The position numbers and the translations under genes were made by a program. This document shows, in pieces, positions 1-64,000 of a stretch of DNA of 64,000 nt; position 1 is the first letter of the stretch; the number at the start of each line of letters is the position of its first letter. This DNA comes from Candidatus Lindowbacteria bacterium RIFCSPLOWO2_12_FULL_62_27 (GTDB lineage: Bacteria > Lindowbacteria > 2-12-FULL-62-27). The stretch lies in the NCBI GenBank assembly GCA_001784175.1, contig MFPR01000026.1, positions 62,001 through 126,000 of the forward strand. The letters are read 5' to 3'. A model generated the notes under the pieces. That model was not told the origin of the DNA. It saw only the letters and a list, made by a program, of their open reading frames with translations, and did not search any database.

Positions 1-788
1 TGAAAGGCGGCTTCGGGAAGAAAGCGGTTGTAATCCGGCGTCCGAAATCCGCTGAGGACCCGGATGCCCTTGCACTGAAAATGCGGCGACCGGTCGATCA
101 GATCGACCAGCCGTTCGACCTTGTTGATGAGGGAATGGCGAATGACGGCGTACTTGGGAAAGTGGCGCACCTGCGCATCGGACCGGGAACTGGACACGAA
201 ATCCCCTACGCGAAAATTCCGGGAGATGTGCAGGTCCATCATGTCCGGCGTGATTTCGACAAACCGGTCGGGCGCCCGCCGGTCGTCGTCCCGTTCCGGG
301 TACGTGCCCATGACGTATCCGTTGATCCGCCCCCGCACGATCCGGAGTTTCTGGGGAATGATGATCACGAGCGGCAGCGTTTCCGCCGAGCCTCCGCCGT
401 TTCGGCCAAGCCGGCAGCCGACCGAGAGCGGGAAGACGCCACCGGTGTCGGGAAGATCGATGACGTATCCATTCGGCCGGGAGGTCCGCCCGGCCAGCCG
501 GCCGCCCCATTGGGCGAATTCGGCCGAATGGCCGAGCGCCGCCGTCTGGATGTCCGGCGAATCCGTTCCGCCTTCGCGGACGGGCGCCACGATCAAGCGG
601 GATCTGGGCGCGGCGATAATCGCCATGCCCGGCTCTTTTTTCGCCTGGTAGGCGGCCGAGTCATAGGGATCGACCCACTGGCAGAGAACGGCCCACCGGC
701 CGGCATCACGCGCATGGGCCGGGCCGGGCAGGACGCCGGAAGCGAGCAGGACAAACCCCAGCAACAGAAACATGCCCCATTTTTCCAT
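1..788 (-). CDS. Secreted peptidase M15A-like protein (3' end outside window)
   Basis: The reading frame is open from an ATG at 788 to the window edge, giving 262 codons, so the C-terminus is missing. Residues 1-26 form a Sec signal peptide (hydrophobic core MFLLLGFVLLASG, cleavage after PAHA). The middle 200 residues are beta-rich and not recognised. Around residues 230-262 the pattern KVERLVDLID followed by IRVLSGFRTPDYN matches the start of the peptidase M15A / D-Ala-D-Ala carboxypeptidase-like fold, which has a conserved SGFR/SGYR turn. The zinc-ligand motif SxHxxGxAxD would lie beyond the edge and cannot be checked. Family members trim peptidoglycan or are inactive relatives in the periplasm. 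The gene is divergent from alaS with a 70-nt gap; the upstream GGCGAGAA is only a weak ribosome site. Confidence 0.7.
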   Translation of the reverse strand, partial: MEKWGMFLLLGFVLLASGVLPGPAHARDAGRWAVLCQWVDPYDSAAYQAKKEPGMAIIAAPRSRLIVAPVREGGTDSPDIQTAALGHSAEFAQWGGRLAGRTSRPNGYVIDLPDTGGVFPLSVGCRLGRNGGGSAETLPLVIIIPQKLRIVRGRINGYVMGTYPERDDDRRAPDRFVEITPDMMDLHISRNFRVGDFVSSSRSDAQVRHFPKYAVIRHSLINKVERLVDLIDRSPHFQCKGIRVLSGFRTPDYNRFLPEAAF

Positions 789-843
789 ATTCTCGCCGCC
801 GACGGAATGCCGGCCGGCGTTTTTCTTGGCCGCGGCCCTATGA

Positions 844-849
844 TATAAC
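844..849 (+). promoter_or_regulatory. Possible -10 box of alaS
   Basis: TATAAC lies 9 nt before the alaS ATG and no Shine-Dalgarno sequence is seen. This resembles the short-leader promoters elsewhere in the window, but no convincing -35 box is found at 16-18 nt upstream. Confidence 0.35.
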
Positions 850-858
850 CGACTGCCA

Positions 859-3459
859 ATGAAAGGGTCGGAGATTCGTGAGGCGTTTCTGAAATTTTTC
901 GAAGGCCACGGGCACCGGCGGGTCCCGAGCGCGTCACTCCTGCCGAAGGACAAGACGCTTCTCTTCAACATCGCGGGGATGGTGCCGTTCAAGCCGTATT
1001 TTCTCGGGGAAGTAGCGCCGCCGTACGCGCGCGCCGTCTCGTCCCAGAAATGCATCCGGACGAACGACATCGATCGCGTGGGGACGACGGCGCGGCACCT
1101 GACGTTTTTCGAGATGCTGGGGAATTTTTCGTTCGGCGATTACTTCAAGCGCGAGGCGATCGGCTGGGGCTGGGAATTTTTGACGGCCGTCCTCGGTCTG
1201 CCGAATGACCGGCTGTACGTTTCTGTGTATGAGAAGGACGACGAGGCGCACCGCCTCTGGCGCGAAATCGCCGGCCTTTCGGCCGACCGGATCGTTCGGC
1301 TCGGCAAGGAGCACAACTTCTGGGAAGTCGGTCCCACGGGTCCCTGCGGTCCCTGCTCGGAGATTCTGTACGACCAGGGGCCGTCCTTCAGTTGCGGCCG
1401 GCCGGCCTGCGCGCCGGGCTGCGACTGCGACCGGTACATGGAAGTGTGGAACCTGGTGTTCATGGAATTCAACCAGGCCGGCGGCGAGATGCATCCGCTG
1501 CCGAAGAAGAACATCGACACCGGCATGGGCCTGGAGCGGCTGGCCGCCGTTTTGCAGAACAAGCGGTCGAATTTCGAGACGGACCTGTTGTATCCGATCA
1601 TCGAATCAGCGCGGTCGCTCAGCGCGGCCGGCGTCTCCGGCGCTGACCGCAAATCGGCCGTGGCCCTCAACGTCGTCGCCGATCACATGCGCGCGGCCAC
1701 GTTCCTCCTGTCGGACGGCCTGCGCCCGTCGAACGAAGACCGGGGCTATGTGCTTCGGCGTCTCATCCGGCGCGCCTCCGCGTCGATGCGGAAGTTGGGC
1801 GTGACGGGTCCCGCGCTGAGCCGGCTCGTGCCGGTGGTGGTGGACCTGTTCGGCCAGGCGTATCCGGAACTGGCCCGTGAGCAGGAGTCCGTGACGCGGG
1901 AGCTTCAGGCCGAGGAGGAGCGGTTCGCCAAAACGCTGGACATCGGGATGGAGCGGCTGACGCAGGCGACGGCGGAGTTGCGCCGCGCGAAGCGCGAGAT
2001 TTTGCCCGGCGAAGAGGCGTTTGTCCTGTACGACACCTACGGCTTCCCGCTCGAACTCACCGAGGAGGTTCTGCGGGAGGATGGGATGCGCGTGGATCGT
2101 GCGGGGTTTGACCGCGAGATGGAGGCGCAGAAGGCGCGTGCGCGCGCAGCGTTTCAGGCGGCCCACTCCGGCGCGGAGGCGATCTACATGTCGGTGAAGG
2201 AACCGACGCGATTTGTCGGCTACGAGTCGCTGGAATCCGACGCCGAGGTTTTGCGTCTGGTGCGGGAGGGACAATTTGTCGACGACGCGCGCGAGGGGGA
2301 TGCGGTGGAGATTCTTTTTGACCGGACTCCCTTCTATGCCGAGCGCGGCGGCCAGGTGGGCGACGAGGGTCTGTGCCGGGGCGGCGCGACAGAGGTCCGG
2401 GTGGAGAGTTGCTTCCCCGTTGGACAGGTCAGCGTTCACCGCGCGACCGTCGTGCGCGGCCATATCCGCCCGGGCGACCGGCTCCATCTGGACGTGGACG
2501 CTGCGCGGCGCCAGGCGATCATGAAAAATCACACCGGCACGCATCTTCTGCACGCGGCGCTCCGGCAGATCCTGGGCGACCACGTGCACCAAGCCGGATC
2601 GCTGGTCGCCCCGGACCGGCTGAGGTTCGACTACACGCACGGCGCGGCGCTGGGCGAGCAGTGGCCGGACATCGAGACGCGGGTGAACCGCTGGATTCTG
2701 GGGAACCTCGAGGTCCGAATTCAAGAGATGAGCATGGCCGAAGCCCAGCGGACCGGCGCGATGATGCTGTTTGACGAGAAGTACGGCGACCGCGTGCGCG
2801 TGGTGCAGGTGGGTGGCGGCGAATCCGTGGAACTCTGCGGCGGGACGCACTGCCGGGCGACCGGGGAGATCGGCCTTTTGAAAATCGTGTCTGACGCCGC
2901 GCTGTCCGCCGGCGTTCGCCGGATCGAGGCCGTGACCGGCGAAGGCGCCGTCGCCTACGTGCAGAAACTCGCGCAGGAGGTCCGCGCGGTGGAGCGTGCC
3001 GTCAAGTCGCCGCTGTCGGAGGTGCCGGCGATGATCGAAAAGATGCAGAAGGAGAAGAAGGACCTGGAAAAGAAGCTGAAGGAGGCGCGGCGCGGCGGCG
3101 TGTCGGCGGACGATTTTATTTCCAAACAGGAGCGCGCCGGCGACCAGGCGTTCATCGTCACGGAGGTCCCGGACGCCGACATCGAGACGCTGAGGGCGCT
3201 GGCCGAAACGCTGCGGGACAGGATCAGCGGCCCGGTGTTTCTGGCGTCAGGATCCGACGGCAGCGCGCGGCTGGTCATGGCCGTGCCCAAGCCTCTGGCG
3301 GGCCGGTATCACGCGGGCCAGATCATCAGCCGCGCGGCGTCGTTGGTCGGCGGCAAGGGCGGCGGCCGGCCGGATTTCGCGCAGGCCGGCGGGAAAGACG
3401 TGGAGCGGATCCCGGAGGCGCTCAGCGCCGTGCGGGAGATACTTTTTTCCGTCGCTTGA
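859..3459 (+). CDS. alaS: Alanyl-tRNA synthetase
   Basis: This 866-aa cytosolic class II synthetase charges tRNA-Ala and is close to the usual family length. The N-terminal catalytic core is canonical: it opens MKGSEIREAFLKFF, then has HLTFFEMLGNFSFGDYFK and EVGPTGPCGPCSEI, with the Cys-rich insert CGRPACAPGCDCDRYMEVWN. The editing domain carries the zinc motif HTGTHLLHAAL near residue 560 and CGGTHC near residue 660. A Lys-rich coiled segment near 720-750 precedes the C-Ala domain, which ends GKGGGRPDFAQAGG. The ATG at 859 is the only sensible start. The next gene begins within 40 nt but has its own promoter inside this gene's 3' end. Confidence 0.98.
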   Translation: MKGSEIREAFLKFFEGHGHRRVPSASLLPKDKTLLFNIAGMVPFKPYFLGEVAPPYARAVSSQKCIRTNDIDRVGTTARHLTFFEMLGNFSFGDYFKREAIGWGWEFLTAVLGLPNDRLYVSVYEKDDEAHRLWREIAGLSADRIVRLGKEHNFWEVGPTGPCGPCSEILYDQGPSFSCGRPACAPGCDCDRYMEVWNLVFMEFNQAGGEMHPLPKKNIDTGMGLERLAAVLQNKRSNFETDLLYPIIESARSLSAAGVSGADRKSAVALNVVADHMRAATFLLSDGLRPSNEDRGYVLRRLIRRASASMRKLGVTGPALSRLVPVVVDLFGQAYPELAREQESVTRELQAEEERFAKTLDIGMERLTQATAELRRAKREILPGEEAFVLYDTYGFPLELTEEVLREDGMRVDRAGFDREMEAQKARARAAFQAAHSGAEAIYMSVKEPTRFVGYESLESDAEVLRLVREGQFVDDAREGDAVEILFDRTPFYAERGGQVGDEGLCRGGATEVRVESCFPVGQVSVHRATVVRGHIRPGDRLHLDVDAARRQAIMKNHTGTHLLHAALRQILGDHVHQAGSLVAPDRLRFDYTHGAALGEQWPDIETRVNRWILGNLEVRIQEMSMAEAQRTGAMMLFDEKYGDRVRVVQVGGGESVELCGGTHCRATGEIGLLKIVSDAALSAGVRRIEAVTGEGAVAYVQKLAQEVRAVERAVKSPLSEVPAMIEKMQKEKKDLEKKLKEARRGGVSADDFISKQERAGDQAFIVTEVPDADIETLRALAETLRDRISGPVFLASGSDGSARLVMAVPKPLAGRYHAGQIISRAASLVGGKGGGRPDFAQAGGKDVERIPEALSAVREILFSVA

Positions 3460-3488
3460 TTGACTAGCGGCCGGCCGCCGGGTAATAT
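3460..3488 (+). promoter_or_regulatory. Sigma70-like promoter, probably leaderless
   Basis: TTGACT (3460-3465), a 17-nt spacer and TAATAT (3483-3488) stand only 7 nt before the ATG at 3496. Transcription would therefore start at or next to the start codon. No Shine-Dalgarno sequence is present. The -35 box overlaps the alaS stop codon. Confidence 0.6.
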
Positions 3489-3495
3489 TCAACAA

Positions 3496-4350
3496 ATGTC
3501 CATACCGACCGAGCAGATCATTTCGCTGATCCATCGATACCTGAAAACCTCGGACACGAAGGCTTGGAGCCGGTTTGATGATGCATTCGACTGGCCCAAC
3601 CTGTCGAAATCCGAGGAAATTCAGCGCCTGACGGATGTCCAGCTTGCGGCGGTCCGGACCTCGCTCATGATCGAGGACCACATTCCGGGCTACGCCACGG
3701 AGTATTTCCGTCTGTTTCCGGTGGACGACACGGTTCCGAAGGATGCCGCGTGGCGGAACCGGAACATGCTCCATTTTGTTTTTCAATGGTGCGCGGAGGA
3801 GGACCGCCACGCGCACGTGTTCGAGACGTACCTGCGCGCCACTGGCCGGGTGGACCAGGAGGACCTGACGCGGGAGATGATTCACGAAGGCGCGAAGAAA
3901 TACCACGCGCCCTCCGACCATTTCAGTCTCCTCTTCACGTACACGATGCTTCAGGAAAAGGCGACGCAGCTTTATTACCAGATGCTGTACCGCTCGGTGG
4001 AGGAGGCGCCGGTATTGCGGGAGGTTCTGAAGCGCCTGTTTCAGGATGAGGCGCGGCACTGCAGTTATTTTTCGGATCTTGTGCTGCTGGATCTTCGGAG
4101 CCAGGGGGACGAACTGGTCGCGAAGATCAAAACCGCGCTGGACTCCTTCGCGATGCCGATGGCGGACCTCCTGGACAACTACAAGCGCCAGGCGATCACG
4201 ATGATCCGCGCCGCGCGCGGGTACGACCATCGCAGCGCCTTCAGCCAGCTCGACGAGATCATCCGCCGCTACACGGAGTCTTCCGCAAGGTCGGCCGCCT
4301 ACCCGCTCGAGGACTTTTTCACCGCCGTTCCGAATTTCAATCCAAGCTGA
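3496..4350 (+). CDS. Acyl-ACP desaturase-like diiron protein
   Basis: This is a 284-aa soluble, helix-rich protein of the ferritin-like diiron superfamily. Two ligand helices are visible: EEDRHAHVFETYL near residue 108 and DEARHCSYFSDL near residue 185, the paired E-E-x-R-H and D-E-A-R-H motifs of acyl-ACP delta-9 desaturases (FA_desaturase_2). Such enzymes insert a double bond into ACP-bound fatty acids using oxygen and ferredoxin. A TTG at 3460 would extend the frame by 12 residues, but the ATG at 3496 sits directly after a good promoter and gives the usual short N-terminus (MSIPTEQ). The gene ends 3 nt from a convergent neighbour. The diiron assignment is firm; substrate and double-bond position are inferred from the family. 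Confidence 0.82.
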   Translation: MSIPTEQIISLIHRYLKTSDTKAWSRFDDAFDWPNLSKSEEIQRLTDVQLAAVRTSLMIEDHIPGYATEYFRLFPVDDTVPKDAAWRNRNMLHFVFQWCAEEDRHAHVFETYLRATGRVDQEDLTREMIHEGAKKYHAPSDHFSLLFTYTMLQEKATQLYYQMLYRSVEEAPVLREVLKRLFQDEARHCSYFSDLVLLDLRSQGDELVAKIKTALDSFAMPMADLLDNYKRQAITMIRAARGYDHRSAFSQLDEIIRRYTESSARSAAYPLEDFFTAVPNFNPS

Positions 4351-4353
4351 CCG

Positions 4354-4953
4354 TCACGCCTCGGGCTTGTTGAGCCGGATCAGCCCCAGGGCGACCCGCT
4401 GAGCTTTGCTCATCGCCGTGTCGGCGCTTTCTTCGGCCCTCGACTTTTTGATGACGCTCTTCCATGCGTTGGCCAGTCCCAGCCGGCCTTCGATCCCCTG
4501 TGGCGCCGCGCGCGCCGTTTCTCCCAGTTGCTTGTCCAGCGCCGGGATGGCCAGCCGGCCGCGGCCGTCGTATTCGAGCCTGCGGGTGAGCCGGACGAGA
4601 CTTTTCGTGAACCCGAGGAGCTGTTCCGGCGACGCAGGATTGCCGGAGGAATCGGCGCTGAGGGAATAGTATTTGATGAGCCGTTTCAGAAGTTCCGTTT
4701 CCGCCTCTCCCTCGACGCGCCCGAGCACAAAGATTCGCATGAGATACGCCCGCTTTTTCTCCTCCTTGCGCCTGGCCCGGACCGACTGCCGGTATCGGAT
4801 GAAGAGGCTGTTGAACCAGCCGAAGTAGACGATGAGGACCACGGCGATAAAAATGAGGATGTACGTGAACTCGGAGTGCCACGTCAGCGTCTTCTCGCCA
4901 TAGAAGGCTTCCTTGAAACCGTGGCCCAGGTCGCTTACGGAATTATCAGCCAT
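4354..4953 (-). CDS. Single-pass membrane protein of unknown function
   Basis: I do not recognise this 199-aa protein. It has one membrane span at about residues 29-49 (YILIFIAVVLIVYFGWF), immediately followed by a very basic stretch (RYRQSVRARRKEEKKR), so the C-terminal 145 residues are probably cytoplasmic. That part is helical and charged and carries no motif I know. The start at 4953 is preceded by GAGGTGATCGCG, a good ribosome site. An upstream in-frame ATG at 5088 is rejected because the extension would be coded by a palindromic repeat. The gene is transcribed away from the 5119 gene and converges on the desaturase gene with a 3-nt gap. Confidence 0.7.
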   Translation of the reverse strand: MADNSVSDLGHGFKEAFYGEKTLTWHSEFTYILIFIAVVLIVYFGWFNSLFIRYRQSVRARRKEEKKRAYLMRIFVLGRVEGEAETELLKRLIKYYSLSADSSGNPASPEQLLGFTKSLVRLTRRLEYDGRGRLAIPALDKQLGETARAAPQGIEGRLGLANAWKSVIKKSRAEESADTAMSKAQRVALGLIRLNKPEA

Positions 4954-5040
4954 CGCGATCACCTCGCTATGGGAAATTATATGGGAAGCGGGATGGCGAG
5001 TCAAATGGCGAGGCGTGATTTGAAGCCGGTGAAAACCGGT

Positions 5041-5075
5041 AACCCCCCTCTGTCCCCCCTTTGCAAGGGGGGATG
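5041..5075. repeat. 35-bp G/C-run palindromic repeat, copy 1
   Basis: The core CCCCCC-TT-TGC-AA-GGGGGG (5054-5072) forms an 8-bp stem, and a third run of C lies outside it. Read on the minus strand the 35-bp unit matches the unit at 53275-53309 at 33 of 35 positions. It lies in the divergent gap between the 4354 and 5119 genes. Confidence 0.8.
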
Positions 5076-5081
5076 AAATGC

Positions 5082-5110
5082 TTGACAAGCGGGGTTTGGC
5101 CCGATAGGAT
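5082..5110 (+). promoter_or_regulatory. Sigma70-like promoter, probably leaderless
   Basis: TTGACA (5082-5087), a 17-nt spacer and TAGGAT (5105-5110) end 8 nt before the ATG at 5119. There is no room for a ribosome binding site in the predicted transcript. Confidence 0.6.
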
Positions 5111-5118
5111 CAACCGAT

Positions 5119-6621
5119 ATGCAAGCCCGTGTGATCGGCGGAATCGCAAAGTTTGCCGTGTTCGCGGTGGGAGGGATGCTGCTCATGGCCTTCCCCCAAA
5201 CGTCCCATGCGGACACCGTCGGTCTTATTCAGCCGGCGCACCGGCATGATACACGAACCGCCACGGTCGTTTTCACTTGGGGATGCAGCGGCGTACTCTC
5301 CACCACCTGCACCGCCGACACGTTCTTGCTTCGGATATGCCGCGACAGCACCTCTCTGAACGGGTGCACGAATGTCCTGTACGATTCGAAAACTACCGTC
5401 ACCAGCGGCACAGTGCCGTTGCCGTTCGAGGACACGTTTTACTGGACCGTCATTCCGATTGATACCAAGACGAACACCCCACACGACACGCCGGCCTATC
5501 GCGCGATATTTCTGGACACCCACACCGAAACGCCCAGCCTGACGTCGCCGACCAGCGGGTCGACGACGAGTGACTCAACGCCCACCTTGGCATGGTCGGC
5601 GCCGTCGGACAGTTCGGGGATCGATACGTTTGCTTGGGAGTTGACCACCTCGGCGTTCACGTCCCTGGCTGCGTGGGACACGCTGGACGGGTCCGTCACC
5701 GAGTCGATCGTGTATGCGGGAACCGGTCTTGTGAACGCGACGTATTACTGGCGGGTCCGGGCGATCGACTACCGCGGGAACGGGGGGCCGTTTTCGGATT
5801 CGAAGAGTTTCACGGTGAATTATTCCGCGGTCAGCACGGAGACGAAATCCTACGCCAGTGACTCCACGCCGGATGTCACTCTGCCGAACAGCTCGAACAG
5901 CGGAACCGACAAGAAACCGGTTCTGATCCGGGCCGACACCAGCGTGACGAGCCTCTCGGCCACCAGTTACAGCACGGCATGCACCTTCACGATTTCCGGC
6001 CGGACCGACACGTTTGGACTTTATGTATTGACCAACCAGGGCACAACGGTGATTTTGATCCGCGCGCCGGCCGACTCGGAGGTTACGCTGAACGAGACCA
6101 CGGCCTCGGTGGGATTCTCGGTGAACGATACGGGCTTGAAGGCCTTCAAAGCGACACTGATCGATCTATCCTTCGGAAACAAGGACGCGCCGGCGACGGC
6201 CCTGACGGACCTGTCTTCCGGGACCCAGACCTACAGCTATTTTGTGGAATGGCGGTTGTCGAAGGATTCGTGGAATCTGGTTGTGGCGGCCGCGGGCGGC
6301 GACACGAATGCGCTGGCGGTCTGGTCGGCGACGTCGGTGAACAGCACGTCCTATTCAAGCGTGGCGAGTCTCGCCGTGGACACAGTGACCTCGAACAACG
6401 TTGTGGTTCGATCGACGAGCGCGCTGACGACGGCGTCGATCAAGGTGATCGGCGCCGCCGGCAGCGGCAGTTCGAGCGGGGTCAAGCTCCCGTCGGCGTG
6501 CGTGATCGGCCGGTGGATGCCGGTCCGGGCGCAGGATTGGGCGAGGGCGTTTCGAGACGCGGCGTTGAGATCATCTGCCGGCCGCGTCGTGTTCGAGCGG
6601 TACTACCGTTTCGTCGACTGA
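5119..6621 (+). CDS. Secreted Ser/Thr-rich protein with Fn3-like domains
   Basis: This 500-aa exported protein has a signal peptide ending near residue 31 (PQTSHA). Two consecutive Fn3/Ig-like domains follow at about residues 35-130 and 137-232: the first has FEDTFYWTVIPID, the second TPTLAWSAPSDSSGIDTFAWE and NATYYWRVRAIDYRGNGG. A further Ser/Thr-rich beta region runs to about 450. The last 35 residues after a GSGSSSG linker (lone Cys, then ARAFRDAALRSSAGRVVFERYYRF) resemble the second half of the CFI-box C-terminal sorting-like domain seen in many surface proteins, but the CFIATAAYG box itself is absent or degenerate (ACVIGRW). A surface or extracellular role is inferred; no enzymatic motif is seen. 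Confidence 0.75.
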   Translation: MQARVIGGIAKFAVFAVGGMLLMAFPQTSHADTVGLIQPAHRHDTRTATVVFTWGCSGVLSTTCTADTFLLRICRDSTSLNGCTNVLYDSKTTVTSGTVPLPFEDTFYWTVIPIDTKTNTPHDTPAYRAIFLDTHTETPSLTSPTSGSTTSDSTPTLAWSAPSDSSGIDTFAWELTTSAFTSLAAWDTLDGSVTESIVYAGTGLVNATYYWRVRAIDYRGNGGPFSDSKSFTVNYSAVSTETKSYASDSTPDVTLPNSSNSGTDKKPVLIRADTSVTSLSATSYSTACTFTISGRTDTFGLYVLTNQGTTVILIRAPADSEVTLNETTASVGFSVNDTGLKAFKATLIDLSFGNKDAPATALTDLSSGTQTYSYFVEWRLSKDSWNLVVAAAGGDTNALAVWSATSVNSTSYSSVASLAVDTVTSNNVVVRSTSALTTASIKVIGAAGSGSSSGVKLPSACVIGRWMPVRAQDWARAFRDAALRSSAGRVVFERYYRFVD

Positions 6622-6640
6622 TCTGCCACCCTCACCCCAA

Positions 6641-6666
6641 CCCTCTCCCGCCAGGGCGGGAGAGGG
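6641..6666. terminator. Hairpin between convergent genes
   Basis: CCCTCTCCCGCC, a 2-nt AG loop and GGCGGGAGAGGG form a perfect 12-bp stem between the 5119 gene and the convergent HhH lipoprotein gene. It could terminate both. It also looks like a member of a dispersed palindromic repeat class. There is no T-run, so intrinsic termination is uncertain. Confidence 0.55.
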
Positions 6667-6677
6667 GGTGACTCTGA

Positions 6678-7088
6678 TTACTTGACCTCCAAATAAGGCT
6701 TCAGCTTCTCAAACTTTTTCTCGCCAATCCCCTTGATCTTGCGGATGCCCTCGATGTCCTTGAAGGGCCCGTTGGCTTCGCGGTAGTCGATGATTTCCTG
6801 AGCTTTTTTCTCGCCGATGCCCGGGAGTTGGGTCAGCTCCTCGACCGACGCCGTATTGATGTTGATCTTGCCCTCCGGCGCCTCCTTCTTCGACGAGTGG
6901 CGGCCCTTCTTGCCGCCTTTTTCCGATTCCTCGCCGGTGGGTTCGGCCGTTTCCTCCGGGGTGCTTTCCGGCGCGGCGGAGACTTCGGCCGATTCCGTCA
7001 TCGGCGCCATCTCCTCCGTTTTCTTGCCGCATCCCCACAGAAGCAGTACCCCAACGAGGCCAAAGGACAGAAATGAAAATCGATGCAT
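6678..7088 (-). CDS. ComEA-like HhH DNA-binding lipoprotein
   Basis: This is a 136-aa exported protein. The N-terminus [20 protein letters not shown] looks like a lipoprotein signal with Cys20 as acylation site (Trp at -2 is unusual). An acidic, low-complexity spacer (residues 22-72) follows, then one ComEA-type helix-hairpin-helix pair at 74-136: [19 protein letters not shown] and [19 protein letters not shown]. In transformable bacteria this module binds incoming double-stranded DNA in the periplasm. The ATG at 7088 has AAAGGAG at ideal spacing; upstream in-frame starts lie inside the preceding gene. It is the last gene of the comEC operon, 25 nt after the MBL gene. Membrane anchoring by lipid rather than by a protein helix is inferred. 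Confidence 0.88.
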
Positions 7089-7113
7089 GATCCGGCTCCT
7101 TTCTGTTGTCCGT

Positions 7114-8157
7114 TTACAATCTCGACGGCTCCACACGATAGCTTTTTCCGTCCGAAAACACAAAGATGGTTCCCTGTTCGTCCGTGCGGTATATCTTGGC
7201 GCCGATTTTCTCGAGCCTCTCGAGCGGCGCGGCGTGGGGGTGGCCGAAGGTATTGTAGGAACCGACCGAGATGACGGCGGCCTCAGGCCGGACCTGGTTC
7301 AGAAAGACCGGCGTGGACGACGTCTTGCTGCCGTGATGCCCGACTTTCAGGATGTCCGACTTGAGGGTTTGCCCCCAGCGGAGCGCGCAGGTTTTCTCCG
7401 CGTCTTTTTCGGCGTCGCCGGTAAATAGAAAGGAAACGCGGCCGTAGATGAGCTTGAGCACGATCGACGAGTTGTTGGCGTCCTCGGCGTTCGGATCGCC
7501 GCAGAGGACGTAGGCGGAAATTTCTGGCCCGAGATCGAGTTTGTGCGGGAGCTGGCCGGGTTGCGGCGCGAAGACGGGGATTTTGCGGCGTTCGGCGGTT
7601 TTGAGGAGTTTTTTGTTGGACACGGTGGAGTAGATGAACCCGGAAATCCAGAGCTGGCCGACGGTGATGTGGCGGTCACCGATGACTTCGTACATGGAAC
7701 CCATGTGGTCGCTGTGGGGATGCGAGGCCATCACAATGTCGAGGTGGCGGACGCCGATCTGCTGGAGAAAGGGGAGGATGATCCGGGACCCGGCGTCGAT
7801 CATTTTGAGGTACCGGCTGTCCGGCGTTTTGCCTTCGCCGCTGTCGATCAGGACGTTTTTGCCGTTGGGCGTCTGAATGAAAATGCCGTCCCCCTGGCCG
7901 ACATCGAAGTAGACAACGGCGAGTTCCCCGGGGCGTTTCCATGTGCCGACGCGCGTCGCGGACGGCATGCCGGCGGTGTGGCCGGCCGGCGCCGGTCCGG
8001 CCACGGACGGGAAATAGACGGGGATCGCGTGCATCCAAGCCGCCACCGCCAGGACCAGGAGCACACCCGCCGCCGCCCAGCCGGGCCATGTGACCGGCCG
8101 GTCTTCGGAGGTCGCCCGCCGGTATTTCGAGAACTTGTCTTCGGCCGGCCCACTCAT
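7114..8157 (-). CDS. Stand-alone ComEC-type MBL hydrolase, membrane-anchored
   Basis: This 347-aa protein has one N-terminal membrane span (residues 28-42) followed by a metallo-beta-lactamase fold, so the enzyme domain probably faces the periplasm. It corresponds to the C-terminal third of ComEC/Rec2. The family start [17 protein letters not shown] and IDSGEG are followed by the metal motif SHPHSDHMG (His146, His148, Asp150, His151), [10 protein letters not shown] and [10 protein letters not shown]. In ComEC this domain is proposed to degrade the non-transforming DNA strand. It overlaps the preceding double-HhH gene by 4 nt (ATGA), so it is probably translationally coupled. It is notable because the same domain in the neighbouring ComEC has lost its metal motif. 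Nuclease activity is inferred. Confidence 0.88.
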
Positions 8158-8888
8158 TCGTCGACGGTGATGAGGTCTTTGATCTTGTCGAATGTGCCCT
8201 GCCGGATTCCCTTGACCTGCATGATCTCCTCGATCGTTGCGAAGTCGCCGTGTTCAGTGCGGTATTCCACGATCCGTTCCGCCGTGGTCTTGCCGATGCT
8301 TGGCAGCGCATCCAGTTCCTTGACCGACGCCCTGTTGATGTTGATCGGCCCGTCGGTGGAGGAGGCGCCCGGGCCGCGCGGCTTGGACGATTTCTTCGCC
8401 GGCGCCGGATCGTCGCCCGACTCGCCCGGCTCGCGGAACGTGCAGTTGGTGATGTCGATGCGTACAAGGTCCTTGACGGCGTCGAATTTCGATGCGCCGC
8501 CGAATCCCTTCACGCTCTGGATGTCCTCGATCGTGCGGAAACACCCGAGCGCGTCGCGGGTCTTGATGATGTTCTTCGCCGTGCCTTCGCCGACGCCGGG
8601 CAGATGGGCGTCGATGAGTTCCTGGGCCGTGGCGTGATTGATGTCGAGTTTGAGGACCTCCTTGAGCGTCTGCTGTTCGTCCCCGCTGAGTACCTGGGGC
8701 GTCCAGTCGGACGACTGGATCGGCACGGCGTCTCCGCGAGCCTCGACCGGCCGGCCGGGATCGCCGGCGGAGGGAGACGCGGGGGCGGATCCGGCGCCGC
8801 CCATGAAAAAAGAGGGCACGGCGGCCAGCAGCGCGACGCCCAGCGCCCCGAGGACCCATTTTTGTTCCGAGGTGACCGTTACTTTCAT
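8154..8888 (-). CDS. comEA: ComEA-like membrane protein with two HhH domains
   Basis: This 244-aa protein has a membrane anchor at residues 11-29 and then two ComEA-type HhH pairs. The first, about 80-145, reads LDINHATAQELIDAHLPGVG and ends DLVRID. The second, about 180-244, reads ININRASVKELDALPSIGK and ends DLITVD. They are joined by a Pro/Ser/Lys linker. Two Cys residues near positions 116 and 149 flank the end of the first domain. Typical ComEA has one pair; a tandem could bind DNA more tightly. It starts immediately after the comEC stop codon and overlaps the MBL gene by 4 nt, which fixes its role as the periplasmic DNA receptor feeding ComEC. The symbol is assigned by domain and context. 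Confidence 0.87.
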   Translation of the reverse strand: MKVTVTSEQKWVLGALGVALLAAVPSFFMGGAGSAPASPSAGDPGRPVEARGDAVPIQSSDWTPQVLSGDEQQTLKEVLKLDINHATAQELIDAHLPGVGEGTAKNIIKTRDALGCFRTIEDIQSVKGFGGASKFDAVKDLVRIDITNCTFREPGESGDDPAPAKKSSKPRGPGASSTDGPININRASVKELDALPSIGKTTAERIVEYRTEHGDFATIEEIMQVKGIRQGTFDKIKDLITVDE

Positions 8889-11840
8889 TTACAGTGTTCT
8901 GCCCTTTAGGGTTTTGACCCCAAATTTTTTTCCGTCACTTTCAATGACGACGGCCCAGTCCCGGGACGTGTCGTACACGCGGTCGGCGCTGAACAGGTCC
9001 CGGTAATATGTCAGGGTTGCATCATATTCCGTTTTGGCCTCGTCGACAAGCGTTTTGGCCTCGCGGCTCATGCCGTAGAGCAGCTTGAAATTTCCCCCCT
9101 GGCACACGACCATCCCCGGCCGGATCGTCCGGCCGACAGCGGGCGCGCGCGCCGCGGGGGATCCGCCGTGATCCGGGATGAGGAGCGCGTCGGGATCGGC
9201 GCGTGACGCGCCGATCATCCGCGCGGCGAGCGATTCCAGCCCGTGCTCGGTGAGATCGCCGGTGAAGACGGCGTCGAATTCCCCGTACGAGACGACGATT
9301 GCGGCGCTTTGATCCTTGATATTTCCCCCCGAACGCTCCGGTCCCAGGAAGCTGATCCGAAACGGAAACGGCAGGGACCCATCCTCGATGTCCGCAACCC
9401 GAACGCCGGGCGCCGCTTGGATTCTCGGGACGCCGTGCCGGGCCATCGTGACGGAGAGTTGCGCGTACGCGTCGTAGAGCCGGCGGACGTGGGGTTTGTG
9501 TTTGGACGCGAGGAGCGCGGGATCGTTCAGATGTTCGAGAAAAATCCGGAATCCTTGCGCGGAATCGGTTGCGGCCGTTGACGAAAATGCCGCCCAATCA
9601 GGGATGGGCGCCGGATCGTAGAACCGCAGCACCTTGAACCCGTCGGCGATGGTCGCGAGTCCCTCCGAATGTTCAGGCCCGAGCGCCGAGAGGACGATAC
9701 CCCCCACGGTGGTGATGCCCTGCTTCAGCAGAAACGGCGCCAGAATTTTCTCACCGACGTTCGAACGCTTGTCCATCGAGTCCAAGCCTCCGTCCACAAG
9801 GTAAGTCCGCCCGGCCGGGTCCTGGATGGCGGCGGCGCTGCCGAAGGAGGTCGAGAAGAAGGTGATACGCAGAATTTTTGGCGGGATCGCGGGTGGCCGG
9901 CGGAGGCCCCCTGCCGTCAACCCTGCGGCCACTGCGAGGGCGAGAATGCCGAGCAGGATCGCGTTTCGCCGGATCACCGGGCTGGGAGGGTTCACTATAT
10001 ACTTATAGAATATATCCCTACCATATATATATAGCGCCTCATGCCAGACCATGAGTGCGACTGCGGCGTAATAGACGGCGAGCCGGCCAAGGGTCAGATT
10101 TTCTATGAAAGGGTATGGAAACCAGAGTGTTGAGAGATGCGCCACATAAAAAAAGACTTTGATGAGGCAGTCGTTCGCCGCGTTGATAATGAGCGCGATG
10201 AAAAGGCCGGGACCCGGAATCATCCCTACCAGCCCCGCCACGAGCCCAAGGGGAACAATCAATCCTGCCAGCGGAAGCGCCACCAGGTTGGCGACGGGGC
10301 TGGCAAGCGAGAGGCGGCCGAAATAATACGATGAGAGCGGAAAAATCATGCCGATCAGGACAGCGGCCTGCGCCGACACGCACAGCCGGACCAGAAGCGG
10401 CAGCCGCTCGTAGGAGCAGGTCGCCGCGAGGGCCGTGTCCGAGGCTTTGCGGCAGCACCACACAAATCCTCCGGCGAGGAACGCGAGCAGCGCGGCGAGT
10501 GCGCCCGGATTTGGAATCCGGTCATACAGCGGGTAGGAACCAAGCGCCAGAAGAAAGATCACGGACGCGGCCGCGTACAGGAAGGGCCATCCCCGGAGTC
10601 TGGCCAGCGCGCGGTTGATCGGCCAGGAAATGATCCCAATCGACAAAATGGCGGCGAAGGAAAGAGTGAAGGAGGGCTGGACGAGAAAGCGGGGATTCAC
10701 CATCAGAATGATCATGGCGGCCGAGGAGGCGGAGAAGATCAGCGAGGACTGGAAGGCGCCGGGGGCCAGGGCCATCAAGAAGATCGTGACCGAGCACATG
10801 ATGGTCGCCCGCATCCCGGACGGCGGCATGCCGGTGATGATCAGGAAAATGAACAGGACGAGAATGATGAGCGGCGCCTGGACGCGCAGCGGGAGGCGGA
10901 AGATGCTGAAGACGACCAGAAAGAGGCCGCTGATCAGCGTCACGTGCTGGCCCGACACGGCCAGAACGTGCGTGAGGCCTGCCACCCGGCACTCGTCGAG
11001 CACCCAGCGGTCGTGGCCCTGGAAGACGCACATGACGCCGTCCAGGGGCGCCCGCACGCCGAGCGTGACGCCGGCGAGAAAGGTCGACTGCGGATAGGGA
11101 ATGGTGCGGATGTAAACGGACAGAATTTTTTCCTTGATCGCGAGCGCCCACTCTTTCAGAAAAAAGCCTTCGCCCTGATCCAAAATTTCGACGGGCGGCG
11201 GCGATCCCCAGGAGACCGTGACGGTCTGCACGCCGAAGATGCCCTGGTCCGCGAGAAATTCGCGATAGGAAAATCCGTGCGGGTTGACCTCGCCCGGCGG
11301 GTTGAGCAGAGGCGCGTTGACGCGGATCCGCCATCCGTAGACAACGCTTCGGCTGTATTCCTCGTACAGTTCCCGGGCCGTGCGGCGGATGGCGACTTCG
11401 ACCAGCCCGCCGCTGACGTCCCGGAAATCGGTTCCCGGACCCTCCGGCTGGATGCGAATGGGGCTCAGCGTGAACGTCACGCGGTCGGCGGAGACTTCGG
11501 GGTCGCTGATCACCACGCCTTCGACGCTGGCCCGCCGGTCCCAGGAGTCGGAAACGAAATTGGAGACGTGACCCGGATCGTCCAACGTGACGCTCCGCGA
11601 GTACCGCGCCCATCCGAGAAAAAAAGTGGCGGCGCAGAGGATCAGGGTGGCCGCCACCACGGGCAGGCGGCCCCGCCGGGACCGGACATAGCCCCACATG
11701 GAGAGGAGAAAGAGGACAGCGAAACAGGCAAATGCCGCGCGGCTCTGGCCGGCGCCGAGCGGATGGAGTTCCCCGGCCGCGACGCCGGTCACGAATGCGA
11801 TCGCCTGGGCTGTCAGGCGCCGCATCCAGGATTCAGGCAT
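8889..11840 (-). CDS. comEC: ComEC/Rec2 DNA-uptake channel with degenerate MBL domain
   Basis: This 983-aa polytopic inner-membrane protein matches the three-part ComEC layout. An N-terminal DUF4131-like region occupies about residues 1-230. The competence domain (about 255-640) carries the signature LTHVLAVSGQHVTLISGL near residue 293 and IITGMPPSGMRATIMC. A C-terminal MBL-like domain starts near residue 670 with ITFFSTSFGSAAAIQDPAG. ComEC passes single-stranded DNA across the inner membrane during natural transformation. In the MBL-like domain the expected xSHPHxDHxxG reads LSALGPEHSEGL near residue 718, so most zinc ligands are missing; FTGDLTEHG and IPDHGGS remain. It overlaps the upstream 58-aa gene by one base (TAATG) and directly abuts the double-HhH gene downstream. 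The domain is probably non-catalytic and structural. Confidence 0.93.
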   Translation of the reverse strand: MPESWMRRLTAQAIAFVTGVAAGELHPLGAGQSRAAFACFAVLFLLSMWGYVRSRRGRLPVVAATLILCAATFFLGWARYSRSVTLDDPGHVSNFVSDSWDRRASVEGVVISDPEVSADRVTFTLSPIRIQPEGPGTDFRDVSGGLVEVAIRRTARELYEEYSRSVVYGWRIRVNAPLLNPPGEVNPHGFSYREFLADQGIFGVQTVTVSWGSPPPVEILDQGEGFFLKEWALAIKEKILSVYIRTIPYPQSTFLAGVTLGVRAPLDGVMCVFQGHDRWVLDECRVAGLTHVLAVSGQHVTLISGLFLVVFSIFRLPLRVQAPLIILVLFIFLIITGMPPSGMRATIMCSVTIFLMALAPGAFQSSLIFSASSAAMIILMVNPRFLVQPSFTLSFAAILSIGIISWPINRALARLRGWPFLYAAASVIFLLALGSYPLYDRIPNPGALAALLAFLAGGFVWCCRKASDTALAATCSYERLPLLVRLCVSAQAAVLIGMIFPLSSYYFGRLSLASPVANLVALPLAGLIVPLGLVAGLVGMIPGPGLFIALIINAANDCLIKVFFYVAHLSTLWFPYPFIENLTLGRLAVYYAAVALMVWHEALYIYGRDIFYKYIVNPPSPVIRRNAILLGILALAVAAGLTAGGLRRPPAIPPKILRITFFSTSFGSAAAIQDPAGRTYLVDGGLDSMDKRSNVGEKILAPFLLKQGITTVGGIVLSALGPEHSEGLATIADGFKVLRFYDPAPIPDWAAFSSTAATDSAQGFRIFLEHLNDPALLASKHKPHVRRLYDAYAQLSVTMARHGVPRIQAAPGVRVADIEDGSLPFPFRISFLGPERSGGNIKDQSAAIVVSYGEFDAVFTGDLTEHGLESLAARMIGASRADPDALLIPDHGGSPAARAPAVGRTIRPGMVVCQGGNFKLLYGMSREAKTLVDEAKTEYDATLTYYRDLFSADRVYDTSRDWAVVIESDGKKFGVKTLKGRTL

Positions 11841-12016
11841 TACTCTCCGGTCATGTCATCGGACGATTCGACCGGGATGTTGGAGAAAACTCCTCGGTTG
11901 GATTCCAGTATTTGTTTCGGCCGGTACGCGGGATCCAGGAGGACGACGGCCATTCCCGCGCAGAGCGCGAGGACGATGGTCCAGCCGAGGATCCGGGCGT
12001 TGGCGTCCGATTTCAT
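11840..12016 (-). CDS. 58-aa single-pass membrane protein
   Basis: This small gene reads MKSDANARILGWTIVLALCA at its start and ends DDMTGE. Hydrophobic residues from about 10 to 27 make one membrane span, with a short soluble tail of about 30 residues. It is supported by its position: its ATG overlaps the ndk stop codon (ATGA, 12013-12016) and its TAA shares a base with the comEC ATG (11840), the same coupling seen along the whole operon. I do not recognise the family. A small accessory subunit of the ComEC channel is possible but only inferred. Confidence 0.65.
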   Translation of the reverse strand: MKSDANARILGWTIVLALCAGMAVVLLDPAYRPKQILESNRGVFSNIPVESSDDMTGE

Positions 12017-12423
12017 GTCCCGCCGAAAAAGAATTCGATTTCCCGCGCGGCCGATTCCGGGCTGTCCGAGCCGTGGACGATGTTGCGGGTGATCTCGCGC
12101 GCGAACTCGGCGCGGATGGTTCCCGGAATCGCCTGCTTGTAATTCGTCGCGCCCATGATGTCCCGCACGCGCCGGATCGCGTCTTCGCCCTCCACCACCA
12201 TCCCGACGACCGGGCCGGACGAGACGAAGGCGACCAGCTCGTCGAAAAAGGGCTTGCCGCGGTGCATCCCGTAAAACTCCTGCGTCCGGCCCGGAACCAG
12301 CCGCGTCATCCGCAGGGCTGAAATTTTCAAGCCGTTCGATTCGTACCGCCTGAGAACCTCGCCGATCAGGCCGCGGTCCACGCCGTCCGGCTTCACCATC
12401 GAAAACGTTCGCTCTATCGCCAT
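12013..12423 (-). CDS. ndk: Nucleoside diphosphate kinase
   Basis: This 136-aa cytosolic enzyme transfers the gamma phosphate of ATP to nucleoside diphosphates. It has the standard length and landmarks: MAIERTFSMVKPDGVDRGLIG at the start, RGKPFFDELVAFVSSGPVV, and the active-site histidine in NIVHGSDSPESAAREIEFFF near the C-terminus. The ATG at 12423 follows GGAGGAG. It overlaps the end of the permease gene by 10 nt and the start of the 58-aa gene by 4 nt, so it is embedded in the com operon. That placement would suit re-phosphorylation of nucleotides released from imported DNA, which is inference. Confidence 0.97.
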   Translation of the reverse strand: MAIERTFSMVKPDGVDRGLIGEVLRRYESNGLKISALRMTRLVPGRTQEFYGMHRGKPFFDELVAFVSSGPVVGMVVEGEDAIRRVRDIMGATNYKQAIPGTIRAEFAREITRNIVHGSDSPESAAREIEFFFGGT

Positions 12424-14129
12424 GTCCAACTCCTCCGGATGAGATGATACAGGATCAGCGCGCCAAGCGCGACCGCGCAATATAACTTGAAATCCCCCGA
12501 CTCGGCCACGTGGTGGGCGCCGACCGTCGCCCTGGGGTTCAGCCCCAGCCAGAGATAAATGTGGTTGAGGAGCAGGCCGAACGCGAGCGAGCAGAAAGCG
12601 ATCGACGCGAGATAGATCGCGACGGACCGCTTGCCCATGAATCGCGCCAGCATGACGATCCCCGCCGTGTTGCTCGCGGGCCCGGCCAGAAGGAAGACGA
12701 GGGCGGCGCCGGGACTGGCGCCCTTGAGGAGCAGCGCCGCGGCCAGCGGCGTGGTGGCGGAGGCGCAAATGTAGAGGGGAATCGACACGAGCAGCATGAT
12801 CAGCATGCCGGGCAGGCCGCCTCCGAGCGCGCGTTCGAGGGCCTCGGGCGGAACCGCCGCCATGATCACGCCGGCCGCGAGAAATCCGATGAGGAGCCAG
12901 AGCGACATGTCCTCCAGAAAATCGCCGAGGCCGTAGGTGACGGCGCGTTGGAGTCCCGCAAGGATCGTCGGGCGCGCCGGCGCCGGCGGCCGCGGTTCGG
13001 CGGGGTGACATTTGTCGCATGTCCCTTGGTCGCTCGACGGCGCCGCCGATGTTTCCTTTTCGCCGAACAGGACTTCCAGCACGCCGGCCGTGACGCCTGT
13101 GCAGAAGGCGGCGACGGGGCGGAAGACGGTGTAGATCGGGTCGAGGAGCGCGTAGGTGACGGCGATGGAGTCGACTCCGGTTTCGGGCGTGGTGATGAGA
13201 AACGCCGAGGTGGCGCCGCGCGACGCGCCCATCCGCCGCAGCGACAGGGCGGCCGGGATGACCCCGCAGGAACAGAGCGGGAGCGGAATGCCGAACAGCG
13301 CGGCCTTCACGACCGGCTTGAAGCGCCCCCGTCCGAGGTGCCCGGCAACGCGTTCGGGAGACAGGAACGCATAGACGAGGCCGCCCATGAGACAGCCGAA
13401 GAGGATGTAAGGCGCCGCGTCCTGATAAATGTTCCAGCCGCCCCGCAGCGCGGCGAGTCCAAACCGGCCCATGGCGTCGGCGACCGCGCGCATGTCCATC
13501 TCGCCGTGGGTGGCCACCCAGAGGCCCAGCGCGGCGAGGAGAACGCCGGTGATCAGGCCGCCGTTTTCTTCGATGAACTTCCATCGCATGTTCGACAGCC
13601 GGTCCCCGAAGGCCATCACGATGGCCGTCATGCCCAGCGTGGTCGTGACCACGACCACGGCCGACAGAAGCAGCACGAGGCGCCAACTGTCGGCGGCGGC
13701 CAGGAGATACAGCGGCAAAATCTCGGCGCAGGGAGACAGGGACAGCATGCCGATCAGGGCCGTGATCATGAGGGCTTCCGTGGCCGCCGAATATTTCGAC
13801 GGCTCGAAATGCCGGTGCAGATGCCGGCCGAACATCCGGCCGAGAATCAATAGGACACCCAGACCGATGAGGATCGCCGCCGAGAGGGATTCCAGCAAAT
13901 CCTGGTGCGTCTTGAGATACGTCTGTCCCGCGTAAGCGATCGCAAGCCCCAGCGCGAGGGTGACAGAGGAATGGAGGAATCCGGCGGCGCAGGTGACGGC
14001 GGCGAGTTTTGTGCGGGACCAGCGCCTCAGGCTTCCGACGAGGACGAACGGGCCCCAATGGTTGGGGATGGCGGAGTGGACGAGCGACAGGAGGAACGCG
14101 CCGAACAGGACACTGGATTCCGCGGCCAC
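12414..14129 (-). CDS. Fused membrane permease: NiCoT/TauE-like domain plus ArsP/SO_0444-type permease
   Basis: This is a 571-aa polytopic protein with two parts. Residues 1-205 have HSAIPNHWGPFVLVG in the first helix region, then GFLHSSVTLALG and an HLHRHFEP loop, like NiCoT/UreH or sulfite-exporter-type membrane domains. Residues 225-570 match the permease family of ArsP and SO_0444-type metal efflux proteins: PLPLCSCGVIPAALSLRRMG, SAFLITTPETGVDS, and later IPLYICASATTPLAAALLLKG and GPASNTAGIVMLARF. The loop between the halves of the permease carries CDKCH, a possible metal site. Translation starts at a GTG at 14129, 7 nt after the sensor gene, and the end overlaps ndk by 10 nt. Metal or metalloid export is the likely role; substrate is unknown. 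Confidence 0.8.
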   Translation of the reverse strand: MAAESSVLFGAFLLSLVHSAIPNHWGPFVLVGSLRRWSRTKLAAVTCAAGFLHSSVTLALGLAIAYAGQTYLKTHQDLLESLSAAILIGLGVLLILGRMFGRHLHRHFEPSKYSAATEALMITALIGMLSLSPCAEILPLYLLAAADSWRLVLLLSAVVVVTTTLGMTAIVMAFGDRLSNMRWKFIEENGGLITGVLLAALGLWVATHGEMDMRAVADAMGRFGLAALRGGWNIYQDAAPYILFGCLMGGLVYAFLSPERVAGHLGRGRFKPVVKAALFGIPLPLCSCGVIPAALSLRRMGASRGATSAFLITTPETGVDSIAVTYALLDPIYTVFRPVAAFCTGVTAGVLEVLFGEKETSAAPSSDQGTCDKCHPAEPRPPAPARPTILAGLQRAVTYGLGDFLEDMSLWLLIGFLAAGVIMAAVPPEALERALGGGLPGMLIMLLVSIPLYICASATTPLAAALLLKGASPGAALVFLLAGPASNTAGIVMLARFMGKRSVAIYLASIAFCSLAFGLLLNHIYLWLGLNPRATVGAHHVAESGDFKLYCAVALGALILYHLIRRSWTWR

Positions 14130-14136
14130 GGCGAAT

Positions 14137-15339
14137 TTACTTCATGTGCCAGGCGAGAAGGTTCGGGAGAAATCCGGCGAAGATGCGGGCGGCCAGAAGG
14201 TCCTTGGAATCGAAGGCGCCGACCTTGTTGTGCAGGACCAGTGCGCCGAGCGGGCGCTCGGCCGAAACCGCGATCAGCAGCGCCTGCGAGGCGCCGGACG
14301 GGTAGCCCTCCAGAAGCTCCGTCGCGCCGACGTTCAGGGCCTCCTTGAGCCGGGGATGCGTGGACGGATCGAGCGATTCCTGCGTTTCGTTGACGTAGGT
14401 CCGGCCGTCGTACCGGCCCGACAACTGCCATGGCGCGCCGTTGGAAGCGTCATGGACATAGAAGGACACCATGCGGCACCGGAAGAGCCGGACGCTCGAC
14501 AGGACCGAGCGGCGGACGAAGGCCGCGAGGTCGGCGGCGCCGGAAATTTCCCGGACCGCCTCCATGATGTTGAAGAAACTGCCGCCATCGACGTCCTTGC
14601 TGTCGCGCTCGCGCTTCTGCTCGGCCAGCTTCTTCGAGAACTCGATTTCGGCTTTCTTCATCTCGTGCTGAACAAATTCGGCCAGCGCGCCCGACGTTTT
14701 CGATTCCCAGCGCTTGGTCACCCCTGCCGCGATGAGCGCGAGCAAGAGAACGCAGGCGATGGCGACGGCGCCGGGCGTGCGGAGCTGCCGGAGCGTCCGG
14801 GCGATGACTTCGGATTTGAAGAATCCCATCTCGACCTCTCCGAGTTTGACGGTGCCCTTCTTGGCGGTGAGCGGTGTGTAGGCGCGGTAGATTTTCTTGC
14901 CGGACGGCAGTTTCATGGGCACAAGGTCGGATCCCGAAGTGGCCATGAGGAGTTTGGCCTTGTTCTGAATGGTCGCCAGATGCGCAAGGTCCGAGTTGGC
15001 GGGCCCGGTCGCGCCGAGGGCCGTTGAGGTGGCCCACACGAGAACGCGGCCCTGGGGATCGAAGACGGCGAGGTGCGACACAAGGGGCGACCGGATGAGG
15101 TTCCCGGCGGCGCGCTTGAGGGCGACGTCATCGCGGTTTTCGAAATTCTCGGTGTTGGACAGGACAAAGAGCCTCATCTGCGCGGCGGCGGCCGCAAGCT
15201 CCGAGTCCAGCGCCTCCATGAAAAAAGCGCCCAGGAGCAGCCCGAACAACATCGCGCTGACCCCGATCGTCCCATAGAGCAGCCGGCTGGACAGCGCGAT
15301 CCGTTTCTTGAGTTTCTCCTCGAGGTCCTCCGCTCCCAT
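14137..15339 (-). CDS. Two-span membrane sensor with GAF domain
   Basis: This 400-aa protein has a short basic N-terminus, membrane span 1 at about residues 17-40 (LLYGTIGVSAMLFGLLLGAFF), a periplasmic sensor of about 140 residues (LAVFDPQGRVLVWATS is typical of CHASE/dCache-like domains), span 2 near 190-210, a charged helical linker and a cytoplasmic GAF-like domain (about 250-400). No kinase, GGDEF or phosphatase motif follows, so the output is unclear; it may signal through a partner. The start at 15339 is chosen because AGGGTGA lies 5 nt upstream; the frame is open further 5' but without a ribosome site. It is the first gene of the com operon, so it may sense a condition for DNA uptake (inference). 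Confidence 0.75.
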   Translation of the reverse strand: MGAEDLEEKLKKRIALSSRLLYGTIGVSAMLFGLLLGAFFMEALDSELAAAAAQMRLFVLSNTENFENRDDVALKRAAGNLIRSPLVSHLAVFDPQGRVLVWATSTALGATGPANSDLAHLATIQNKAKLLMATSGSDLVPMKLPSGKKIYRAYTPLTAKKGTVKLGEVEMGFFKSEVIARTLRQLRTPGAVAIACVLLLALIAAGVTKRWESKTSGALAEFVQHEMKKAEIEFSKKLAEQKRERDSKDVDGGSFFNIMEAVREISGAADLAAFVRRSVLSSVRLFRCRMVSFYVHDASNGAPWQLSGRYDGRTYVNETQESLDPSTHPRLKEALNVGATELLEGYPSGASQALLIAVSAERPLGALVLHNKVGAFDSKDLLAARIFAGFLPNLLAWHMK

Positions 15340-15600
15340 GGGGGTCACCCTACCAGCGCCGGGAGGCCGGACACAAGGGCGGCGTCTGTCGAAGCGCGTC
15401 CCCCGGGCCAGGAAATTTTCTTGACACCGATCCTTCCTCGACGAACTCTGGTCCGGCAAACTTGTATAAAAACCCGGGTGCTTGACCTATTCGTCGGCTG
15501 ATACTACCGTTCGGTGGTTTTTACAGGACGGGTGTGTGAGCGCTTCGCATTTGCATGCCGAATATTGCGAAATCCTCTGGTTCGGACGGGAATCATCGGG

Positions 15601-17916
15601 ATGGGTAGAAACTGCACACGGTTGCGGCGTGCGCCGCATTGCCTCATGGGCTATGTTCTCGCTATTGCCTGTTGCCTGTCGCCTCTTGCCTCCCAACCAT
15701 CCCACGCCGCGCAAATCCTGAACGGCACGCTGGCCGACGTCCAAGGCGACGTCAAAATCCGGCGCGCGGGGTCGGACCTCAAGCGGCCGGCATCCTCGGG
15801 GGCGCGCGTTGAACCGGGCGATGCCGTCATCACCGGGACATCCGGGCGTGCCTCCATCCAATTCGAACACGGAAAACTCGGGCTCGCCAACTCGACACAG
15901 ATGACCCTCCTTCGCTGCATGACCAGCCGCGACGAAGTCTTCGCCGAACTGGCGCTCACGGCCGGGTCCGCCGAGGCCTATATTAATATGGAGAGGCGCA
16001 AGGAACTCTGGTTTGACATTCTCACTCCGACCCAGCTTGCGCGCGGCGAGGGCAACAAAAAGAGTGCGACCCGCTTGAACGTGTCGCATAACGCCGGCGG
16101 CACAACCGTCACAGACAGCGAGGTCGGGCGGTGGAGGTATCAGCCGATCATGCTGCCGGATCTTCCGCCCGCCGTTCAGGCCGTGCTGACGGACAATGCC
16201 AAGGCGTCCGCACGTGTGAAAACATACATATCCGCGGAATTAAGCGACAGCGCGCTGACCGCTTACGAGGTCGTGTCCAACGCGGGCGCGCCGGATATCG
16301 CAGCGGTTCAGACGCAGACTGTGCCGCAGACAACGCCGCCGATCGTTGCTCCCGCCGAGAAACAGTCAGCACCGACTCCGCCAGCCGTTCTCTCGGCCGA
16401 GACATCGCCGATGCCCGTTGTCCCGGTTGCGCCATCCCCCGTTCCGGCTCCGGAGCCGCTTGTCATTTCGCCGGCGAAATCGAGGGTCTTCTCCGGAGCG
16501 CAGATCACATTCAAAGTCCAAGGCGGCACGGGCAAGCGAATGTTCAATTTGATGCCGGGAGGTATGGAAGCCGGTTCCACGCTCGACGCGGACGGGAAGT
16601 ACACAGCCGGCGTCATCGGCTCCGGCACGCAGACGGATGTGGTGCAAGTCAGGGACGAAGCCAACGCCGTGGCCGAAGCGACCGTCACGGTGGCGGCTGT
16701 TCTTCAGCTCACAGCGGGAATCAACAAAGTTCCGTCCGACATGGCCAACCCGATGCGGCTCCAAGTTATGGGAGGATTCGCTCCGTACGTTTATTCGATC
16801 TCGGACAATAAATCAGGCGGCAGCGTCAATGAAGCGGGCCGCTACAAACCGGGCAAGACAGGCGGCGTGACCGACATGATCACCGTGACCGACGACGCCG
16901 GAAACAAGGCGACGGTTTCGATCGAAGTGACCGCGCCGGCTCCTCTGGTTCCGCCCAAGTCTACGAACACCGTCAAGCCCAAATTGGAATCCGTCACCGC
17001 CCAGACTGTTTTCGTCATCGGTGACAAATGGACGGGCAACCCGACCATCACCTACCAATGGTTGCGCGATGGAACCTCCATCTCGGGCGCGACGGCCAAA
17101 ACGTATACGCCGACCACCGACGACGCCGGGCGCAAGGTTACGTGTCAAGTTACCGCGACGAACGAGGGCGGAACGAGCACGGAGGCCACAGAGGCCATCG
17201 GCATCTTGAAGATCGCCGATCCTGTCTTGAGCGGCGAACCGTTGGTCGGCTCGACGCTGATGGTTGACGGCCCCGGCAAATGGACGGGCAGCTCTCCAAT
17301 CACGTTCACCTACAAGTGGATCCGTGACGCTCATGAAATATCGGGCGCGACGCAGGCGTCGTACAAACTGACGGACGCTGATCAGGGGGCGAAGATATCG
17401 TGCTCTGTGTCAGCAGTGAACGAGGCCGGTACGAGATATGCGGGCACCGAACAGGTAACGGTCAATGCGGCGCCCATCAAACCGGCGCTGACGGGGCCGC
17501 TGACCATTTCTCCGGCGAGCTTGCGGCTCTTTTACGGAACCTCGCAGACATTCACCGTTACGGGTGGCAGCGGCAATCTAAAATTTTCGATGGCGGCAAA
17601 CAATTCGGGTGGTTCGGTCGACCAGAGCGGAAAATATACGGCAGGGAAGGACATCGCATCCGTCCCGGAAGTGGATATGATTCGGGTAGTAGACGAAGCC
17701 AACGGAGCGGTCTTCGCGACTGTGACGGTCGCGGCGGAACTGCAACTGACGGCGCCGAACAACACCATCCCGGCCGATTCGGCCAACCCGATGAGACTCG
17801 CCACGGTAGGCGGATTCCCTCCATTTAAATGCAGATATATCTCGCGCGGCCGAACCGGCACATCGAGAACATCTCGTTCGAACGTCTGGTGGGCGGCGTC
17901 AGACTGGCGGATATGA
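15601..17916 (+). CDS. Secreted FecR/Ig-like domain protein, 3'-truncated
   Basis: The start is taken at 15601 because MGRNCTRLRRAPHC then gives a normal signal peptide (core YVLAIACCLSPLA, cleavage near PSHA); a GTG at 15514 is also open. A FecR-like domain follows (about residues 37-165, GDVKIRRAGSDLK and GDAVITGTSGRASIQF), then a Pro-rich linker and Ig-like/cadherin-like repeats. One unit (LVISPAKSRVFSGAQ to VSIEV) recurs later (LTISPASLRLFYG) but breaks off after VGGFPPFK where the first copy continues with YVYSISDNKSGG. From 17829 the DNA is homologous to the barrel gene in another frame, so the last 29 residues are spurious. The gene has lost its 3' end at a recombination joint. Confidence 0.7.
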   Translation: MGRNCTRLRRAPHCLMGYVLAIACCLSPLASQPSHAAQILNGTLADVQGDVKIRRAGSDLKRPASSGARVEPGDAVITGTSGRASIQFEHGKLGLANSTQMTLLRCMTSRDEVFAELALTAGSAEAYINMERRKELWFDILTPTQLARGEGNKKSATRLNVSHNAGGTTVTDSEVGRWRYQPIMLPDLPPAVQAVLTDNAKASARVKTYISAELSDSALTAYEVVSNAGAPDIAAVQTQTVPQTTPPIVAPAEKQSAPTPPAVLSAETSPMPVVPVAPSPVPAPEPLVISPAKSRVFSGAQITFKVQGGTGKRMFNLMPGGMEAGSTLDADGKYTAGVIGSGTQTDVVQVRDEANAVAEATVTVAAVLQLTAGINKVPSDMANPMRLQVMGGFAPYVYSISDNKSGGSVNEAGRYKPGKTGGVTDMITVTDDAGNKATVSIEVTAPAPLVPPKSTNTVKPKLESVTAQTVFVIGDKWTGNPTITYQWLRDGTSISGATAKTYTPTTDDAGRKVTCQVTATNEGGTSTEATEAIGILKIADPVLSGEPLVGSTLMVDGPGKWTGSSPITFTYKWIRDAHEISGATQASYKLTDADQGAKISCSVSAVNEAGTRYAGTEQVTVNAAPIKPALTGPLTISPASLRLFYGTSQTFTVTGGSGNLKFSMAANNSGGSVDQSGKYTAGKDIASVPEVDMIRVVDEANGAVFATVTVAAELQLTAPNNTIPADSANPMRLATVGGFPPFKCRYISRGRTGTSRTSRSNVWWAASDWRI

Positions 17917-19466
17917 AGGTGGATGGCTGGGACGAACTGCAGAAGTTGGGATTAAGCTACGTGAAGACGAAAGACATCGTGGACAGCATCAAGGACACAA
18001 GCGCCCGGACGGCGAACGCGGTGGAAAACCAGGTGGTATCGGCGGACGCGAGTTTCAAATTCGGAGACGACGCCCAGGTAACGGCCGAGTGGGCCTACTC
18101 GAAAACCGACCCGAACACGCAGGCGAGTCTGGCGGATGTGATCCGCGGGACGGCGTACAAGTTGAACGGATCGTACCGCGCGAAGGCTCGGTTGGGGTTT
18201 GACGCGACGAGCATGACGTCGTCATTCGAGGAAGTCAACCCGGACTATCGGTCGACGAGCGGCGGCGGATCGCCGGACGGCCGGCGATTTACGCTGGGAT
18301 TAAACAGCGGGATGAAGATGATCGGGAACCTCCCGGACGTGACGATGTCCTACAGCGGCAACTCCAGCCGGAACAACCTGGAGAACCAGCTCGCGCGCCG
18401 CACGACGTCGACGGTGCACAACTTCAATTTCGGGGCAAAACCGTTTCAGAAAGCAAAAATGGCGGGCGATGAACTCTGGCAGAACGTCAGAAAAAACATG
18501 AACGTGACAACCGCGTTCGGGCAGAACATCACGAAGGCGAGCGACAACACGACCAAGAGCGCGATCAACAACCAGAACTATCAGCTCTCGACGTCGGCCG
18601 GGCGCCACACGTTCTCGACGTTCTACAAATACCAGATCACGCAGGAGAAGACGGCGGCGACGGGCGACCGGCGTAACGCGAGCAACGGGTTCACGTATGG
18701 CCTCAAAGAAATCGCGTGGAAGACGCCGATGTATCCGCAGAAGCCGTTCTCGACCGACCTCACGCTGAACGCGACCCGCACGCGCGACAAATCGATCGAC
18801 GTCGCGGGCCGGTCGCACCAGCGGCAGTACGGGGTGAGCACGCAGACGAAGGTGAACGAGACGGAGCGGCTGGACGTCGACTACAATCTGAACCTGACCG
18901 ACAACTACAACGTGAACAGCGACATCCGGACGATGAACTGGAAGTGCGCGTACGTCGTCCAGAAGTTCATCCAGGATGACGGAAACTTTACGCTGTCGTA
19001 CACGTCGAATAAGACTGAGGAAGAGGTAACGACGCAGAACTACCGCGAGGCGGTCTGGCGCGTCGACGCGGCCTTGAAGTGGGGTGGCCCGGCGCCGGAG
19101 GTTGTGGCGAAACGCGGCGAAGCGGAGTCGGCGGTGAAGGACATTCTGGCCGTTTACGCGGAAGAAGACATATTGAAATTCATGCAGCGCGTCAGCCCGA
19201 ACTTCAAAGGCGACCGCATCGCGTTCGAAAACAACGCGCGCGCGACGTTCGACCGCGTGGACGCGATCAAATACGAGGGCGTGTGGGCGTCGGCGTTTGT
19301 GCCGGACGACAACGTGATCGAGATCACCTTCCGATGGCAGCGCCGCTGGCGCGTGTACGCGACGGGTGCCGAGGAGACCGCCACCGGCATCGCGCTCTTC
19401 AGGCTCGAATAATCAGGCGATAAGTGGCTCATTCAGGAGATCCGCGAGACCAATCCGTTGTTTTAA
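17829..19466 (+). pseudogene. 5'-truncated copy of the barrel/NTF2-like surface protein gene
   Basis: Codon for codon this segment matches residues 211-755 of the protein coded at 30956-33223; both stretches are exactly 1638 nt, with no net insertion or deletion. It lacks the first 210 codons, including the signal peptide. The codon before the first ATG is an in-frame TAA, and no ribosome site is seen. After FRLE there is a stop (TAA, 19410-19412) where the intact copy has Lys; beyond it the frame still reads SGDKWLIQEIRETNPLF and then the normal stop. The body is otherwise open, so decay looks recent. A short expressed product (527 aa) cannot be excluded but would not be exported. Confidence 0.85.
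17829..19466. repeat. 1638-bp direct repeat, copy 1
   Basis: This is the left copy of a duplicated segment whose other copy is 31586-33223, in the same orientation. The copies clearly diverge at many third positions but are collinear throughout. Confidence 0.85.
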
Positions 19467-19510
19467 TAAACCCCGGCTTGTTGGCCATTTATTGATCCTG
19501 CGAATTATAC

Positions 19511-19538
19511 TTGACATATTAAATATGCAGGGTAATAT
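19511..19538 (+). promoter_or_regulatory. Sigma70-like promoter, probably leaderless, with inverted repeat
   Basis: TTGACA (19511-19516), a 16-nt spacer and TAATAT (19533-19538) end 6 nt before the ATG at 19545. The spacer contains the small inverted repeat ATATT-A-AATAT, which could be an operator. Confidence 0.55.
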
Positions 19539-19544
19539 TCCAAC

Positions 19545-20777
19545 ATGAGCCTCCTGAAGCGACGATGCCTGGCGGGAACCGTTGTCCGGGCGATGAAGAC
19601 GTTTCCGGCCGTGGTGGTCACCGGCCCGCGGCAGTCGGGGAAGACCACGCTCCTGAAAACGGGATTCGCCCGGACCCACGCCTATGTCTCCCTCGAAAAC
19701 CTCGATGTCCGGATGCGCGCCCGGGACGATCCCAACGGATTCCTCGACCAGTATCCGCCCCCAATCATCCTCGACGAAATCCAGTATGTCCCGGACATCC
19801 TGTCCTACATCAAGACCCGGATCGATGAAGACCGAAAGAGCGGACAGTGGCTTCTCACCGGATCGCAGAATTTCGCATTGATGCATGGTGTCAGCCAGTC
19901 TCTGGCCGGCCGCGCCGCCGTGCTGACTCTGATGCCATTGTCCCTGCCGGAGATGGCTGACCGCGCGGCCGCCGCGCTCGATCCTGCGGCATGGCTCAAA
20001 AAGCCGGCAGGCAACCTTCCGGCATCCCGCCCTCTCGCCGTGGAGACCGCCATTTTGCGCGGGATGTACCCGGAAATCGCTCTCAACAAAAAAGTTGACC
20101 GGCAACTCTGGTGCGCGTCGTACATCGCGACGTATCTCGAACGGGATGTCCGCAACCTGGCGGCGGTCGGCGATTTGAACCAATTCGAACGGTTCCTCCG
20201 GCTCAGCGCGACCCGGACGGGACAAATCCTGAACCTGTCGGACATGGCGCGCGATATCGGCGTCAGCGTCCCGACCGCCAAACGCTGGATTTCGATTCTG
20301 GAAGCGGGCCACCAAGTTTATCTTCTGTATCCCTTTTACAGGAACATCGGCAAACGGCTGATCAAGAGCCCAAAGCTCTATTTCACCGATACGGCCCTGG
20401 CCACCTATCTTCTCGGCATTCACGATCGCGAAACGCTTCTGAACAGCCCGAGTTTCGGCGCCCTCTTCGAAACGGCCGTCGTCACCGAATTTCTCAAGCG
20501 TTTCCTGAATTTCGGCCATATCCCGTCCCTGTTCTATCTTCGAACGCGCGATGGATTGGAGATCGATCTCGTGGTCGAGTCCGGCCAGAAATTGCATCTC
20601 TTTGAAATCAAAACATCCATGACCGTCACGGCTCACCATGTGCCTTCACTCATCAAAATGAGCCGGGATCGAAAAGCGCCGATCGCCTCGGCCGCGGTTA
20701 TTTCAAGAACCGCCGGTAATTTCCGCCTCACCGACCGAATTGCCGCCCTGAACTGGGCCGCCTCCCTGTCGCGCTGA
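19545..20777 (+). CDS. AAA-family ATPase with DUF4143 domain
   Basis: This 410-aa cytosolic protein belongs to the AAA_14/DUF4143 family. The Walker A motif is TGPRQSGKTTLL near residue 27 and Walker B is IILDEIQYVPDIL near 73; WLLTGSQNFALM is the usual sensor region. The C-terminal DUF4143 half includes ERDVRNLAAVGDLNQFERFL, a helix-turn-helix-like stretch (NLSDMARDIGVSVPTAKRWIS) and a restriction-nuclease-like end, GLEIDLVVESGQKLHLFEIK. Members are common in mobile or accessory regions and their role is poorly known. It has its own promoter, sits alone between the pseudogene and the lectin operon, and may have arrived by transfer. Confidence 0.88.
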   Translation: MSLLKRRCLAGTVVRAMKTFPAVVVTGPRQSGKTTLLKTGFARTHAYVSLENLDVRMRARDDPNGFLDQYPPPIILDEIQYVPDILSYIKTRIDEDRKSGQWLLTGSQNFALMHGVSQSLAGRAAVLTLMPLSLPEMADRAAAALDPAAWLKKPAGNLPASRPLAVETAILRGMYPEIALNKKVDRQLWCASYIATYLERDVRNLAAVGDLNQFERFLRLSATRTGQILNLSDMARDIGVSVPTAKRWISILEAGHQVYLLYPFYRNIGKRLIKSPKLYFTDTALATYLLGIHDRETLLNSPSFGALFETAVVTEFLKRFLNFGHIPSLFYLRTRDGLEIDLVVESGQKLHLFEIKTSMTVTAHHVPSLIKMSRDRKAPIASAAVISRTAGNFRLTDRIAALNWAASLSR

Positions 20778-20815
20778 CCCGAGCTTTTCATTTCCGCGAT
20801 GAGAAGATTTCGTCC

Positions 20816-20844
20816 TTGACGCTTTCCCCTGCCTGATTTAGATT
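20816..20844 (+). promoter_or_regulatory. Sigma70-like promoter of the lectin operon
   Basis: TTGACG (20816-20821), a 17-nt spacer and TAGATT (20839-20844). Predicted transcription start is near 20851. A three-codon frame ATG GTT GTC TGA at 20850 lies in phase just before the 20871 start. Confidence 0.5.
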
Positions 20845-20870
20845 CCCCCATGGTTGTCTGACCCCGGCGT

Positions 20871-23800
20871 ATGCCTCCCTCGGATGTGTTGCGGTCAATT
20901 CTTCTGCTTGACGAACGGACGGGTCTCATGGAAATGGACGGGGCAACGAACGGCGGCGGTTTACCAGCCGCCTCCGGGTTTCGAATATCCACACATCGCA
21001 CACGCTCTCTCCGTGCGCCCGTTTCCCTGTCTCTGATTTTTACGCTCGCTGTTGCCGCCGTGGCAATTGCCACGTGCCTGTTGCCTGTTGCCTCTCCATC
21101 CGCCCACGCCGCCAACATCTCCGACCGCCAACTCGTCACGCTCGATGACGGCGGCCGGGCCTATGTGTTCAAACTGACCGACTACGACCAGGCGCGCGAC
21201 GGGGATATTTTCGTCGTGATCACCAGCGCGGCCGGGCGCACGGTCTATCGGCCCGAACTTAATATTATAGAGGGAGCCCAGTGGCAGGGGTTCTGGGGCG
21301 TGCGGTTTGGCGCCGATGTGACGGCGGGGCAGATCGACGTCGTCGTGCTGAAAAATCCGCCGCCGCCCCCACCGCCGCCTGCGCCGGAGCCTCCACCTGC
21401 CGCGCCGCCCCCGCCCGCGCCCGAGCCGCCGCCCGCCGCGCCCCCGCAAAAAGGCCGGTGGACGCTCGTGGATCAGGATTTCAAATTGATCGCGATGAAA
21501 ATCGACGCCGATGGATCGCCATCGGACGGCTATGCTCTCTACGGGGATTTCAAGGTCATCCTGGTCGGAAAATTCTCGATGACGGGAAACTGGAATCAGT
21601 CGAATCCCGACGCCAAACTCGTCTTCACGCATCCCAACATCTACAAACCCTATATCGACCAGACGCTCGGCCAGGTCGTTCCGAAGGAATGGTTCCAGCT
21701 CAAGGACGTGATGAACGTGAAGATCGGTCTTCATCCGCAGTGGATCGAGAATCTCAAGAAGGGCCGAAGCGGCGATGCCGGGAGCACGGTGCAAGCCCTC
21801 GGTACGTCTGCCGCCCTGATCGCGACGGGCGGCGGGCTCGAGTTCCGGATATCCTTCCCGATGAAACTGAAGATCGATTTTACAAAGGACGCGTTCGACA
21901 TGATCGCGAACTTCAAACCGCTCGATCAGCAGGCGTCGCTCGAACTCGACGAAGGCCAGGTCTGGGACAAACCGTATGGCATCTTCCCCGTCCAGTTCGA
22001 CAAGCTCGAAGTCGGAACCGATCCGACCTTCACGTGCATCACGATCGTGGGCGAAGGCAATGCGGAATTCCTCGGCGACATGGATTTCGAGGTGGACATC
22101 GAGCTGGCGAAAGGCCAGAATCCAAAACTCAAAATCGACGCGCAGTCGCACGGCGACATCGTCGCGGCGGTGCTGGCGCGATACAAGGTGCCGGCATCGG
22201 TCAGCAAACTCGTCGGGGAGTGCCATCTCGATGAGTTCTCCGTCAACGCGAACGTGGATGATTTGATGCAGAGCGGCAAACTTCCGAGCGCCAAACTGAA
22301 AGTCCTCGTGAAGAACTGGACCGGCCCGTACCGGTTCGATATTAACGTTCCGGCGGTCAACTTCACCGAGCCGGGCCCCTTCATCGAGACCGTCGGCGGG
22401 GAGATCGTCAAGAACCTCTCGAGCGTGGTCGCGCAGATGGCCTCCAATGTCGGCAAGCTGGTCACAGAGGAACTCGCGAACGCCGTCAAGGATCCGATCG
22501 GGACCGTGACGAAGGCGGCGAACGCGGCGATCGACATCGCGAAGGACATCGGCAACGCCGCCGTGGAATTCTTCAAGGATCCGCTCGGCGGCATAAAGGA
22601 TCTGGCGACGGGCGCATTCAATACCGCCAAAGAGCTTGGCGCCACGCTGTACAACAAGGCGAAAGAAACCGTCACGGCGATCTTCACCGATCCGATCGGC
22701 ACCATCAAGAAGGCGGCCGAACAGGCCTTGAAGTTGGCCGAGTCCGCCTTGAACCTGGTCACGGGACTTTTCTCGGCCGTCGGCGAGTTCCTCGAGGACA
22801 TCGGCAAAACGGTTGCGGGATGGTTCGGAATCGACACCGGCCCCAGCCAGAAGGAAATCGAGGCGAGGGAGAAACTGGAGAAAGCCAAAGCCGAAAAGGC
22901 CGCGGCCGAGGCGGCGTTGGCGGAGGCGGAATTTTTGCAGAAAACCTGTGCCCCCGAATTGGAGCGTCGGACGACCGCGGAAGGTTTGGCCGGTTTAAAA
23001 TCGTGGATCCTCAACGAGGATTACACCTCCATCAAACAGGGCGGCGTCCGCGTCCCGCGTTCCAAAGTCACTATCGATTTCATCAAGAGGATCGACGACA
23101 AAATGAAGACGATCGCCTTCGATGAATATCGCAAATGCATCTGGGCCCCGCATCCGACGCTCGCCCCGGACGCCAAGGCCGGCGAGTATTATGAATATGG
23201 AGGGACAGTCGACGGGCTGAATCGCCTGAAAACCCTCGTCAACAATTCCGGCCTGCTCACAGGCGACGAGAAGACGACGCTGGCCAAAGAGATCGACGCG
23301 AAGATCAATGGCGCTCCGATGACCGCCGCCGACGCGATGGCGAAGATTCGGCGAAACCTTCCCGTGTACGGGGATGAGAACCTCAACGCGCTGAAAGATC
23401 ACCTGGACGGCAAGAAGGTCGCGCAGTCCCTGCTCTTCCCGAACATTTCCAATCTCTCAGCGGCCGACAAAACCGCGCTCAAGACCGAGATCGACGCCGC
23501 GATGGAGAGATTTTTGAAAGAATCGGGTGAGCGTATGTTCGCGGACATTGCGGCTGGCATCTCGAAAAATACGAACATGGAACAACTCAAATACATGCAG
23601 ACCATGATTGCGGACAAAACCCCCGGCAAGGCGTGGGGCGGCGGAAAATACCTGACCGACGACCATCTGACCCGGTTGAAGTCGATCATCGCCGACCGGC
23701 TCAAGGAACTGCGCACGATCGAAGCCGCGAAATTCATGGCGGATGCGAGAGGGTACATCCGTGCCGTGGTGAAGGAAGGCGTTGACAAGCCCAGGAGGGA

Positions 23801-26800
23801 TAAATTGATCGAAATGAAAAGAACCATCACGGACCCATCCAATGGCCATTTCAGAACGCACACCGAGCTTTACAGGGTTCCGGACGGTTTCCCCGCCGCC
23901 CAGATGACCACGCTGACGAACGAGATCGACGCGATGATCAGTGATATGGATGTGATCATCAAGATGGGAGGTCGAGACGGGGACGCGGACCGGGCCGCCG
24001 CCACCCTCGCATCGGGTGCTGAGCTTACGGCCGGTCAGTCGCGCGTCTCCGTGGACGGGCGGTTCAAGTTGATCTATCAGAGTGACGGGAATCTGGTGCT
24101 GTATCAAGGCGGGAGCGCGCTCTGGTCAAGTTCCACCGCCGGCCACCCGGGCGGGAAGACCATCATGCAGACCGACGGAAACCTCGTTGTCTACAACGCG
24201 AGCGGAGGGGCCGTATTTGCATCGGGCACACGCGGTAGTTACCTCATGGTGCAGAATGACGGCAACGCCGTGATCTTTGACGCCTCCGGATCGGCGCTCT
24301 GGTCAACCGGAACCGGCGGCCATCCGACCCCCCTCGAGGATGGCCTCCTCAAACGCGCCGATGCCGCGTATTCGGCGTCCGTGCTGGAGACCTATCGTTC
24401 CCGGTTCGAAAAATGCGAGGACAAAATCAGCATTGAAGAAGTAATCACAGCGGTTCATCGCGACGAGATTCTCTGCGATCGAACATATTCCTTGGATCCG
24501 CAGAATTCCAACCCCCGCACCGATGCGGTCAAGGATTTCCTCGCTGAAATGGACAAGATGAAGTGGAAGCCGGAGCAGTTGCCGGCGGCGATAACCAGAC
24601 GGGCGAAGGCGGAGGCGTTCGCGCTCGCGAAGTATCGTCCGTTTTTGGATCAAAGCGACACATTGAAGGATATTCAAAATCTGAAGGCGGTCGTGCTCGC
24701 GGATAAAGATATCACCGGCGGCATGACGGGCCCCGATGCCAAGCCTTCCGACACGGTCGCGGAATTCTTGGGCGAAATCAACAAGTTGATCGCATTCCCG
24801 GAGTTGATCCCGGCGGTGGCCAAAAAGGAGGCGGAGGTTCTCGCGAAGTATCGTCCCCTGTTGGATCAATACGACAAGCTGGAGGACGTCAAAAAAATGA
24901 GGGCGGACGTTCTGGCCGTCAACGACAACGCCGTCGGCATGACGGGCGGGATTGTCAGCCGGTCGAAAACGGTCAAGGATTTCCTCAAGCAGATCGACAA
25001 GCTGACGCCGGAAGTGCTTCGGGAGAGACGGCTGATCAAGAAACTCGCTGAGATCCGAGATATCTTCCCCCGTTCCGGCTATCAGCACTTGGAACAATTG
25101 AAAGACCACCTGGCCGGCAAGCCGGTCGGCGCGCAATGGCCAAATGTCGATGACCTTTACGAGGCCGACAAGAAAACGCTCATGAAGGAGATCGACCACT
25201 GGATTGTGAAATACAAGACGGAAGGGAGGAAGGCGCAATATGAGTTGATGAAGGGATTCCTTTCATCCAATGCGGTGTCCTTCAAGAAATTGGAGGACGT
25301 CATTGAAAATAGAACTTCTTCATTTGAAGGTCCGTATAAAAATGAGTTCGGCGAGGTGGTGAACGCGATGTTGTCTTTCGATCTTCTCACCGCCGAACAA
25401 AAAAACGAGTTGCGGTCGATGCTCAATACGAAAAAGAGTAAGAGTCAATATGAGAACATGAAGGTATTCCTTTCGTCCAATGAGCCCAACAGGAATACGC
25501 CGGCGGCCCTCAAAATCTTTCAGGACATTATCGAAAAAAGAGCCAATACATACGATGCGGCTTTATATCCGGGCGAGGAAAACATGATGTTATCCTTCGA
25601 TCTTCTCACCACCGAGCAAAGAAATGACCTGCGGCTGATGCTCGACAAGAAGTTGGAGAAACAGAGAGCGGAACAAACCACGGAGATTGACGATTGGCTC
25701 GGCTCTCTGGATGACCAGCAATTTGAAACCTTAAGGAACGCCGTCCTGAATGCGGGCGACGCCGCGACGATAAATCAAGTGAGCAAGCGATTGGGTAAGG
25801 CCGCGGGAGTGGAACTGCCCATGGATATACTGACCCCCAAGTATATAGAGGAATTGGGTCAGAAACTCAATAAAAAGTTGGAAATGTCGCCGAAGATGAA
25901 GGAGAAATTGGAGAAGATCGAATTGGAAAGATATGGTCAGATAGAAAAGGTAATCAACGACAACAGATGCGATCGGATGCACCTTCAGTACATCAAGCAT
26001 GCTCTCGATAATACAGCCTTCGACCATCACTTACAGTCAGTGTATGATCGATTGGGATTGGATTTGACCAACCTTACCCTCTCCTCCGATAAAAGAAATG
26101 CCCTGCGTCAGAAGATCGATGAGCGAATCGACAAGATGGATGCGCCCTTGGTGGAGAAGTATCGTCCCTTATTTGATCAGTGCGACAATTTGGAGCGCTT
26201 TGAGGAGCTGAAGTCGTTTCTGGAACGGGATCGCTATTTAAATGACTACGGCGTGTTTCCCGAGCCCGGCAACGCTCTACAGGCCTTCCTGAACGACGTG
26301 GATAAGCTGGGCGCCTCACCGGCAGTGCTGGAGGAGAGACGCCACACCAATACTCTTGCGGCGCTCCGAACGCTCATAGCCAGTTCGGACGAATCTACCC
26401 TTAAGGACTTGGCGGGTCACCTGGACGGCAAGAAGGTGGATTGGCCTGAGAGATTTCCGGACATCAAGATTATTTCCAAGTCGGAGATCGACGCGCTCAA
26501 GAAGGAGATCGAAGTAGCGATTCCGAAATATTTGAAGGACAAGGATAAGGAACAGTATGAAAAAATGAAGTGGTGGCTTGAGGTCAATAAGGATGCGACT
26601 GTGTATATGCTCAAAAATGTGAAGAGCAACATAGCGAATGGACTGGCGGTATTCGGCGGCCTCCCCACCGCTTACCTCACAGCCGAGCACAGAAAGGAAC
26701 TTATTCAGACGATCGATGAGTTGACATCTTGCCCACCGGCGGAATTTGAGGAATACCGCAAGTTCATTGCCGGTCTTTCGGAAAAGGCGGCAGGACAAGA

Positions 26801-27350
26801 GCGGGAAGCCGTTCGGATTGCCTTGTACGATTTAACACTGTCTGAACGCCAGATCAACACCGGCGGTACCGGCGATGGCCATAAACAACGCGTGCTTCCG
26901 GCGAATTTCAATCATGAAAAGCTCTCAGACGCCCAGAGAAAGACCTTGTTGACAGATGTTGAAAACTCTACCAAGAGCCTGAACAAACTTCTCGCAAAGA
27001 TGGAAGGGGCCCAGTTAACCTCCACCCTCGCATCGGGGGCGACGCTGACGCCCGGTCAATCGCGCGTCTCCGCGGACGGGCGGTTCAAGTTGATCTATCA
27101 GACGGACGGGAGTCTGGTGCTCTATCAAGGCGGAACCGCGCTGTGGTCAAAAGCCGTCGGAACCAAGCCGGGCAAGACCGTCATGCAGGGCGACGGAAAC
27201 CTCGTCGTCTACGACGCGGATGGAAAAGCGGTCTGGAACTCGGGCACGTCGGGCAGTGGCGCCTACCTCGTCCTGCAGAACGATGGGAACATGGTGATCT
27301 ACAGCTCCTCCAAAACGGCGCTCTGGTCGACCCAGACGGGCGGAAAATAA
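20871..27350 (+). CDS. Giant secreted protein with two B-lectin domains
   Basis: This 2159-aa protein has a long N-terminus with a hydrophobic core (LIFTLAVAAVAIATCLLP) ending near residue 81 (PSAHA); the true start may lie a little downstream. A small beta domain (85-160), a Pro-rich hinge (162-195), a beta-rich domain to about 530 and amphipathic helices follow. The rest is long, charged and helical, with repeated units: KYRPLLDQYD-type units about four times and LKDHLDGKKV-type units three times. Bulb-type mannose-binding lectin domains lie at about 1045-1155 and 2050-2159, each with QxDGNLVVY-like motifs. B-lectins bind mannose-type sugars. It heads a four-gene operon. DNA from about 25200 to 26950 looks AT-richer than its surroundings, so the gene may be mosaic. 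Confidence 0.85.
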   Translation: MPPSDVLRSILLLDERTGLMEMDGATNGGGLPAASGFRISTHRTRSLRAPVSLSLIFTLAVAAVAIATCLLPVASPSAHAANISDRQLVTLDDGGRAYVFKLTDYDQARDGDIFVVITSAAGRTVYRPELNIIEGAQWQGFWGVRFGADVTAGQIDVVVLKNPPPPPPPPAPEPPPAAPPPPAPEPPPAAPPQKGRWTLVDQDFKLIAMKIDADGSPSDGYALYGDFKVILVGKFSMTGNWNQSNPDAKLVFTHPNIYKPYIDQTLGQVVPKEWFQLKDVMNVKIGLHPQWIENLKKGRSGDAGSTVQALGTSAALIATGGGLEFRISFPMKLKIDFTKDAFDMIANFKPLDQQASLELDEGQVWDKPYGIFPVQFDKLEVGTDPTFTCITIVGEGNAEFLGDMDFEVDIELAKGQNPKLKIDAQSHGDIVAAVLARYKVPASVSKLVGECHLDEFSVNANVDDLMQSGKLPSAKLKVLVKNWTGPYRFDINVPAVNFTEPGPFIETVGGEIVKNLSSVVAQMASNVGKLVTEELANAVKDPIGTVTKAANAAIDIAKDIGNAAVEFFKDPLGGIKDLATGAFNTAKELGATLYNKAKETVTAIFTDPIGTIKKAAEQALKLAESALNLVTGLFSAVGEFLEDIGKTVAGWFGIDTGPSQKEIEAREKLEKAKAEKAAAEAALAEAEFLQKTCAPELERRTTAEGLAGLKSWILNEDYTSIKQGGVRVPRSKVTIDFIKRIDDKMKTIAFDEYRKCIWAPHPTLAPDAKAGEYYEYGGTVDGLNRLKTLVNNSGLLTGDEKTTLAKEIDAKINGAPMTAADAMAKIRRNLPVYGDENLNALKDHLDGKKVAQSLLFPNISNLSAADKTALKTEIDAAMERFLKESGERMFADIAAGISKNTNMEQLKYMQTMIADKTPGKAWGGGKYLTDDHLTRLKSIIADRLKELRTIEAAKFMADARGYIRAVVKEGVDKPRRDKLIEMKRTITDPSNGHFRTHTELYRVPDGFPAAQMTTLTNEIDAMISDMDVIIKMGGRDGDADRAAATLASGAELTAGQSRVSVDGRFKLIYQSDGNLVLYQGGSALWSSSTAGHPGGKTIMQTDGNLVVYNASGGAVFASGTRGSYLMVQNDGNAVIFDASGSALWSTGTGGHPTPLEDGLLKRADAAYSASVLETYRSRFEKCEDKISIEEVITAVHRDEILCDRTYSLDPQNSNPRTDAVKDFLAEMDKMKWKPEQLPAAITRRAKAEAFALAKYRPFLDQSDTLKDIQNLKAVVLADKDITGGMTGPDAKPSDTVAEFLGEINKLIAFPELIPAVAKKEAEVLAKYRPLLDQYDKLEDVKKMRADVLAVNDNAVGMTGGIVSRSKTVKDFLKQIDKLTPEVLRERRLIKKLAEIRDIFPRSGYQHLEQLKDHLAGKPVGAQWPNVDDLYEADKKTLMKEIDHWIVKYKTEGRKAQYELMKGFLSSNAVSFKKLEDVIENRTSSFEGPYKNEFGEVVNAMLSFDLLTAEQKNELRSMLNTKKSKSQYENMKVFLSSNEPNRNTPAALKIFQDIIEKRANTYDAALYPGEENMMLSFDLLTTEQRNDLRLMLDKKLEKQRAEQTTEIDDWLGSLDDQQFETLRNAVLNAGDAATINQVSKRLGKAAGVELPMDILTPKYIEELGQKLNKKLEMSPKMKEKLEKIELERYGQIEKVINDNRCDRMHLQYIKHALDNTAFDHHLQSVYDRLGLDLTNLTLSSDKRNALRQKIDERIDKMDAPLVEKYRPLFDQCDNLERFEELKSFLERDRYLNDYGVFPEPGNALQAFLNDVDKLGASPAVLEERRHTNTLAALRTLIASSDESTLKDLAGHLDGKKVDWPERFPDIKIISKSEIDALKKEIEVAIPKYLKDKDKEQYEKMKWWLEVNKDATVYMLKNVKSNIANGLAVFGGLPTAYLTAEHRKELIQTIDELTSCPPAEFEEYRKFIAGLSEKAAGQEREAVRIALYDLTLSERQINTGGTGDGHKQRVLPANFNHEKLSDAQRKTLLTDVENSTKSLNKLLAKMEGAQLTSTLASGATLTPGQSRVSADGRFKLIYQTDGSLVLYQGGTALWSKAVGTKPGKTVMQGDGNLVVYDADGKAVWNSGTSGSGAYLVLQNDGNMVIYSSSKTALWSTQTGGK

Positions 27351-27363
27351 TGAGGGGATTGAA

Positions 27364-28422
27364 ATGATTCAATACAGGAACAATATCACGTTCGGATGGC
27401 TGGCGGCTTGCGGTCTCTATTGTCTTTTTGTCCAACCCGCATGCGCAGCCGACAAAGCGGCCGGGCCGCCGAAGGAGACGATGGAGCAAGTCAAATCCTT
27501 GTCGGATCAGGTGCGGTCGTCCGTCTCGGGGTTCGTCGACGAACTCGCGCGCGGGTACATCGGCACGATCCTTCGCGCAGATCAGGAGCTGGACGCGCTC
27601 AATATCACCAAGCCGGACCACCGGTTCTATCTGCTCGAAAAACCCTCGTACGATTTCATCGACACGACATTGGCGCAGTACGACGCGTTCGCCGCCGAGA
27701 TGAAAAGAGACTGGTTGACCACGCCGCCGGCGTTCAGGGTCGCCATCCGCAAACTCCTTGAAAACGAACGCGCGCGGCTCGAAACATTCCTGCGCGCGGA
27801 TCCCGTGATCATCCGGAGCGTCATCAATCCCATGTACGCCGACGGCACGCTCGCGTTCATGTCGGCCGAAACCATCCTGCGGGATGTCCGGGAAGCCGGG
27901 GAAAAAGCCGACGCGGGACCCGGATTCACGAGCCGCCTCCGCCGCGCCGCGCGCGTCAGCGACGCGGAAGTCCGCCGCGTGGTGACGGAAAAGGCCCGCA
28001 AGACCGCGTCCGACCTCGCCGACACGATGGCCGACAATTACGTCAAGTTCCTCATCACGGCTAACAAGGTGCTCGACAAGCACAATGTCAAAGACACCGT
28101 CGCCCGCGCCTATTCCATGGCCGAACAAAACCACGTCATCATCACCGCATTTCTGGAGGAGTACGACCGATTCTCCAAAGCCATGACCGAATCCTTCAAG
28201 GGATCGGGCGCCGTCATCGAGAAAGCCGTCGCCGAAGCGGTTGCGGCCGAACGAACCCGCATCGATTCCTTCCTCAACACCGACCCGGTGGACCTGCGCA
28301 CGGCATACACCCTGCCGAAAGGAAAAACGCTCGGCGGCGCGGACCTGCGCCGGCAATTGGAACTGGCGAAGGAGATCGCGGCGGAGGAAAAGGCCGGGTT
28401 TAGAAGGTTTAAGAATAAATGA
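27364..28422 (+). CDS. Secreted helical protein with internal duplication
   Basis: This 352-aa protein has a signal peptide (GWLAACGLYCLFVQPACA, cleavage near residue 29). The remainder is almost all helix and made of two related halves: the first has LARGYIGTILRADQELDALN, AFRVAIRKLLENERARLETFL and DPVIIRSVINP; the second has MADNYVKFLITANKVLDKHN, AEAVAAERTRIDSFL and DPVDLRTAYTL. No known family is recognised. It begins 13 nt after the lectin protein gene and overlaps the next gene by 4 nt (ATGA), so it is made together with the lectin and glycine-rich proteins, presumably as a partner on the surface or in the periplasm. Confidence 0.75.
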   Translation: MIQYRNNITFGWLAACGLYCLFVQPACAADKAAGPPKETMEQVKSLSDQVRSSVSGFVDELARGYIGTILRADQELDALNITKPDHRFYLLEKPSYDFIDTTLAQYDAFAAEMKRDWLTTPPAFRVAIRKLLENERARLETFLRADPVIIRSVINPMYADGTLAFMSAETILRDVREAGEKADAGPGFTSRLRRAARVSDAEVRRVVTEKARKTASDLADTMADNYVKFLITANKVLDKHNVKDTVARAYSMAEQNHVIITAFLEEYDRFSKAMTESFKGSGAVIEKAVAEAVAAERTRIDSFLNTDPVDLRTAYTLPKGKTLGGADLRRQLELAKEIAAEEKAGFRRFKNK

Positions 28423-30884
28423 AGACAACTATTCGCCTCGTCTGCCTTTTTCTCGCTCTATCCGTCTCCGAAGCGCGTGCCGGCCGGGTTTCGGCGCCCG
28501 CGCAGGATACCGCGGCTGCGGGAGTGAAAAACGCCGGCGCGATGAAGCACGGGATGGCGGTCGGCGCCGATAAGAGAACGCTGAACGTCCTGGCCACCGA
28601 GAAAATCGAGTCGATGAAGGCTGTTCCTCAAACCGCGAAGGCGCCTGCGGCCGCGTCGCCCTACGGCGCGACCTACAAGGCGTCCAACGTCAATCTCGCC
28701 CCCGGCGCCGACGCCGCTGTCGAGGTGACGCTCACCAACACCGGCAGTCTCGCCTGGGATGCCAACGGTCAATTCAGGCTCGCCTACCATTTGTACCAAG
28801 GGAGCAAACAACTGAGTTTTGGCGAGGTGCGAACGGCGATACCGGCGGCGGTCGCATCCGGAGGCAATATCACGGTGCAGGCCAGGGTCAAGGCGCCGAA
28901 AGATCCGGGCGTCTACACGATGAAGTGGGACCTCGTTCATGAGAATGTCACTTGGTTCTCCTGGAAGAAAGTGCCGACGGGAGACGTGACGTTGACGGTG
29001 GCCGCGGCGGCGGCGCCGGACGACGCGGTCGAGCAAGCCAAAAAAATTCTGTCGCGCATGGTCGGCGCGTTGAACGGGCGAAACGTCGACGACCTGATGT
29101 CGCCTGTGGGCCCGACCGCCAGCGTGTCTCTGAATGGCCGCGCAACCGACGCGGGCGATTACAGCCGCTCGATTTCCTCGGCTCTCCCGTTTCTGACAGA
29201 CCTTGTCTGGGACGCGCAGGTCACCGAGGCGGTGCGGGATCCGAAAACGGGCGCGGTGCGGATCCGGGCGCGGTCGACCTATTCGGCCAAATTGGCCGAG
29301 CCGGTCGGCGTCACCAGCGCGTCGCTGGCAAAACCGGCCGAACTGGTTTCAGCGCAAAAGCGTGTCACGGAGGCGTTCAACAGCGCGGCGGATGAAATCT
29401 ACGAATTCAAGCCGGATGCGTCCGGCAAACTGCAAGTCACCGAAATTGTCTCGGCCCTGCCGCTCGACGCCAAACTCCTCGATCGCACCGCCGCCATGGG
29501 CGCCGAGTGGGACGTCAAGGTCGTGGTGTTCGGGTTGTTCTATTACATCGAGAAGAACGACCTCGGCAATTTCGCGGGACTGATCGGTTCCGATTTCATC
29601 AACAACGACGACAACGGATTCAAACACAGCAAGACCGATTTTCTGGAGTCGGCGAAGGCCGACCTCGATCACCTGACCTCGATCGACCACAGCGTCCGCG
29701 TCGAGGACATCCAGATGAGCGTCGACCGCACCCGCGCGCGGGTTCCCGTCTCATGGGACCGCCGGGCGCGCATCGCGAACAAGAATACGGAGTGGACGAA
29801 CAAGGACCAGAAGACAACCCTGACTTTGCTCCGGGCGCCGGGGTCTGGATTCGGCCTTGTGCTGATCGAAGGCAATCCCCTCCTCGGCAATTCCAGCCGC
29901 ATGACGCGCAAGACGCTGATCAATGCGGGCGAGCTGGACGGCACATCTGTGGCGAACCCGTTGGCTGTCAGCGATGCGCGAGAGATAGCTGTCGCGACAT
30001 CTGCGGACTTCCCCGAGAATCTGCCGAGCAACAGCCGCGCGGGCGTCATCACCGCTTCCCAAACATTTACTTTCACAGGAGCCGTGCAGAGTTTCACGGT
30101 GCCGGTATCGACTGCGTTGACCATCAAATCATGGGGAGCCGGCGGAGGCGGCGGAGGATGGGCCGCCGACAATGGAGCGGATGGCGGAGGCGGCGCCTAT
30201 GCCACGACGACGGTGCTTTTGACCAAGGGAGACGTTATCCAGATATATGTAGGCGGCGGCGGCGACTCGGGAGCCAACTCGTCCACCAATACGGGTGGCG
30301 GCCCTGGCGGATTCGGATACGGGTCGGGCGCAGCGGGCGGAAACAGCGGAGACCAAGGCAATTCGGGTGGCGGCGGTGGCGGGGGAGGTTCGACCGCAGT
30401 CACGAATCAAAGCGGAACAACATTCTATGTGGTTGCGGCCGGCGGCGGCGGGGGAGGCGGCGCTGCAACTGTGGCGAAACCTGGTGCGGCGGGCGGCGCC
30501 GGCGGTCAGAATGGATCGACAGCGACAAACGGAGGTGGTGCAGGAGGAACAACAGGCGCCTCCGGATCAAAAGACGGAACCGCCGGCACATCCCCGGCCG
30601 CGGGATTGGACGGAGGCGGCGGAGGCGGAGGCGGAGGCGGATATACCGCCGGCGGCACGGGCGGCAGCACGCCTGCCGGTGACTTCGCCGGCGGCGGCGG
30701 GGCCGGAGGAAACAGCACCGGCACAGTCACAGCCGGGAGCAACAAAACGCCCGGCAATTCGACCGACGCGGATTTGACCGCCGGCCTCGCGACGGGCGGC
30801 ACGGCATCAACAACCGGCACCGGCGCGCCCGGCACCGGCAACGCCACCCGCGGCGGCCACGGAATGGTGAAAATATCATGGTGA
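28419..30884 (+). CDS. Secreted protein with Ig-like, NTF2-like and glycine-rich domains
   Basis: This 821-aa protein has a signal peptide in the first 24 residues (VCLFLALSVSEARA). Residues 85-190 form an Ig-like domain of the type seen in surface proteins (VEVTLTNTGSLAWDANG, DPGVYTMKWDLVHENVTWFS). Residues 200-330 and 355-490 each look NTF2/SnoaL-like (AKKILSRMVGALNGRNVDDLM). From about 555 the sequence turns into a glycine-rich fold beginning FTFTGAVQSFTVPVS and ending GHGMVKISW, packed with Gly runs, as in phage-fibre and adhesin glycine-rich domains that form polyglycine-II-like bundles. The gene lies between the helical gene and the barrel gene and overlaps both. A surface adhesin or sheath role is inferred. 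Confidence 0.75.
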   Translation: MKTTIRLVCLFLALSVSEARAGRVSAPAQDTAAAGVKNAGAMKHGMAVGADKRTLNVLATEKIESMKAVPQTAKAPAAASPYGATYKASNVNLAPGADAAVEVTLTNTGSLAWDANGQFRLAYHLYQGSKQLSFGEVRTAIPAAVASGGNITVQARVKAPKDPGVYTMKWDLVHENVTWFSWKKVPTGDVTLTVAAAAAPDDAVEQAKKILSRMVGALNGRNVDDLMSPVGPTASVSLNGRATDAGDYSRSISSALPFLTDLVWDAQVTEAVRDPKTGAVRIRARSTYSAKLAEPVGVTSASLAKPAELVSAQKRVTEAFNSAADEIYEFKPDASGKLQVTEIVSALPLDAKLLDRTAAMGAEWDVKVVVFGLFYYIEKNDLGNFAGLIGSDFINNDDNGFKHSKTDFLESAKADLDHLTSIDHSVRVEDIQMSVDRTRARVPVSWDRRARIANKNTEWTNKDQKTTLTLLRAPGSGFGLVLIEGNPLLGNSSRMTRKTLINAGELDGTSVANPLAVSDAREIAVATSADFPENLPSNSRAGVITASQTFTFTGAVQSFTVPVSTALTIKSWGAGGGGGGWAADNGADGGGGAYATTTVLLTKGDVIQIYVGGGGDSGANSSTNTGGGPGGFGYGSGAAGGNSGDQGNSGGGGGGGGSTAVTNQSGTTFYVVAAGGGGGGGAATVAKPGAAGGAGGQNGSTATNGGGAGGTTGASGSKDGTAGTSPAAGLDGGGGGGGGGGYTAGGTGGSTPAGDFAGGGGAGGNSTGTVTAGSNKTPGNSTDADLTAGLATGGTASTTGTGAPGTGNATRGGHGMVKISW

Positions 30885-30909
30885 TCTCGTCCTTTTCATC
30901 AAAGCTCGA

Positions 30910-31018
30910 CACGGAGATCGCAGAGGTAGAGCACGGAGATCACGGAGAAGTCCGTATGGTTTGTGTTCCCCAAAATCGGAAACCTTCCATCTCCTCCGTG
31001 CTCTCCGTGTGCTCCGTG
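30910..31018. repeat. Palindromic repeat of CACGGAG / CTCCGTG units
   Basis: Three CACGGAG units (30910, 30932, 30941) face three CTCCGTG units (30994, 31003, 31012) with 9-nt periodicity, making a long imperfect inverted repeat of about 110 bp. Arms of this kind occur as dispersed non-coding palindromes in environmental genomes. Here it overlaps the 5' end of the barrel gene. Confidence 0.75.
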
Positions 31019-33223
31019 GTCACGCTTCTTATGTTTCTCTTGCCTCATAGCGCTCTTGCTCTGTCGATCATGTATCCGGGAGAAGGAATCAAGACCGTCG
31101 TGTCGAAGACCGGCGAAGAGATCAAGAAAGTGCTTGACGCCGACAACGACGCGAGCCGCGCGGCGAAGGGCGTGGTCGCGCTGGTCGACCCCAACACCTG
31201 GGCCGGGTACTTCGACCAGTTCGACATGGACCTGACGGTCTCGGGTTATCACAACACCATCGACGGCAACCGCACGCGGTCGTTCCTGAAACCGGGCACG
31301 CAGACCCAGGAGCAGGCGAACATCGGCGGCAAAAAACGTTACGCGAATTTCGGCGGCGGGGACTTCGAGTTCAAATCCGCCATCCGTTCAACGGACGATC
31401 GGCAGGTCGACGCGGTGAAACGGACGCGATTGCAGAGTTTGTACGGCACGTTTTCGCGGCCCGACGATTACTCGCTCCGCCTCGGCAACGTGAGCGGGTC
31501 GTTCACGTCGTATTCGCTGTCTTCGAGCGCGAATGTCGGGGCGCATCTGACGAAGGAGCTGGGCGGGAAAAACATGTTCAAGGAGTTGCAGTTTTATTTT
31601 GCGCGGCCGACCCGGCATCTGGAGGGCACGTCGTTTCAGCGATTGGTGGTCGGGGCGCGGCTGGCGGATATGAAGATCGAGGGCTGGGACGAGTTGCAGA
31701 AGCTGGGCTTAAGTTACGTGAAAACAAAAGACATCGTGGACAGCATTAAGGACACGAGCGCGCGGCCGGCGAACGCGGTGGAGAATCAAGTGGTGTCGGC
31801 CGACGCGAGTTTCAAATTCGGCGGTGACGCGACGGTGCAGGCCGAGTGGGCGTATTCGAAGACGGACCCGAACACGCAGGCGAGTTTGGCGGATGTCATT
31901 CATGGGGCGGCCTACAAGCTGAACGGGTCGTACCGCGCGAAGCCGCGCTTGGGATTCGACGCGACGAGCGTGACGACGTCGTTCGAGGAGGTGGACCCGG
32001 ACTATCGCTCGACCAGCGGCGGCGGATCGCCGGACGCGCGGCGCGTGACGCTGGGACTCAACAGCGGGATGAAGCTGTACGGCAACGCGCCGGACGTGAC
32101 GATGTCGTACAGCGGCAATTCGAGCCGAAACAATCTGGAAAACCAGATCGCGCGGCGCACGACCTCGACGGTGCACAATTTCAATTTCAGCTTTAAACCG
32201 TATCAAAAGACGAAGCCGGTTACCGACGAACTCTGGAACAACATGAGAAAGAACACGAGCGTCTCGACGGCGTTTGGCCAGAACATCACAAAGGCGAGCG
32301 ACAACTCGACGAAGAGCGCGATCAATAATCAGAACTATCAGCTCTCCACATCGAGCGGCCGGCACACGCTGTCGACGTTCTACCGGTACCAGATCACGCA
32401 GGAGAAAACGGCGGCAACGGGCGACCGGCGAAACGCGAGCAACGGGTTCACGTATGGGTTGAAAGAGATCAAGTGGAAGACATTCCTCTACCCGCAGAAG
32501 CCGTTCGGCACGGACATGACGCTGAATGCGACGCGCACGCGCGACAAGAGCATCGACGTGGCGGGCCGGTCGCACCAGCGGCAGTACGGGGTGAGCACGC
32601 AGACGAAGGTGAACGACGAGGAGCGCCTCGACGTCGACTACAACCTGAACCTGACGGACAACTACAACGAGAACAGCGACCTTCGGACGATGAACTGGAA
32701 ATGCGCGTACGTGGTGCAGAAGTTCATCCAGGAGGATGGGAGTTTTACCTTGTCCTATTCGTCCAATAAGACCGAGGAGGAGCTGATGACCCAGAACTAC
32801 CGCGAGGCGGTCTGGCGCGCGGACGCGAACCTCAAATGGGGAGGCCCGGCGCCGGAAATCGTGGCGGCGAGGGACGCGGCGGAAGCGGCGGTGAAGGAGA
32901 TCCTGAACGTCTACGCCGAGGAAGACATACTCAAATTCATGCAATTGGTGAGCAAGAACTTCAAAGGCGATCGCATCGCCTTCGAGAACCAGGTCCGCGC
33001 GTTGTACGACCGCGTGGACACGATCAAATACGAGGGCGTGTGGGCCTCAACGTTTGTGCCGGGCGACAACGTCCTCGAAATCACCTTCCGCTGGCAGCGC
33101 CGCTGGCGTGTCTACGCGACCGGCGCCGAAGAAACCGCCGCCGGCATCGCGCTCTTCCGCCTCGAAAAGGCCGGCAACCAATGGCTCCTGCAGGAGATTC
33201 GCGAAACCTCACCGCTCTTCTGA
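30956..33223 (+). CDS. Outer-membrane beta-barrel-like protein with C-terminal NTF2-like domain
   Basis: Starting at 30956 gives 755 residues with a normal signal peptide (VLSVCSVVTLLMFLLPHSALA); GGAGAAG precedes this ATG. An alternative ATG at 30878 overlaps the previous stop and would add 26 residues. Residues of about 70-630 are a long series of amphipathic beta-strands with Tyr/Trp at strand ends and Asn/Thr/Ser-rich loops (RLDVDYNLNLTDNYNENSD, SFTLSYSSNKTEEEL), suggesting an outer-membrane barrel; no family name can be given. The last 115 residues (EILNVYAEEDILKFMQLVS to IRETSPLF) resemble an NTF2/SnoaL-like domain. It is the last gene of the lectin operon and converges with the secretin gene at 4 nt. 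A decayed 5'-truncated copy lies at 17829-19466. Confidence 0.75.
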   Translation: MVCVPQNRKPSISSVLSVCSVVTLLMFLLPHSALALSIMYPGEGIKTVVSKTGEEIKKVLDADNDASRAAKGVVALVDPNTWAGYFDQFDMDLTVSGYHNTIDGNRTRSFLKPGTQTQEQANIGGKKRYANFGGGDFEFKSAIRSTDDRQVDAVKRTRLQSLYGTFSRPDDYSLRLGNVSGSFTSYSLSSSANVGAHLTKELGGKNMFKELQFYFARPTRHLEGTSFQRLVVGARLADMKIEGWDELQKLGLSYVKTKDIVDSIKDTSARPANAVENQVVSADASFKFGGDATVQAEWAYSKTDPNTQASLADVIHGAAYKLNGSYRAKPRLGFDATSVTTSFEEVDPDYRSTSGGGSPDARRVTLGLNSGMKLYGNAPDVTMSYSGNSSRNNLENQIARRTTSTVHNFNFSFKPYQKTKPVTDELWNNMRKNTSVSTAFGQNITKASDNSTKSAINNQNYQLSTSSGRHTLSTFYRYQITQEKTAATGDRRNASNGFTYGLKEIKWKTFLYPQKPFGTDMTLNATRTRDKSIDVAGRSHQRQYGVSTQTKVNDEERLDVDYNLNLTDNYNENSDLRTMNWKCAYVVQKFIQEDGSFTLSYSSNKTEEELMTQNYREAVWRADANLKWGGPAPEIVAARDAAEAAVKEILNVYAEEDILKFMQLVSKNFKGDRIAFENQVRALYDRVDTIKYEGVWASTFVPGDNVLEITFRWQRRWRVYATGAEETAAGIALFRLEKAGNQWLLQEIRETSPLF
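31586..33223. repeat. 1638-bp direct repeat, copy 2
   Basis: This is the intact right copy of the duplication whose left copy is the pseudogene at 17829-19466. The two copies bracket about 12.1 kb holding the ATPase, the lectin, helical and glycine-rich genes and the 5' end of the barrel gene. Confidence 0.85.
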
Positions 33224-33227
33224 CCGC

Positions 33228-36200
33228 TCAGCGCGAAACGTAAATCTTGTCTTTGACCTGCTCGAAAATTTCGTCGGTGATGTCGGGGACCTGTTTGAGG
33301 TCGGAGATGGTTTTGAATTTGCCGTAGGTGTAGCGGTAGGCGTCGATCATTTTGGCGCGGTACTCGTCGATGCCCGGCAGTTTCTGGAGGTCCTCCAGCG
33401 ACGCCGTGTTGATGTCCATCTTGCCCTGCTGTTCCGGCGACGCTTGCTGAGGCGGAGTGGACGATTTTATTTCCGGCGGCGGAAGAGACGCGTCGTAGGG
33501 TTCCTCCTTGGGCGTGGGCGCAGGCTCGGGCTCAGGCTCAGCCGCCGCAGGCGGCGGTGGCGGTGGCGGCGGCGGTGGCGCCGTGGGCTGCTTTTGTTGC
33601 GGCGCAGGCGCCGCCAGAGGCGCCGGTTTTGGCTGGGGGGCCGGCGCCACCGGTTTGGGCTGCGGCGCGGGCGCCGCGGTCATGGGCGCGGTGGTCGCGG
33701 GCGCGGGCGCCGGCGCAGTCGCCGGCCTCTGCTCCGGCTGCGGCGGCGGCGCCAGTGATCTCGGCCGCGTCGGCGCGACCTTCGGCACGACCACCGGCGG
33801 CGCGGGGGTTGGCGCCGGAGCGGGCGCCGGCGCAGGCGCTGTCCTCGCCGGCTCACTCGGAACGTAGGGCAGGGGCGGCAGTTTCTGTTCCTGCGGCGGC
33901 GCGAGGGTCAGATCGCCAAGTCCCGTGCCGCGGATGATGATGACGGGTTTGATGAATCGCTGGTATAATCCCTTGTTCATGCCGAGTCCGAGCATGAGCG
34001 CCTCAAACTCCTCCTCGCTGCGGAAAATCCCACGGGCCTTGCGCTCCTCCACGATCTTTTGCGCCATCCCGAGGTTAATACCCTTGATCCGCACCAGCTC
34101 CTGGAGACTGACCACGTTCGGGTCAACTTTGTATTCGATCCGGTAGACGACGTCGTCGAAAATCACCCGCGTGAGGCCCGGCACCGTCATCAGGTGCTCC
34201 AGCGCCTGGTAGGGGCCGAACTGCTCGCGTCGCGCCACGATCCGCTGGGCCAGCCGGAAAGGCTGGTCGGGATCGACATCGCTGCGGAGTCCGGGGAGTT
34301 CCGAGATTTCGGCGATGGAGGAGGTGTTGATGTTGACGGGGAATGGCGTGATCTGCTGGAGGGACTTGGCAACCTCCTTCGTGACCTGCGTAGCCTCCGG
34401 CAGGTTGGTGATGACGTGGGGTGAAATGAAGATCATCAGCTCAGTTTTGAGTTTCTTCTCAGTCTTCGACTTGAACAGGTTGCCCACGACGGGTATTTCC
34501 TTCAGAAATGGAACGCCCGAGTTCGAGAGTGTTTTCTTGTCGCGGATGACGCCGCCGAGCACTAGGGTCTGCGCGTCGCCCAGGAGGATCTTCGAGCTGG
34601 CCTCGCGCCGGTCGATCGTCAAAACGGTGCCGGCGACCGGGGTGGCCGAGAATTCGTTGATGGTCACCACGATGTCCAGCTCAACGGTCCGCTCGCTGGA
34701 AATGGTCGGCGTGATTTCAAGGCTCAGGGTCGCGTCCACCGGTTCGGTCGCGGACGACACGACACCGGTGACGGACGTTTGATCGAGCCGGACCCGCACG
34801 GTCTGCCCCAGCAGGATCTTGGCCTTCTGGTTGTTCAAGGTCGTCACCTTGGGCGTGGCCAGAATCTCGGTGCGGTTCGTCGACGTGAGGAACTCAAACA
34901 GGACCCGCGCCTGCGCCGTGTTCAGGATGGCGCGGTAGGTCCCGGCGCCGAGCAGGCTCGGCGAAAATTCCATGCCGAGCTTGCCTTCCTTGCCCGTCAG
35001 TTGACTCGGGTCGAAAACGGATTTCTGCGCGCCGCCGGAGGCGCGGAGGGCGTCCGGGTTGGTGATGAAATTGATACCGCGCTGATCGTTGTCATCCAGC
35101 GTGTATTCGAGGATCGTGGCGTCGATGAGGACCTGGGGCGCGGGCCGGTCGTGGGCGTCGATGATCTTGTGTATTTCGTTCATCTGCGCCGGCGGCGCCA
35201 GCACAGTCAGGATGTTGAGCCGGTCGTCGGCGGTGATGCTGGCGAAAAGCTGGGACTGGGTCGAGGCGGGTTTCGACGTGGTGACGAGGGGATCGAAGTT
35301 TCCCTCCTGAGCGCTGGTGGTGATCTCTCCAGCGGCCCCGGCGGCGCCTTTCCCCGTGCTGCTCTTGACCGTCACCTCGGTGACCTTGCTCTTGCCCTTC
35401 AGAATATTGGCCATTTCGGAGGGTTTGATGTAGCGGAGGACGAAGGACCGGCTGATGAAGTCCGGGGGCGCCGGGGTGGCGATGTCGATGTTCGCGACCA
35501 TGCCGTTCACCATCGGGATGTTGGATTCGAGCGTCGCCACAATGACCAGATTCGGGCCGGCCAGAGATCGGACGACGCCCACGATCCCGCTGCTGATGCC
35601 GCCGGCGCTGACCATCGACCCGGTGAACAGACTGCTCAACAAGACCGCCGCGTCCGCGGCCGTCACATTCTTCATCTGATACACCTTGGTCGTGAATCCA
35701 GGGGTTGTGCCGACGCCGGGCTGATCCATCTCCTGAATGAGCCGTTCGATCTGCTCGATCGATTCCTTCGGCGCTTGAACGATCACGGTGTTGGTGGACT
35801 GGATGAGGTTGATGATGCCGTAAATTTTGCCCGGCGTCAGGCCCGCCTGGTCTGAAGACGTGACAAACCCGGCGAGCGCATTGGCGATGGCGACGGCGCT
35901 CGTGTTCTGGATTTTGTACAGCTTGAATTCCAGATCCCGGTAGGACTTCATCTTCCCGACGAAATCCTTGAAGGCCTCAATGTTTGGCGGCATGTCGCGG
36001 ATGATGAGATACAGCCGGTCCTGGGCCAGCGTGATGAAAATCATGCCGGACGGGGAAAGCATGGTCTTGACGAGTTCGGCGATCTCCGTGCGGAATACGA
36101 GCTGTTCGGACCCGGGCGTGCTGAAGGTCCAGACGGCGTCGCCTGACTGGTTGGTCTTGGCGGTCACGGTCTGCGGCGGGATCACAAGGTAGCTCCGGAG

Positions 36201-39200
36201 CGGAGTGATGTCGAGGATCTGGATTTCCAGTCCCGGCGTCATCTGGATGTCGATCTGCGGGAGCACGGCGGCGACGGCGGACTGGACATCCTCGCGGGCC
36301 AGAACCAGCAGGCTGTTGGCGCGGTCCAGCGGCAGGATCGCCGGCTGGTCGAGGGCGTCGGTGAGGCTGCGGAAGAAACTGATGGCTTGGGACGTCGTGG
36401 CGGTGGATCGCGTTCCCTCGAAGATTTGCGTCGTGAAGAACCGCTGGGCGCCGGTGCGCGCGTCGCGGAGCCCGAGGAACTGCCGGAGGACCTCGGCGGC
36501 GTCCGCGACCCGCATGTTTTTGACCTCGTAGGCCCGGATGAACGTCTTGGTGTTGTCGGCCTGTTCCAGAAGCCGCAGGACGTTTTCGACGATGGCCGGC
36601 GCATCGTAGACGATCACCAGCTTGTTGTCCTTGTCGACGAGCCACCACCCGCGCGAGATTTCCTTGGTGGCGGCGGCCGTCACGGATTCCTCCCACACCC
36701 ATTCGCCCGTGCCGGTGTTGGTGGCCGTGACTCTCTTCCGTTCCTCCTGCGCCGCGGCGGGCGGGGAAGGGATGATGTTTCCGAGGAAAGAGGTGAGATT
36801 TGTCGGATCGAGGAATTTGAGCCGGTAGATGGCGAGTTTCTTGGCGCCCTTGTCGAGCGCGTTGACGGCATTTTCGAGTTCCAGGACGACGTCGCGCCGG
36901 TCGTTTACGAGGTACGAGTTGAATTCGGGATAATGCCGGTACGTGCCGCCCACCGACAGATGTTTATGGATGAGGGCGTCGGCCGTTTCGGTGTCGAGAT
37001 AGAAAAACCGGAACTCGCGGGTCACGGTGTCGGAGTAGGCGGTCTTGACGTCAAGGGATTCGATGACCTGCCCCATCAGGAACAGGACCTCGCGGGTGGA
37101 TAGGATCGTCACCGTGTTTTTAGCGGGGTTCACGGTCATGATGTTGAGGAGCAGCGACTGCTTGACGAACTGCTCGTCCGTGATGCCCTCGCCGGACTTG
37201 CCGCGGACGCGGCGCGTGAGGCGGAGCTGGTCGTAGCTGATGACGCCGAGCTTGGTGATGGACAGGTCGCTGTTGATGACGGTGAACTCGAACTTGCCCG
37301 ACTGCTTGAGGATGTCGGACAGCCTCGAGGCCATCTCGGACGCCGACGCGTTTTTGAGCTGGTACGTGCGGACCTCCAGGTACGACTCCTGGGTCTTGGC
37401 GGTGGAGACATCGAGGACGGCAAGGATGTTGGCGACCTTCTTGACGTTGTCGGCCGTCTGGATGACCAGGAGCCGGTTGGAGAGGGGGTCGGCCACGATC
37501 TGGCCGCCGTCCTTTTCGACGAACTCGGTCAGGAGCTTCACGATGTTTTCGGCGGTCGTGTACTTGAGCTCGAACACGTGCGTGACGAACTTCCCGCCGG
37601 TCTGGGGCGTGTCAGAGACGACCGGGAGCGGCCGGCCGACCGCGCGGGTCTTGGCGATGATGCGGACGGTGTTGCCCTCGGTGACGCGCGTGAGCCCGGA
37701 GCTTTCGAGGACCATGTCGAGGGCTTCGAGGACGGTGACGTCGACGACGTGGATGGTGAGGGGCGGGATCTCGACCTTTTTCTCGGCGCCCTTGTGATCG
37801 AGGAAGGGCACGACGAATTTTTTCTTGGCGTCGTCATATTCGAGGTCGAAGATGACGTTCATGTTGCCGAGTTGCGCGAGGGTGCGGATGACGTCGACGA
37901 CGACGGCGTCCTTGAAATCAAGCGACACGATCCGCTGGCCGGACTTGGCCGTAAAGAGCACGCGCTCGCTCGTGCCCGCGCCGCCGATCAGACTCGCCTC
38001 CACCAGCTGCTCGCCCGCCTCCACGCCGAGGACCCAGACCTCGCAGCGGGCCAGGCCGGCGGTGTCGGAGACGGCCTCGTTGTCGCGGGGGTCGTTGAAT
38101 TTGATGGTGTCGAGCCGGCCGTTGCCTTTGAGGATCGTGTACTGGACTTTCGCGCCGATCACCGGATTGCCGTATTCGTCGGTGACGCGCGTCACGAGGT
38201 GATCCTTCAGTTCGTCGCCCGCAATGGCCTCCTGACCGTCCCCGGAAACTTTTTCGAGGTGGACTGGCGGCCCCGCGGTGACGATCACGGGGATGACCAT
38301 TTCGACGAGGTTGAATTTGGCGGGATCGCCGGCCGAAACCTTGATCGAAATCGGCTCGATCTTTCTGCCCACGGCCAGCGGCGCCTCGGCCACGCCGGAT
38401 TTGTTGGTGTTCACTTTGATTTTCTGAACGCCGTCGGCTGCGGACCCGGAGAGGCTGCCTTCGCCGGACATGAGCTCAAACGTGACCGGCAGGTCGATCA
38501 CCGGCTGGGCGCTGGCCGCGTCGACCACCTTGACGCCCACCGGCGCGGCCTTGCGGGACACGGCGACGCTCTGGCCGGCGCCGATGAGATTGGTGAACGC
38601 GTAGAGCGGGCCGATTTCTACTGTGGGCGTGGGCGCTGCGGCGGGTTCCGTGACGGCCGGCGCTGCCGGCGGCGCGCCCGCCAGCGCCTCGGGCGGCGAC
38701 GCGCCGCCGAACCGCACCCAGATCCCGCCACGGCCGGCCTCCACCGCCGGCTGATCTGAGCCGCGGAGCAGGTCGAGTACGACGCGCGCGGTCATGATCG
38801 GAAACGTGCTGAACTGGCTGTGTCGGATGCGCAGGATCGGGCCGCGTTTGATGTCGTATGATTTCCTTGGCAAACGATCGACCGCGCCGGGCAGGTCGAT
38901 CGACATCATGGGCGGAGAGGCGACAGGGTTGGGCAGAAAATCAACGCCATCGGTCGTTCGGATGAAAACGACCGGCGCGCCCGGTTCGCCGTATACTTCG
39001 AGTCCGTAGACGCTCGGCTCGTCGCCGGCCGGCGGTTTCTCCGAGCCGAACCGCAGGACGGGCGTGCCGGATGTTTCTTTCGGCGCTGCGGGCGCGGCAG
39101 GCGCGGCTGCGGTTGTGGGCGTGGCAGGCGCAGCTTCCGTCGGCGGCGCAACGGCCACGGGTTTCTCCTCTTTCGGCGGTTCCGGCGCTTTCGCTGTTTC

Positions 39201-39833
39201 GGCCGGCGCCACAACCGGCGCGGGTGTGGGCGCTGCGGCCGGAGATTCTCCGGCGGTTACGGCCTTGACTTCTTCCTTCGGCGCCGCTTGCGCGGGCGCT
39301 GGGGCCGGTTTTGGCTCCTCCTTCTTGGCCGCCGCCTTTACGGGTTTTTTCGCGGGTGCAGGTTTGGGTTTCTCCTTGGCCGCAGGTTTCGGCTTCGGTT
39401 TTTCCTCGGGCACCGCGATGATGATGTCCTCCATGATGACTTCCACCGGCGCCGGCGCGGGCTTGGCAACCGGCGTGACCACGGGCTCTGCGGCTGGGGT
39501 GGCTGCGGGTGCAGGAGCGGGTGCAGCAGCGGGAGCGGCCACGGGCGCCGCGGTCGGCGCCGACTCGACGAGCTTGCCCTGGCGCCGCAGTTCGGTCGTG
39601 ACTTCCTCCATGAGCTTCTTCGCCCGCTCGTGCTTCGGATTCTGCTTCAGGGTCTGCTCAAGATACAGGTAGGATTCCTCATATTTTTCCGCGACGTAGG
39701 CCTTGAGCGCCGAACTGAACAACTCGTCGGAACTTGCGGCCAGCGCCGGCATCGCGGCCGACGCGGGGATCGCTGTCGCCGATCCGAGAAGCAGCGCGGC
39801 GATGAACGCCCAACCCCACGCCCCGCGCATCAT
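33228..39833 (-). CDS. pilQ: Giant PilQ-type secretin fused to ComEA-like HhH domains
   Basis: This 2201-aa protein is about three times the usual PilQ length. In order it has: a signal peptide; a TPR-like region (34-75); a long Pro/Ala/Lys-rich stretch to about 255; an AMIN domain (about 262-375); Ig-like segments, the clearest at about 517-628; an STN/N0 domain (633-740, SLDFKDAVVVDVIRTLAQLG); about nine secretin-N (N1-like) domains; and a secretin domain (1568-1808, PQVLIDATILEYTL to LMIFISPHVITN, including VPFLKEIPVVGNLFKS). Then come two HhH pairs (1824-1966), a Pro-rich spacer and a last HhH pair (2138-2201, MDINTASLEDLQKLPGID). PilQ is the outer-membrane gate for the type IV pilus and for DNA uptake. 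Its start overlaps the upstream gene by 4 nt. DNA binding at the gate is inferred. Confidence 0.92.
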   Translation of the reverse strand: MMRGAWGWAFIAALLLGSATAIPASAAMPALAASSDELFSSALKAYVAEKYEESYLYLEQTLKQNPKHERAKKLMEEVTTELRRQGKLVESAPTAAPVAAPAAAPAPAPAATPAAEPVVTPVAKPAPAPVEVIMEDIIIAVPEEKPKPKPAAKEKPKPAPAKKPVKAAAKKEEPKPAPAPAQAAPKEEVKAVTAGESPAAAPTPAPVVAPAETAKAPEPPKEEKPVAVAPPTEAAPATPTTAAAPAAPAAPKETSGTPVLRFGSEKPPAGDEPSVYGLEVYGEPGAPVVFIRTTDGVDFLPNPVASPPMMSIDLPGAVDRLPRKSYDIKRGPILRIRHSQFSTFPIMTARVVLDLLRGSDQPAVEAGRGGIWVRFGGASPPEALAGAPPAAPAVTEPAAAPTPTVEIGPLYAFTNLIGAGQSVAVSRKAAPVGVKVVDAASAQPVIDLPVTFELMSGEGSLSGSAADGVQKIKVNTNKSGVAEAPLAVGRKIEPISIKVSAGDPAKFNLVEMVIPVIVTAGPPVHLEKVSGDGQEAIAGDELKDHLVTRVTDEYGNPVIGAKVQYTILKGNGRLDTIKFNDPRDNEAVSDTAGLARCEVWVLGVEAGEQLVEASLIGGAGTSERVLFTAKSGQRIVSLDFKDAVVVDVIRTLAQLGNMNVIFDLEYDDAKKKFVVPFLDHKGAEKKVEIPPLTIHVVDVTVLEALDMVLESSGLTRVTEGNTVRIIAKTRAVGRPLPVVSDTPQTGGKFVTHVFELKYTTAENIVKLLTEFVEKDGGQIVADPLSNRLLVIQTADNVKKVANILAVLDVSTAKTQESYLEVRTYQLKNASASEMASRLSDILKQSGKFEFTVINSDLSITKLGVISYDQLRLTRRVRGKSGEGITDEQFVKQSLLLNIMTVNPAKNTVTILSTREVLFLMGQVIESLDVKTAYSDTVTREFRFFYLDTETADALIHKHLSVGGTYRHYPEFNSYLVNDRRDVVLELENAVNALDKGAKKLAIYRLKFLDPTNLTSFLGNIIPSPPAAAQEERKRVTATNTGTGEWVWEESVTAAATKEISRGWWLVDKDNKLVIVYDAPAIVENVLRLLEQADNTKTFIRAYEVKNMRVADAAEVLRQFLGLRDARTGAQRFFTTQIFEGTRSTATTSQAISFFRSLTDALDQPAILPLDRANSLLVLAREDVQSAVAAVLPQIDIQMTPGLEIQILDITPLRSYLVIPPQTVTAKTNQSGDAVWTFSTPGSEQLVFRTEIAELVKTMLSPSGMIFITLAQDRLYLIIRDMPPNIEAFKDFVGKMKSYRDLEFKLYKIQNTSAVAIANALAGFVTSSDQAGLTPGKIYGIINLIQSTNTVIVQAPKESIEQIERLIQEMDQPGVGTTPGFTTKVYQMKNVTAADAAVLLSSLFTGSMVSAGGISSGIVGVVRSLAGPNLVIVATLESNIPMVNGMVANIDIATPAPPDFISRSFVLRYIKPSEMANILKGKSKVTEVTVKSSTGKGAAGAAGEITTSAQEGNFDPLVTTSKPASTQSQLFASITADDRLNILTVLAPPAQMNEIHKIIDAHDRPAPQVLIDATILEYTLDDNDQRGINFITNPDALRASGGAQKSVFDPSQLTGKEGKLGMEFSPSLLGAGTYRAILNTAQARVLFEFLTSTNRTEILATPKVTTLNNQKAKILLGQTVRVRLDQTSVTGVVSSATEPVDATLSLEITPTISSERTVELDIVVTINEFSATPVAGTVLTIDRREASSKILLGDAQTLVLGGVIRDKKTLSNSGVPFLKEIPVVGNLFKSKTEKKLKTELMIFISPHVITNLPEATQVTKEVAKSLQQITPFPVNINTSSIAEISELPGLRSDVDPDQPFRLAQRIVARREQFGPYQALEHLMTVPGLTRVIFDDVVYRIEYKVDPNVVSLQELVRIKGINLGMAQKIVEERKARGIFRSEEEFEALMLGLGMNKGLYQRFIKPVIIIRGTGLGDLTLAPPQEQKLPPLPYVPSEPARTAPAPAPAPAPTPAPPVVVPKVAPTRPRSLAPPPQPEQRPATAPAPAPATTAPMTAAPAPQPKPVAPAPQPKPAPLAAPAPQQKQPTAPPPPPPPPPPAAAEPEPEPAPTPKEEPYDASLPPPEIKSSTPPQQASPEQQGKMDINTASLEDLQKLPGIDEYRAKMIDAYRYTYGKFKTISDLKQVPDITDEIFEQVKDKIYVSR

Positions 39834-42800
39834 TCGCCGAGAACCCTCAACACTTTTTCTAGCCGCGCCCGGAGCGACGTCGCCTCCGGATGGCCCGGAT
39901 GCTCGGCGATGAACTGCTCAATCGCCGTTTTCGCCGCGCGGTACTCGCCCTTGTCGACCAGTGCCTGAACGTCCGCCATGCTCGGCGCCGCGGCCGCCGC
40001 AGGTCTTTGCCTCTCGACCGGCGTCGGCTGCGTGAGGGTCGGCGTCGGCGCTCCGGCGCCGGGCCGGAGCGTGATGTGAAGGAGATTCGCGCGGGAGAGG
40101 ATGGAATAAGCGTACGCGGCGTCGATCTTGAGCACCAGCCGCGTCGCTTCGCCGCCGTCCCCCGCAAGTTTCGCGGCCCGGAGGCCGGGCAGGTCGAGCG
40201 CGTCGTAGTCGTAGACGCGGAGCAGGCCCGTCTGCGGCAGCGAAATCACGAGCGCGCTCAAGCCGGACCCGAATTGCGTCGGCTGCGACGCGCGATAGTC
40301 GATGGGCCCCGACGCCACGACGTACACGTCGGTGCGGTCGGGCGCCGCCTTGAAAAACAGGCCCTCCGCGCGCGGACGCCAGTCGCTCACGGGCGGCTCC
40401 CGAAGCGCCGGCGCCGGCGCGCCTTTCACCTGGATGGTGATGCGGCCAGCCTCGGGATACACGAGATATCCTTCCGACACGCCCCGCGTGAACATCTGCG
40501 GCGTAAAAGAAGACGGCGTCAGGGCGGTCGGCCGGGCGCCGGCCCCGCCGATGTCGATCTGGACCGGCTGGCCGATGCTGCGCGCGTCCTCGACGGGATT
40601 GCCGTAGGCGTCCAGCGCGGTGACGCGAACCCGGAACGGCTCGCCCGCGATCACCTGGTCGAGCACGTCGACCCGGAAGGTCGCCGCGCTGCCGGGCAGG
40701 ACCTCCACGGTGTTGGACCGGCCGCTTCCGCGGCGGTCCTCGGTCGAGGCTGTGATTTCAGTCTTGCCGGACGATGCGAGCGTGACGGAGACGATGGCGA
40801 TTCCCTCGGAGAAATTTCCGGCGTGGATCACGTCGGGCGATATTCTATTCTGCCCGGTGGACGCCAGCAGAATTTTCCCGGGCTCGTCGAATTCACGGAT
40901 CAGATTGTAGTACATGTCCTGCGCCTCGATCCGCACCGGAAACGGCTCGCCCGCTCGGACCTTGGGCGCGACCGACACGAGGAACTGCGACAGCGGGCCG
41001 GCGTTCACTTTCAGGTGCCCCGACTGGCCGGCGGCCGTGCCGAACCGCTCGCTCGCGGTGAGCAGGATGCGCTCGGCGACGAAGGACCGAAGTTCCACCT
41101 GGGCGACGCCGTCTTTGAACGCGGCCGGTGCCACCTGCGCCGGCTGGACCTCGCCGATTCCGGAGGACTGGATGAGAATGCCGCTGCCGGACCGGTGATA
41201 GTCGGTGACGGTGTTGCCGTAGGCGTCCCTGGCCGTGACGGCGATCCGGTAGGGCGCGCCGGCTCTTGCGGCGGCCGGCGTGGTCACATCAAAATGATGC
41301 AGCGCGGCCGGCATGACTTCGATCGGTCCTGACAGCGCGCGCTTGCCGCGGCCGCTCGGAAGTTCCGCGATCACGCGGACCGTGCCCGTGCGGTAATAGG
41401 GGAGGGTGGCGGAGGATTTGCCGTAAGCAAATGATGCGGCCGGAATTTCCGTCGCGGCCGGCGCCTGCGGGCCGTCGACCTGCACGAGCACGCTCCCCTG
41501 GCCGAACTCGGCGACGGGGTTTCGGTAGGCGTCGATCACCGTCAGCGCGACGGGAATGCCGGAACCGGCCGTCGCCACGGACGCGGTTGTGATCTCAACG
41601 TCGGCCGGCATGCCCGGCCGGACCCGCACTTGGATCGGCTCGGACCGGAGAAGCCCCCCGGCGTCCTGGGCGGTGATCCGGATGTCTTCGGCCACGTTGT
41701 AGGACACTTTGCGTTCGATGATGGCTTTCACAAATGAGTGCGGCGCGATTTCGATCGGCGTTGTCCGTACGGTCCCCTGGACCGTCAGGAGAATCGTGCC
41801 TTCCGGAGACTTGGACGGGTTGCCCTTGGAATCGACGGCGCGGATTTTGACCGCAAAAGGCGCTCCGGCGTCGGCCTCTCCGGGCGCCGAAAGTTCCAGC
41901 CGGCGTGGCCGCCCGGGCTGGATGTCGACCGTGCCCGAAACGCCGGACCGCCGGGTGCCGGGTTCGGATGCGGCGAGAAGGATCTGTTCGGTTTTCGGAT
42001 AGGTGAGCCGCACAAAGGCGACGCCCTTCACGAACAACTTGGCGGGCAATTCCGACGGCGACGGCGAGGCGGTGCCGTCGGCGGAGAGGTAGACGACGGT
42101 GCCGATGGCGTCGTAATCCATGACGACATTGCCGAATTCATCGAGCGCGGTGATCGCGACATCGAAAGGCTCATCGACGGGCACGGCGGGAGGCGCCGTG
42201 ATCTGAAAGCGGTGCGGTGCGCCGGAGGCGACGGACAGTTTCGACGGGGCCTTGCCGACCACGCCGGTTTTCGGGTCGCGCGCGCGGACTTCGACCTCGC
42301 CGGTGCCGGTGTAGGTGACGGCGGCATCGGCCACGCCGTCGCCGAACTGCGCCGGCATCACGCGCGTCGGCGTCAGCCGGCCGAACCCGTCGCTCGACAG
42401 GATCACGCCCTCGGTCTGCTTGTTGAATTCCTTGATGATGTTTCCGAACGCGTCCAGCGCCATGATCGTCAGCCGGAAGGGCACGCCGGCCCGCGCGGTC
42501 GCGGGCTGCGTCACGCGGATTTCGCTGAGCTTGCCGGGCGCCACCACGAACGGGGCGCTCCGGGCCTCGATCCGGCCGACTGCGCCGCTCGTGGACCGCG
42601 CGACAAGCTCGATTCGCTCGGCGACCTTGTAGATCATCTGAAGTTCCGCGACGCCGCGCACAAAGGATCTCGGCAGAACCGACTTCGGCCAGATCTCACC
42701 CCGGCCGGACACCGAAATATCCATTTCGATCGACCGGCGGTCCATGTCGGTCACCACGTTGCCGAACCGGTCCCGCACTTCCAGTTTCACCCCGAAGGGT

Positions 42801-42946
42801 TCGCCGCATACGGGATTGGCGGGCACGGTCCACACCACGGCCGCAGGCTCGCCGGCCTGTACCTCAAGATCGGCCGCCTTCGCCGGCAAGGAGAAGCACA
42901 GCAGGATTGCCGCCAGCGCGCCCATGTGTCCGCGTAGGAGGATCAT
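39830..42946 (-). CDS. Secreted Ig-repeat protein with AMIN-like domain and TPR, in pil operon
   Basis: This 1038-aa exported protein has a signal peptide ending near residue 25 (LPAKA). It then has eight tandem Ig-like units of about 95-100 residues, each with a version of AGEPFRVRVTALDAYGNPV. At about 869-960 lies an AMIN-like domain (VYVVASGPIDYRASQPT to LHITLRPG); AMIN domains attach secretins and amidases to peptidoglycan. The last 50 residues form a TPR-like helix pair (MADVQALVDKGEYRAAKTAI). It overlaps pilP and the secretin gene by 4 nt each. I do not know this architecture from standard pilus operons. A cell-wall scaffold or collar around the long secretin is a reasonable inference. 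Confidence 0.8.
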   Translation of the reverse strand: MILLRGHMGALAAILLCFSLPAKAADLEVQAGEPAAVVWTVPANPVCGEPFGVKLEVRDRFGNVVTDMDRRSIEMDISVSGRGEIWPKSVLPRSFVRGVAELQMIYKVAERIELVARSTSGAVGRIEARSAPFVVAPGKLSEIRVTQPATARAGVPFRLTIMALDAFGNIIKEFNKQTEGVILSSDGFGRLTPTRVMPAQFGDGVADAAVTYTGTGEVEVRARDPKTGVVGKAPSKLSVASGAPHRFQITAPPAVPVDEPFDVAITALDEFGNVVMDYDAIGTVVYLSADGTASPSPSELPAKLFVKGVAFVRLTYPKTEQILLAASEPGTRRSGVSGTVDIQPGRPRRLELSAPGEADAGAPFAVKIRAVDSKGNPSKSPEGTILLTVQGTVRTTPIEIAPHSFVKAIIERKVSYNVAEDIRITAQDAGGLLRSEPIQVRVRPGMPADVEITTASVATAGSGIPVALTVIDAYRNPVAEFGQGSVLVQVDGPQAPAATEIPAASFAYGKSSATLPYYRTGTVRVIAELPSGRGKRALSGPIEVMPAALHHFDVTTPAAARAGAPYRIAVTARDAYGNTVTDYHRSGSGILIQSSGIGEVQPAQVAPAAFKDGVAQVELRSFVAERILLTASERFGTAAGQSGHLKVNAGPLSQFLVSVAPKVRAGEPFPVRIEAQDMYYNLIREFDEPGKILLASTGQNRISPDVIHAGNFSEGIAIVSVTLASSGKTEITASTEDRRGSGRSNTVEVLPGSAATFRVDVLDQVIAGEPFRVRVTALDAYGNPVEDARSIGQPVQIDIGGAGARPTALTPSSFTPQMFTRGVSEGYLVYPEAGRITIQVKGAPAPALREPPVSDWRPRAEGLFFKAAPDRTDVYVVASGPIDYRASQPTQFGSGLSALVISLPQTGLLRVYDYDALDLPGLRAAKLAGDGGEATRLVLKIDAAYAYSILSRANLLHITLRPGAGAPTPTLTQPTPVERQRPAAAAAPSMADVQALVDKGEYRAAKTAIEQFIAEHPGHPEATSLRARLEKVLRVLGE

Positions 42947-43839
42947 TCGCCCCCCAAGTCCAGGCCGCCGCCACCGCCCGCGCCGCCACCGCCGCCACCC
43001 GCGCCCCCGCCGTCCGATTTCGTCTCTTCCTCCTCCGCTTCCTCGTCCGTCACTTCCTCGTCCGCCGCGGCCCCCTCGTCGGCTGCCGCTTTTTTCTTCT
43101 TGGATTTTTTCGTCTCCTCGGCGTCGCCGCCCTCTTCACCCTTGGCCTTGCCCTCGCCTCCCCCGCCCTCCTCGCCCTCCTCGAGCTTCACCGTCGCTTT
43201 CTTGCCGTACCGCGCGTCGTACTCCCAGTTGGACCGCGTCTTGTAGGCGTTGGAGGCCAGCGCTTCCCTGAGATCGTCCAGACCGTACTCCTGCGGGAGA
43301 TACACGGGCGCGGGCAGAAGGCCCTCCTCTTGGACCGTGATGCGGCTGCGGCCGATCTCCACGACTTTCTTTTGCGTCCCCCGGATGTTCTTCCCCTCCA
43401 GCACCACGATCGCGACCCCGTTGACTTCAATGAGCGCGCTCCGCCGCTGCGCCGCATAGGAGTAGACGGTGCCGATGAGATCGATGCCGGTCACGTCGGT
43501 CACCTTGTCCTCCTTGTCCAGCCCCGTCTGCTCGAACACGCCGAAGGGCAGGAAGGGATTGTGCTGCCGGAGAAGCCGGACATCGTAGGACATCTGGGCG
43601 GCCGCGGCGGGGGGAGGCGGCGGTTTCGGCTTGTACCGCCGCATCTGCTCCTCGACTCGGGCCCGCACGGTCCGGGCGTCCTCGAGACCGTACAGCACAA
43701 GGAAATTGGGCTCGAACGCGAAGAGATCGACCAGGCCCTGTGTGACGTAGACGTTTCCCAGGAGCGTCACCCAGAACAGGATCTTCAGGACCGGCACTTT
43801 CGCGTTGATCTTGAAAAATACGTCCTTCAATTTGCCCAT
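42943..43839 (-). CDS. pilP: Type IV pilus inner-membrane lipoprotein/GspC-like protein PilP
   Basis: This 298-aa protein has one N-terminal membrane span (about 18-40, VLKILFWVTLLGNVYVTQGL) instead of the usual lipobox, then a Pro-rich stretch and a PilP/GspC homology-region-like beta domain (about 100-175: NPFLPFGVF, GIDLIGTVYS, SALIEVNGVAIVV). PilP links the PilN-PilO ring to the secretin. The C-terminal 80 residues are acidic and Lys-rich, ending in a Gly run, which is not typical. It sits between pilO (1-nt gap) and the Ig-repeat gene (4-nt overlap). The assignment rests on domain pattern plus operon position. Confidence 0.82.
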   Translation of the reverse strand: MGKLKDVFFKINAKVPVLKILFWVTLLGNVYVTQGLVDLFAFEPNFLVLYGLEDARTVRARVEEQMRRYKPKPPPPPAAAAQMSYDVRLLRQHNPFLPFGVFEQTGLDKEDKVTDVTGIDLIGTVYSYAAQRRSALIEVNGVAIVVLEGKNIRGTQKKVVEIGRSRITVQEEGLLPAPVYLPQEYGLDDLREALASNAYKTRSNWEYDARYGKKATVKLEEGEEGGGGEGKAKGEEGGDAEETKKSKKKKAAADEGAAADEEVTDEEAEEEETKSDGGGAGGGGGGAGGGGGLDLGGE

Positions 43840-43840
43840 G

Positions 43841-44398
43841 TCAGACCTCCGTCAACGTCGACGAATAGACGTTGGCGATAATACTAATGGTAAAACTTTG
43901 AAGTTTCGTGCCGGGAGCCAGCGGGTCGGGGCTGATGTTGATCGAAGAAATGTCGATCAGCCGCTCGTAGTTTTCAATGCGCCACAGAAATTCAACGAGC
44001 TGGAACCAGTAACAGGTGAACTGTATCCTGAGAATTTCCGCCTTCCAACCCTCGCCGCGATCCCTGCTTTCCTCCGGCTGTATGCCCTTGATCCGGACGC
44101 CGGCCCGCGCCGCCAGTTCCTGCATTTTGGCGATCAGCTCGAACGACCCGGCCTCCGTCGGCAACACCTTTTTCAGCTCCGCCAGGCGGTACTTCAACAG
44201 GTCGACCTCGCCGGCGAGCTCACTCATATTTTCGGCTTTTTTGTGCGCTGTCCTGAGTTCCTTCACCAGAGTGCTGATCTGCTCCTCGCGCTTCTTGTGC
44301 TCGTCGTACATCGGCACCACGAACATCCAGATCAGGCCGCCGACCGCGGCGACCCCCAGAAACCCGAGGGCCTTCTTGTCGCTCTCCTTGAGTTCCAT
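43841..44398 (-). CDS. pilO: Type IV pilus alignment protein PilO
   Basis: This 185-aa protein has one membrane span (about 10-30, ALGFLGVAAVGGLIWMFVV), a coiled coil (about 32-80, rich in Lys/Glu with heptads) and a ferredoxin-like periplasmic domain with the typical PilO segment ELAARAGVRIKGIQP and WFQLVEFLWRIENYERLIDI. PilO pairs with PilN to form the inner-membrane alignment ring. It follows the pilM-pilN fusion after 3 nt and precedes pilP by 1 nt. Length and order are standard. Confidence 0.92.
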   Translation of the reverse strand: MELKESDKKALGFLGVAAVGGLIWMFVVPMYDEHKKREEQISTLVKELRTAHKKAENMSELAGEVDLLKYRLAELKKVLPTEAGSFELIAKMQELAARAGVRIKGIQPEESRDRGEGWKAEILRIQFTCYWFQLVEFLWRIENYERLIDISSINISPDPLAPGTKLQSFTISIIANVYSSTLTEV

Positions 44399-44401
44399 CG
44401 G

Positions 44402-46882
44402 TTATGCGCCTCCCGCGCCCGGCACGGGCGCGGATTTGGCGGCGGCTGCGTGGTTGACTTGGAGGGTGAAATCGACCTCGAAGGTCTTGCCGGTCGGACC
44501 CTCGACCTCCCGCGGGCTGGGGCGGTTGACCAGCGTGAAGAGGTCCTTGGTCAGCTCCGGCGTCTGAAACCGTTTGCCGATGCCCGGGATTTCCGCAAGG
44601 CTGTTCGTCACGATCCTCAGGTCAATCCGCTCTTTCGTCGGCATCGTCAACGACCGGACCGCCGCGTTTTCCGGAATGGTCCGGTCCAGCGCCGAGAGGA
44701 CGGCCATCCACATGGCGCGGGACCCGAGGAGGTTCGCGATGGATTTCTCCAGATCGTTGACGGTCTTCTGGTCCTTTTCGAGCTGCCGGGTCCGCGTGAC
44801 CACGGGATCGAGTTCCTGGATGTCGGACTGGATCTTGGCGTGAAGCGTCTTGGTGTTGTGGACGGTCATGTAGGCGGACAGGCCGCCGAGCACGAGCAGG
44901 AGGCCGGCGGCGATCCCGAACCATTTCACGTCTTTCCCCATGGACCGCATGCGCCGGATGGCCAGGATGTTTTCGGGCAGCATGTCGATGTCGAGGGGCG
45001 TTCCGTCCAGGATTCGCATGCCCATGCCAAGGGCCGCCGCAAATGCCTGTGGATTGTCCTGCGACTGGCCTGACGGCACGGTCACTTTGCCTACCGGGTC
45101 AAAGACCGTCACCGGGACGTTCAGTTGCGTCGACAAATATTCGGCCAGGCCTTTCAGCGCGGCGCCGCCGCCCGAGAGATGGACCCGCTTGATTTCTCCG
45201 CCGCCGAGCTGGCCGACAAAATAATCGAAGGACCGCCGAAGCTCAGTGGCCAGACGGTCCGCAATCGGCTTGACGGCGGCTGTGAGCTTGTCCTTGTCGA
45301 CTTTGATGTCTTCCTTTTCGCTCTCGAATAAACTGAATACCTCGCCATCCTCAGCCTTCGCCGCGCCGAGCGATTTCCCTCCCGGTCCGCCCGGCGGCGC
45401 CGGCGCCGGCGGTTTGGGGCCGGGCAATCCCAGTCCGGGTGGGGGCGGCGCTTTCAATCCGGGCGGGGGTGGAGCCCCGGGCGGAGCCGGGGCCGCTGTC
45501 GGCGGTTTGGGCAACGAAAGCGCCGGGGGCTTGAGTGTCGGCGCCGCCGGAGGTTTCGGCGCAGCAGGCGCAACAGGCGCGGTCTGCGTGGGTGCCGGGG
45601 GTTTCATCATCGGTGGCTGCGGCAGCGCGACTTCAGTTACTTTCTTCGGTATCTCTTGAGCCGGCGCGGCCGCCGGCTTTTCAGCGGTGGGTGGCGCGGG
45701 AGGTTTCAATCCACCCGCGGCCGTCGCCCCAGGCAGGGGTGCCGCAAGTCCCGGCGCTTTGGGCGGCGTCAAGCCCCCGGCCGATGGCGGTGTGAGCCCG
45801 CCCGCGGCCGGCGCCGGCGCCGCAAGTCCCGGCGCTTTCGGCGGAATCAGCCCGCCGGCGGCCGGCGGGGCCATGGATGGCCCCGTCCCTGCCGTCCGCG
45901 ACGCCAAGGATGGCGTCGCCCCAGGCAGGGGGGGCGTCAGCCCCGGCGCTTTGGGCGGCGTGAGTCCGCCCGCGGCGGCGGGCCCCGCCAATCCAGGCGC
46001 CTTGGGCGCCGCCAGTCCGGGAGACTTGGCCGTTGGCATCGACGCTCCGGGCGCTTTGGGCGAGGCGAGTCCGCCGGGCGTCCGCCCCTCGCCTTCGAGA
46101 GAGGCGAGATCCGCCTGGATGGCTTTGACCTCGGCATGTTTGATCTTGAGTACCTCGGCCTTGTCCTCCGGGATGCCCAGGCGCTTCGAGATGATCTCGG
46201 TGAAACTTCGGCCGGCGATGGGCACGCTTCTGGTGAAAAACACTCTCTGATTCTTGATGAACGCGATGTCGGTTGTCCCCGCGCCGATGTCGACGAAGAC
46301 CTCCGAGATGTCTTCCTCTTTTTCGTCCTTCAGCTCCCCATGATAATACAGGGAAAAAAGGGCCAGGGTCGTGACATCGACGATCAGGACCTCCAGTCCC
46401 GCGTCTTCGATGATCGTTACCATGCTGTCCAGCTTGTCCCGCTTGATCGCAACGAGAAGCACCTCGAAGCCGTTGTCCTTCTTTCGCGCCTCGCACCAGT
46501 CCAGCGACACCTCGTCCAGCGGAAACGGTATGTGCCCCTCCGCCTCGTGCCGGACCACCCCTTCCAGCCGGTCCTTGGGGATGCCTTGGAAGGTCAGATA
46601 GCGGATGATGACGGACTGGGCCGGCAGGGCGAAAATCGCGTTTTGTTTTCGGAATTTGTGTTTGTCCACGAGGGCCTTCAGAAGCTCCGCGGCCTTGGCC
46701 TCAAAGTCCTTCCCGGCAAGACCCGCCGGCATGGGCAGACTGTCCCACACGTCGACCTTGTACTTCCCGCCGCCCCCGGTCAGACGGCAGACCTTCACCG
46801 CTGACGCGCCGATGTCCACGGCGAGACACGACTTCTTGCCGAACTTGGGCAGACCGGTCAATGCCGGCAGCTTGAATGCCAT
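44402..46882 (-). CDS. pilM-pilN: PilM-PilN fusion with a proline-rich insertion
   Basis: This 826-aa protein combines two usually separate subunits. Residues 1-260 are the first half of PilM, an actin-like ATPase (CLAVDIGASAVKVCRL, FVDIGAGTTDIAFI). Residues 262-504 are a low-complexity insert built of repeated GGLTPPKAPGLAAP-like units. Residues 505-640 are the second half of PilM (RVHLSGGGAALKGLAEYL, PQAFAAALGMGMRI). A basic stretch and membrane span (651-672, WFGIAAGLLLVLGGLSAYM) then start PilN, whose coiled coil and ferredoxin-like domain end at 826. In usual systems PilM binds the cytoplasmic tail of PilN; here they are covalently joined. GAGGG precedes the ATG. It is the first gene of the pil operon. 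Confidence 0.92.
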   Translation of the reverse strand: MAFKLPALTGLPKFGKKSCLAVDIGASAVKVCRLTGGGGKYKVDVWDSLPMPAGLAGKDFEAKAAELLKALVDKHKFRKQNAIFALPAQSVIIRYLTFQGIPKDRLEGVVRHEAEGHIPFPLDEVSLDWCEARKKDNGFEVLLVAIKRDKLDSMVTIIEDAGLEVLIVDVTTLALFSLYYHGELKDEKEEDISEVFVDIGAGTTDIAFIKNQRVFFTRSVPIAGRSFTEIISKRLGIPEDKAEVLKIKHAEVKAIQADLASLEGEGRTPGGLASPKAPGASMPTAKSPGLAAPKAPGLAGPAAAGGLTPPKAPGLTPPLPGATPSLASRTAGTGPSMAPPAAGGLIPPKAPGLAAPAPAAGGLTPPSAGGLTPPKAPGLAAPLPGATAAGGLKPPAPPTAEKPAAAPAQEIPKKVTEVALPQPPMMKPPAPTQTAPVAPAAPKPPAAPTLKPPALSLPKPPTAAPAPPGAPPPPGLKAPPPPGLGLPGPKPPAPAPPGGPGGKSLGAAKAEDGEVFSLFESEKEDIKVDKDKLTAAVKPIADRLATELRRSFDYFVGQLGGGEIKRVHLSGGGAALKGLAEYLSTQLNVPVTVFDPVGKVTVPSGQSQDNPQAFAAALGMGMRILDGTPLDIDMLPENILAIRRMRSMGKDVKWFGIAAGLLLVLGGLSAYMTVHNTKTLHAKIQSDIQELDPVVTRTRQLEKDQKTVNDLEKSIANLLGSRAMWMAVLSALDRTIPENAAVRSLTMPTKERIDLRIVTNSLAEIPGIGKRFQTPELTKDLFTLVNRPSPREVEGPTGKTFEVDFTLQVNHAAAAKSAPVPGAGGA

Positions 46883-46982
46883 GCGTCCCTCACGCTTTTG
46901 TCCAGCGTTTTCGGGCCCCCCTTGGGCCCGGTCAAGCGTTCGTACTGATCGTGCAGCTACACCCGTTCCAACTCATGTAACA

Positions 46983-46998
46983 TGTGATGCAGATCACA
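46983..46998. promoter_or_regulatory. CRP/FNR-family operator-like palindrome
   Basis: TGTGATGCAGATCACA fits the CRP consensus TGTGA-N6-TCACA exactly and is symmetric over six bases per arm. It lies in the divergent region, 101 nt upstream of the pilM-pilN ATG and 244 nt upstream of the NCS1 start. Whether it serves pil, NCS1 or both cannot be told from spacing alone. Confidence 0.6.
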
Positions 46999-47087
46999 CT
47001 TAACTTATCGGCACGCACCCCTCGTAACTCATGCATGCAGAATACATGAGAATGTCAGACCGTATGGACTTGTCGGTATTCCGGAGT

Positions 47088-47115
47088 ACTGTACTATTCC
47101 CAACGCGAATGTCAA
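47088..47115 (-). promoter_or_regulatory. Candidate pil operon promoter
   Basis: On the minus strand TTGACA (47115-47110), a 16-nt spacer and TACAGT (47093-47088). Transcription would start near 47081, placing the CRP-like site about 90 nt downstream of the start. Confidence 0.4.
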
Positions 47116-47174
47116 TCAAAAAGTGCGAGAAAATTGGCGCACCCTGCGCTCCCGTGCGCACCCGGGAAAGCGGA

Positions 47175-47203
47175 TTGACAAAGCTCTTTTCTCAAACCAC
47201 AAT
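47175..47203 (+). promoter_or_regulatory. Candidate NCS1 gene promoter
   Basis: TTGACA (47175-47180), a 17-nt spacer and CACAAT (47198-47203). The start would fall near 47210, leaving a leader with AAGGAGG just before the TTG start codon. Confidence 0.45.
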
Positions 47204-47241
47204 CTCCGGCCGAACTTAAATGCTATTGAAGGAGGCACGGG

Positions 47242-49017
47242 TTGGCCCACACTCGGGAAGAACACGGGCTGGTTGAACTGACCGAACCACTGCCGCTAAA
47301 TTCGCTGACCAATGCGGACATCGCGCCGACCCCGATCGCCGCGCGCACCTGGAACTGGTGGCACATCGCGTCCCTCTGGGTCGGGCTGGCTGTCTGCATC
47401 CCCACGTACATGCTGGCGGCCGGACTGATCACGGCCGGGATGAGCTGGGGACAGGCGGTCGGCACGATCCTTCTCGGAAACGCCATCGTCCTCGTGCCCA
47501 TGATGCTCAACGCCCACGCCGGCACACGCTACGGCGTTCCTTTTCCCGTCCTCATCCGCGCGTCCTTTGGACTGTCCGGCGCGCACATCCCGTCCTTGTC
47601 CCGCGCGGTCGTCGCCTGCGGGTGGTTTGGCATCCAGACGTGGGTGGGCGGCAAGGCGATTTACGAGCTGGTCAAGCTCGTGTATCCCGACATCGCGGGC
47701 TGGGGCGAGGGGCTGCGAGCGACCTTCGGCATCAACGGCGGGGAACTTGCGTGTTTTCTCGCGTTCTGGGCCGTCCACATGTGGTTCGTCTATGCGGGGA
47801 CCGAATCGATCAAGTGGTTGGAGACGGCATCGGCGCCGATTTTGATTCTCGTCGGCGTCTGCCTCCTGGTATGGGCAGTGCAGGAAGGCGGCGGACTCGG
47901 AACGGTCCTCGACAAAAGCCACCTGTTTACGAAACCGTCGCTTGTCGCGTCCGCCCAGAACGGCGGGGTGGTCGCGGAACTCAGCGTCCTCGCGAACCCC
48001 GACGGAAGTCCCCGCGCCAGAGAAATGCGGTATGCCGGTTCTGCCGCGGATCTTGCGGAGCAGCCATGGACGCCGGTTGAATCACGGTTTTCCGCCGCCC
48101 TGCCGGTGGACGCCACGCAGATCGTCGTCGAGATTCGGGACGGCGCCGGCCACAGCGCCGTGCTCACTGCGCCGGTCCGGGCCGCCGGTCAGACCGGCGG
48201 ATCGTGGCTTCTCACCGTCTTCTTCCCGCTCCTCACCGCCATGGTCGGATACTGGGCGACGCTCAGCCTCAATATTCCCGATCTCATGCGGTACGCGCGG
48301 TCGCAGAAGGACCAGGCGGTGGGGCAGATTCTGGGACTGCCCACGACGATGACGTTTTACGCCTTTGTCGGGATCGTCGCGACCTGCGCGTCGATCATCG
48401 TGTTTCCAGAGGTCCTGGTCCCGTCGCAGGCGCCGTGGGACCCGGTCGCGCTCCTCTCGCATTTCCAGCAGCCCGTTCTGCTGGCTGTCTCGCTCTTGTC
48501 GCTCGTCATCGCCACCATCACCACCAACATCGCCGCCAACGTCGTCGCGCCGGCCAACGGCATCTCCAATCTCGCGCCGGACAAGATTTCCTACAAGGTC
48601 GGCGGATACATCACCGGCGTCATCGGCATCCTGATGATGCCGTGGAAACTTCTTGAAAATGTCGGCGCCTACATCTTCACGTGGCTCATCGGATATTCGG
48701 CCCTCATGGGCGGCATCGCCGGCGTCATGATCTGCGATTACTGGTTCCTGCGCGGCGCACGCCTCGAGGTGCGGGACCTCTACCGCCCGGACGGCGTCTA
48801 TCCCAGATGGCGCTGGCAGGGCATCGTGGCGTTTGTGCTGGGGGTGCTGCCGAACGTTCCGGGATTTCTGCATGCGGCGTCGACGCCGGGCGGCCGCGTG
48901 GCGGACCCGGGGTTTTTTGATTCGGTGTACGCCTACGCGTGGTTCGTCAGTTTCGGCCTCTCATTTATTATATACGCGGTCCTCACAACCGGAGAGCGCC
49001 GGCGCCGGACGGCCTGA
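47242..49017 (+). CDS. NCS1-family nucleobase:cation symporter with Ig-like insertion
   Basis: This 591-aa polytopic protein has NCS1 landmarks: ARTWNWWHIASLWVGLAVCIPTYML in the first helix region, GTRYGVPFPVLIRASFG, ACGWFGIQTWVGG, and TTNIAANVVAPANGISNLAP later on. Family members import cytosine, uracil, allantoin, hydantoins or thiamine with Na+ or H+. Unusually, residues of about 232-318 between helices form a beta-rich insert (SVLANPDGSPRAREMRY, VVEIRDGAGHSA) like an Fn3/Ig domain, probably on the outside. The TTG start at 47242 is chosen because AAGGAGG lies 6-7 nt upstream. It is followed 9 nt later by a HIT-family gene. The substrate is not determinable from sequence alone. Confidence 0.88.
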   Translation: MAHTREEHGLVELTEPLPLNSLTNADIAPTPIAARTWNWWHIASLWVGLAVCIPTYMLAAGLITAGMSWGQAVGTILLGNAIVLVPMMLNAHAGTRYGVPFPVLIRASFGLSGAHIPSLSRAVVACGWFGIQTWVGGKAIYELVKLVYPDIAGWGEGLRATFGINGGELACFLAFWAVHMWFVYAGTESIKWLETASAPILILVGVCLLVWAVQEGGGLGTVLDKSHLFTKPSLVASAQNGGVVAELSVLANPDGSPRAREMRYAGSAADLAEQPWTPVESRFSAALPVDATQIVVEIRDGAGHSAVLTAPVRAAGQTGGSWLLTVFFPLLTAMVGYWATLSLNIPDLMRYARSQKDQAVGQILGLPTTMTFYAFVGIVATCASIIVFPEVLVPSQAPWDPVALLSHFQQPVLLAVSLLSLVIATITTNIAANVVAPANGISNLAPDKISYKVGGYITGVIGILMMPWKLLENVGAYIFTWLIGYSALMGGIAGVMICDYWFLRGARLEVRDLYRPDGVYPRWRWQGIVAFVLGVLPNVPGFLHAASTPGGRVADPGFFDSVYAYAWFVSFGLSFIIYAVLTTGERRRRTA

Positions 49018-49026
49018 AGAGATACC

Positions 49027-49380
49027 GTGAGTTCCAAGCCCGACTGCCTGTTTTGCAGGATGGTCCGCGGTGAGATCGCGCCGAAGAAACTGTACGAGGA
49101 CGATCGCGTCCTCGCCTTTCATGACATCAGCCCGCAGGCGCCCGTCCATTTTCTCGTCATTCCCAAGTCTCACATCCCCACCACCAACGACGTGACGAAG
49201 GAAAATGCCGACGTTCTCTCGCATCTCTTTGCCGTCATTCCCAAACTCGCGAAAGAACAGGGCATCGACCAGGACGGGTACCGGCTTGTCATCAACTGCA
49301 ACCGCAACGCGCTCCAGACCGTCTTTCACATCCACGTCCACGTCCTCGGCGGCCGCGCCTTCTTGTGGCCCCCGGGCTGA
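49027..49380 (+). CDS. HIT-family nucleotide hydrolase (HINT type)
   Basis: This 117-aa cytosolic protein starts at a GTG 9 nt after the NCS1 gene. It has the N-terminal CLFCRMVRGEIAPKKLYEDD typical of HINT proteins, AFHDISPQAPVHFLVIPKSH, and the histidine triad FHIHVHVLGG near residue 104. HINT enzymes hydrolyse adenosine or purine nucleoside phosphoramidates. The length is standard. Its last 55 nt overlap the 3' end of the convergent pabB gene, so the two tails constrain each other. Confidence 0.95.
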   Translation: MSSKPDCLFCRMVRGEIAPKKLYEDDRVLAFHDISPQAPVHFLVIPKSHIPTTNDVTKENADVLSHLFAVIPKLAKEQGIDQDGYRLVINCNRNALQTVFHIHVHVLGGRAFLWPPG

Positions 49381-50516
49381 CGGGCCGTTCGCAGACCTTC
49401 CATGAATCGGCCCGCCTTCAGGAGAGATTCCTCGTACTCTTTTCGCGGATCTGAATAGACCGTGATTCCGCCGCCGGCGGTGTAGCGCAGGCGCCGGCCG
49501 CGCAAGAGCGCCGTCCGGATCGTCACCGCAAACTCCATCCGGTCCCGGCCCACCCAGCCGGCCGCGCCGAACGATTCCGCGCGGTCGAAGGGCTCGATCC
49601 GGTCGATGATCTCGCAGGCCGCGATCTTCGGCGCGCCCGTCACCGATCCGGACGGAAACAGCGCCGCGATGATCTCGGGCAGGCCCGCGCGCCCCTTCAG
49701 CCGCCCGCGCACCCGGGAAAACAGATGCCGCAGGTACGGCAGGCGCATCTCCTTCGGCCCATCGGCGTGGATGCTTCCCGGCGCGCAGATTTTTCCGAGA
49801 TCGTTTCGAAACAGGTCCGTGATCATCAACAGCTCCGCGCGATCCTTGGCGCTCCGCAATAGGCCGCGATCCGCCGGCCCCGCCGTGCCTTTGATCGGCT
49901 CCGTCACGATCGATCCGGCGCGCACGGAAAAAAACAGTTCGGGCGAAAACGACAGGATCGTTCCGCCGGGCGTTCGCTCGAAAAATCCGTAGGCCGGACG
50001 CATGGCCCGGCACAGCCGCGCAAAAAGCGCCACCTCGTCCGGCGCGCGCTCAAACGCCCAGACCCATCGCTGGGACAGGTTGACCTCGAAGACGTTGCCG
50101 CGTCTCAGTTCCTCCTGGGCGGCCAGAATTTTCCGGGCATACGAAGCACGCGTGTCCGTCCGCGACGCCGGCTGGCTTGCCGGAATCCGGCCGGGCCCGT
50201 CGCCCGCGCGTAGAGGGCGCTCCACCCGGATGGCGCCGGCGCGGCGGAACATCAGATACGGAACGCCCCGGCCGTTCGACCGTGGCCTTCCCGTCAGGAT
50301 CGCCGGCCCCAGATCGTAACTGAGATGCCCGAACCATCCCGGCCCCCAGCTTCCGCGCGCGGGCGCCAGGGTCCGCCGGTCGGCCTCGATTTTCTCGAGA
50401 CAGACCATCGCGTCCTCTGTCGTCCACGCCACCATCTCGCGGTCGATGTCGACAGGCACGATCCGTACGCGCCGCCGTCCCGACCAGCGCTCAAACAAAA
50501 CGCTCTGTTCGATCAT
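49326..50516 (-). CDS. pabB: Aminodeoxychorismate synthase component I
   Basis: This 396-aa cytosolic enzyme converts chorismate with ammonia to 4-amino-4-deoxychorismate for folate synthesis. Chorismate-binding motifs are clear: FEVNLSQRW, SPELFF, EPIKGTAG near residue 225, LMITDLFRNDLGKIC and PSGSVTGAPKIAACEIID. The Lys in PIKGT is the residue that separates aminodeoxychorismate synthases from anthranilate synthases (PIAGT). The start at 50516 follows GGGGGAG. The last 18 residues are coded opposite the HIT gene and are probably unstructured. No glutamine amidotransferase partner (PabA) is in the window. Confidence 0.92.
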   Translation of the reverse strand: MIEQSVLFERWSGRRRVRIVPVDIDREMVAWTTEDAMVCLEKIEADRRTLAPARGSWGPGWFGHLSYDLGPAILTGRPRSNGRGVPYLMFRRAGAIRVERPLRAGDGPGRIPASQPASRTDTRASYARKILAAQEELRRGNVFEVNLSQRWVWAFERAPDEVALFARLCRAMRPAYGFFERTPGGTILSFSPELFFSVRAGSIVTEPIKGTAGPADRGLLRSAKDRAELLMITDLFRNDLGKICAPGSIHADGPKEMRLPYLRHLFSRVRGRLKGRAGLPEIIAALFPSGSVTGAPKIAACEIIDRIEPFDRAESFGAAGWVGRDRMEFAVTIRTALLRGRRLRYTAGGGITVYSDPRKEYEESLLKAGRFMEGLRTARQPGGHKKARPPRTWTWM

Positions 50517-50537
50517 GCTGCTCCCCCGCAGGCTTCC

Positions 50538-50567
50538 TTGACCTCGCCCGGCGGATGATACTACACT
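50538..50567 (+). promoter_or_regulatory. Sigma70-like promoter of the PilT-type gene, probably leaderless
   Basis: TTGACC (50538-50543), an 18-nt spacer and TACACT (50562-50567) end 8 nt before the ATG at 50576. No ribosome binding site lies between. Confidence 0.5.
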
Positions 50568-50575
50568 GGGCGATT

Positions 50576-51676
50576 ATGTCGACAACCTATCACGTCAACG
50601 ATTTTTTGAAGATGATGGTCGACAACGGCGCGTCCGACCTCATCCTCAAGACGGGCTCCGCGCCCGCGATGCGCATCAACCGGGCGCTGGTGAAAATTGA
50701 AATGGAGCCGCTGTCGCCCGACGCCATGGAGAAACTCTGCCTGAACATTACCGACTGGGACAAGGTCTCCAAGGTGAAGGCCGGCGAGGAACAGGACATG
50801 GCCTACAGCCTCGCCGGGGCCGGCCGGTTTCGCGTCAATATGTTCCGCCAGCGCGGGTCGCTCGGCATGGTGTTCCGGCACATCAAGGGCTATATCCCGA
50901 ACTTCGAGGAACTGATGCTGCCGCAGGTCATGTTCAACCTCTGCAATTTCCAGTACGGCATTTTCCTCGTGACCGGCACGACCGGCAGCGGCAAATCGAC
51001 GACGCTGGCCGCCATGGTCGATTACATCAACACCAGCATGGCCAAACACATCGTCACGATCGAGGACCCGATCGAGTACCTGCACAAGGACAAAATGAGC
51101 GTCGTCACCCAGCGCGAGATCGGGCTGGACACGATCAACTACGGGGCGGCCCTCAAATTCGTGCTCCGGCAGAACCCCGACATCATCCTCGTCGGGGAAA
51201 TGCGCGACAAGGAAACTGTCGACACGGCCTTCGCCGCCGCCGAAACCGGACACCTCGTCTTCTCCACCCTCCACACCGCCAACGCGCCGCAGACGATCGA
51301 ACGCATCCTTGAGTTTTATCAGGAGGTGGAGAAGGAGCGGATGCGAACGCTGATGTCCGAGTTTCTGGTCGCGGTCGTGTCCCAGAGGCTCGTGCCGAAG
51401 GCCGACGGCAAGGGCATGGTGCCGAACGTCGAGATCATGATTCAGACGCCGATCATCAAGAAACTCATCATCGACAACCGCGTCCCCAAACTCAAATCCG
51501 CCATCCACCAGGGTCGCCAGGAGGGACTGCAGACCTTCGACCAGTCCCTCGTCGATCTCTTCAACGCCGGCCTTATCTCCAACGACGAGGCCCGCATCCG
51601 CGCATCCAAACCCGCCGCATGGGAGCTGTACCTCAAAGGACACTTTCCGGACATCGACACGGGTATTCTGGGTTAG
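50576..51676 (+). CDS. PilT/PilU-type pilus retraction ATPase
   Basis: This 366-aa cytosolic hexameric ATPase powers pilus retraction. It has an N-terminal PAS-like domain (DFLKMMVDNGASDLILKTGS), Walker A (GTTGSGKSTT near residue 140), the Asp box (TIEDPIEYLH), Walker B (NPDIILVGEMRDKET) and the His box (AAETGHLVFSTLHTANA). The C-terminal EGLQTFDQSLVDLFNAG is typical; PilU rather than PilT is possible given VSQRLVPKADGKG and the longer tail. The ATG at 50576 is preferred over one at 50555 because of promoter spacing and the family N-terminus. It is followed after 11 nt by the radical SAM gene. Retraction pulls DNA through the secretin in transformable bacteria. Confidence 0.95.
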   Translation: MSTTYHVNDFLKMMVDNGASDLILKTGSAPAMRINRALVKIEMEPLSPDAMEKLCLNITDWDKVSKVKAGEEQDMAYSLAGAGRFRVNMFRQRGSLGMVFRHIKGYIPNFEELMLPQVMFNLCNFQYGIFLVTGTTGSGKSTTLAAMVDYINTSMAKHIVTIEDPIEYLHKDKMSVVTQREIGLDTINYGAALKFVLRQNPDIILVGEMRDKETVDTAFAAAETGHLVFSTLHTANAPQTIERILEFYQEVEKERMRTLMSEFLVAVVSQRLVPKADGKGMVPNVEIMIQTPIIKKLIIDNRVPKLKSAIHQGRQEGLQTFDQSLVDLFNAGLISNDEARIRASKPAAWELYLKGHFPDIDTGILG

Positions 51677-51687
51677 TCGGGAATTTG

Positions 51688-53301
51688 ATGAAACCGTGGT
51701 CCTCGGATTTCGCCGATTCTCCCGCCACGCTCAAGAACGTTCGGCCGCGCGAAAAACGCCCCCGCCTCCTCTCGGACGAAATTTATCTGCCTCCGGCGCC
51801 GTACGACCCGCATCACGGCTCGGCGCGGATTCTCCTCGTTTATCCGAACACCTATCATGTCGGCATGTCGAATCTGGGGTTTCTGTATCTCTACCGCCTC
51901 ATGAACGAAAATCCGGGCCTTGCGGTCGAACGGGCTTTTTTTGAAGACGGCCTTTCGCGCCGCAGTTTCGAAACGGCGTCGGATGTCGGCAAGTTCGACG
52001 CGATCCTCTTCACGCTGCCCTTTGAAATGGACGCGCTGAACATCGTGCGGTTCCTGCTGGAAAACGGCATTCCGCCGGCGATGGCGGATCGCGCCGGCGG
52101 GCGCTGGCCGCTGATCGGCGTGGGCGGCGCGGCGCCGACGTTGAACCCGAGGTTCCTCTTGCCATTCTGCGATTTCGTGTTCGCCGGCGACGTGGAGCCG
52201 GCCTTCGACCGGCTGGTGTCCGCCCTCGCCGGAATCCGCGCCGGATCGCCGGAGACGTTCATGCAGGAAATCGAAACCCTCCCGGGCGTGGTCACGTCGA
52301 GGATCGCCGAATCCGGGCGGCGGGTCCGCAAGCCGGAGATCACAGCGCCTCGCGGATGCTTCAACACGGTCGCGACGCCGAACACCGAATTTGCGCGCAG
52401 CCTCCTCGTCGAAATCGAGCGTGGATGCCCCTTCAAATGCCGGTTCTGTACCGTCGGCTACGAGCGCAAAAAAATCGTGGAACTTCCGCCCGACCGCATC
52501 GGCGAACTCGTCCGGCAGGCCGAAACGCATGGCCTGCGGTTCGGGATGGTCGGATCGGCCCTTCTGTCCGCGCGCATCTGGAAGACTGACCGGCAGGTGT
52601 GGGACGAGTCGGCGGTTGATTTTTCATTCGCGTCTTTGCGGGCCGACAAACTCAATGCGCAAAATCTCAAGTCCCTCGCAAAATTCCAGCGCTCCATCAC
52701 GCTGGCGCCGGAGGTCGGCACGATGCGCATGATGAAACTTATCAATAAACGCATGAACCTGGACGCGGCCCGCGAACGGCTTTCGATGGCGCGCGCCGAG
52801 GGCGTCCGCCAGGTCAAATTGTATTTCATCTACGGATTTCCATTTGAACTCGACGCCGACGTCGAAGGCATCGTCGATTTTTGCGCATCGGCCGTCCGGA
52901 CGGGCCTCCGGGTCCGGGCGAGCCTCAATCCCTTCATCCCCAAACCCCAAACGCCCCTCCAGTGGTTCCCCATGCAGCCCCTCCGGTCGCTCAAGGCGAA
53001 GTTCCGGTTTCTCCAGTCGCGCCTCCGCGCCGCCGGCGTGAGGGACGTGTCGGGATACAGCCCGCGCGAAGCGGTCCTCCAGGCATTCCTCATGTTCGCT
53101 GGCGAATCCGCCGCGCCCGACATCCTCGCGATGGCGCAAGGCGCCGGCCCGGCGGTCGATCGGCTCGATCGTGCGTGCGCTCTCAAATCGGCGGACGAGA
53201 ATTTCCCATGGGACATTCTAGAAACCACCATCCCGCGCTCAGAACTCTGGCGGGAGGCGTGTGAGATCGGTTTTCATCCCCCCTTGAAAAGGGGGGACTG
53301 A
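51688..53301 (+). CDS. B12-binding-domain radical SAM protein
   Basis: This 537-aa protein has an N-terminal cobalamin-binding-like domain (ILLVYPNTYHVGMSNLGFLY) and a radical SAM core with the 4Fe-4S motif CPFKCRFC near residue 250, followed by TVGYERKKIVELPPDRI. It resembles the family of uncharacterised fused radical SAM proteins often found near tRNA or ribosome modification genes; the true substrate is unknown. The start at 51688 gives MKPWSSDF; an upstream ATG lies inside the ATPase gene. The last eight residues (PPLKRGD region) are coded by a dispersed palindromic repeat at 53275-53309, so the repeat insertion has probably replaced the native C-terminus. Confidence 0.85.
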   Translation: MKPWSSDFADSPATLKNVRPREKRPRLLSDEIYLPPAPYDPHHGSARILLVYPNTYHVGMSNLGFLYLYRLMNENPGLAVERAFFEDGLSRRSFETASDVGKFDAILFTLPFEMDALNIVRFLLENGIPPAMADRAGGRWPLIGVGGAAPTLNPRFLLPFCDFVFAGDVEPAFDRLVSALAGIRAGSPETFMQEIETLPGVVTSRIAESGRRVRKPEITAPRGCFNTVATPNTEFARSLLVEIERGCPFKCRFCTVGYERKKIVELPPDRIGELVRQAETHGLRFGMVGSALLSARIWKTDRQVWDESAVDFSFASLRADKLNAQNLKSLAKFQRSITLAPEVGTMRMMKLINKRMNLDAARERLSMARAEGVRQVKLYFIYGFPFELDADVEGIVDFCASAVRTGLRVRASLNPFIPKPQTPLQWFPMQPLRSLKAKFRFLQSRLRAAGVRDVSGYSPREAVLQAFLMFAGESAAPDILAMAQGAGPAVDRLDRACALKSADENFPWDILETTIPRSELWREACEIGFHPPLKRGD

Positions 53302-53309
53302 GGGGGGTT
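53275..53309. repeat. 35-bp G/C-run palindromic repeat, copy 2
   Basis: The core CCCCCC-TT-GAA-AA-GGGGGG (53278-53296) forms an 8-bp stem. The 35-bp unit matches copy 1 (5041-5075, opposite orientation) at 33 of 35 positions. It overlaps the end of the radical SAM gene and may help terminate it. Confidence 0.8.
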
Positions 53310-53449
53310 TCCGTATTTCACCGAACTTCTTTCACCCGGCTTGAGGATAGAAGTGTCATGAGGCGTATTGTTGCGCATGAACGCCGTCCTGAGCGGACGT
53401 GACCGAGTTTCTGGGTGCCGAAACCGCGCTTGCTCCGATAGGTCGAGAA

Positions 53450-53758
53450 TTATAGGATTGACAGGATATCTCTAGACCCGTGAAGAATTCGCCGTATTCT
53501 AACAGTGTGTTTCTGGACAACGTAAAAAACCAAATATTTTCCTATAACCAGGACTCGATATCCTTTTCTTTTGAGATAGGTATCTTTGGGTAGATGGCCA
53601 ATCAGAGGATGGACGGAGAGATTCTTTATTTTTAGATGTATTTTATCCATGTATTTCATTGCTCGTTCTTTACTATCGAGTGCGATATAGGCCGCGATTT
53701 CAAAGATGTCGCGCCTGGCGGCAGGTAGAAGAGCGATTCGGTACGGTTTAGAGACCAA
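53450..53758 (-). CDS. ParE/RelE-family toxin
   Basis: This 102-aa basic protein has the ParE/RelE fold pattern: PYRIALLPAARRDIFEIAAYIA at the start, a helix pair (KERAMKYMDKIHLKIKNLSV), then LVIGKYLVFYVVQKHTVRIRRILHGSRD. Toxins of this group poison gyrase or cut mRNA on ribosomes; the choice cannot be made here. It overlaps the antitoxin gene by 11 nt, as usual. This gene and its partner are visibly AT-richer than everything around them, which suggests recent transfer. Confidence 0.9.
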   Translation of the reverse strand: MVSKPYRIALLPAARRDIFEIAAYIALDSKERAMKYMDKIHLKIKNLSVHPLIGHLPKDTYLKRKGYRVLVIGKYLVFYVVQKHTVRIRRILHGSRDILSIL

Positions 53759-54014
53759 GGTGCTTTTTTACATCCTTTATAACGTCGTCGAGTTCGTAGG
53801 TCGGTGCGCCGGCCGCATCCTCCGCCTCAGCGACCGCGAGTTTTTCGTATAGTTCCATTTTTGTGGTGATTTTTCTATAGTGGTCATAGCTCATTACCAC
53901 CATATTGCTTTCGCCGTTTTTGGTGATGATCACGGGTTCGTCTTTTTTGTGGACAAGCGTTGAGATATCTTTAAATCTGTTTCTTAGATCGGATATTGGT
54001 TTGACCGTGGCCAT
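53748..54014 (-). CDS. Phd/YefM-family antitoxin
   Basis: This 88-aa protein has the Phd/YefM N-terminal DNA-binding fold (MATVKPISDLRNRFKDISTL, EPVIITKNGESNMVVMSYDHY) and an acidic C-terminal tail that would wrap the toxin (AEAEDAAGAPTYELDDVIKD). AGGAGG lies 6 nt before the ATG. It probably represses its own promoter through the palindrome at 54049-54064. Confidence 0.92.
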   Translation of the reverse strand: MATVKPISDLRNRFKDISTLVHKKDEPVIITKNGESNMVVMSYDHYRKITTKMELYEKLAVAEAEDAAGAPTYELDDVIKDVKKHLGL

Positions 54015-54044
54015 GTCCGCCTCCTATTTTTGTTGTTATTAGAT

Positions 54045-54064
54045 ATTATATCACAATTATGATA
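54045..54064 (-). promoter_or_regulatory. Toxin-antitoxin promoter and operator
   Basis: On the minus strand an extended -10 box TG-A-TATAAT (TATAAT at 54050-54045) overlaps the inverted repeat TATCA-TAATTG-TGATA (54064-54049). This is a natural site for autoregulation by the Phd-type antitoxin. Confidence 0.6.
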
Positions 54065-54119
54065 AAATCAAATTCGTATCATGGTCTGCGGTCTGCGTCT
54101 GCGGCGTCATTCCGCAACA

Positions 54120-54149
54120 TTGTAACGCGGGGACAGATCAAGGTATAGA
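54120..54149 (+). promoter_or_regulatory. Candidate promoter of the TPR-HhH gene
   Basis: TTGTAA (54120-54125), an 18-nt spacer and TATAGA (54144-54149) end 6 nt before the ATG at 54156, the same short-leader layout as other promoters here. Confidence 0.4.
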
Positions 54150-54155
54150 GGGGGC

Positions 54156-55598
54156 ATGGCACTAGGCCCTCCGGCGGGAGGCTCGCGAGGTCGGGGCATG
54201 ATTCCATTCTGTCTGATCATACTTCTGGCCTCCGACCTCCCCGCACCGGCGGAGTGGCCGGCCGGGGACGAGCTGGCCGCGCTGGAACGCAAACTCCCGG
54301 TCCTCTACTGGGAGGGTGGGTGGGATTTGCGGGACGAGTTTGAGATGTTCATCCGCGACCATCCGGGCGAAACGGATATGGCCGCCCGGGCCCGGGCGCA
54401 CATGGGGGAATATTATTACAGCGTGAATGACAGCCCCCGCGCGTTGGAGATATTCCAATCGGTCGCGTTGCAATTCCCCGGAACATCCGGCGCGCGTCTG
54501 GCGCTCCTGCGCATTGCGGATCTGTACCGTTATCAGATGGAGGGGGATCATGTGGCCGCCTACGAGCGGGTGGCCCGTGATTTTCCGGGAACACGGGAGG
54601 CGGGAGAGGCCATCTGGAAACTGGCGCGCCACTTTCTTGCGGCAGGGCAATCCGATACGGCCGCGCGACTGTTCACGGAAGTGATCGACACGTATCCCTT
54701 GAACCATTTCGAAGTCGCCTGGTCTCACATGGAACTGGGGAATCTTGCCGGGTCCGGGGATGCGTTGCCGCATTACAGCCGCGGATTGGGCGTTTCGACG
54801 ACGGAAGACTACATCTTCAGGGAAATCATCGCCAGGGTGGTTGATGTTTCTTACGATGACGAAGCCTTTCTGTCGCACCAGTTGTACGGCCCGGCCGGGC
54901 CGGACGGGATCAGGGGTACGGACGACGACATGGACACCCCGGAAATAGCGTCGCCGCGCCCGATGGATTGGATGGAGTCCCAAATGCGTGCCGCGCCGGA
55001 CGACGCCTTACGGCGTGACATCGAGGCGCGTCTTCTTCGCCTGAAATTTTTCCTCGCCTTCAACCTAGGCGACGAAGAGCGCATCCGGCTCTACGAAACG
55101 CGCCTCGGGTCGATCTATTACGACCGCATGGCCTCTTCCGAGCTTTCGAAAGGGGAACGGGTCACAGCGCTGAAGGATTTCATGGCGTTGAAATTACGCC
55201 AATTCCGCACCGGATTGTTGCAGGACAAGGTTGCCCTTCCGGAGTCCGATCCGGCGGCGGTCGAGGACGTGCGGATGTGGATTCGGCGGCTGATGGACGT
55301 TTATGATGGCGACCCGGTGTACGACCTCTTGCTCGGCATGGAGTCGTCGCTCGATCCGCGCTCCGAATATCCGGCGTCCCAAGCACGCCCCGTCCAGGAC
55401 GGGAAAATCGACATCAACAGCGCCTCTCTGGACGACCTCACGCGGCTCCCCGGCATCGACGAGTACCGCGCGAAAATGATCGACGCCTACCGGTATACCT
55501 ATGGCCCCTTCGAAACGATCGACGATTTAAAACGGGTTCCTGACATCACCCCTGAGATTTACGGGAGAATCAAGGACCATGTTCGGATCGAGCCCTGA
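54156..55598 (+). CDS. Exported TPR protein with C-terminal ComEA-like HhH domain
   Basis: This 480-aa protein has an N-terminal signal (Arg-containing start, then MIPFCLIILLASDLPAPA; an ATG at 54198 is an alternative start). TPR/Sel1-like helices occupy about residues 50-180 (AHMGEYYYSVNDSPRALEIF, LARHFLAAGQSDTAARLF), followed by a helical middle. Residues 416-480 are a ComEA-type HhH pair: IDINSASLDDLTRLPGID, AKMIDAYRYTYGPFETIDDL and RVPDITPEIY. This module is roughly two-thirds identical to the last domain of the giant secretin, so the two proteins probably share a DNA ligand or work at the same place. It stands alone, divergent from the toxin-antitoxin pair and convergent with the MuiA-like gene. 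Confidence 0.85.
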   Translation: MALGPPAGGSRGRGMIPFCLIILLASDLPAPAEWPAGDELAALERKLPVLYWEGGWDLRDEFEMFIRDHPGETDMAARARAHMGEYYYSVNDSPRALEIFQSVALQFPGTSGARLALLRIADLYRYQMEGDHVAAYERVARDFPGTREAGEAIWKLARHFLAAGQSDTAARLFTEVIDTYPLNHFEVAWSHMELGNLAGSGDALPHYSRGLGVSTTEDYIFREIIARVVDVSYDDEAFLSHQLYGPAGPDGIRGTDDDMDTPEIASPRPMDWMESQMRAAPDDALRRDIEARLLRLKFFLAFNLGDEERIRLYETRLGSIYYDRMASSELSKGERVTALKDFMALKLRQFRTGLLQDKVALPESDPAAVEDVRMWIRRLMDVYDGDPVYDLLLGMESSLDPRSEYPASQARPVQDGKIDINSASLDDLTRLPGIDEYRAKMIDAYRYTYGPFETIDDLKRVPDITPEIYGRIKDHVRIEP

Positions 55599-55633
55599 CG
55601 ATTGTTTTGGGGCATGTTCAGTCCGACACGAAG

Positions 55634-57304
55634 CTACTCCACAATCCCCTTCCACTCCGTCGGCAGCGTAACGCGGTACCCCAGCCGCAGCGCCAGGCGT
55701 TTGCCCGGGGGAACCTCGCGGTCCCAGGTTAAAATCCCTTCCGGGTTCATCTCGTACCCGCTTGTCGTCTCCATGATGTCTACCTGAATTTCCTCATGCT
55801 TGGACACGGGAACCCGTTCGATCACCCGGAGGCGCGCCGGGCGGTTCCTGAGATTTCGAATCCCGATCTCCCAGCCGCGCCGCACGGTCGTCTTTTTCCC
55901 CGTCCAGCTCTCGCCGGTCATGTCCTTGAGCCGTTTCCGTTCGACCGAAATCCGTTCGTCTATTCCGGCGGAGAGTTCCAGCGTGTCCCCGGATGGGACG
56001 TTGGGGATGTCCGACTGTCCCACGTAGGCGCCTTCGACGAAGACGTGGACCCGCCCCGCAAGCATCGGGTGGTCGGTGTCGTTCGTCGCCTCCGCCCAGA
56101 GGTACGCCTTTTCCGACAACATCGCAACGGCACGATACATCAGCGTCACCGGCAGACTCCGGTCCGACATCAACACCCGGTGTTCCTTTCCGTCGCTCGG
56201 CAGGCTCGTCACCTGCGGAATCTCAAACGTCGTCACAGCCCCCGCAAACGCGACGTGGCCCACTTCGAGTTTCCTTTCCGCGCGGACAGCTTTGGATTTC
56301 ATGGCGGGCGCCGCCGCCGGCTCCGGCTTCTCTGCGGGCGCTGCCTCCATGAACTCCGCGGACCCGGAGTATCGCATCTCCCCCTGCGCCCGTGGCGGCT
56401 CAAGATACCACGGCGGAGCGTTCGGCATCTGCGCGCCGCGGGCGGGATCGCCCGTTGAAAGGAACAGCCGCACCCCTTCCCAATCCTCTCCGCTGTTCTG
56501 GTGAATCACTCCGTACATGTCCATCTGCAACGCGCCCCGTTCCGGCTCGATGCGGGCGTCGTAGGCGGGCTGCCAGCGGGCGCCGCCGACGAGATAGGTC
56601 AGCTCCAGCCGCGCCGCGCCGGGGGCTCCTCGAGTGACCGCAAGGACGACGAACTTTTCCTGCTTGCTCCGCCGAGACCGCATTTCTTTCAATTCCGCGC
56701 GCGCCTTTTCGAGCCGCGCGTCGATTTTCCGTTTGTTTTCCTTCGCCTCGCGAATCAGTTGGTGGCCTTTCAGAATTTCTTCCGATACGGCGTCTGCAAG
56801 TTTCCGGTGCGCTTCGGCCGCCGGGGTAAGCGCCAACGATTCTTTCGCGAGTTTCTCGTTATAGGCGATCCGCATCTGCCGGGCAAACTGGATCCGTTCG
56901 TTCGCCGCGTCGATCCGGTGATCCTCCGCCTCGCGTTCCATCTCCAGCGCCCGCGCCTCCTCTTCAAGGCGCCGCACCGTCTCGTCGGTGACCTCCTCCC
57001 GCGCCTCCCGCTCCACCCGCAGTTCCCCGATCTGTGTCCCCTCGTCCGACCGCGCCTGCACAAACGCATCTTTAGCCGAAGGCGGAAGCGGTACCCGGAT
57101 CTCGCTCGCCCCCGCCGGAAGAGACGGCTCCACCACCTTCGTCACCTCCGCCTCCTGCCGGTACACCACAACCTTGATCACATTCCCGCGCGCCTCCACG
57201 CGTTCCACCGCGGCGGCCGGATAAAACGGCGGTGAAAAACAGAGGCCAAGAAGCGCGGCGAAACAGAAGAACGGAACAAGTCGACTGATTTTTTCAGGAT
57301 TCAT
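55634..57304 (-). CDS. MuiA-like protein (DUF4140/DUF4139)
   Basis: This 556-aa exported protein has a signal peptide near residues 1-32 (RLVPFFCFAALLGLCFSPP). The N-terminal domain (VIKVVVYRQEAEVTKVVE) matches DUF4140, a long coiled coil spans about 85-215 (many Glu/Arg/Lys heptads), and the C-terminal DUF4139 beta domain begins LELTYLVGGARWQPAYDARI and ends LRLGYRVTLP. The family is annotated as mucoidy inhibitor MuiA-like, but its molecular role is not established. The start at 57304 is chosen because GGGGAGG lies 8 nt upstream; an in-frame ATG at 57334 lacks one. An Ala/Pro-rich insert sits within the DUF4139 region. Confidence 0.85.
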   Translation of the reverse strand: MNPEKISRLVPFFCFAALLGLCFSPPFYPAAAVERVEARGNVIKVVVYRQEAEVTKVVEPSLPAGASEIRVPLPPSAKDAFVQARSDEGTQIGELRVEREAREEVTDETVRRLEEEARALEMEREAEDHRIDAANERIQFARQMRIAYNEKLAKESLALTPAAEAHRKLADAVSEEILKGHQLIREAKENKRKIDARLEKARAELKEMRSRRSKQEKFVVLAVTRGAPGAARLELTYLVGGARWQPAYDARIEPERGALQMDMYGVIHQNSGEDWEGVRLFLSTGDPARGAQMPNAPPWYLEPPRAQGEMRYSGSAEFMEAAPAEKPEPAAAPAMKSKAVRAERKLEVGHVAFAGAVTTFEIPQVTSLPSDGKEHRVLMSDRSLPVTLMYRAVAMLSEKAYLWAEATNDTDHPMLAGRVHVFVEGAYVGQSDIPNVPSGDTLELSAGIDERISVERKRLKDMTGESWTGKKTTVRRGWEIGIRNLRNRPARLRVIERVPVSKHEEIQVDIMETTSGYEMNPEGILTWDREVPPGKRLALRLGYRVTLPTEWKGIVE

Positions 57305-57411
57305 CCTGGGAACCTCCCCGTGACGTGGCGGCAAGCACAGGTTCGCCTGCCGAATTTAATATTCATATGTATACAAACAAGGGGAGGATCGCGCAAGCAA
57401 ACAGATTCGAC

Positions 57412-58233
57412 TCACACCCCCACGCCCGTCCAAAATAAAATCGCGAGGCCCAGGATCACACAGTAATACGCGAAGTAATGGAACTTCGCCGATTGCAGCA
57501 TCCGGATCAGCGGCCGGATGGAAAGATACCCGATGATGCCCGCCACCGCGCCCGATACTCCATATATAAGTAGCGATTCGGCGGAGTGAATCTGCCCGGC
57601 GATGTACCGGGCCTCGAGGAGGCATGCGCCCAGAATCGCCGGAATCGAAAGCAGAAACGAAAACCGGCCGGCCAGGTCCGGCCTTAAACCGAGCAGGAGC
57701 GCCCCCGAAATCGTCGCGCCGGATCGCGAGATCGCCGGGAAGACCGCGATGCCCTGCAGGACGCCGATCACAATCGCGTCCACGACGCGCATGCCCGCAA
57801 GGTCCCGCGCCGGATGTTTGCGCAAGAGCGTCAGAAACATGATGACGCCCCCGATGATGAACTCGTACCCGATGCTCCGCAGGTCCGAAAACGCCGCCTC
57901 GACGCGCGACTCTACGGCAAACCCGATGAGCGCGGTCGGGATCGACGCCACGACAATAAGCGACATCATCTTCCCGGCGGTGGCTTCGGGGGCGTTCGGC
58001 CGCAGCCACCGCGCCGGCCGCGCCGCGTCGCGCAGCATGTCGGTCAGGTCCGCGCGGTAGTACACGATCACCGCCACCAGCGTCCCGATGTGCAGCACAA
58101 GGTCAAACGCGATCGGCGGCTCCTGGAAGTTCAGCATCACCTGCAGAAGCGCGAGATGCCCGGAAGAACTGATCGGAATAAACTCGGTGAGGCCCTGCAC
58201 CACCGCCAGAACCAGCGCCGTCAGATACTGCAT
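57412..58233 (-). CDS. uppP: Undecaprenyl-diphosphatase
   Basis: This 273-aa polytopic enzyme dephosphorylates undecaprenyl pyrophosphate to recycle the lipid carrier for cell-wall synthesis. It has both conserved motifs, VVQGLTEFIPISSSGHL near residue 11 and GVLQGIAVFPAISRSGAT near 160 (Ala in place of the common Gly before xSRSG), and about eight membrane spans. The start at 58233 (MQYLTALV) is the family N-terminus and sits 7 nt after a TATAAC box; an ATG at 58299 would add an unlikely polar extension. Confidence 0.95.
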   Translation of the reverse strand: MQYLTALVLAVVQGLTEFIPISSSGHLALLQVMLNFQEPPIAFDLVLHIGTLVAVIVYYRADLTDMLRDAARPARWLRPNAPEATAGKMMSLIVVASIPTALIGFAVESRVEAAFSDLRSIGYEFIIGGVIMFLTLLRKHPARDLAGMRVVDAIVIGVLQGIAVFPAISRSGATISGALLLGLRPDLAGRFSFLLSIPAILGACLLEARYIAGQIHSAESLLIYGVSGAVAGIIGYLSIRPLIRMLQSAKFHYFAYYCVILGLAILFWTGVGV

Positions 58234-58240
58234 GGCCGCC

Positions 58241-58268
58241 GTTATAGCACGCCGCAGGTCAAATTCAA
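58241..58268 (-). promoter_or_regulatory. uppP promoter, probably leaderless
   Basis: On the minus strand TTGAAT (58268-58263), a 16-nt spacer and TATAAC (58246-58241) end 7 nt before the ATG. No ribosome site is present. Confidence 0.55.
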
Positions 58269-58306
58269 CCGCTCGGCATCGATCCCAAGCGTCGATCACG
58301 CGCCTG

Positions 58307-58335
58307 TTTCCATTCGTTGCGCCATAAAGTATGTA
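58307..58335 (+). promoter_or_regulatory. Weak candidate promoter of the 1600-aa TPR gene
   Basis: TTTCCA (58307-58312), 17 nt and TATGTA (58330-58335), 7 nt before the ATG at 58343. The boxes are poor matches; the call relies on the spacing shared with better examples. Confidence 0.25.
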
Positions 58336-58342
58336 GTCTCAC

Positions 58343-61300
58343 ATGGCCGATGTGTATGAAGTGCGGATGCGTATGAAATCGTCAGTGGATGCAGTCAGGA
58401 AAACTCTGGCGGCCGTGGCGCTGGCGGGGTTCGTGTGCGCGGCCGCCGGGCCCGCCTGCGGGGCGGGGTCCATCAGCGCCCGGGAATTCAACTCGGGCGT
58501 GTCCCTCTTCAAGCGCGGGGAGTACGAGCTGGCCTCGGACGTGTTCCGGCGGATTCTTGAAAAAAGTCCGGAGGCCGGCCGCATCGACGAGGTTCAATAC
58601 TGGTATGCCGAGTCCCGGGACCGGCTGAAAGATTTTGCCGGAGCGTTCGAGTACTACGCGAAGGTGGCCCGTGAGCATCCCGAATCGAAGTTTCTCGCCC
58701 GGTCGCAGTTCGGCGCCGGATACGCAGCCTACCGGCTGAACCGGTTCCAGGAGGCGTCGGATTTTTTTGTGGAGGCCGCGAAAAAGGCCGACCCGCAGAT
58801 CCTCGAAGAAAGCCTCATCATGGCCGCCTACTGTTTCACCCGGCTCGACCAGCCGGCGCGCGCGGAAGATATCCTCAAAGAACTTCTGGCGCGGCCGAAC
58901 GTCGATGAAAAATTCGCGCTCGACGCGCGGTATGAACTCGGACGGATTTTCATCCGCTCCAACCGCGACAGCGACGCGCTCGCGATGCTCCGGCCGGTCA
59001 CCGAACATTCGAATCATCCGCGGCAGGCCGACGCCATGATGGCCATCGGCGACCGGCTGTACGAAAAGGGCAGTTTCGGCGAAAGCGCCGAGTGGTACGA
59101 GAAGGTCCTGAAAAACAGCCGGACGACGCCGGACATGAAGGCCCGCGCACAGTGGAATGCCGCGTGGTCCTACCTGTCGGTCGGCAACGACACCGCGGCG
59201 GCCGGCCGGTTCAAAGCGGTGACGGAGGCGCCGGACCTTCCGGCCGACATCAAAGGCGACGCGTGGTTGCGCCTCGCCGTGATCTCGCGGCGCGCCGGCC
59301 AGGCCACGACGTCGGACTGGAGGGCAAGCCAGGCCCTCGAGATCGCGGAGACCGCGCAGCTCAAACGTCTCGCGGACGACGTCCGCCTGTTTCTGGCCGA
59401 GAGCGCCTATCTGAAAAACGACTATGCGGCGGCGCTGGAGAGGGTCGAGAGGGTCCGCGAGCAGGGGTACGCGGCCTTTCAGCTTCTGGGCCAGGTGTAC
59501 TTCGACAGCCGGCGGTTTCCCGAAGCTCGGACGTTTTTCGAAAAGGCGGTGGCGGCGGCGGACGATGCGGACAAGCGCAATCTCTCGGCGTTTGATCTTG
59601 CACAGACACTTTACAATCTCCGGTCCTACGCCGAAGCGCTCACGGCCGCGGCGAAAATACAGTCTCCCAAACAACCGCTCGAGTCGAACCTCGCGGATTT
59701 CCACGCCAAGACGCTTCTGGCGGCGGGCAAGTACCGCGAGGCGGCGGAAAAATATGATGCGGTGGCCAAACAAAAAAAGGGGGTGGCTGCGAAAACCGAG
59801 GCCCTCTATTTTTCGGCCCTCGCCTACCACCGCGGCGATATGAACCCGGAGGCCAAGGCGCAGCTCGACAAACTCTTCGCCATGAACCCCCCCGCCGGCC
59901 CCTTCCGCGCGGGCGCGGCCGTCCTTCTGGGCGACATCCACATGAACCTTGGCGAGCGTGCGTCGGCGGTGAAACGATATCGCAAGGCGGCCGAGGAGGC
60001 GGAGGACTCGGACGTTGTCTACCTCGCGTTCACGCACCTCATCGACGCCCTGCTCAAAATCGACACGGCCCAGACGGTGGCCGCCTGCACGCAGTTCGCC
60101 CAGCGCCTGCCGCAGGACCGCACGTATGTGTTCGTCATGGAGTCCCTCCATGGCGCCGGCCAGCACGCGGCGGTCGTCGGGTATACGTCCGACGCCGTTG
60201 CGCGACTCGCCGGCGACGACACGGCCAGGACCCGGGCGGTTTATTACGACATGGTGTCGAATTTTCACTTGAAAGAATTTGAGCGGGCCGCGGCGTCCCT
60301 CAAACAGCTCTTGCGGCTGATCCGGTCCCGCGCGCCATCCGATCCGCTGGTGGAGGAGGCGGTCTTCTGGAAATGCCGGATCGACCACTCGGAAGGCGAC
60401 ACGGCCGGCGCGCGACGCGCGTATCAGGCATATCTGGATTCTTATCCTGCGGGAAAATATTCGCCGGACGCGCAATTTAATCTCGGCCTCCTGGCGTTCG
60501 ATGCCGGCGAGATGGACGCCGCCGAGAAAAAATTTCTCGAGGTCCTCGGCGGAACATCGCCCGGGGCCGCGGTGGCCGGCGGAAAAAGCATCCTGATCAA
60601 CGCCGTCTATAACCTCGCCTCCGTGCGGATCGCACGGCAGGATTACGCGGGCGCGCATGCGTGCCTGGCGGCGCTTCAATCCGCGCCGGGCTTTGCGGCC
60701 GATCCGGGCTATCGCGCCAAGCGCGGATTTGTGGAGATGAAACTGGGCCGGCTGTCCGACGCGGAGGGGATATACCGGGAGATTCTCGACAACGCGTCGG
60801 CCGGCCGGGACGTTCGTGACAAGTCGCTTCTGACACTGGTAGAAATGTTTTACCAGTCCGAACGCCTCGATGACCTGATCCGCCTCCAGGAAAAAGAGCT
60901 GGCCGGAGTGTCGGACCCGGAAGTTCGGGCGCGCGTGCATTACCTGGCTGGCACGATCTATTTCAACCGCGAACAATACGATACGGCGGCCAGAATGTTC
61001 GGCCGCGTCAAATCCACGCCCGACACCGCCCTCCAGGCCGACGCGCATCTCAAACTCGCCGACTGCCGGTACAACCTGAAAAACTACCGCGCCGCGCTCG
61101 AAGCGTACGAGGCCATCAGCCGCCTGTATCCCGGAACGCGCTGGGGACAGGGCGCCGACTACGCGCAGGGGCTGTGCAAGATCAAGCTGGGCAAAAAGAG
61201 CGAAGCGATCGACGACTTTGAACGGTTCCTCAAAGACCATCCCGCCTCGCCGCTCGCGCCGGGCGTGGCGCTCGAATCGGCGCGCCTCTTTTTTGAGACG

Positions 61301-63145
61301 GGCCGGATGGAGGAAGCCCTCGACAAAATCAGCCTCATCGAATCCCGCAACGAAAGCCCCTTCCGGCAGGAGGCGTCGCGGCTCAGGGTGAAAATCGCCG
61401 AACGGAAAAACAGTCCGGCCGATATTTACAAGGAAACGATCCGGCACACGCAGGCCTACGGCGCCGAAGGCGACATCGTTCTGGTGGCGGTGCAAACGTC
61501 CGTCGCCGCGGGAAAATACGATGAAACGCTGAAAACGCTCGACGGCGTGAACATGGACAAATTTAAACCCGAGGAGGCGGCGCGGATCGAGTTTTACCGC
61601 GCGGAAAGCCTGCGGCGCCTCGGGAAGCCCGGCGCGGAAGAAATTTATCAAAAGCTGGCCGGCGCGGCCGACTCCGAGGTGCGTCTGTCGGCGGCGTACC
61701 GCCACGCGGGACTTCTCATGGACCGCCGGCAGGGCGCCGTGGCCATGAGCGCGCTCGATCCCGTGCTCAAGGAGGGCATGGGATTCAAATTTTATCAGGA
61801 ATCCATTCTGTTCGGCCTGACGGCGTCAAAAAGGGAGGGGTTGTATGATCACACGGTCCGCGTGTACGAAACATACGCGCCGCGCCTGACGGATGCGTCG
61901 GCCCGCGTCACGGCGGCGGAATCGTACTTTTCCGCGTGTCTGGCGCTGGGCGCCGGGGACAAGGCCCTGAAAGCGGCGGATATTCTGATCCGCCTTGACA
62001 TCCCGGCCCGGCGCCTCACAGAGCTTCGAATCTCCGCCGCGAGTCTGAACGAGGATATGAACCGGCCGGAACTGGCCGAACGCGCCTATGAGGAAATCGC
62101 CGCATCCGCCGCTGAGCCGGACCTCCGGGAACAGGCGCTCGACCGGCGCGTTCAACTCGCGATCAACAGGGGTGCCGGCGGCCGGAAATTTCTCGAAGGC
62201 TTTCTGGCGGACGGACCGCCGGACGCCAAACGGGGACCGATCGTCGCCGAAAAATTGCTGGCCATGGCGATGAACGAAAAACGCCATGCCGACGCCGTTC
62301 GAATCGTCGACCTCATGGCCAAAAAACTCGCCGCCGTCCCGGCGTCCGCACGGTACCGCGCCGCGCTCGCCCGGCTGGAGATGTCGGACACCGCGGGCGC
62401 GATGAGGGAATTTGAGATCCTGGCCGATCCGGCCCTCGCCGATACGTTTTATGTCGCATGGTCGTCTTTGAAGCTTGCGGAGCGCGCCTATCGCGCATCC
62501 TCCAGGAAATCGGCCGAGCCGCATCTGAAGCGCGCATGGGCGAGGCGGGCCAATCTCACGGCGGAGGCGAAATCCGCCGCATACAAAATGCTCGCCGACA
62601 TTTATCTGGAGGACGAAAACCGCGAAGGGCTGGCCTTCCTCGCGCCCGAACCGCCGCTTCCCGGTGCGGACGACGAGCACAATCTTGTGCGGGGACTCTG
62701 GGCGTTTTACTCCGGCGATTACGTGTCCGCCGCGAGGCACCTGAAATCCGTGATGTCGAAGGAGTCGCGCGCCAAACGCCTGTACGCCGAGTCCCTCGTC
62801 TCGACCGCCGACACGCCCGCCGCCATGGGGGTCCTCGACGAACTCGCCGCCACGCGCGGAACCGTGGCGGCCGCGGCCCAGATGCGCATCGCCGACCTCT
62901 TTTTCGCCGCCGGCTCGACGAAGGACGCCCTGATCAATTATTACAAGGTCATTGACCAATACGAGCCCGACGAGAACAAGACCCTCGCGCCCGCGGCCCT
63001 GCTCGGCATTGTCCGGATCCACGCGAAAAACAGGGAACTTGCAAAGGCGCGGGAAATATTGGAAGAATTGAAAGAGAAGCATGGATCAAGCCGGGAGGCG
63101 GGGGAGGCGGAAAAAATTGTGAAAAGCCTGGGAAAGAAACGATGA
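58343..63145 (+). CDS. 1600-aa exported TPR-repeat protein
   Basis: This very large protein has a signal peptide ending near residue 42 (VALAGFVCAAAGPACGAG); starts at 58343 or 58373 are both possible. From about residue 48 to the end it is nearly all tetratricopeptide-like helix pairs, for example EFNSGVSLFKRGEYELASDVF, AQFGAGYAAYRLNRFQEASDF, AQFNLGLLAFDAGEMDAAEKKF and AHLKLADCRYNLKNYRAALEAY. No catalytic motif is seen. Such repeats make superhelical scaffolds for protein partners, here in the periplasm. The 3' end overlaps the next gene by 4 nt, and that gene in turn overlaps a TonB-like gene, so the three probably form a cell-envelope complex. Confidence 0.88.
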   Translation: MADVYEVRMRMKSSVDAVRKTLAAVALAGFVCAAAGPACGAGSISAREFNSGVSLFKRGEYELASDVFRRILEKSPEAGRIDEVQYWYAESRDRLKDFAGAFEYYAKVAREHPESKFLARSQFGAGYAAYRLNRFQEASDFFVEAAKKADPQILEESLIMAAYCFTRLDQPARAEDILKELLARPNVDEKFALDARYELGRIFIRSNRDSDALAMLRPVTEHSNHPRQADAMMAIGDRLYEKGSFGESAEWYEKVLKNSRTTPDMKARAQWNAAWSYLSVGNDTAAAGRFKAVTEAPDLPADIKGDAWLRLAVISRRAGQATTSDWRASQALEIAETAQLKRLADDVRLFLAESAYLKNDYAAALERVERVREQGYAAFQLLGQVYFDSRRFPEARTFFEKAVAAADDADKRNLSAFDLAQTLYNLRSYAEALTAAAKIQSPKQPLESNLADFHAKTLLAAGKYREAAEKYDAVAKQKKGVAAKTEALYFSALAYHRGDMNPEAKAQLDKLFAMNPPAGPFRAGAAVLLGDIHMNLGERASAVKRYRKAAEEAEDSDVVYLAFTHLIDALLKIDTAQTVAACTQFAQRLPQDRTYVFVMESLHGAGQHAAVVGYTSDAVARLAGDDTARTRAVYYDMVSNFHLKEFERAAASLKQLLRLIRSRAPSDPLVEEAVFWKCRIDHSEGDTAGARRAYQAYLDSYPAGKYSPDAQFNLGLLAFDAGEMDAAEKKFLEVLGGTSPGAAVAGGKSILINAVYNLASVRIARQDYAGAHACLAALQSAPGFAADPGYRAKRGFVEMKLGRLSDAEGIYREILDNASAGRDVRDKSLLTLVEMFYQSERLDDLIRLQEKELAGVSDPEVRARVHYLAGTIYFNREQYDTAARMFGRVKSTPDTALQADAHLKLADCRYNLKNYRAALEAYEAISRLYPGTRWGQGADYAQGLCKIKLGKKSEAIDDFERFLKDHPASPLAPGVALESARLFFETGRMEEALDKISLIESRNESPFRQEASRLRVKIAERKNSPADIYKETIRHTQAYGAEGDIVLVAVQTSVAAGKYDETLKTLDGVNMDKFKPEEAARIEFYRAESLRRLGKPGAEEIYQKLAGAADSEVRLSAAYRHAGLLMDRRQGAVAMSALDPVLKEGMGFKFYQESILFGLTASKREGLYDHTVRVYETYAPRLTDASARVTAAESYFSACLALGAGDKALKAADILIRLDIPARRLTELRISAASLNEDMNRPELAERAYEEIAASAAEPDLREQALDRRVQLAINRGAGGRKFLEGFLADGPPDAKRGPIVAEKLLAMAMNEKRHADAVRIVDLMAKKLAAVPASARYRAALARLEMSDTAGAMREFEILADPALADTFYVAWSSLKLAERAYRASSRKSAEPHLKRAWARRANLTAEAKSAAYKMLADIYLEDENREGLAFLAPEPPLPGADDEHNLVRGLWAFYSGDYVSAARHLKSVMSKESRAKRLYAESLVSTADTPAAMGVLDELAATRGTVAAAAQMRIADLFFAAGSTKDALINYYKVIDQYEPDENKTLAPAALLGIVRIHAKNRELAKAREILEELKEKHGSSREAGEAEKIVKSLGKKR

Positions 63146-63501
63146 AGCTCACGGCATGGGCCGCCTGGACGATGGTCGCGTTTGCGCCGGCGACCGGCAC
63201 GGCATGGGCCGAGGAAGGTGTGGACGAGGTCACGGTCTTCGGGCAGGACCGCTCGCAGATCTCCGGGTCCGCGCTCATGGACACGGTGTCGGCCCGGACG
63301 TCGTCCAAACTCGATACGACGGAACTCCAGGCGGGTCTTGAAACCAAGGAGTCCGACATCAACCGGGAGGCAAGCAAGGCGGACAAACCGAAGATCGAGG
63401 AGGCCAAACGCGACAAGCCTGACGTCACGCCGCAGATCTCCTACCAGATGGAATGGAAATTGATCCTTCTCATCGGTCTTCTCGAATCGTCCAAGAAGTA
63501 A
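63142..63501 (+). CDS. Small exported protein of unknown function
   Basis: This 119-aa protein has a signal peptide (AAWTMVAFAPATGTAWA, cleavage near residue 23) and a polar, charged helical body (ETKESDINREASKADK). It ends in a short hydrophobic stretch, WKLILLIGLLESSKK, that could touch or span the membrane. I do not recognise it. It overlaps the TPR gene by 4 nt and shares one base with the next start codon (TAATG), which supports it as a real, co-translated gene. Confidence 0.65.
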   Translation: MKLTAWAAWTMVAFAPATGTAWAEEGVDEVTVFGQDRSQISGSALMDTVSARTSSKLDTTELQAGLETKESDINREASKADKPKIEEAKRDKPDVTPQISYQMEWKLILLIGLLESSKK

Positions 63502-64000
63502 TGTCTGATCCCTGCGCGCGCCTCGATGCCGAACGCCGCCGCCGCGATCTCACCTCGGCCATCGCCGCATGCACGACGTTCTATTTCTTTCCGTTCTTTT
63601 TGAGTTTCATGATCGATGTGTCAAGGACCGCCGAGCCTGCTGTGCCGCCGGAGGTCCGGATCAAGATCATTTCCGAGTCCGAACTTCAGATCATGTTTCC
63701 GGAACCGGCCAAATCCACGATCATGGCCGGCGCGCAAAGACCGATTCCTAAAGTCGGGGCGCAAATGGAAACACTGGAACGTAGAGAAACGCTGGTCGGC
63801 AGGTCCGCGCCTGACCCGCTCACATCCGAGCTGCCCGCGCCGGCGGAACTTGAACGCCGCAGGTCGGACCCGGCAAGCTGGGAGGCGGATCGGACGGAGA
63901 TGGCCGAAAAAACGGCGTCGGCGCATGGTGCGGTGGACCTGCCAAAGCCTGTCCAGGAAGAAGTAAAATCCGTCGCGGATCGGAAACCCGAGCCCATCCA
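63501..64000 (+). CDS. TonB-like membrane protein (3' end outside window)
   Basis: The frame is open from the ATG at 63501 to the edge (166 codons). It starts MSDPCARLDAERRRRDL, then has one hydrophobic segment (AACTTFYFFPFFLSFMI, about residues 23-39) and a long Pro/Glu/Lys/Arg-rich stretch. This inside-anchor plus extended-arm layout is that of TonB/TolA-type energy transducers, but the diagnostic C-terminal domain is beyond the window. Overlap with the preceding small gene places it in the TPR operon. The TonB-like label is therefore tentative. Confidence 0.55.
   Translation, partial: MSDPCARLDAERRRRDLTSAIAACTTFYFFPFFLSFMIDVSRTAEPAVPPEVRIKIISESELQIMFPEPAKSTIMAGAQRPIPKVGAQMETLERRETLVGRSAPDPLTSELPAPAELERRRSDPASWEADRTEMAEKTASAHGAVDLPKPVQEEVKSVADRKPEPI

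Follow-up and report, generated by a model that had tools for sequence, protein, structure and literature searches.

Introduction

Which protein degrades the strand that is not imported when ComEC itself appears to have lost its nuclease site? Two published studies describe a solved ComEC metallo-beta-lactamase (MBL) domain with Mn-dependent nuclease activity, whose metal-site residues are required for transformation (PMC8579336, PMC12455585), Mn being the metal given for the characterised enzyme (PMC8579336). For the many bacteria in which ComEC carries no MBL domain of the characterised type, PMC8579336 describes the mode of degradation of the non-transforming strand as an open question. The window, a 64,000-nucleotide stretch of Candidatus Lindowbacteria DNA, bears on this question, as a single operon encodes ComEC, a double-HhH ComEA, a membrane-anchored MBL protein and an HhH lipoprotein (Table 1).

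Table 1. Features of the operon, with window coordinates.
Feature	Position	Strand	Basis or content
Long ComEC, 983 aa	8889..11840	-	OB/DUF4131, Competence channel and degenerate MBL C-terminal domain
Degenerate MBL domain, ComEC residues 656-983	8892..9875	-	HMM of intact ComEC MBLs, hhalign, Foldseek
Dead motif II LSALGPEHSEG, from ComEC residue 717	9660..9692	-	Sequence read
ComEA-like protein, two HhH pairs	8154..8888	-	N-terminal hydrophobic segment judged by eye
Stand-alone membrane-anchored MBL, 347 aa, metal motifs complete	7114..8157	-	Lactamase_B and 9ic4 matches
Intact motif SHPHSDHMG, stand-alone MBL residue 145	7699..7725	-	Sequence read
HhH lipoprotein, 136 aa from ATG at 7088	6678..7088	-	HHH_3, 88.6 bits; lipobox-like LLWGC by eye

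The ComEC C-terminal domain

The genes are tightly packed: the ComEA start directly abuts the ComEC stop, and the start of the stand-alone MBL gene, the second gene downstream of ComEC, overlaps the ComEA stop as ATGA. The ComEA-like protein contains HHH_3 in two stretches (Pfam) and scored above the cut-off of TIGR00426 (105.8 bits against 53.1) and below that of the comE model TIGR01259 (114.4 bits against 152.35).

ComEC matched Pfam Competence (PF03772; 108 bits, cut-off 23) and the OB-type DUF4131 (70.5 bits, cut-off 31.6). Pfam Lactamase_B gave no match in this protein, and the C-terminal domain was recognized as an MBL fold by profile, with 72.8 bits against an HMM of intact ComEC MBLs and an hhalign Prob of 100 against the stand-alone MBLs. 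In combining an OB fold, a Competence channel and a C-terminal MBL fold it resembles the canonical three-domain ComECs of Bacillus subtilis and Moorella (PDB 9ic4, 30bt). Unlike them, it is predicted to lack an active site, has a longer stretch in place of the N-F-G-H-P of the solved enzyme, and scored far below the curated cut-off of TIGR00361 (86.6 bits against 190.05).

The initial annotation had proposed that the sequence LSALGPEHSEG in ComEC lacks most zinc ligands, and our alignments agree. Phmmer placed it opposite STHPDADHIGG of the solved ComEC MBL, as did profile-profile alignment (hhalign Prob 100, E 5e-44), so that H1 is replaced by Ala, position 3 by Gly and D5 by Glu, while H6 is kept. 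With the motif IV Asp and the second His of motif V also retained, three of the eight scored metal-site positions remain; such ligands are dispensable for membership of the ComEC/Rec2 family but required for nuclease function. A shift of the motif to another part of ComEC had also been considered; a scan of the whole 983-residue protein found neither H.[HDEQ].[DE]H nor even H...[DE]H, and motif II has thus not been relocated. The dead motif recurs as G-P-E-H-S/T-E-G in the two other Lindowbacteria genomes examined, which together with the open 983-aa frame excludes chance. A pseudogene or frameshift reading of ComEC is likewise ruled out by the open frame and a dead motif common to three genera. 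A structure model of the domain had 9ic4 as its top Foldseek match (E 1.1e-12), which is supporting evidence only, as this is a low-confidence model (mean pLDDT 51.3); it and the model of the stand-alone MBL (mean pLDDT 44.9) were both poor, being built from two-row alignments (the window and L014), and their details were not used.

The stand-alone MBL protein

The stand-alone protein matched Pfam Lactamase_B with 53 bits, the solved ComEC MBL domain 9ic4 with an E-value of 1.7e-45 and the full-length ComEC 30bt with 1.3e-41. It holds all the metal-binding motifs (DVGQGD, HPHSDH, NNSS, TGD, HHGS, and FGHP) and has a hydrophobic segment at approximately residues 29-47 with five Lys/Arg before it and none in the 15 residues after it. 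The intact SHPHSDHMG and the membrane anchor predicted for this second downstream gene were therefore found as first described, and alignment of both MBL domains with ComEC homologues (phmmer, hhalign, and motif scoring) gave a degenerate site in ComEC and a complete one in the stand-alone protein. Only Lactamase_B families matched the protein in Pfam, and by that search it is not a homologue of EndA.

An alternative is that the protein acts against phage, as a relative of Avs1a, 6A-MBL or LmuA; in its favour are sub-threshold scores for 6A-MBL (47.5 bits, cut-off 220) and Avs1a (37.3 bits, cut-off 420), as well as PADLOC scores of 65.9 for LmuA and 37.6 for Avs1a. We regard this role as extremely improbable: the curated cut-offs for Avs1a and 6A-MBL are missed by a wide margin, the gene's partners are ComEC and ComEA, and the predicted anchor suggests a location outside the cytoplasm.

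A clade of long ComECs with degenerate MBL domains

The window ComEC falls in a clade of long ComECs, present in 16 of 290 genomes and 11 family codes, that received an SH-aLRT of 100 on a tree built without the dead domain. Motif II was degenerate in all 20 long-ComEC C-terminal domains scored, its first His being retained in a single one, and 14 of the 20 keep only 0-2 of the eight positions. Among 58 control ComEC rows, which were hand-picked and non-random, motif II was intact in 37 and nearly intact in five, and 11 of the other 16 had no or only weak MBL homology. (Sixty loci were taken, of which G066 belonged to the long clade, L102 had no usable ORF and L148 was a stand-alone MBL; G095 was added, and rows L145-L147 come from second ComECs in genomes of the long clade.) Because the dead domain is shared across a well-supported clade, it is no local accident, and the data support the reading that, throughout the clade, the predicted MBL fold was kept and its active site lost.

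The Glu at D5, the His at H6, the motif IV Asp and the motif V His might still form a weak or altered enzyme around one metal, and a comparable doubt is raised for Streptococcus pneumoniae in PMC8579336. The three positions retained by the window ComEC and its Glu at D5 speak for this, yet the clade-wide counts above speak against it, as does the report in PMC12455585 that Ala at most single ligands leaves the M. glycerini enzyme virtually inactive, with the exception of D600A; we consider residual activity very unlikely.

Dead ComEC domains are not unique to the long clade, as five control ComECs (L094, L095, L100, L101, and L103) have independently and clearly degenerate MBL domains. No stand-alone MBL was found for these at 1e-30, indicating that loss of the domain does not always need compensation.

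Co-occurrence and conservation of the stand-alone MBL

An intact stand-alone MBL was identified in 15 of the 16 long-ComEC genomes (in G210 it starts at a contig edge and is possibly part of a broken gene) and a stand-alone MBL in 17 of the 274 others, counts that favour the window MBL's own kin, which served as the query, that rest on frame lengths for stand-alone status, that omit G197 and G199 (MBL on a contig-broken ComEC) and include G207 (a split ComEC) in the 17, and for which motifs were checked in the long-clade genomes and in only part of the 17. Copy numbers per genome are minimum values, as only two candidates were scored in each. The counts support a strong association between the long ComEC and a stand-alone MBL. 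In 11 of the 16 genomes an MBL gene lies near ComEC; none was seen adjoining the long ComEC in G134, G271, G243, G069 and G210, with contig ends limiting the view in G271 and G210. In a fresh test on the phylum of G120, 14 of 39 genomes had a long ComEC. Eleven loci, that of G120 and 10 others, offered enough sequence, and each of them combined the dead domain with an intact downstream MBL. Among the proteins compared within the Lindowbacteria operons, the stand-alone ComEC-type MBL shows the highest conservation, with 65-72% identity in the MBL domain, 52-60% in the channel and 39-43% in the dead domain.

Four of the operonic MBLs, those of G020, G167, G073 and G214, are degenerate as well, and other intact copies are found elsewhere in those genomes; in G066 the operonic MBL has lost motif II through an internal deletion. 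These five cases speak against a simple hand-over.

In trees the stand-alone MBLs group among live MBLs, apart from the dead domains, so the enzyme appears to be an independent MBL that assumed the task, and not a piece cut from this ComEC. These trees were quick, with many weak branches and long-branch warnings. The suggestion that strand-degrading activity was transferred from ComEC to a separate subunit thus holds in part: the clade-wide dead site, the intact conserved operonic MBL and the co-occurrence favour it, and a literal transfer, with the stand-alone MBL as a fragment split from the same ComEC, is disfavoured by the trees.

A putative split-function DNA importer

Taken together, the sequence data suggest that the cutting step was moved to a separate partner protein, and we think it probable that the operon encodes a split-function DNA importer with a predicted MBL nuclease acting in trans. 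In this scheme the HhH proteins, ComEA and the lipoprotein, would hold double-stranded DNA in the periplasm. ComEC would form the channel, bring the OB fold and retain, at the channel mouth, a catalytically dead MBL fold that serves as a structural guide. Degradation of the strand that is not imported would fall to the membrane-anchored MBL, acting in trans from the same side of the membrane. Comparative evidence supports this reading well: the degenerate and the intact site, the order of the genes, their recurrence in distant lineages and the higher conservation of the stand-alone enzyme are all observed, and from them we infer the MBL's nuclease activity, its choice of strand and its docking onto ComEC.

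A second Competence-domain protein occurs in 14 of the 16 long-ComEC genomes, and at least four of these proteins are without an MBL domain. Such a protein could be the true client of the MBL, an observation that weighs against the trans-nuclease reading.

The stand-alone MBL might accordingly be a general periplasmic nuclease or serve a second, ordinary ComEC without an MBL domain; the long ComEC would then be a neofunctionalised paralogue able to do without strand degradation. Besides the second Competence proteins, of which that of G000 (C2, 696 aa) has the Competence domain only, a second stand-alone MBL remote from any ComEC in all three Lindowbacteria would fit this explanation. We nevertheless judge it unlikely, since gene order and the overlapping or adjoining starts link the operonic MBL to the long ComEC and the pairing is repeated in other lineages.

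Still less likely, in our view, is a reading in which the long ComEC does not act as a channel for transformation and forms, together with PD-(D/E)XK and UvrD-type genes, some other DNA-handling system (e.g., for using DNA as a nutrient), with a possibly different substrate for the MBL. PD-(D/E)XK genes lie beside eight of the 20 long ComECs, UvrD-type genes occur close to the operon in both G020 and G214 and, in G243, next to an MBL-HhH gene, and several ComECs occur per genome, all of which this explanation would accommodate. However, the operonic ComEA-type HhH proteins and the presence of DprA in 16 of 16 long-ComEC genomes fit DNA uptake and processing, and there was no indication of a function other than DNA uptake for the long ComEC. 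An extension of the split-function importer that we offer tentatively, as it may well not hold, is a second dedicated DNA-import machine beside an ordinary ComEC in a range of rare lineages, composed of the long dead-domain ComEC, the trans-acting membrane-anchored MBL nuclease and HhH receptors. Some of these lineages would add a PD-(D/E)XK nuclease and a UvrD-type helicase, which would act inside the cell by processing the strand or pulling it in.

Comparison with known systems

The closest precedent is S. pneumoniae, in which, according to three sources, the metal ligands of the ComEC MBL domain are replaced and the separate membrane-bound nuclease EndA degrades the non-transforming strand (PMC5031224, PMC8579336, PMC12455585). 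The window shares with it a ligand-poor ComEC MBL domain alongside a separate membrane-bound, here putative, nuclease; it differs in that the outside enzyme of Lindowbacteria and the dead domain belong to one family and are encoded in the same operon. To our knowledge, EndA is not an MBL. Set beside the ComEC/EndA precedent, a conserved operon whose ComEC-type MBL would act in trans appears to be a new variant, and no description of a stand-alone MBL partner for ComEC was found in the open-licence literature searched. For one large group, a ComEC-family MBL beside a dead-domain ComEC offers a concrete, testable answer to the question of strand degradation. It also amounts to a natural system, accessible to in vitro study, in which the structural and the catalytic part of the channel are separate.

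ComECs without an MBL domain exist, e.g., in Deinococcaceae and Helicobacter (PMC6299819, PMC5031224). Like these, the window channel is predicted to be without an active nuclease of its own; unlike them, it retains the dead fold, and another gene supplies a ComEC-type MBL. In G207 ComEC is split into a 527-aa protein and an intact MBL of 292 aa encoded by the overlapping next gene. The arrangement shares with the window an intact MBL as a separate downstream gene, although its ComEC is without any dead domain. The G207 ComEC branches beside the long clade with weak support (83).

The ComEC operon and its degenerate MBL domain

The genome holding the window (G000; 4.39 Mb, 44 contigs) carries ComEC, a ComEA-like gene, a stand-alone metallo-beta-lactamase (MBL) gene and a helix-hairpin-helix (HhH) lipoprotein gene in tight succession (see table). 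Re-reading of the frames and motifs showed that the initial annotation had placed and read ComEC and the MBL correctly. ComEC matched DUF4131 and Competence in Pfam, with no match to Lactamase_B. Despite this, we assign its C-terminal 330 residues to the MBL family on homology, because phmmer aligned the region to the solved ComEC MBL domain (PDB 9ic4), an HMM built from intact ComEC MBLs scored it at 72.8 bits, and hhalign matched it to 16 stand-alone MBLs (Prob 100, E 5e-44). In the latter alignment LSALGPEHSEG falls on the HPHSDH position. The proposed loss of most metal ligands was borne out, as three of eight scored positions remain (motif II H6, the motif IV Asp and the motif V second His), and no alternative, shifted motif occurs anywhere in the protein.

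The stand-alone MBL, which had been described as intact and membrane-anchored, matches the solved ComEC domain (E 1.7e-45), has a complete motif set (DVGQGD, HPHSDH, NNSS, TGD, HHGS, FGHP) and has a single N-terminal hydrophobic segment as its predicted anchor. Since positive charges precede this segment, the enzyme is predicted by the usual rule to lie outside the cytoplasm; the ComEC MBL domain is reported, in the relevant part of PMC8579336, on the outer side of the cytoplasmic membrane.

The pair of dead-domain ComEC and stand-alone MBL was present in all three Lindowbacteria genomes examined (G000, G001 and G002; the related Lindowbacteria locus L014 and contig 112 of G002 are one and the same stretch). 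Between genera, identity within these operons is 65-72% for the stand-alone MBL domain, 52-60% for the ComEC channel and 39-43% for the dead domain; ComEA of the window is 50-51% identical to those of the other two. G000 encodes four Competence proteins, three of them long with degenerate MBL domains (contigs 26, 33 and 28) and one without an MBL (contig 2), and another stand-alone MBL away from the window operon. This second stand-alone MBL, extended at its C terminus by ~180 residues, occurs in all three genomes, with no ComEC within the stretch read around the gene. At the place of the HhH lipoprotein, G001 has a protein kinase carrying an HhH pair at its C terminus.

Coordinates of ComEC-associated features (L-numbers, loci read; PD-(D/E)XK genes are PF12705, partly Cas4-like, with two matched stretches each, beside long ComEC; UvrD-type helicases, that of L036 included, lie near long ComEC or MBL-HhH genes of other lineages)
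Feature	Locus	Position	Strand	Remarks
ComEC	window	11840-8889	minus
ComEA-like protein	window	8888-8154	minus	start directly after ComEC stop
Stand-alone MBL	window	8157-7114	minus	start overlaps ComEA stop as ATGA
HhH lipoprotein	window	7088	minus	likely start (ATG)
Protein kinase, HhH pair	L035	929-2152		G001, downstream of MBL
Second stand-alone MBL	L015	7174-8661		G000 contig 28
Second stand-alone MBL	L037	4024-5904
Second stand-alone MBL	L038	233-1765
MBL without motif II	L089	8771-9658		G066
MBL-HhH	L071	157-1473		G020, one HHH_3 stretch
MBL-HhH	L083	4501-6588		G243, four
PD-(D/E)XK	L007	1717-3447		G000 contig 33
PD-(D/E)XK	L008	2053-5472		G000 contig 28
PD-(D/E)XK	L039	1403-3139
PD-(D/E)XK	L040	54-3635
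PD-(D/E)XK	L075	8264-9919
PD-(D/E)XK	L076	7310-8932
PD-(D/E)XK	L080	7441-9195
PD-(D/E)XK	L081	5262-7001
UvrD-type helicase	L069	10203-12419		near long ComEC or MBL-HhH
UvrD-type helicase	L081	2502-4226		near long ComEC or MBL-HhH
UvrD-type helicase	L083	2285-4255		near long ComEC or MBL-HhH
UvrD-type helicase	L036	6143-8380		by eye
ComEC with HhH-like stretch	L076	3760-7080		G233, by eye

A clade of long ComECs with dead domains

A profile of 17 long ComECs (A1) set apart 16 of 290 genomes, spanning 11 family codes, with best scores of at least 319 bits (the lowest being a fragment); the remainder scored at most 301 bits. When the dead domain was excluded from tree building, 17 long ComECs formed one clade against 41 others (SH-aLRT 100). 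Scoring of 20 long-ComEC C-terminal domains showed motif II to be degenerate in every one: its first His survives in 1, its Asp in 1 and its second His in 6. The motif IV Asp is kept in 15 and the motif V second His in 14. The 58 control ComEC rows had all four motif II positions in 37 cases, three in 5, and two or fewer in 16. In five of these 16 the MBL domain is still clear (83-136 bits), three match weakly (27-37 bits), and the other eight match barely or not at all. Dead domains thus arise outside the long clade too, but the long clade is uniformly dead, and its dead domain is not a local accident. The MBL domains of the control ComECs of L094, L095, L100, L101 and L103 are clearly degenerate, and a search at 1e-30 revealed no stand-alone MBL to go with them.

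Searches with the window MBL as query (E up to 1e-30), which favours its kin, identified an intact stand-alone MBL in 15 of the 16 long-ComEC genomes. Among the 274 other genomes, 17 have a stand-alone MBL (per-genome Fisher p 2e-15). By family code the counts were 10/11 and 12/212 (p 1e-10, relatedness partly removed, the query still favouring kin). Eleven of the 16 have an MBL gene in the long-ComEC neighbourhood, intact in G000, G001, G002, G078, G233 and G120, and degenerate in G020, G167 (counted on the contig holding the ComEC end), G073 and G214; that of G066 lacks motif II through an in-frame internal deletion, either a real loss or an assembly error. The degenerate operonic MBL of G020 groups with the window MBL and intact G020 copies (support 98), which argues that a duplicate remained intact while the operonic copy decayed.

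The pattern, already known from G120, was then sought in 39 genomes of its phylum. Long ComEC occurred in 14, with a readable C-terminal domain at 11 loci (10 besides G120); the stretch read at the remaining three yielded no such domain. All 11 domains are degenerate, reading LPER[IV]SG, and all 11 loci have a gene with intact H-x-H-x-D-H downstream of ComEC, although two of these genes end before motif V in the sequence read. Such conservation of a dead motif points to constraint on the domain and to a job that it still performs.

A possible guide role

The published model (PMC12455585) assigns DNA binding to the OB fold of ComEC, digestion of the 5' strand to the MBL domain, and guidance of the strands to a loop with two Phe. 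We infer that this loop corresponds to N-F-G-H-P in 9ic4: S662 and F689 in the published numbering lie 27 residues apart, and the same distance from the serine of HHGS leads to that stretch. At this distance the window MBL likewise has a Phe (TFGHP). In the window ComEC domain a longer stretch, LYGMSREAKTLVDEAKTEYD, common in outline to the other two Lindowbacteria, replaces it, and ComECs of the G120 phylum retain S-aromatic-R-x-P there. The simplest reading is that the dead domain would persist at the channel mouth to act as a guide, and that the cutting would fall to the membrane-anchored MBL, whose activity and docking are putative.

The passages of PMC5031224, PMC8579336 and PMC12455585 on Streptococcus pneumoniae describe a ComEC MBL that has lost metal ligands and a separate membrane-bound nuclease, EndA. 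Here a whole clade is dead and the putative partner is of the same enzyme family and in the same operon. These features appear to be new; no literature on a stand-alone MBL partner for ComEC was found among open-licence publications.

Companion genes

A PD-(D/E)XK gene adjoins 8 of 20 long ComECs (Pfam), and UvrD-type genes lie near long ComEC in G020 and G214. DprA is present in all 16 long-ComEC genomes and a second Competence protein in 14 (not G243 or G066). Given these companions, the long ComEC may constitute a specialised import system, second to the ordinary one. Two MBLs are each fused with HhH pairs into a single protein, which suggests that such enzymes act on DNA. Read by eye, the ComEC of G233 has an HhH-like stretch inserted in its channel region (A1 columns 700-770).

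Follow-up and report, generated by a model that had tools for sequence, protein, structure and literature searches.

The stretch of DNA analysed here (the window, 64,000 nt of contig MFPR01000026.1) comes from a Candidatus Lindowbacteria family genome and encodes a giant secretin within a pilus-type operon, together with a set of DNA-uptake genes (Table 1). The secretin ORF is one intact gene, with the coordinates and the length of 2201 aa given in an initial annotation, and lies on the minus strand. From N- to C-terminus, its product comprises a signal peptide, a TPR-like region, an AMIN-like domain, Ig domains, an N0 domain, a stack of Secretin_N domains, the secretin domain, and three HhH pairs.

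Table 1. Genes and secretin domains in the window, by position. Residue numbers refer to the 2201-aa protein.
Feature	Position	Strand	Details
Probable lipoprotein, one canonical ComEA-type HhH pair (GIGEKK)	6678..7298	-	Range stop-to-stop
Separate metallo-beta-lactamase (MBL) domain protein	7114..8157	-	Lactamase_B E 4.8e-14; TIGR00361 positions 442-663
ComEA-type protein, two HhH pairs	8154..8888	-	HHH_3 E 2.7e-35; TIGR00426 105.8 bits, cut-off 53.1
ComEC (Competence + DUF4131)	8889..11840	-	Pfam E 6.4e-31; TIGR00360 over cut-off
GAF-like protein, 440 aa	14137..15459	-	GAF E 0.008; 54% identity to G001
HhH-tailed giant secretin	33228..39833	-	Single ORF, 2201 aa; start ATG 39833, stop 33228-33230
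HhH pair 3, ComEA-like by sequence	33234..33422	-	Residues 2138-2200; hairpins GID/DIT
Pro/Ala-rich linker	33429..33908	-	Residues 1976-2135 (~160 aa), 38% Pro
HhH pair 2	33939..34130	-	Residues 1902-1965; hairpins GIN/GMN
HhH pair 1	34149..34340	-	Residues 1832-1895; hairpins GLR/GLT; insertion in first hairpin
Secretin (beta-barrel/gate) domain	34410..34889	-	Residues 1649-1808; Pfam E 3.3e-43
Stack: 8 Secretin_N-type domains + one unassigned unit	35109..37583	-	Residues ~751-1575
N0/STN domain	37632..37919	-	Residues ~639-734; STN E 4e-6 on isolated piece
Two Ig-like (Big_1-type) domains	37932..38621	-	Residues ~405-634
AMIN-like domain	38700..39020	-	Residues ~272-378; alignment to homologs with significant Pfam AMIN
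1038-aa protein, Ig-like repeat array + C-terminal TPR	39830..42946	-	Directly upstream of secretin gene
PilP/GspC-like protein	42943..43839	-	T2SSC E 1.5e-4; operon position
PilO	43841..44398	-	Pfam PilO E 6.5e-12
PilM with long C-terminal extension	44402..46882	-	PilM_2 E 4.6e-50, TIGR01175
PilT retraction ATPase	50555..51676	+	TIGR01420 439.9 bits, cut-off 319
480-aa TPR protein with terminal HhH pair	54156..55598	+	Pair almost the same as HhH pair 3 of the secretin

Pfam AMIN has no direct match in the window protein. Big_1 matches residues 532-622 (E 0.0017), and homologs match Big_1/Invasin_D3. The STN match is weak when the whole protein is scanned. Behind the N0 domain, a Pfam scan of the whole protein returned seven significant Secretin_N stretches (E 3.6e-56), and piecewise scanning placed Secretin_N domains at residues ~751-810, 822-930, 942-1000 (weak, E 0.12), 1001-1095, 1100-1199, 1304-1375, 1383-1455, and 1463-1575. 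Residues 1200-1300 lack a Pfam match in the piecewise scan of the stack and form a beta/alpha unit in a low-confidence AlphaFold model. Based on the piecewise matches and this unit, we assign N0 followed by eight, perhaps nine, N-domains, in agreement with the "about nine" secretin-N domains of the initial annotation. AlphaFold was run twice, using four sequences (pLDDT 44 and 45); because confidence was low, the models were used for secondary-structure patterns only, and they are too poor for placing the tail. Foldseek matched the N-stack model to secretin periplasmic domains, with TM-scores too low for domain counting. The six rings (N0-N5) of Thermus thermophilus PilQ have been described as unusual (PMC8578077); the stack of the window protein is longer, which supports the unusual length first supposed.

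The presence of a C-terminal Secretin domain (PF00263) after Secretin_N domains places the protein in the secretin superfamily. Against the NCBIfam PilQ model (TIGR02515) it scores 223 bits, under the cut-off of 284, and against the GspD model (TIGR02517) 403 bits, over the cut-off of 351, the latter score being summed over four stretches and probably raised by the repeated N-domains. As the profile score exceeds the GspD cut-off and misses that of PilQ, the PilQ label is taken from the operon, which has the order pilM-N-O-P-Q (the PilN part being inferred). A gene for the retraction ATPase PilT is also found within the window. No gspE, gspF or gspG was found beside the secretin gene, which has pil-type neighbours, and T2SS genes were not recognised in those parts of the window that were annotated. 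A separate gspD-like gene, on contig C4, adjoins T2SS-like genes. The genome encodes four secretins, of which only this one carries HhH pairs. A tblastn search of plasmids returned only secretins of less than 60% identity, none spanning 80% of the query.

The product of 44402..46882 is probably a PilM-PilN fusion whose PilN part is inferred, and the order pilMN-O-P-Ig/TPR-secretin is common to several phyla. Homologues of the 1038-aa Ig/TPR protein are found in genomes G001 (54% identity) and G020 (26%). Directly after the secretin, G001 encodes a relative of the 440-aa GAF-like protein, and G020, G134, and G271 encode distant GAF-like relatives, linked by a chain of weak similarity. In G020, which represents a second phylum, behind the secretin operon lie comEC and the genes of an HhH protein, an MBL protein, and an HhH lipoprotein. 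The window has the same four-gene set (6678-11840); 22 kb separate it from the secretin, including 17.7 kb of genes on the opposite strand. The MBL protein of this set resembles the ComEC C-terminus. In G134, the GAF-like gene is followed by EF-G and not by comEC. A DNA-uptake setting for the HhH-tailed secretin is thus well supported by gene content and order. Since stand-alone ComEA-type proteins are also encoded, the fused HhH domains are no substitute for ComEA.

Three HhH pairs beyond the secretin domain had been claimed, and profile searches recovered all three: HHH_3 matches in three stretches (E 2.5e-38; 130 bits, Pfam cut-off 27). The NCBIfam model of the ComEA HhH repeat (TIGR00426) scores 86.7 against a cut-off of 53.1, the full comEA model (TIGR01259) scores 88.9 and does not reach its cut-off of 152.35, and the T2SSK profile also matches the tail. 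The Pro/Ala-rich linker sets pair 3 apart from pairs 1-2. In phmmer searches, ComEA is among the characterised HhH sequences that come closest to pair 3, with matches to the crystal structures 8dfk and 8dss. The pair closing the 480-aa TPR protein shares 63% protein identity with pair 3, and 77% DNA identity over 169 bp. Genome-wide, 32 HHH_3 matches were counted; many of them sit at Ser/Thr kinase C-termini, and other proteins carry them too. The literature searched holds no description of a secretin-HhH fusion, and none was known to the initial annotation either, though absence there is no proof that none exists.

Relatives were sought using C-terminal pieces of the 2201-aa protein as queries. 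Nearer relatives (73% and 59% identity over the C-terminal region), like remoter ones from other phyla, show the layout of the window protein within a single open frame. An artefact, whether a mis-joined ORF or an assembly error, therefore has next to no probability: independent MAGs of several phyla carry the same fusion, and a mis-join with a neighbouring gene, which the initial annotation had named as grounds for rejecting its reading, is ruled out by these homologues. Of 290 sampled genomes, 9, from at least four phyla, encode an HhH-tailed secretin, mostly in the same pil operon; they include all seven sampled genomes of three phyla. Two of the nine have four HhH pairs on Pro-rich linkers. 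Could this be a pilus secretin of the usual kind, from a lineage in which HHH_3 is added to many proteins, the tail having no specific uptake role? The abundance of HHH_3 in the genome, with many copies on kinases, is in keeping with this, but the presence of the tail in all sampled genomes of three phyla, the identical register of pairs 1-2 after the secretin domain in seven proteins, and several residues invariant across phyla make it improbable.

The second glycine of the G-h-G hairpin is found in 0 of the 41 secretin hairpins scored across the phyla. It is kept in 56 of 62 hairpins of comEC-linked HhH proteins, and in GspK occurs in only 3 of 31, all three in a pair of ORFs that score under the family cut-off. 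Because all 41 secretin hairpins lack this residue, as do those of GspK, the HhH pairs are not to be taken as DNA-binding by default, and their altered hairpins argue against simple DNA binding of ComEA strength. Lysines at the K62/K63 sites are absent from the secretin tail; the sole basic residue there is an arginine of pair 3 at the ComEA K63 position, present in all three Lindowbacteria-family proteins and in those only. Lysine at 62/63 was dropped as a second DNA-binding criterion because it failed to separate the secretin and comEC-linked sets, the position of Vibrio cholerae K63 (Bacillus subtilis K164) being basic in just 7 of 31 comEC-linked pairs. Net charge, negative for HhH pairs 1 and 3 and near -2 for ComEA itself, did not separate the sets either.

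These data bear on two readings of the tail. In the first, that of the initial annotation, the tail is a built-in ComEA by which DNA is gripped directly at the outer-membrane gate. The fusion itself is real, conserved, and linked to uptake genes, and the ComEA-type profile and structure matches, the linkage to comEC, comEA, and pilT, and the strong avidity that a ring display would give all favour this reading. Gripping at the gate is nevertheless supported only in part and less likely than not: the hairpin glycine has gone from every scored copy, the K62/K63-site lysines are missing bar the arginine in pair 3, and the tail is expected to lie around the barrel rather than within its lumen. At the site of this glycine in V. 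cholerae ComEA, uptake is abolished by G60V and by G60E but not by G60A (PMC3879209). In the second reading, the tail is a docking or assembly module, as in the minor pseudopilin GspK, and makes no contact with DNA; proposed partners are adjacent secretin subunits, a pilotin-like lipoprotein, pilus tip proteins, or other HhH proteins. The GspK-like hairpins, the T2SSK matches, the location of the tail directly after the secretin domain at the site of the pilotin-binding S-domain, and the recurrence of pair 3 on a TPR protein, as expected for a common docking module, bring this reading close to an even chance. Pulling the other way are the kinship of pair 3 with ComEA, the multicopy tethered layout, which fits a polymer ligand, and the arginine conserved in three of three Lindowbacteria-family proteins.

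What follows the secretin domain is the counterpart of the S-domain region, and S-domains bind pilotin lipoproteins (PMC6532946). By this correspondence, the tail is expected to be periplasmic, outside the barrel and not in the pore lumen. We propose, at even odds, that it forms a multivalent periplasmic HhH collar on a type IV pilus secretin tied to DNA uptake. Subunits would form a ring, as in other secretins, and each complex would thereby display dozens of HhH pairs. At the periplasmic side of the outer membrane, the tails would surround the barrel externally, in the manner of S-domains, and a long, flexible tether rich in Pro would carry pair 3. The collar would engage the uptake path at the point of DNA entry into the periplasm, whether through weak, repeated contacts with the DNA or through the docking of partners such as ComEA-type HhH proteins or the pilus. 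Direct DNA contact by the tail is about as likely as protein docking: the former is plausible at somewhat less than even chances, and docking or assembly falls just short of them. More specifically, a ring with ~40 or more tethered HhH pairs at the periplasmic pore exit might act as an avidity-based DNA receptor, its hairpins being adapted to weak, releasable contacts before DNA passes to ComEA/ComEC; we regard this as rather unlikely.

In natural transformation, the capture of DNA just past the outer-membrane secretin, and the prevention of its backsliding, is an open point, and current models invoke a diffusible periplasmic ComEA. Weighing against a tie of this secretin to uptake are the distance of the comEC cluster from it in the window, the EF-G gene in G134, and the use of type IV pili in motility and adhesion as well. 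With HhH pairs as part of the pore protein itself, pore and DNA handling would be linked directly and physically; alternatively, such secretins would show HhH domains used for docking, as in GspK. In both cases, a specific, testable part is made visible, N-domain stacks in the periplasm prove longer than known before, and a family of HhH-tailed secretins is seen to be kept across several phyla, linked to comEC in some.

Among known systems, the window protein resembles PilQ (e.g. of T. thermophilus) in its secretin domain, N0 and repeated N-domains, AMIN-type N-terminus, pilM/N/O/P operon, and nearby pilT. It differs in having N0 plus 8-9 N-domains against six rings (PMC8578077), in its added Ig domains and three HhH pairs, and in scoring below the NCBIfam PilQ cut-off. 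With GspD it shares the N0-N3/secretin layout, over the TIGR02517 cut-off, and a post-secretin region corresponding to the S-domain; its operon, however, is pilus-type with no gsp genes found beside the secretin, and its tail is HhH rather than S-domain. The tail belongs with ComEA and TIGR00426 in the (HhH)2 family, and pair 3 aligns end to end with ComEA of B. subtilis and Geobacillus stearothermophilus, but its pairs are covalently part of a secretin, lack the second hairpin glycine, and lack the K62/K63-type lysines bar the pair 3 arginine. Finally, the HhH/SAM-like domains of GspK have hairpins likewise without the second glycine, and their T2SSK profile matches the tail; GspK is a pseudopilin, whereas the HhH pairs described here are carried by a secretin.

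The secretin gene (33228-39833, minus strand) runs without a break from the ATG at 39833 and encodes a protein of 2201 aa. Pfam places the Secretin domain at residues 1649-1808 (E 3.3e-43), and matches Secretin_N in seven stretches (E 3.6e-56) and HHH_3 in three (E 2.5e-38), the latter corresponding to the HhH pairs that the initial annotation had placed after the secretin domain. The NCBIfam ComEA HhH repeat model also exceeds its own cut-off. The third pair follows a linker of ~160 aa that is 38% proline. In a piecewise Pfam scan, the N-domain region matched N0/STN and, eight times, Secretin_N (once weakly), with no Pfam match at residues 1200-1300; a beta/alpha unit is also present there in a low-confidence AlphaFold model. 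The count is N0 plus eight or nine by these two methods, and the earlier estimate of about nine N-domains was right.

A C-terminal query retrieved proteins 73% and 59% identical (2026 and 2126 aa) from two other genera of the window's family. A tail-profile census of 290 genomes spread across the bacterial domain added large ORFs in G020 and G167 (family f19), G134 and G271 (f133), G069 (f68), and G210 (f186). Secretin plus HHH_3 was confirmed by Pfam in all five scanned (G167, G134, G271, G069, and G210), and the G020 fusion was established by direct reading of its sequence. A mis-joined ORF is ruled out by these relatives with the same fusion, within the family and beyond. Among sampled genomes, the fusion occurs in 3/3 of the window's family, 2/2 of G020's phylum, and 2/2 of G134's phylum; G069 and G210 lie outside these three phyla, so it is present in at least four. 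The total of at least 9/290 genomes is a lower bound, since the census overlooks diverged cases. In seven proteins (window family, G020, G134, G271, and G167, the last cut off by a contig end), HhH pairs 1-2 directly follow the secretin domain and a distant third pair is optional, being absent from G020. G069 and G210 instead carry four pairs on proline-rich linkers. The G069 ORF (L142:7883-16219, minus) is at least 2779 aa long and contains four HhH pairs besides nine Secretin_N stretches; the N-terminus apparently lies in an overlapping frame, possibly an assembly frameshift.

HHH_3 is also found elsewhere, and the window genome (G000) has 32 matches in total. Ser/Thr protein kinases whose C-termini bear one or two HHH_3 pairs are clustered at its C33:60000-100000 (L025, L026). 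G134 (L148:6390-7331, plus) and G271 (L149:101-1078, minus) encode three-HhH-pair proteins, probably membrane-anchored, whose third pair lacks canonical hairpins.

In V. cholerae ComEA, the first HhH motif has a GIG hairpin that includes G60, with K62/K63 next (PMC3879209); lysine at position 62 means that G60 has to be the second glycine. G60A has no effect, G60V and G60E abolish transformation, and K63A causes a ~250-fold drop (PMC3879209). The B. subtilis equivalent of K63, K164, is likewise central (PMC9747964). HhH pairs of the nine secretins were aligned with those of comEC-linked HhH proteins from these and related genomes. The secretins have the second glycine in 0/24 first and 0/17 second hairpins, versus 29/31 and 27/31 in the comEC-linked proteins (Fisher p ~1e-13 and ~1e-9; the rows lack phylogenetic independence). 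As a control whose role does not involve DNA, GspK proteins have the glycine in 3/31 hairpins, and these three belong to two ORFs that score under the GspK family cut-off. The secretin hairpins therefore resemble those of GspK rather than ComEA, which favours a tail serving protein docking or assembly, a reading to which we give nearly an even chance. The secretin and comEC-linked sets are not told apart by basic residues at positions 62/63 (position 63: 3/24 and 7/31), and Arg at position 63 is kept in pair 3 of 3/3 window-family secretins, so the tail may still contact DNA.

The DNA of pair 3 (33263-33431) is 77% identical to 55395-55563 on the opposite strand, within a TPR protein gene (54156-55598), which suggests module duplication or gene conversion.

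Downstream of its secretin gene, G020 carries, in order, genes for a ~400-aa protein, ComEC, a three-HhH-pair protein, a separate metallo-beta-lactamase (MBL) protein similar to the C-terminal part of ComEC, and an HhH lipoprotein. A comparable gene set lies in the window on the secretin's strand, now separated from the secretin by a plus-strand block (15514-33223). The link to DNA uptake thus comes from gene neighbourhood, in two phyla, and does not hold throughout, as the gene after the GAF-like one in G134 encodes EF-G. The pil gene order is common to G001, G002 (relatives from other genera of the family), G020, G167, and G134 as far as contigs extend, and relatives of the Ig/TPR protein hold the same place in other phyla.

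Features of the window's secretin locus
Feature	Position	Strand	Remark
HhH lipoprotein	6678-7298	minus	
MBL protein	7114-8157	minus	
ComEA-type protein	8154-8888	minus	
comEC	8889-11840	minus	
NDK	listed between comEC and GAF-like gene	minus	
GAF-like protein	14137-15459	minus	54% identity to G001 gene directly 3' of its secretin
HhH pair 1	residues 1832-1895		
HhH pair 2	residues 1902-1965		
HhH pair 3	residues 2138-2200		behind linker
1038-aa protein	39830-42946	minus	directly upstream of secretin; repeated Ig-like domains, C-terminal TPR
PilP/GspC-like protein	upstream of secretin	minus	
PilO	upstream of secretin	minus	
PilM with long extension	upstream of secretin	minus	probably PilM-PilN
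pilT	50555-51676		

A 1.62-kb direct repeat (17830-19451 / 31587-33208; 82% DNA identity) lies close to the two ends of the plus-strand block and holds two related genes for secreted proteins (85% protein identity), which looks like an insertion or expansion. A 52-bp inverted pair, 90% identical, lies far apart at 5027-5078 / 53272-53323. The window genome has four comEC-like genes (C2:40213, C26:72044, C28:20369, and C33:5529); a gene for a separate MBL domain lies two genes downstream of the window copy.

The secretin domain of structurally solved secretins is followed by the S-domain, to which pilotin lipoproteins bind (PMC6532946). In the low-confidence model of the window secretin, residues 1811-1828 are predicted as a helix, with HhH-type helices after it. 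By analogy with the S-domain, the tail would probably be periplasmic, outside the barrel. Gripping at the pore would then mean catching DNA past the channel exit, or binding something else. The initial proposal that DNA is gripped at the gate is consistent with the comEC, comEA-type, and pilT neighbourhood; the lost second glycine and the likely extra-barrel tail argue against it, and we consider direct DNA contact by the tail somewhat short of an even chance. On either reading, the protein is best seen as a secretin from a type IV pilus machine with ties to DNA uptake, and a ring of its subunits would bear a multivalent periplasmic HhH collar. The architecture, its conservation, the operon, the neighbourhood and the hairpin change come from the sequences themselves; ring assembly, tail location and function are inferred.

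No description of a secretin combined with HhH was found in the literature searched, and as far as that extends the combination is new. Its parts are known individually: secretin, N-domains, and HhH are all shared with known systems, as is even a long N-stack, which forms six rings in T. thermophilus PilQ (PMC8578077).
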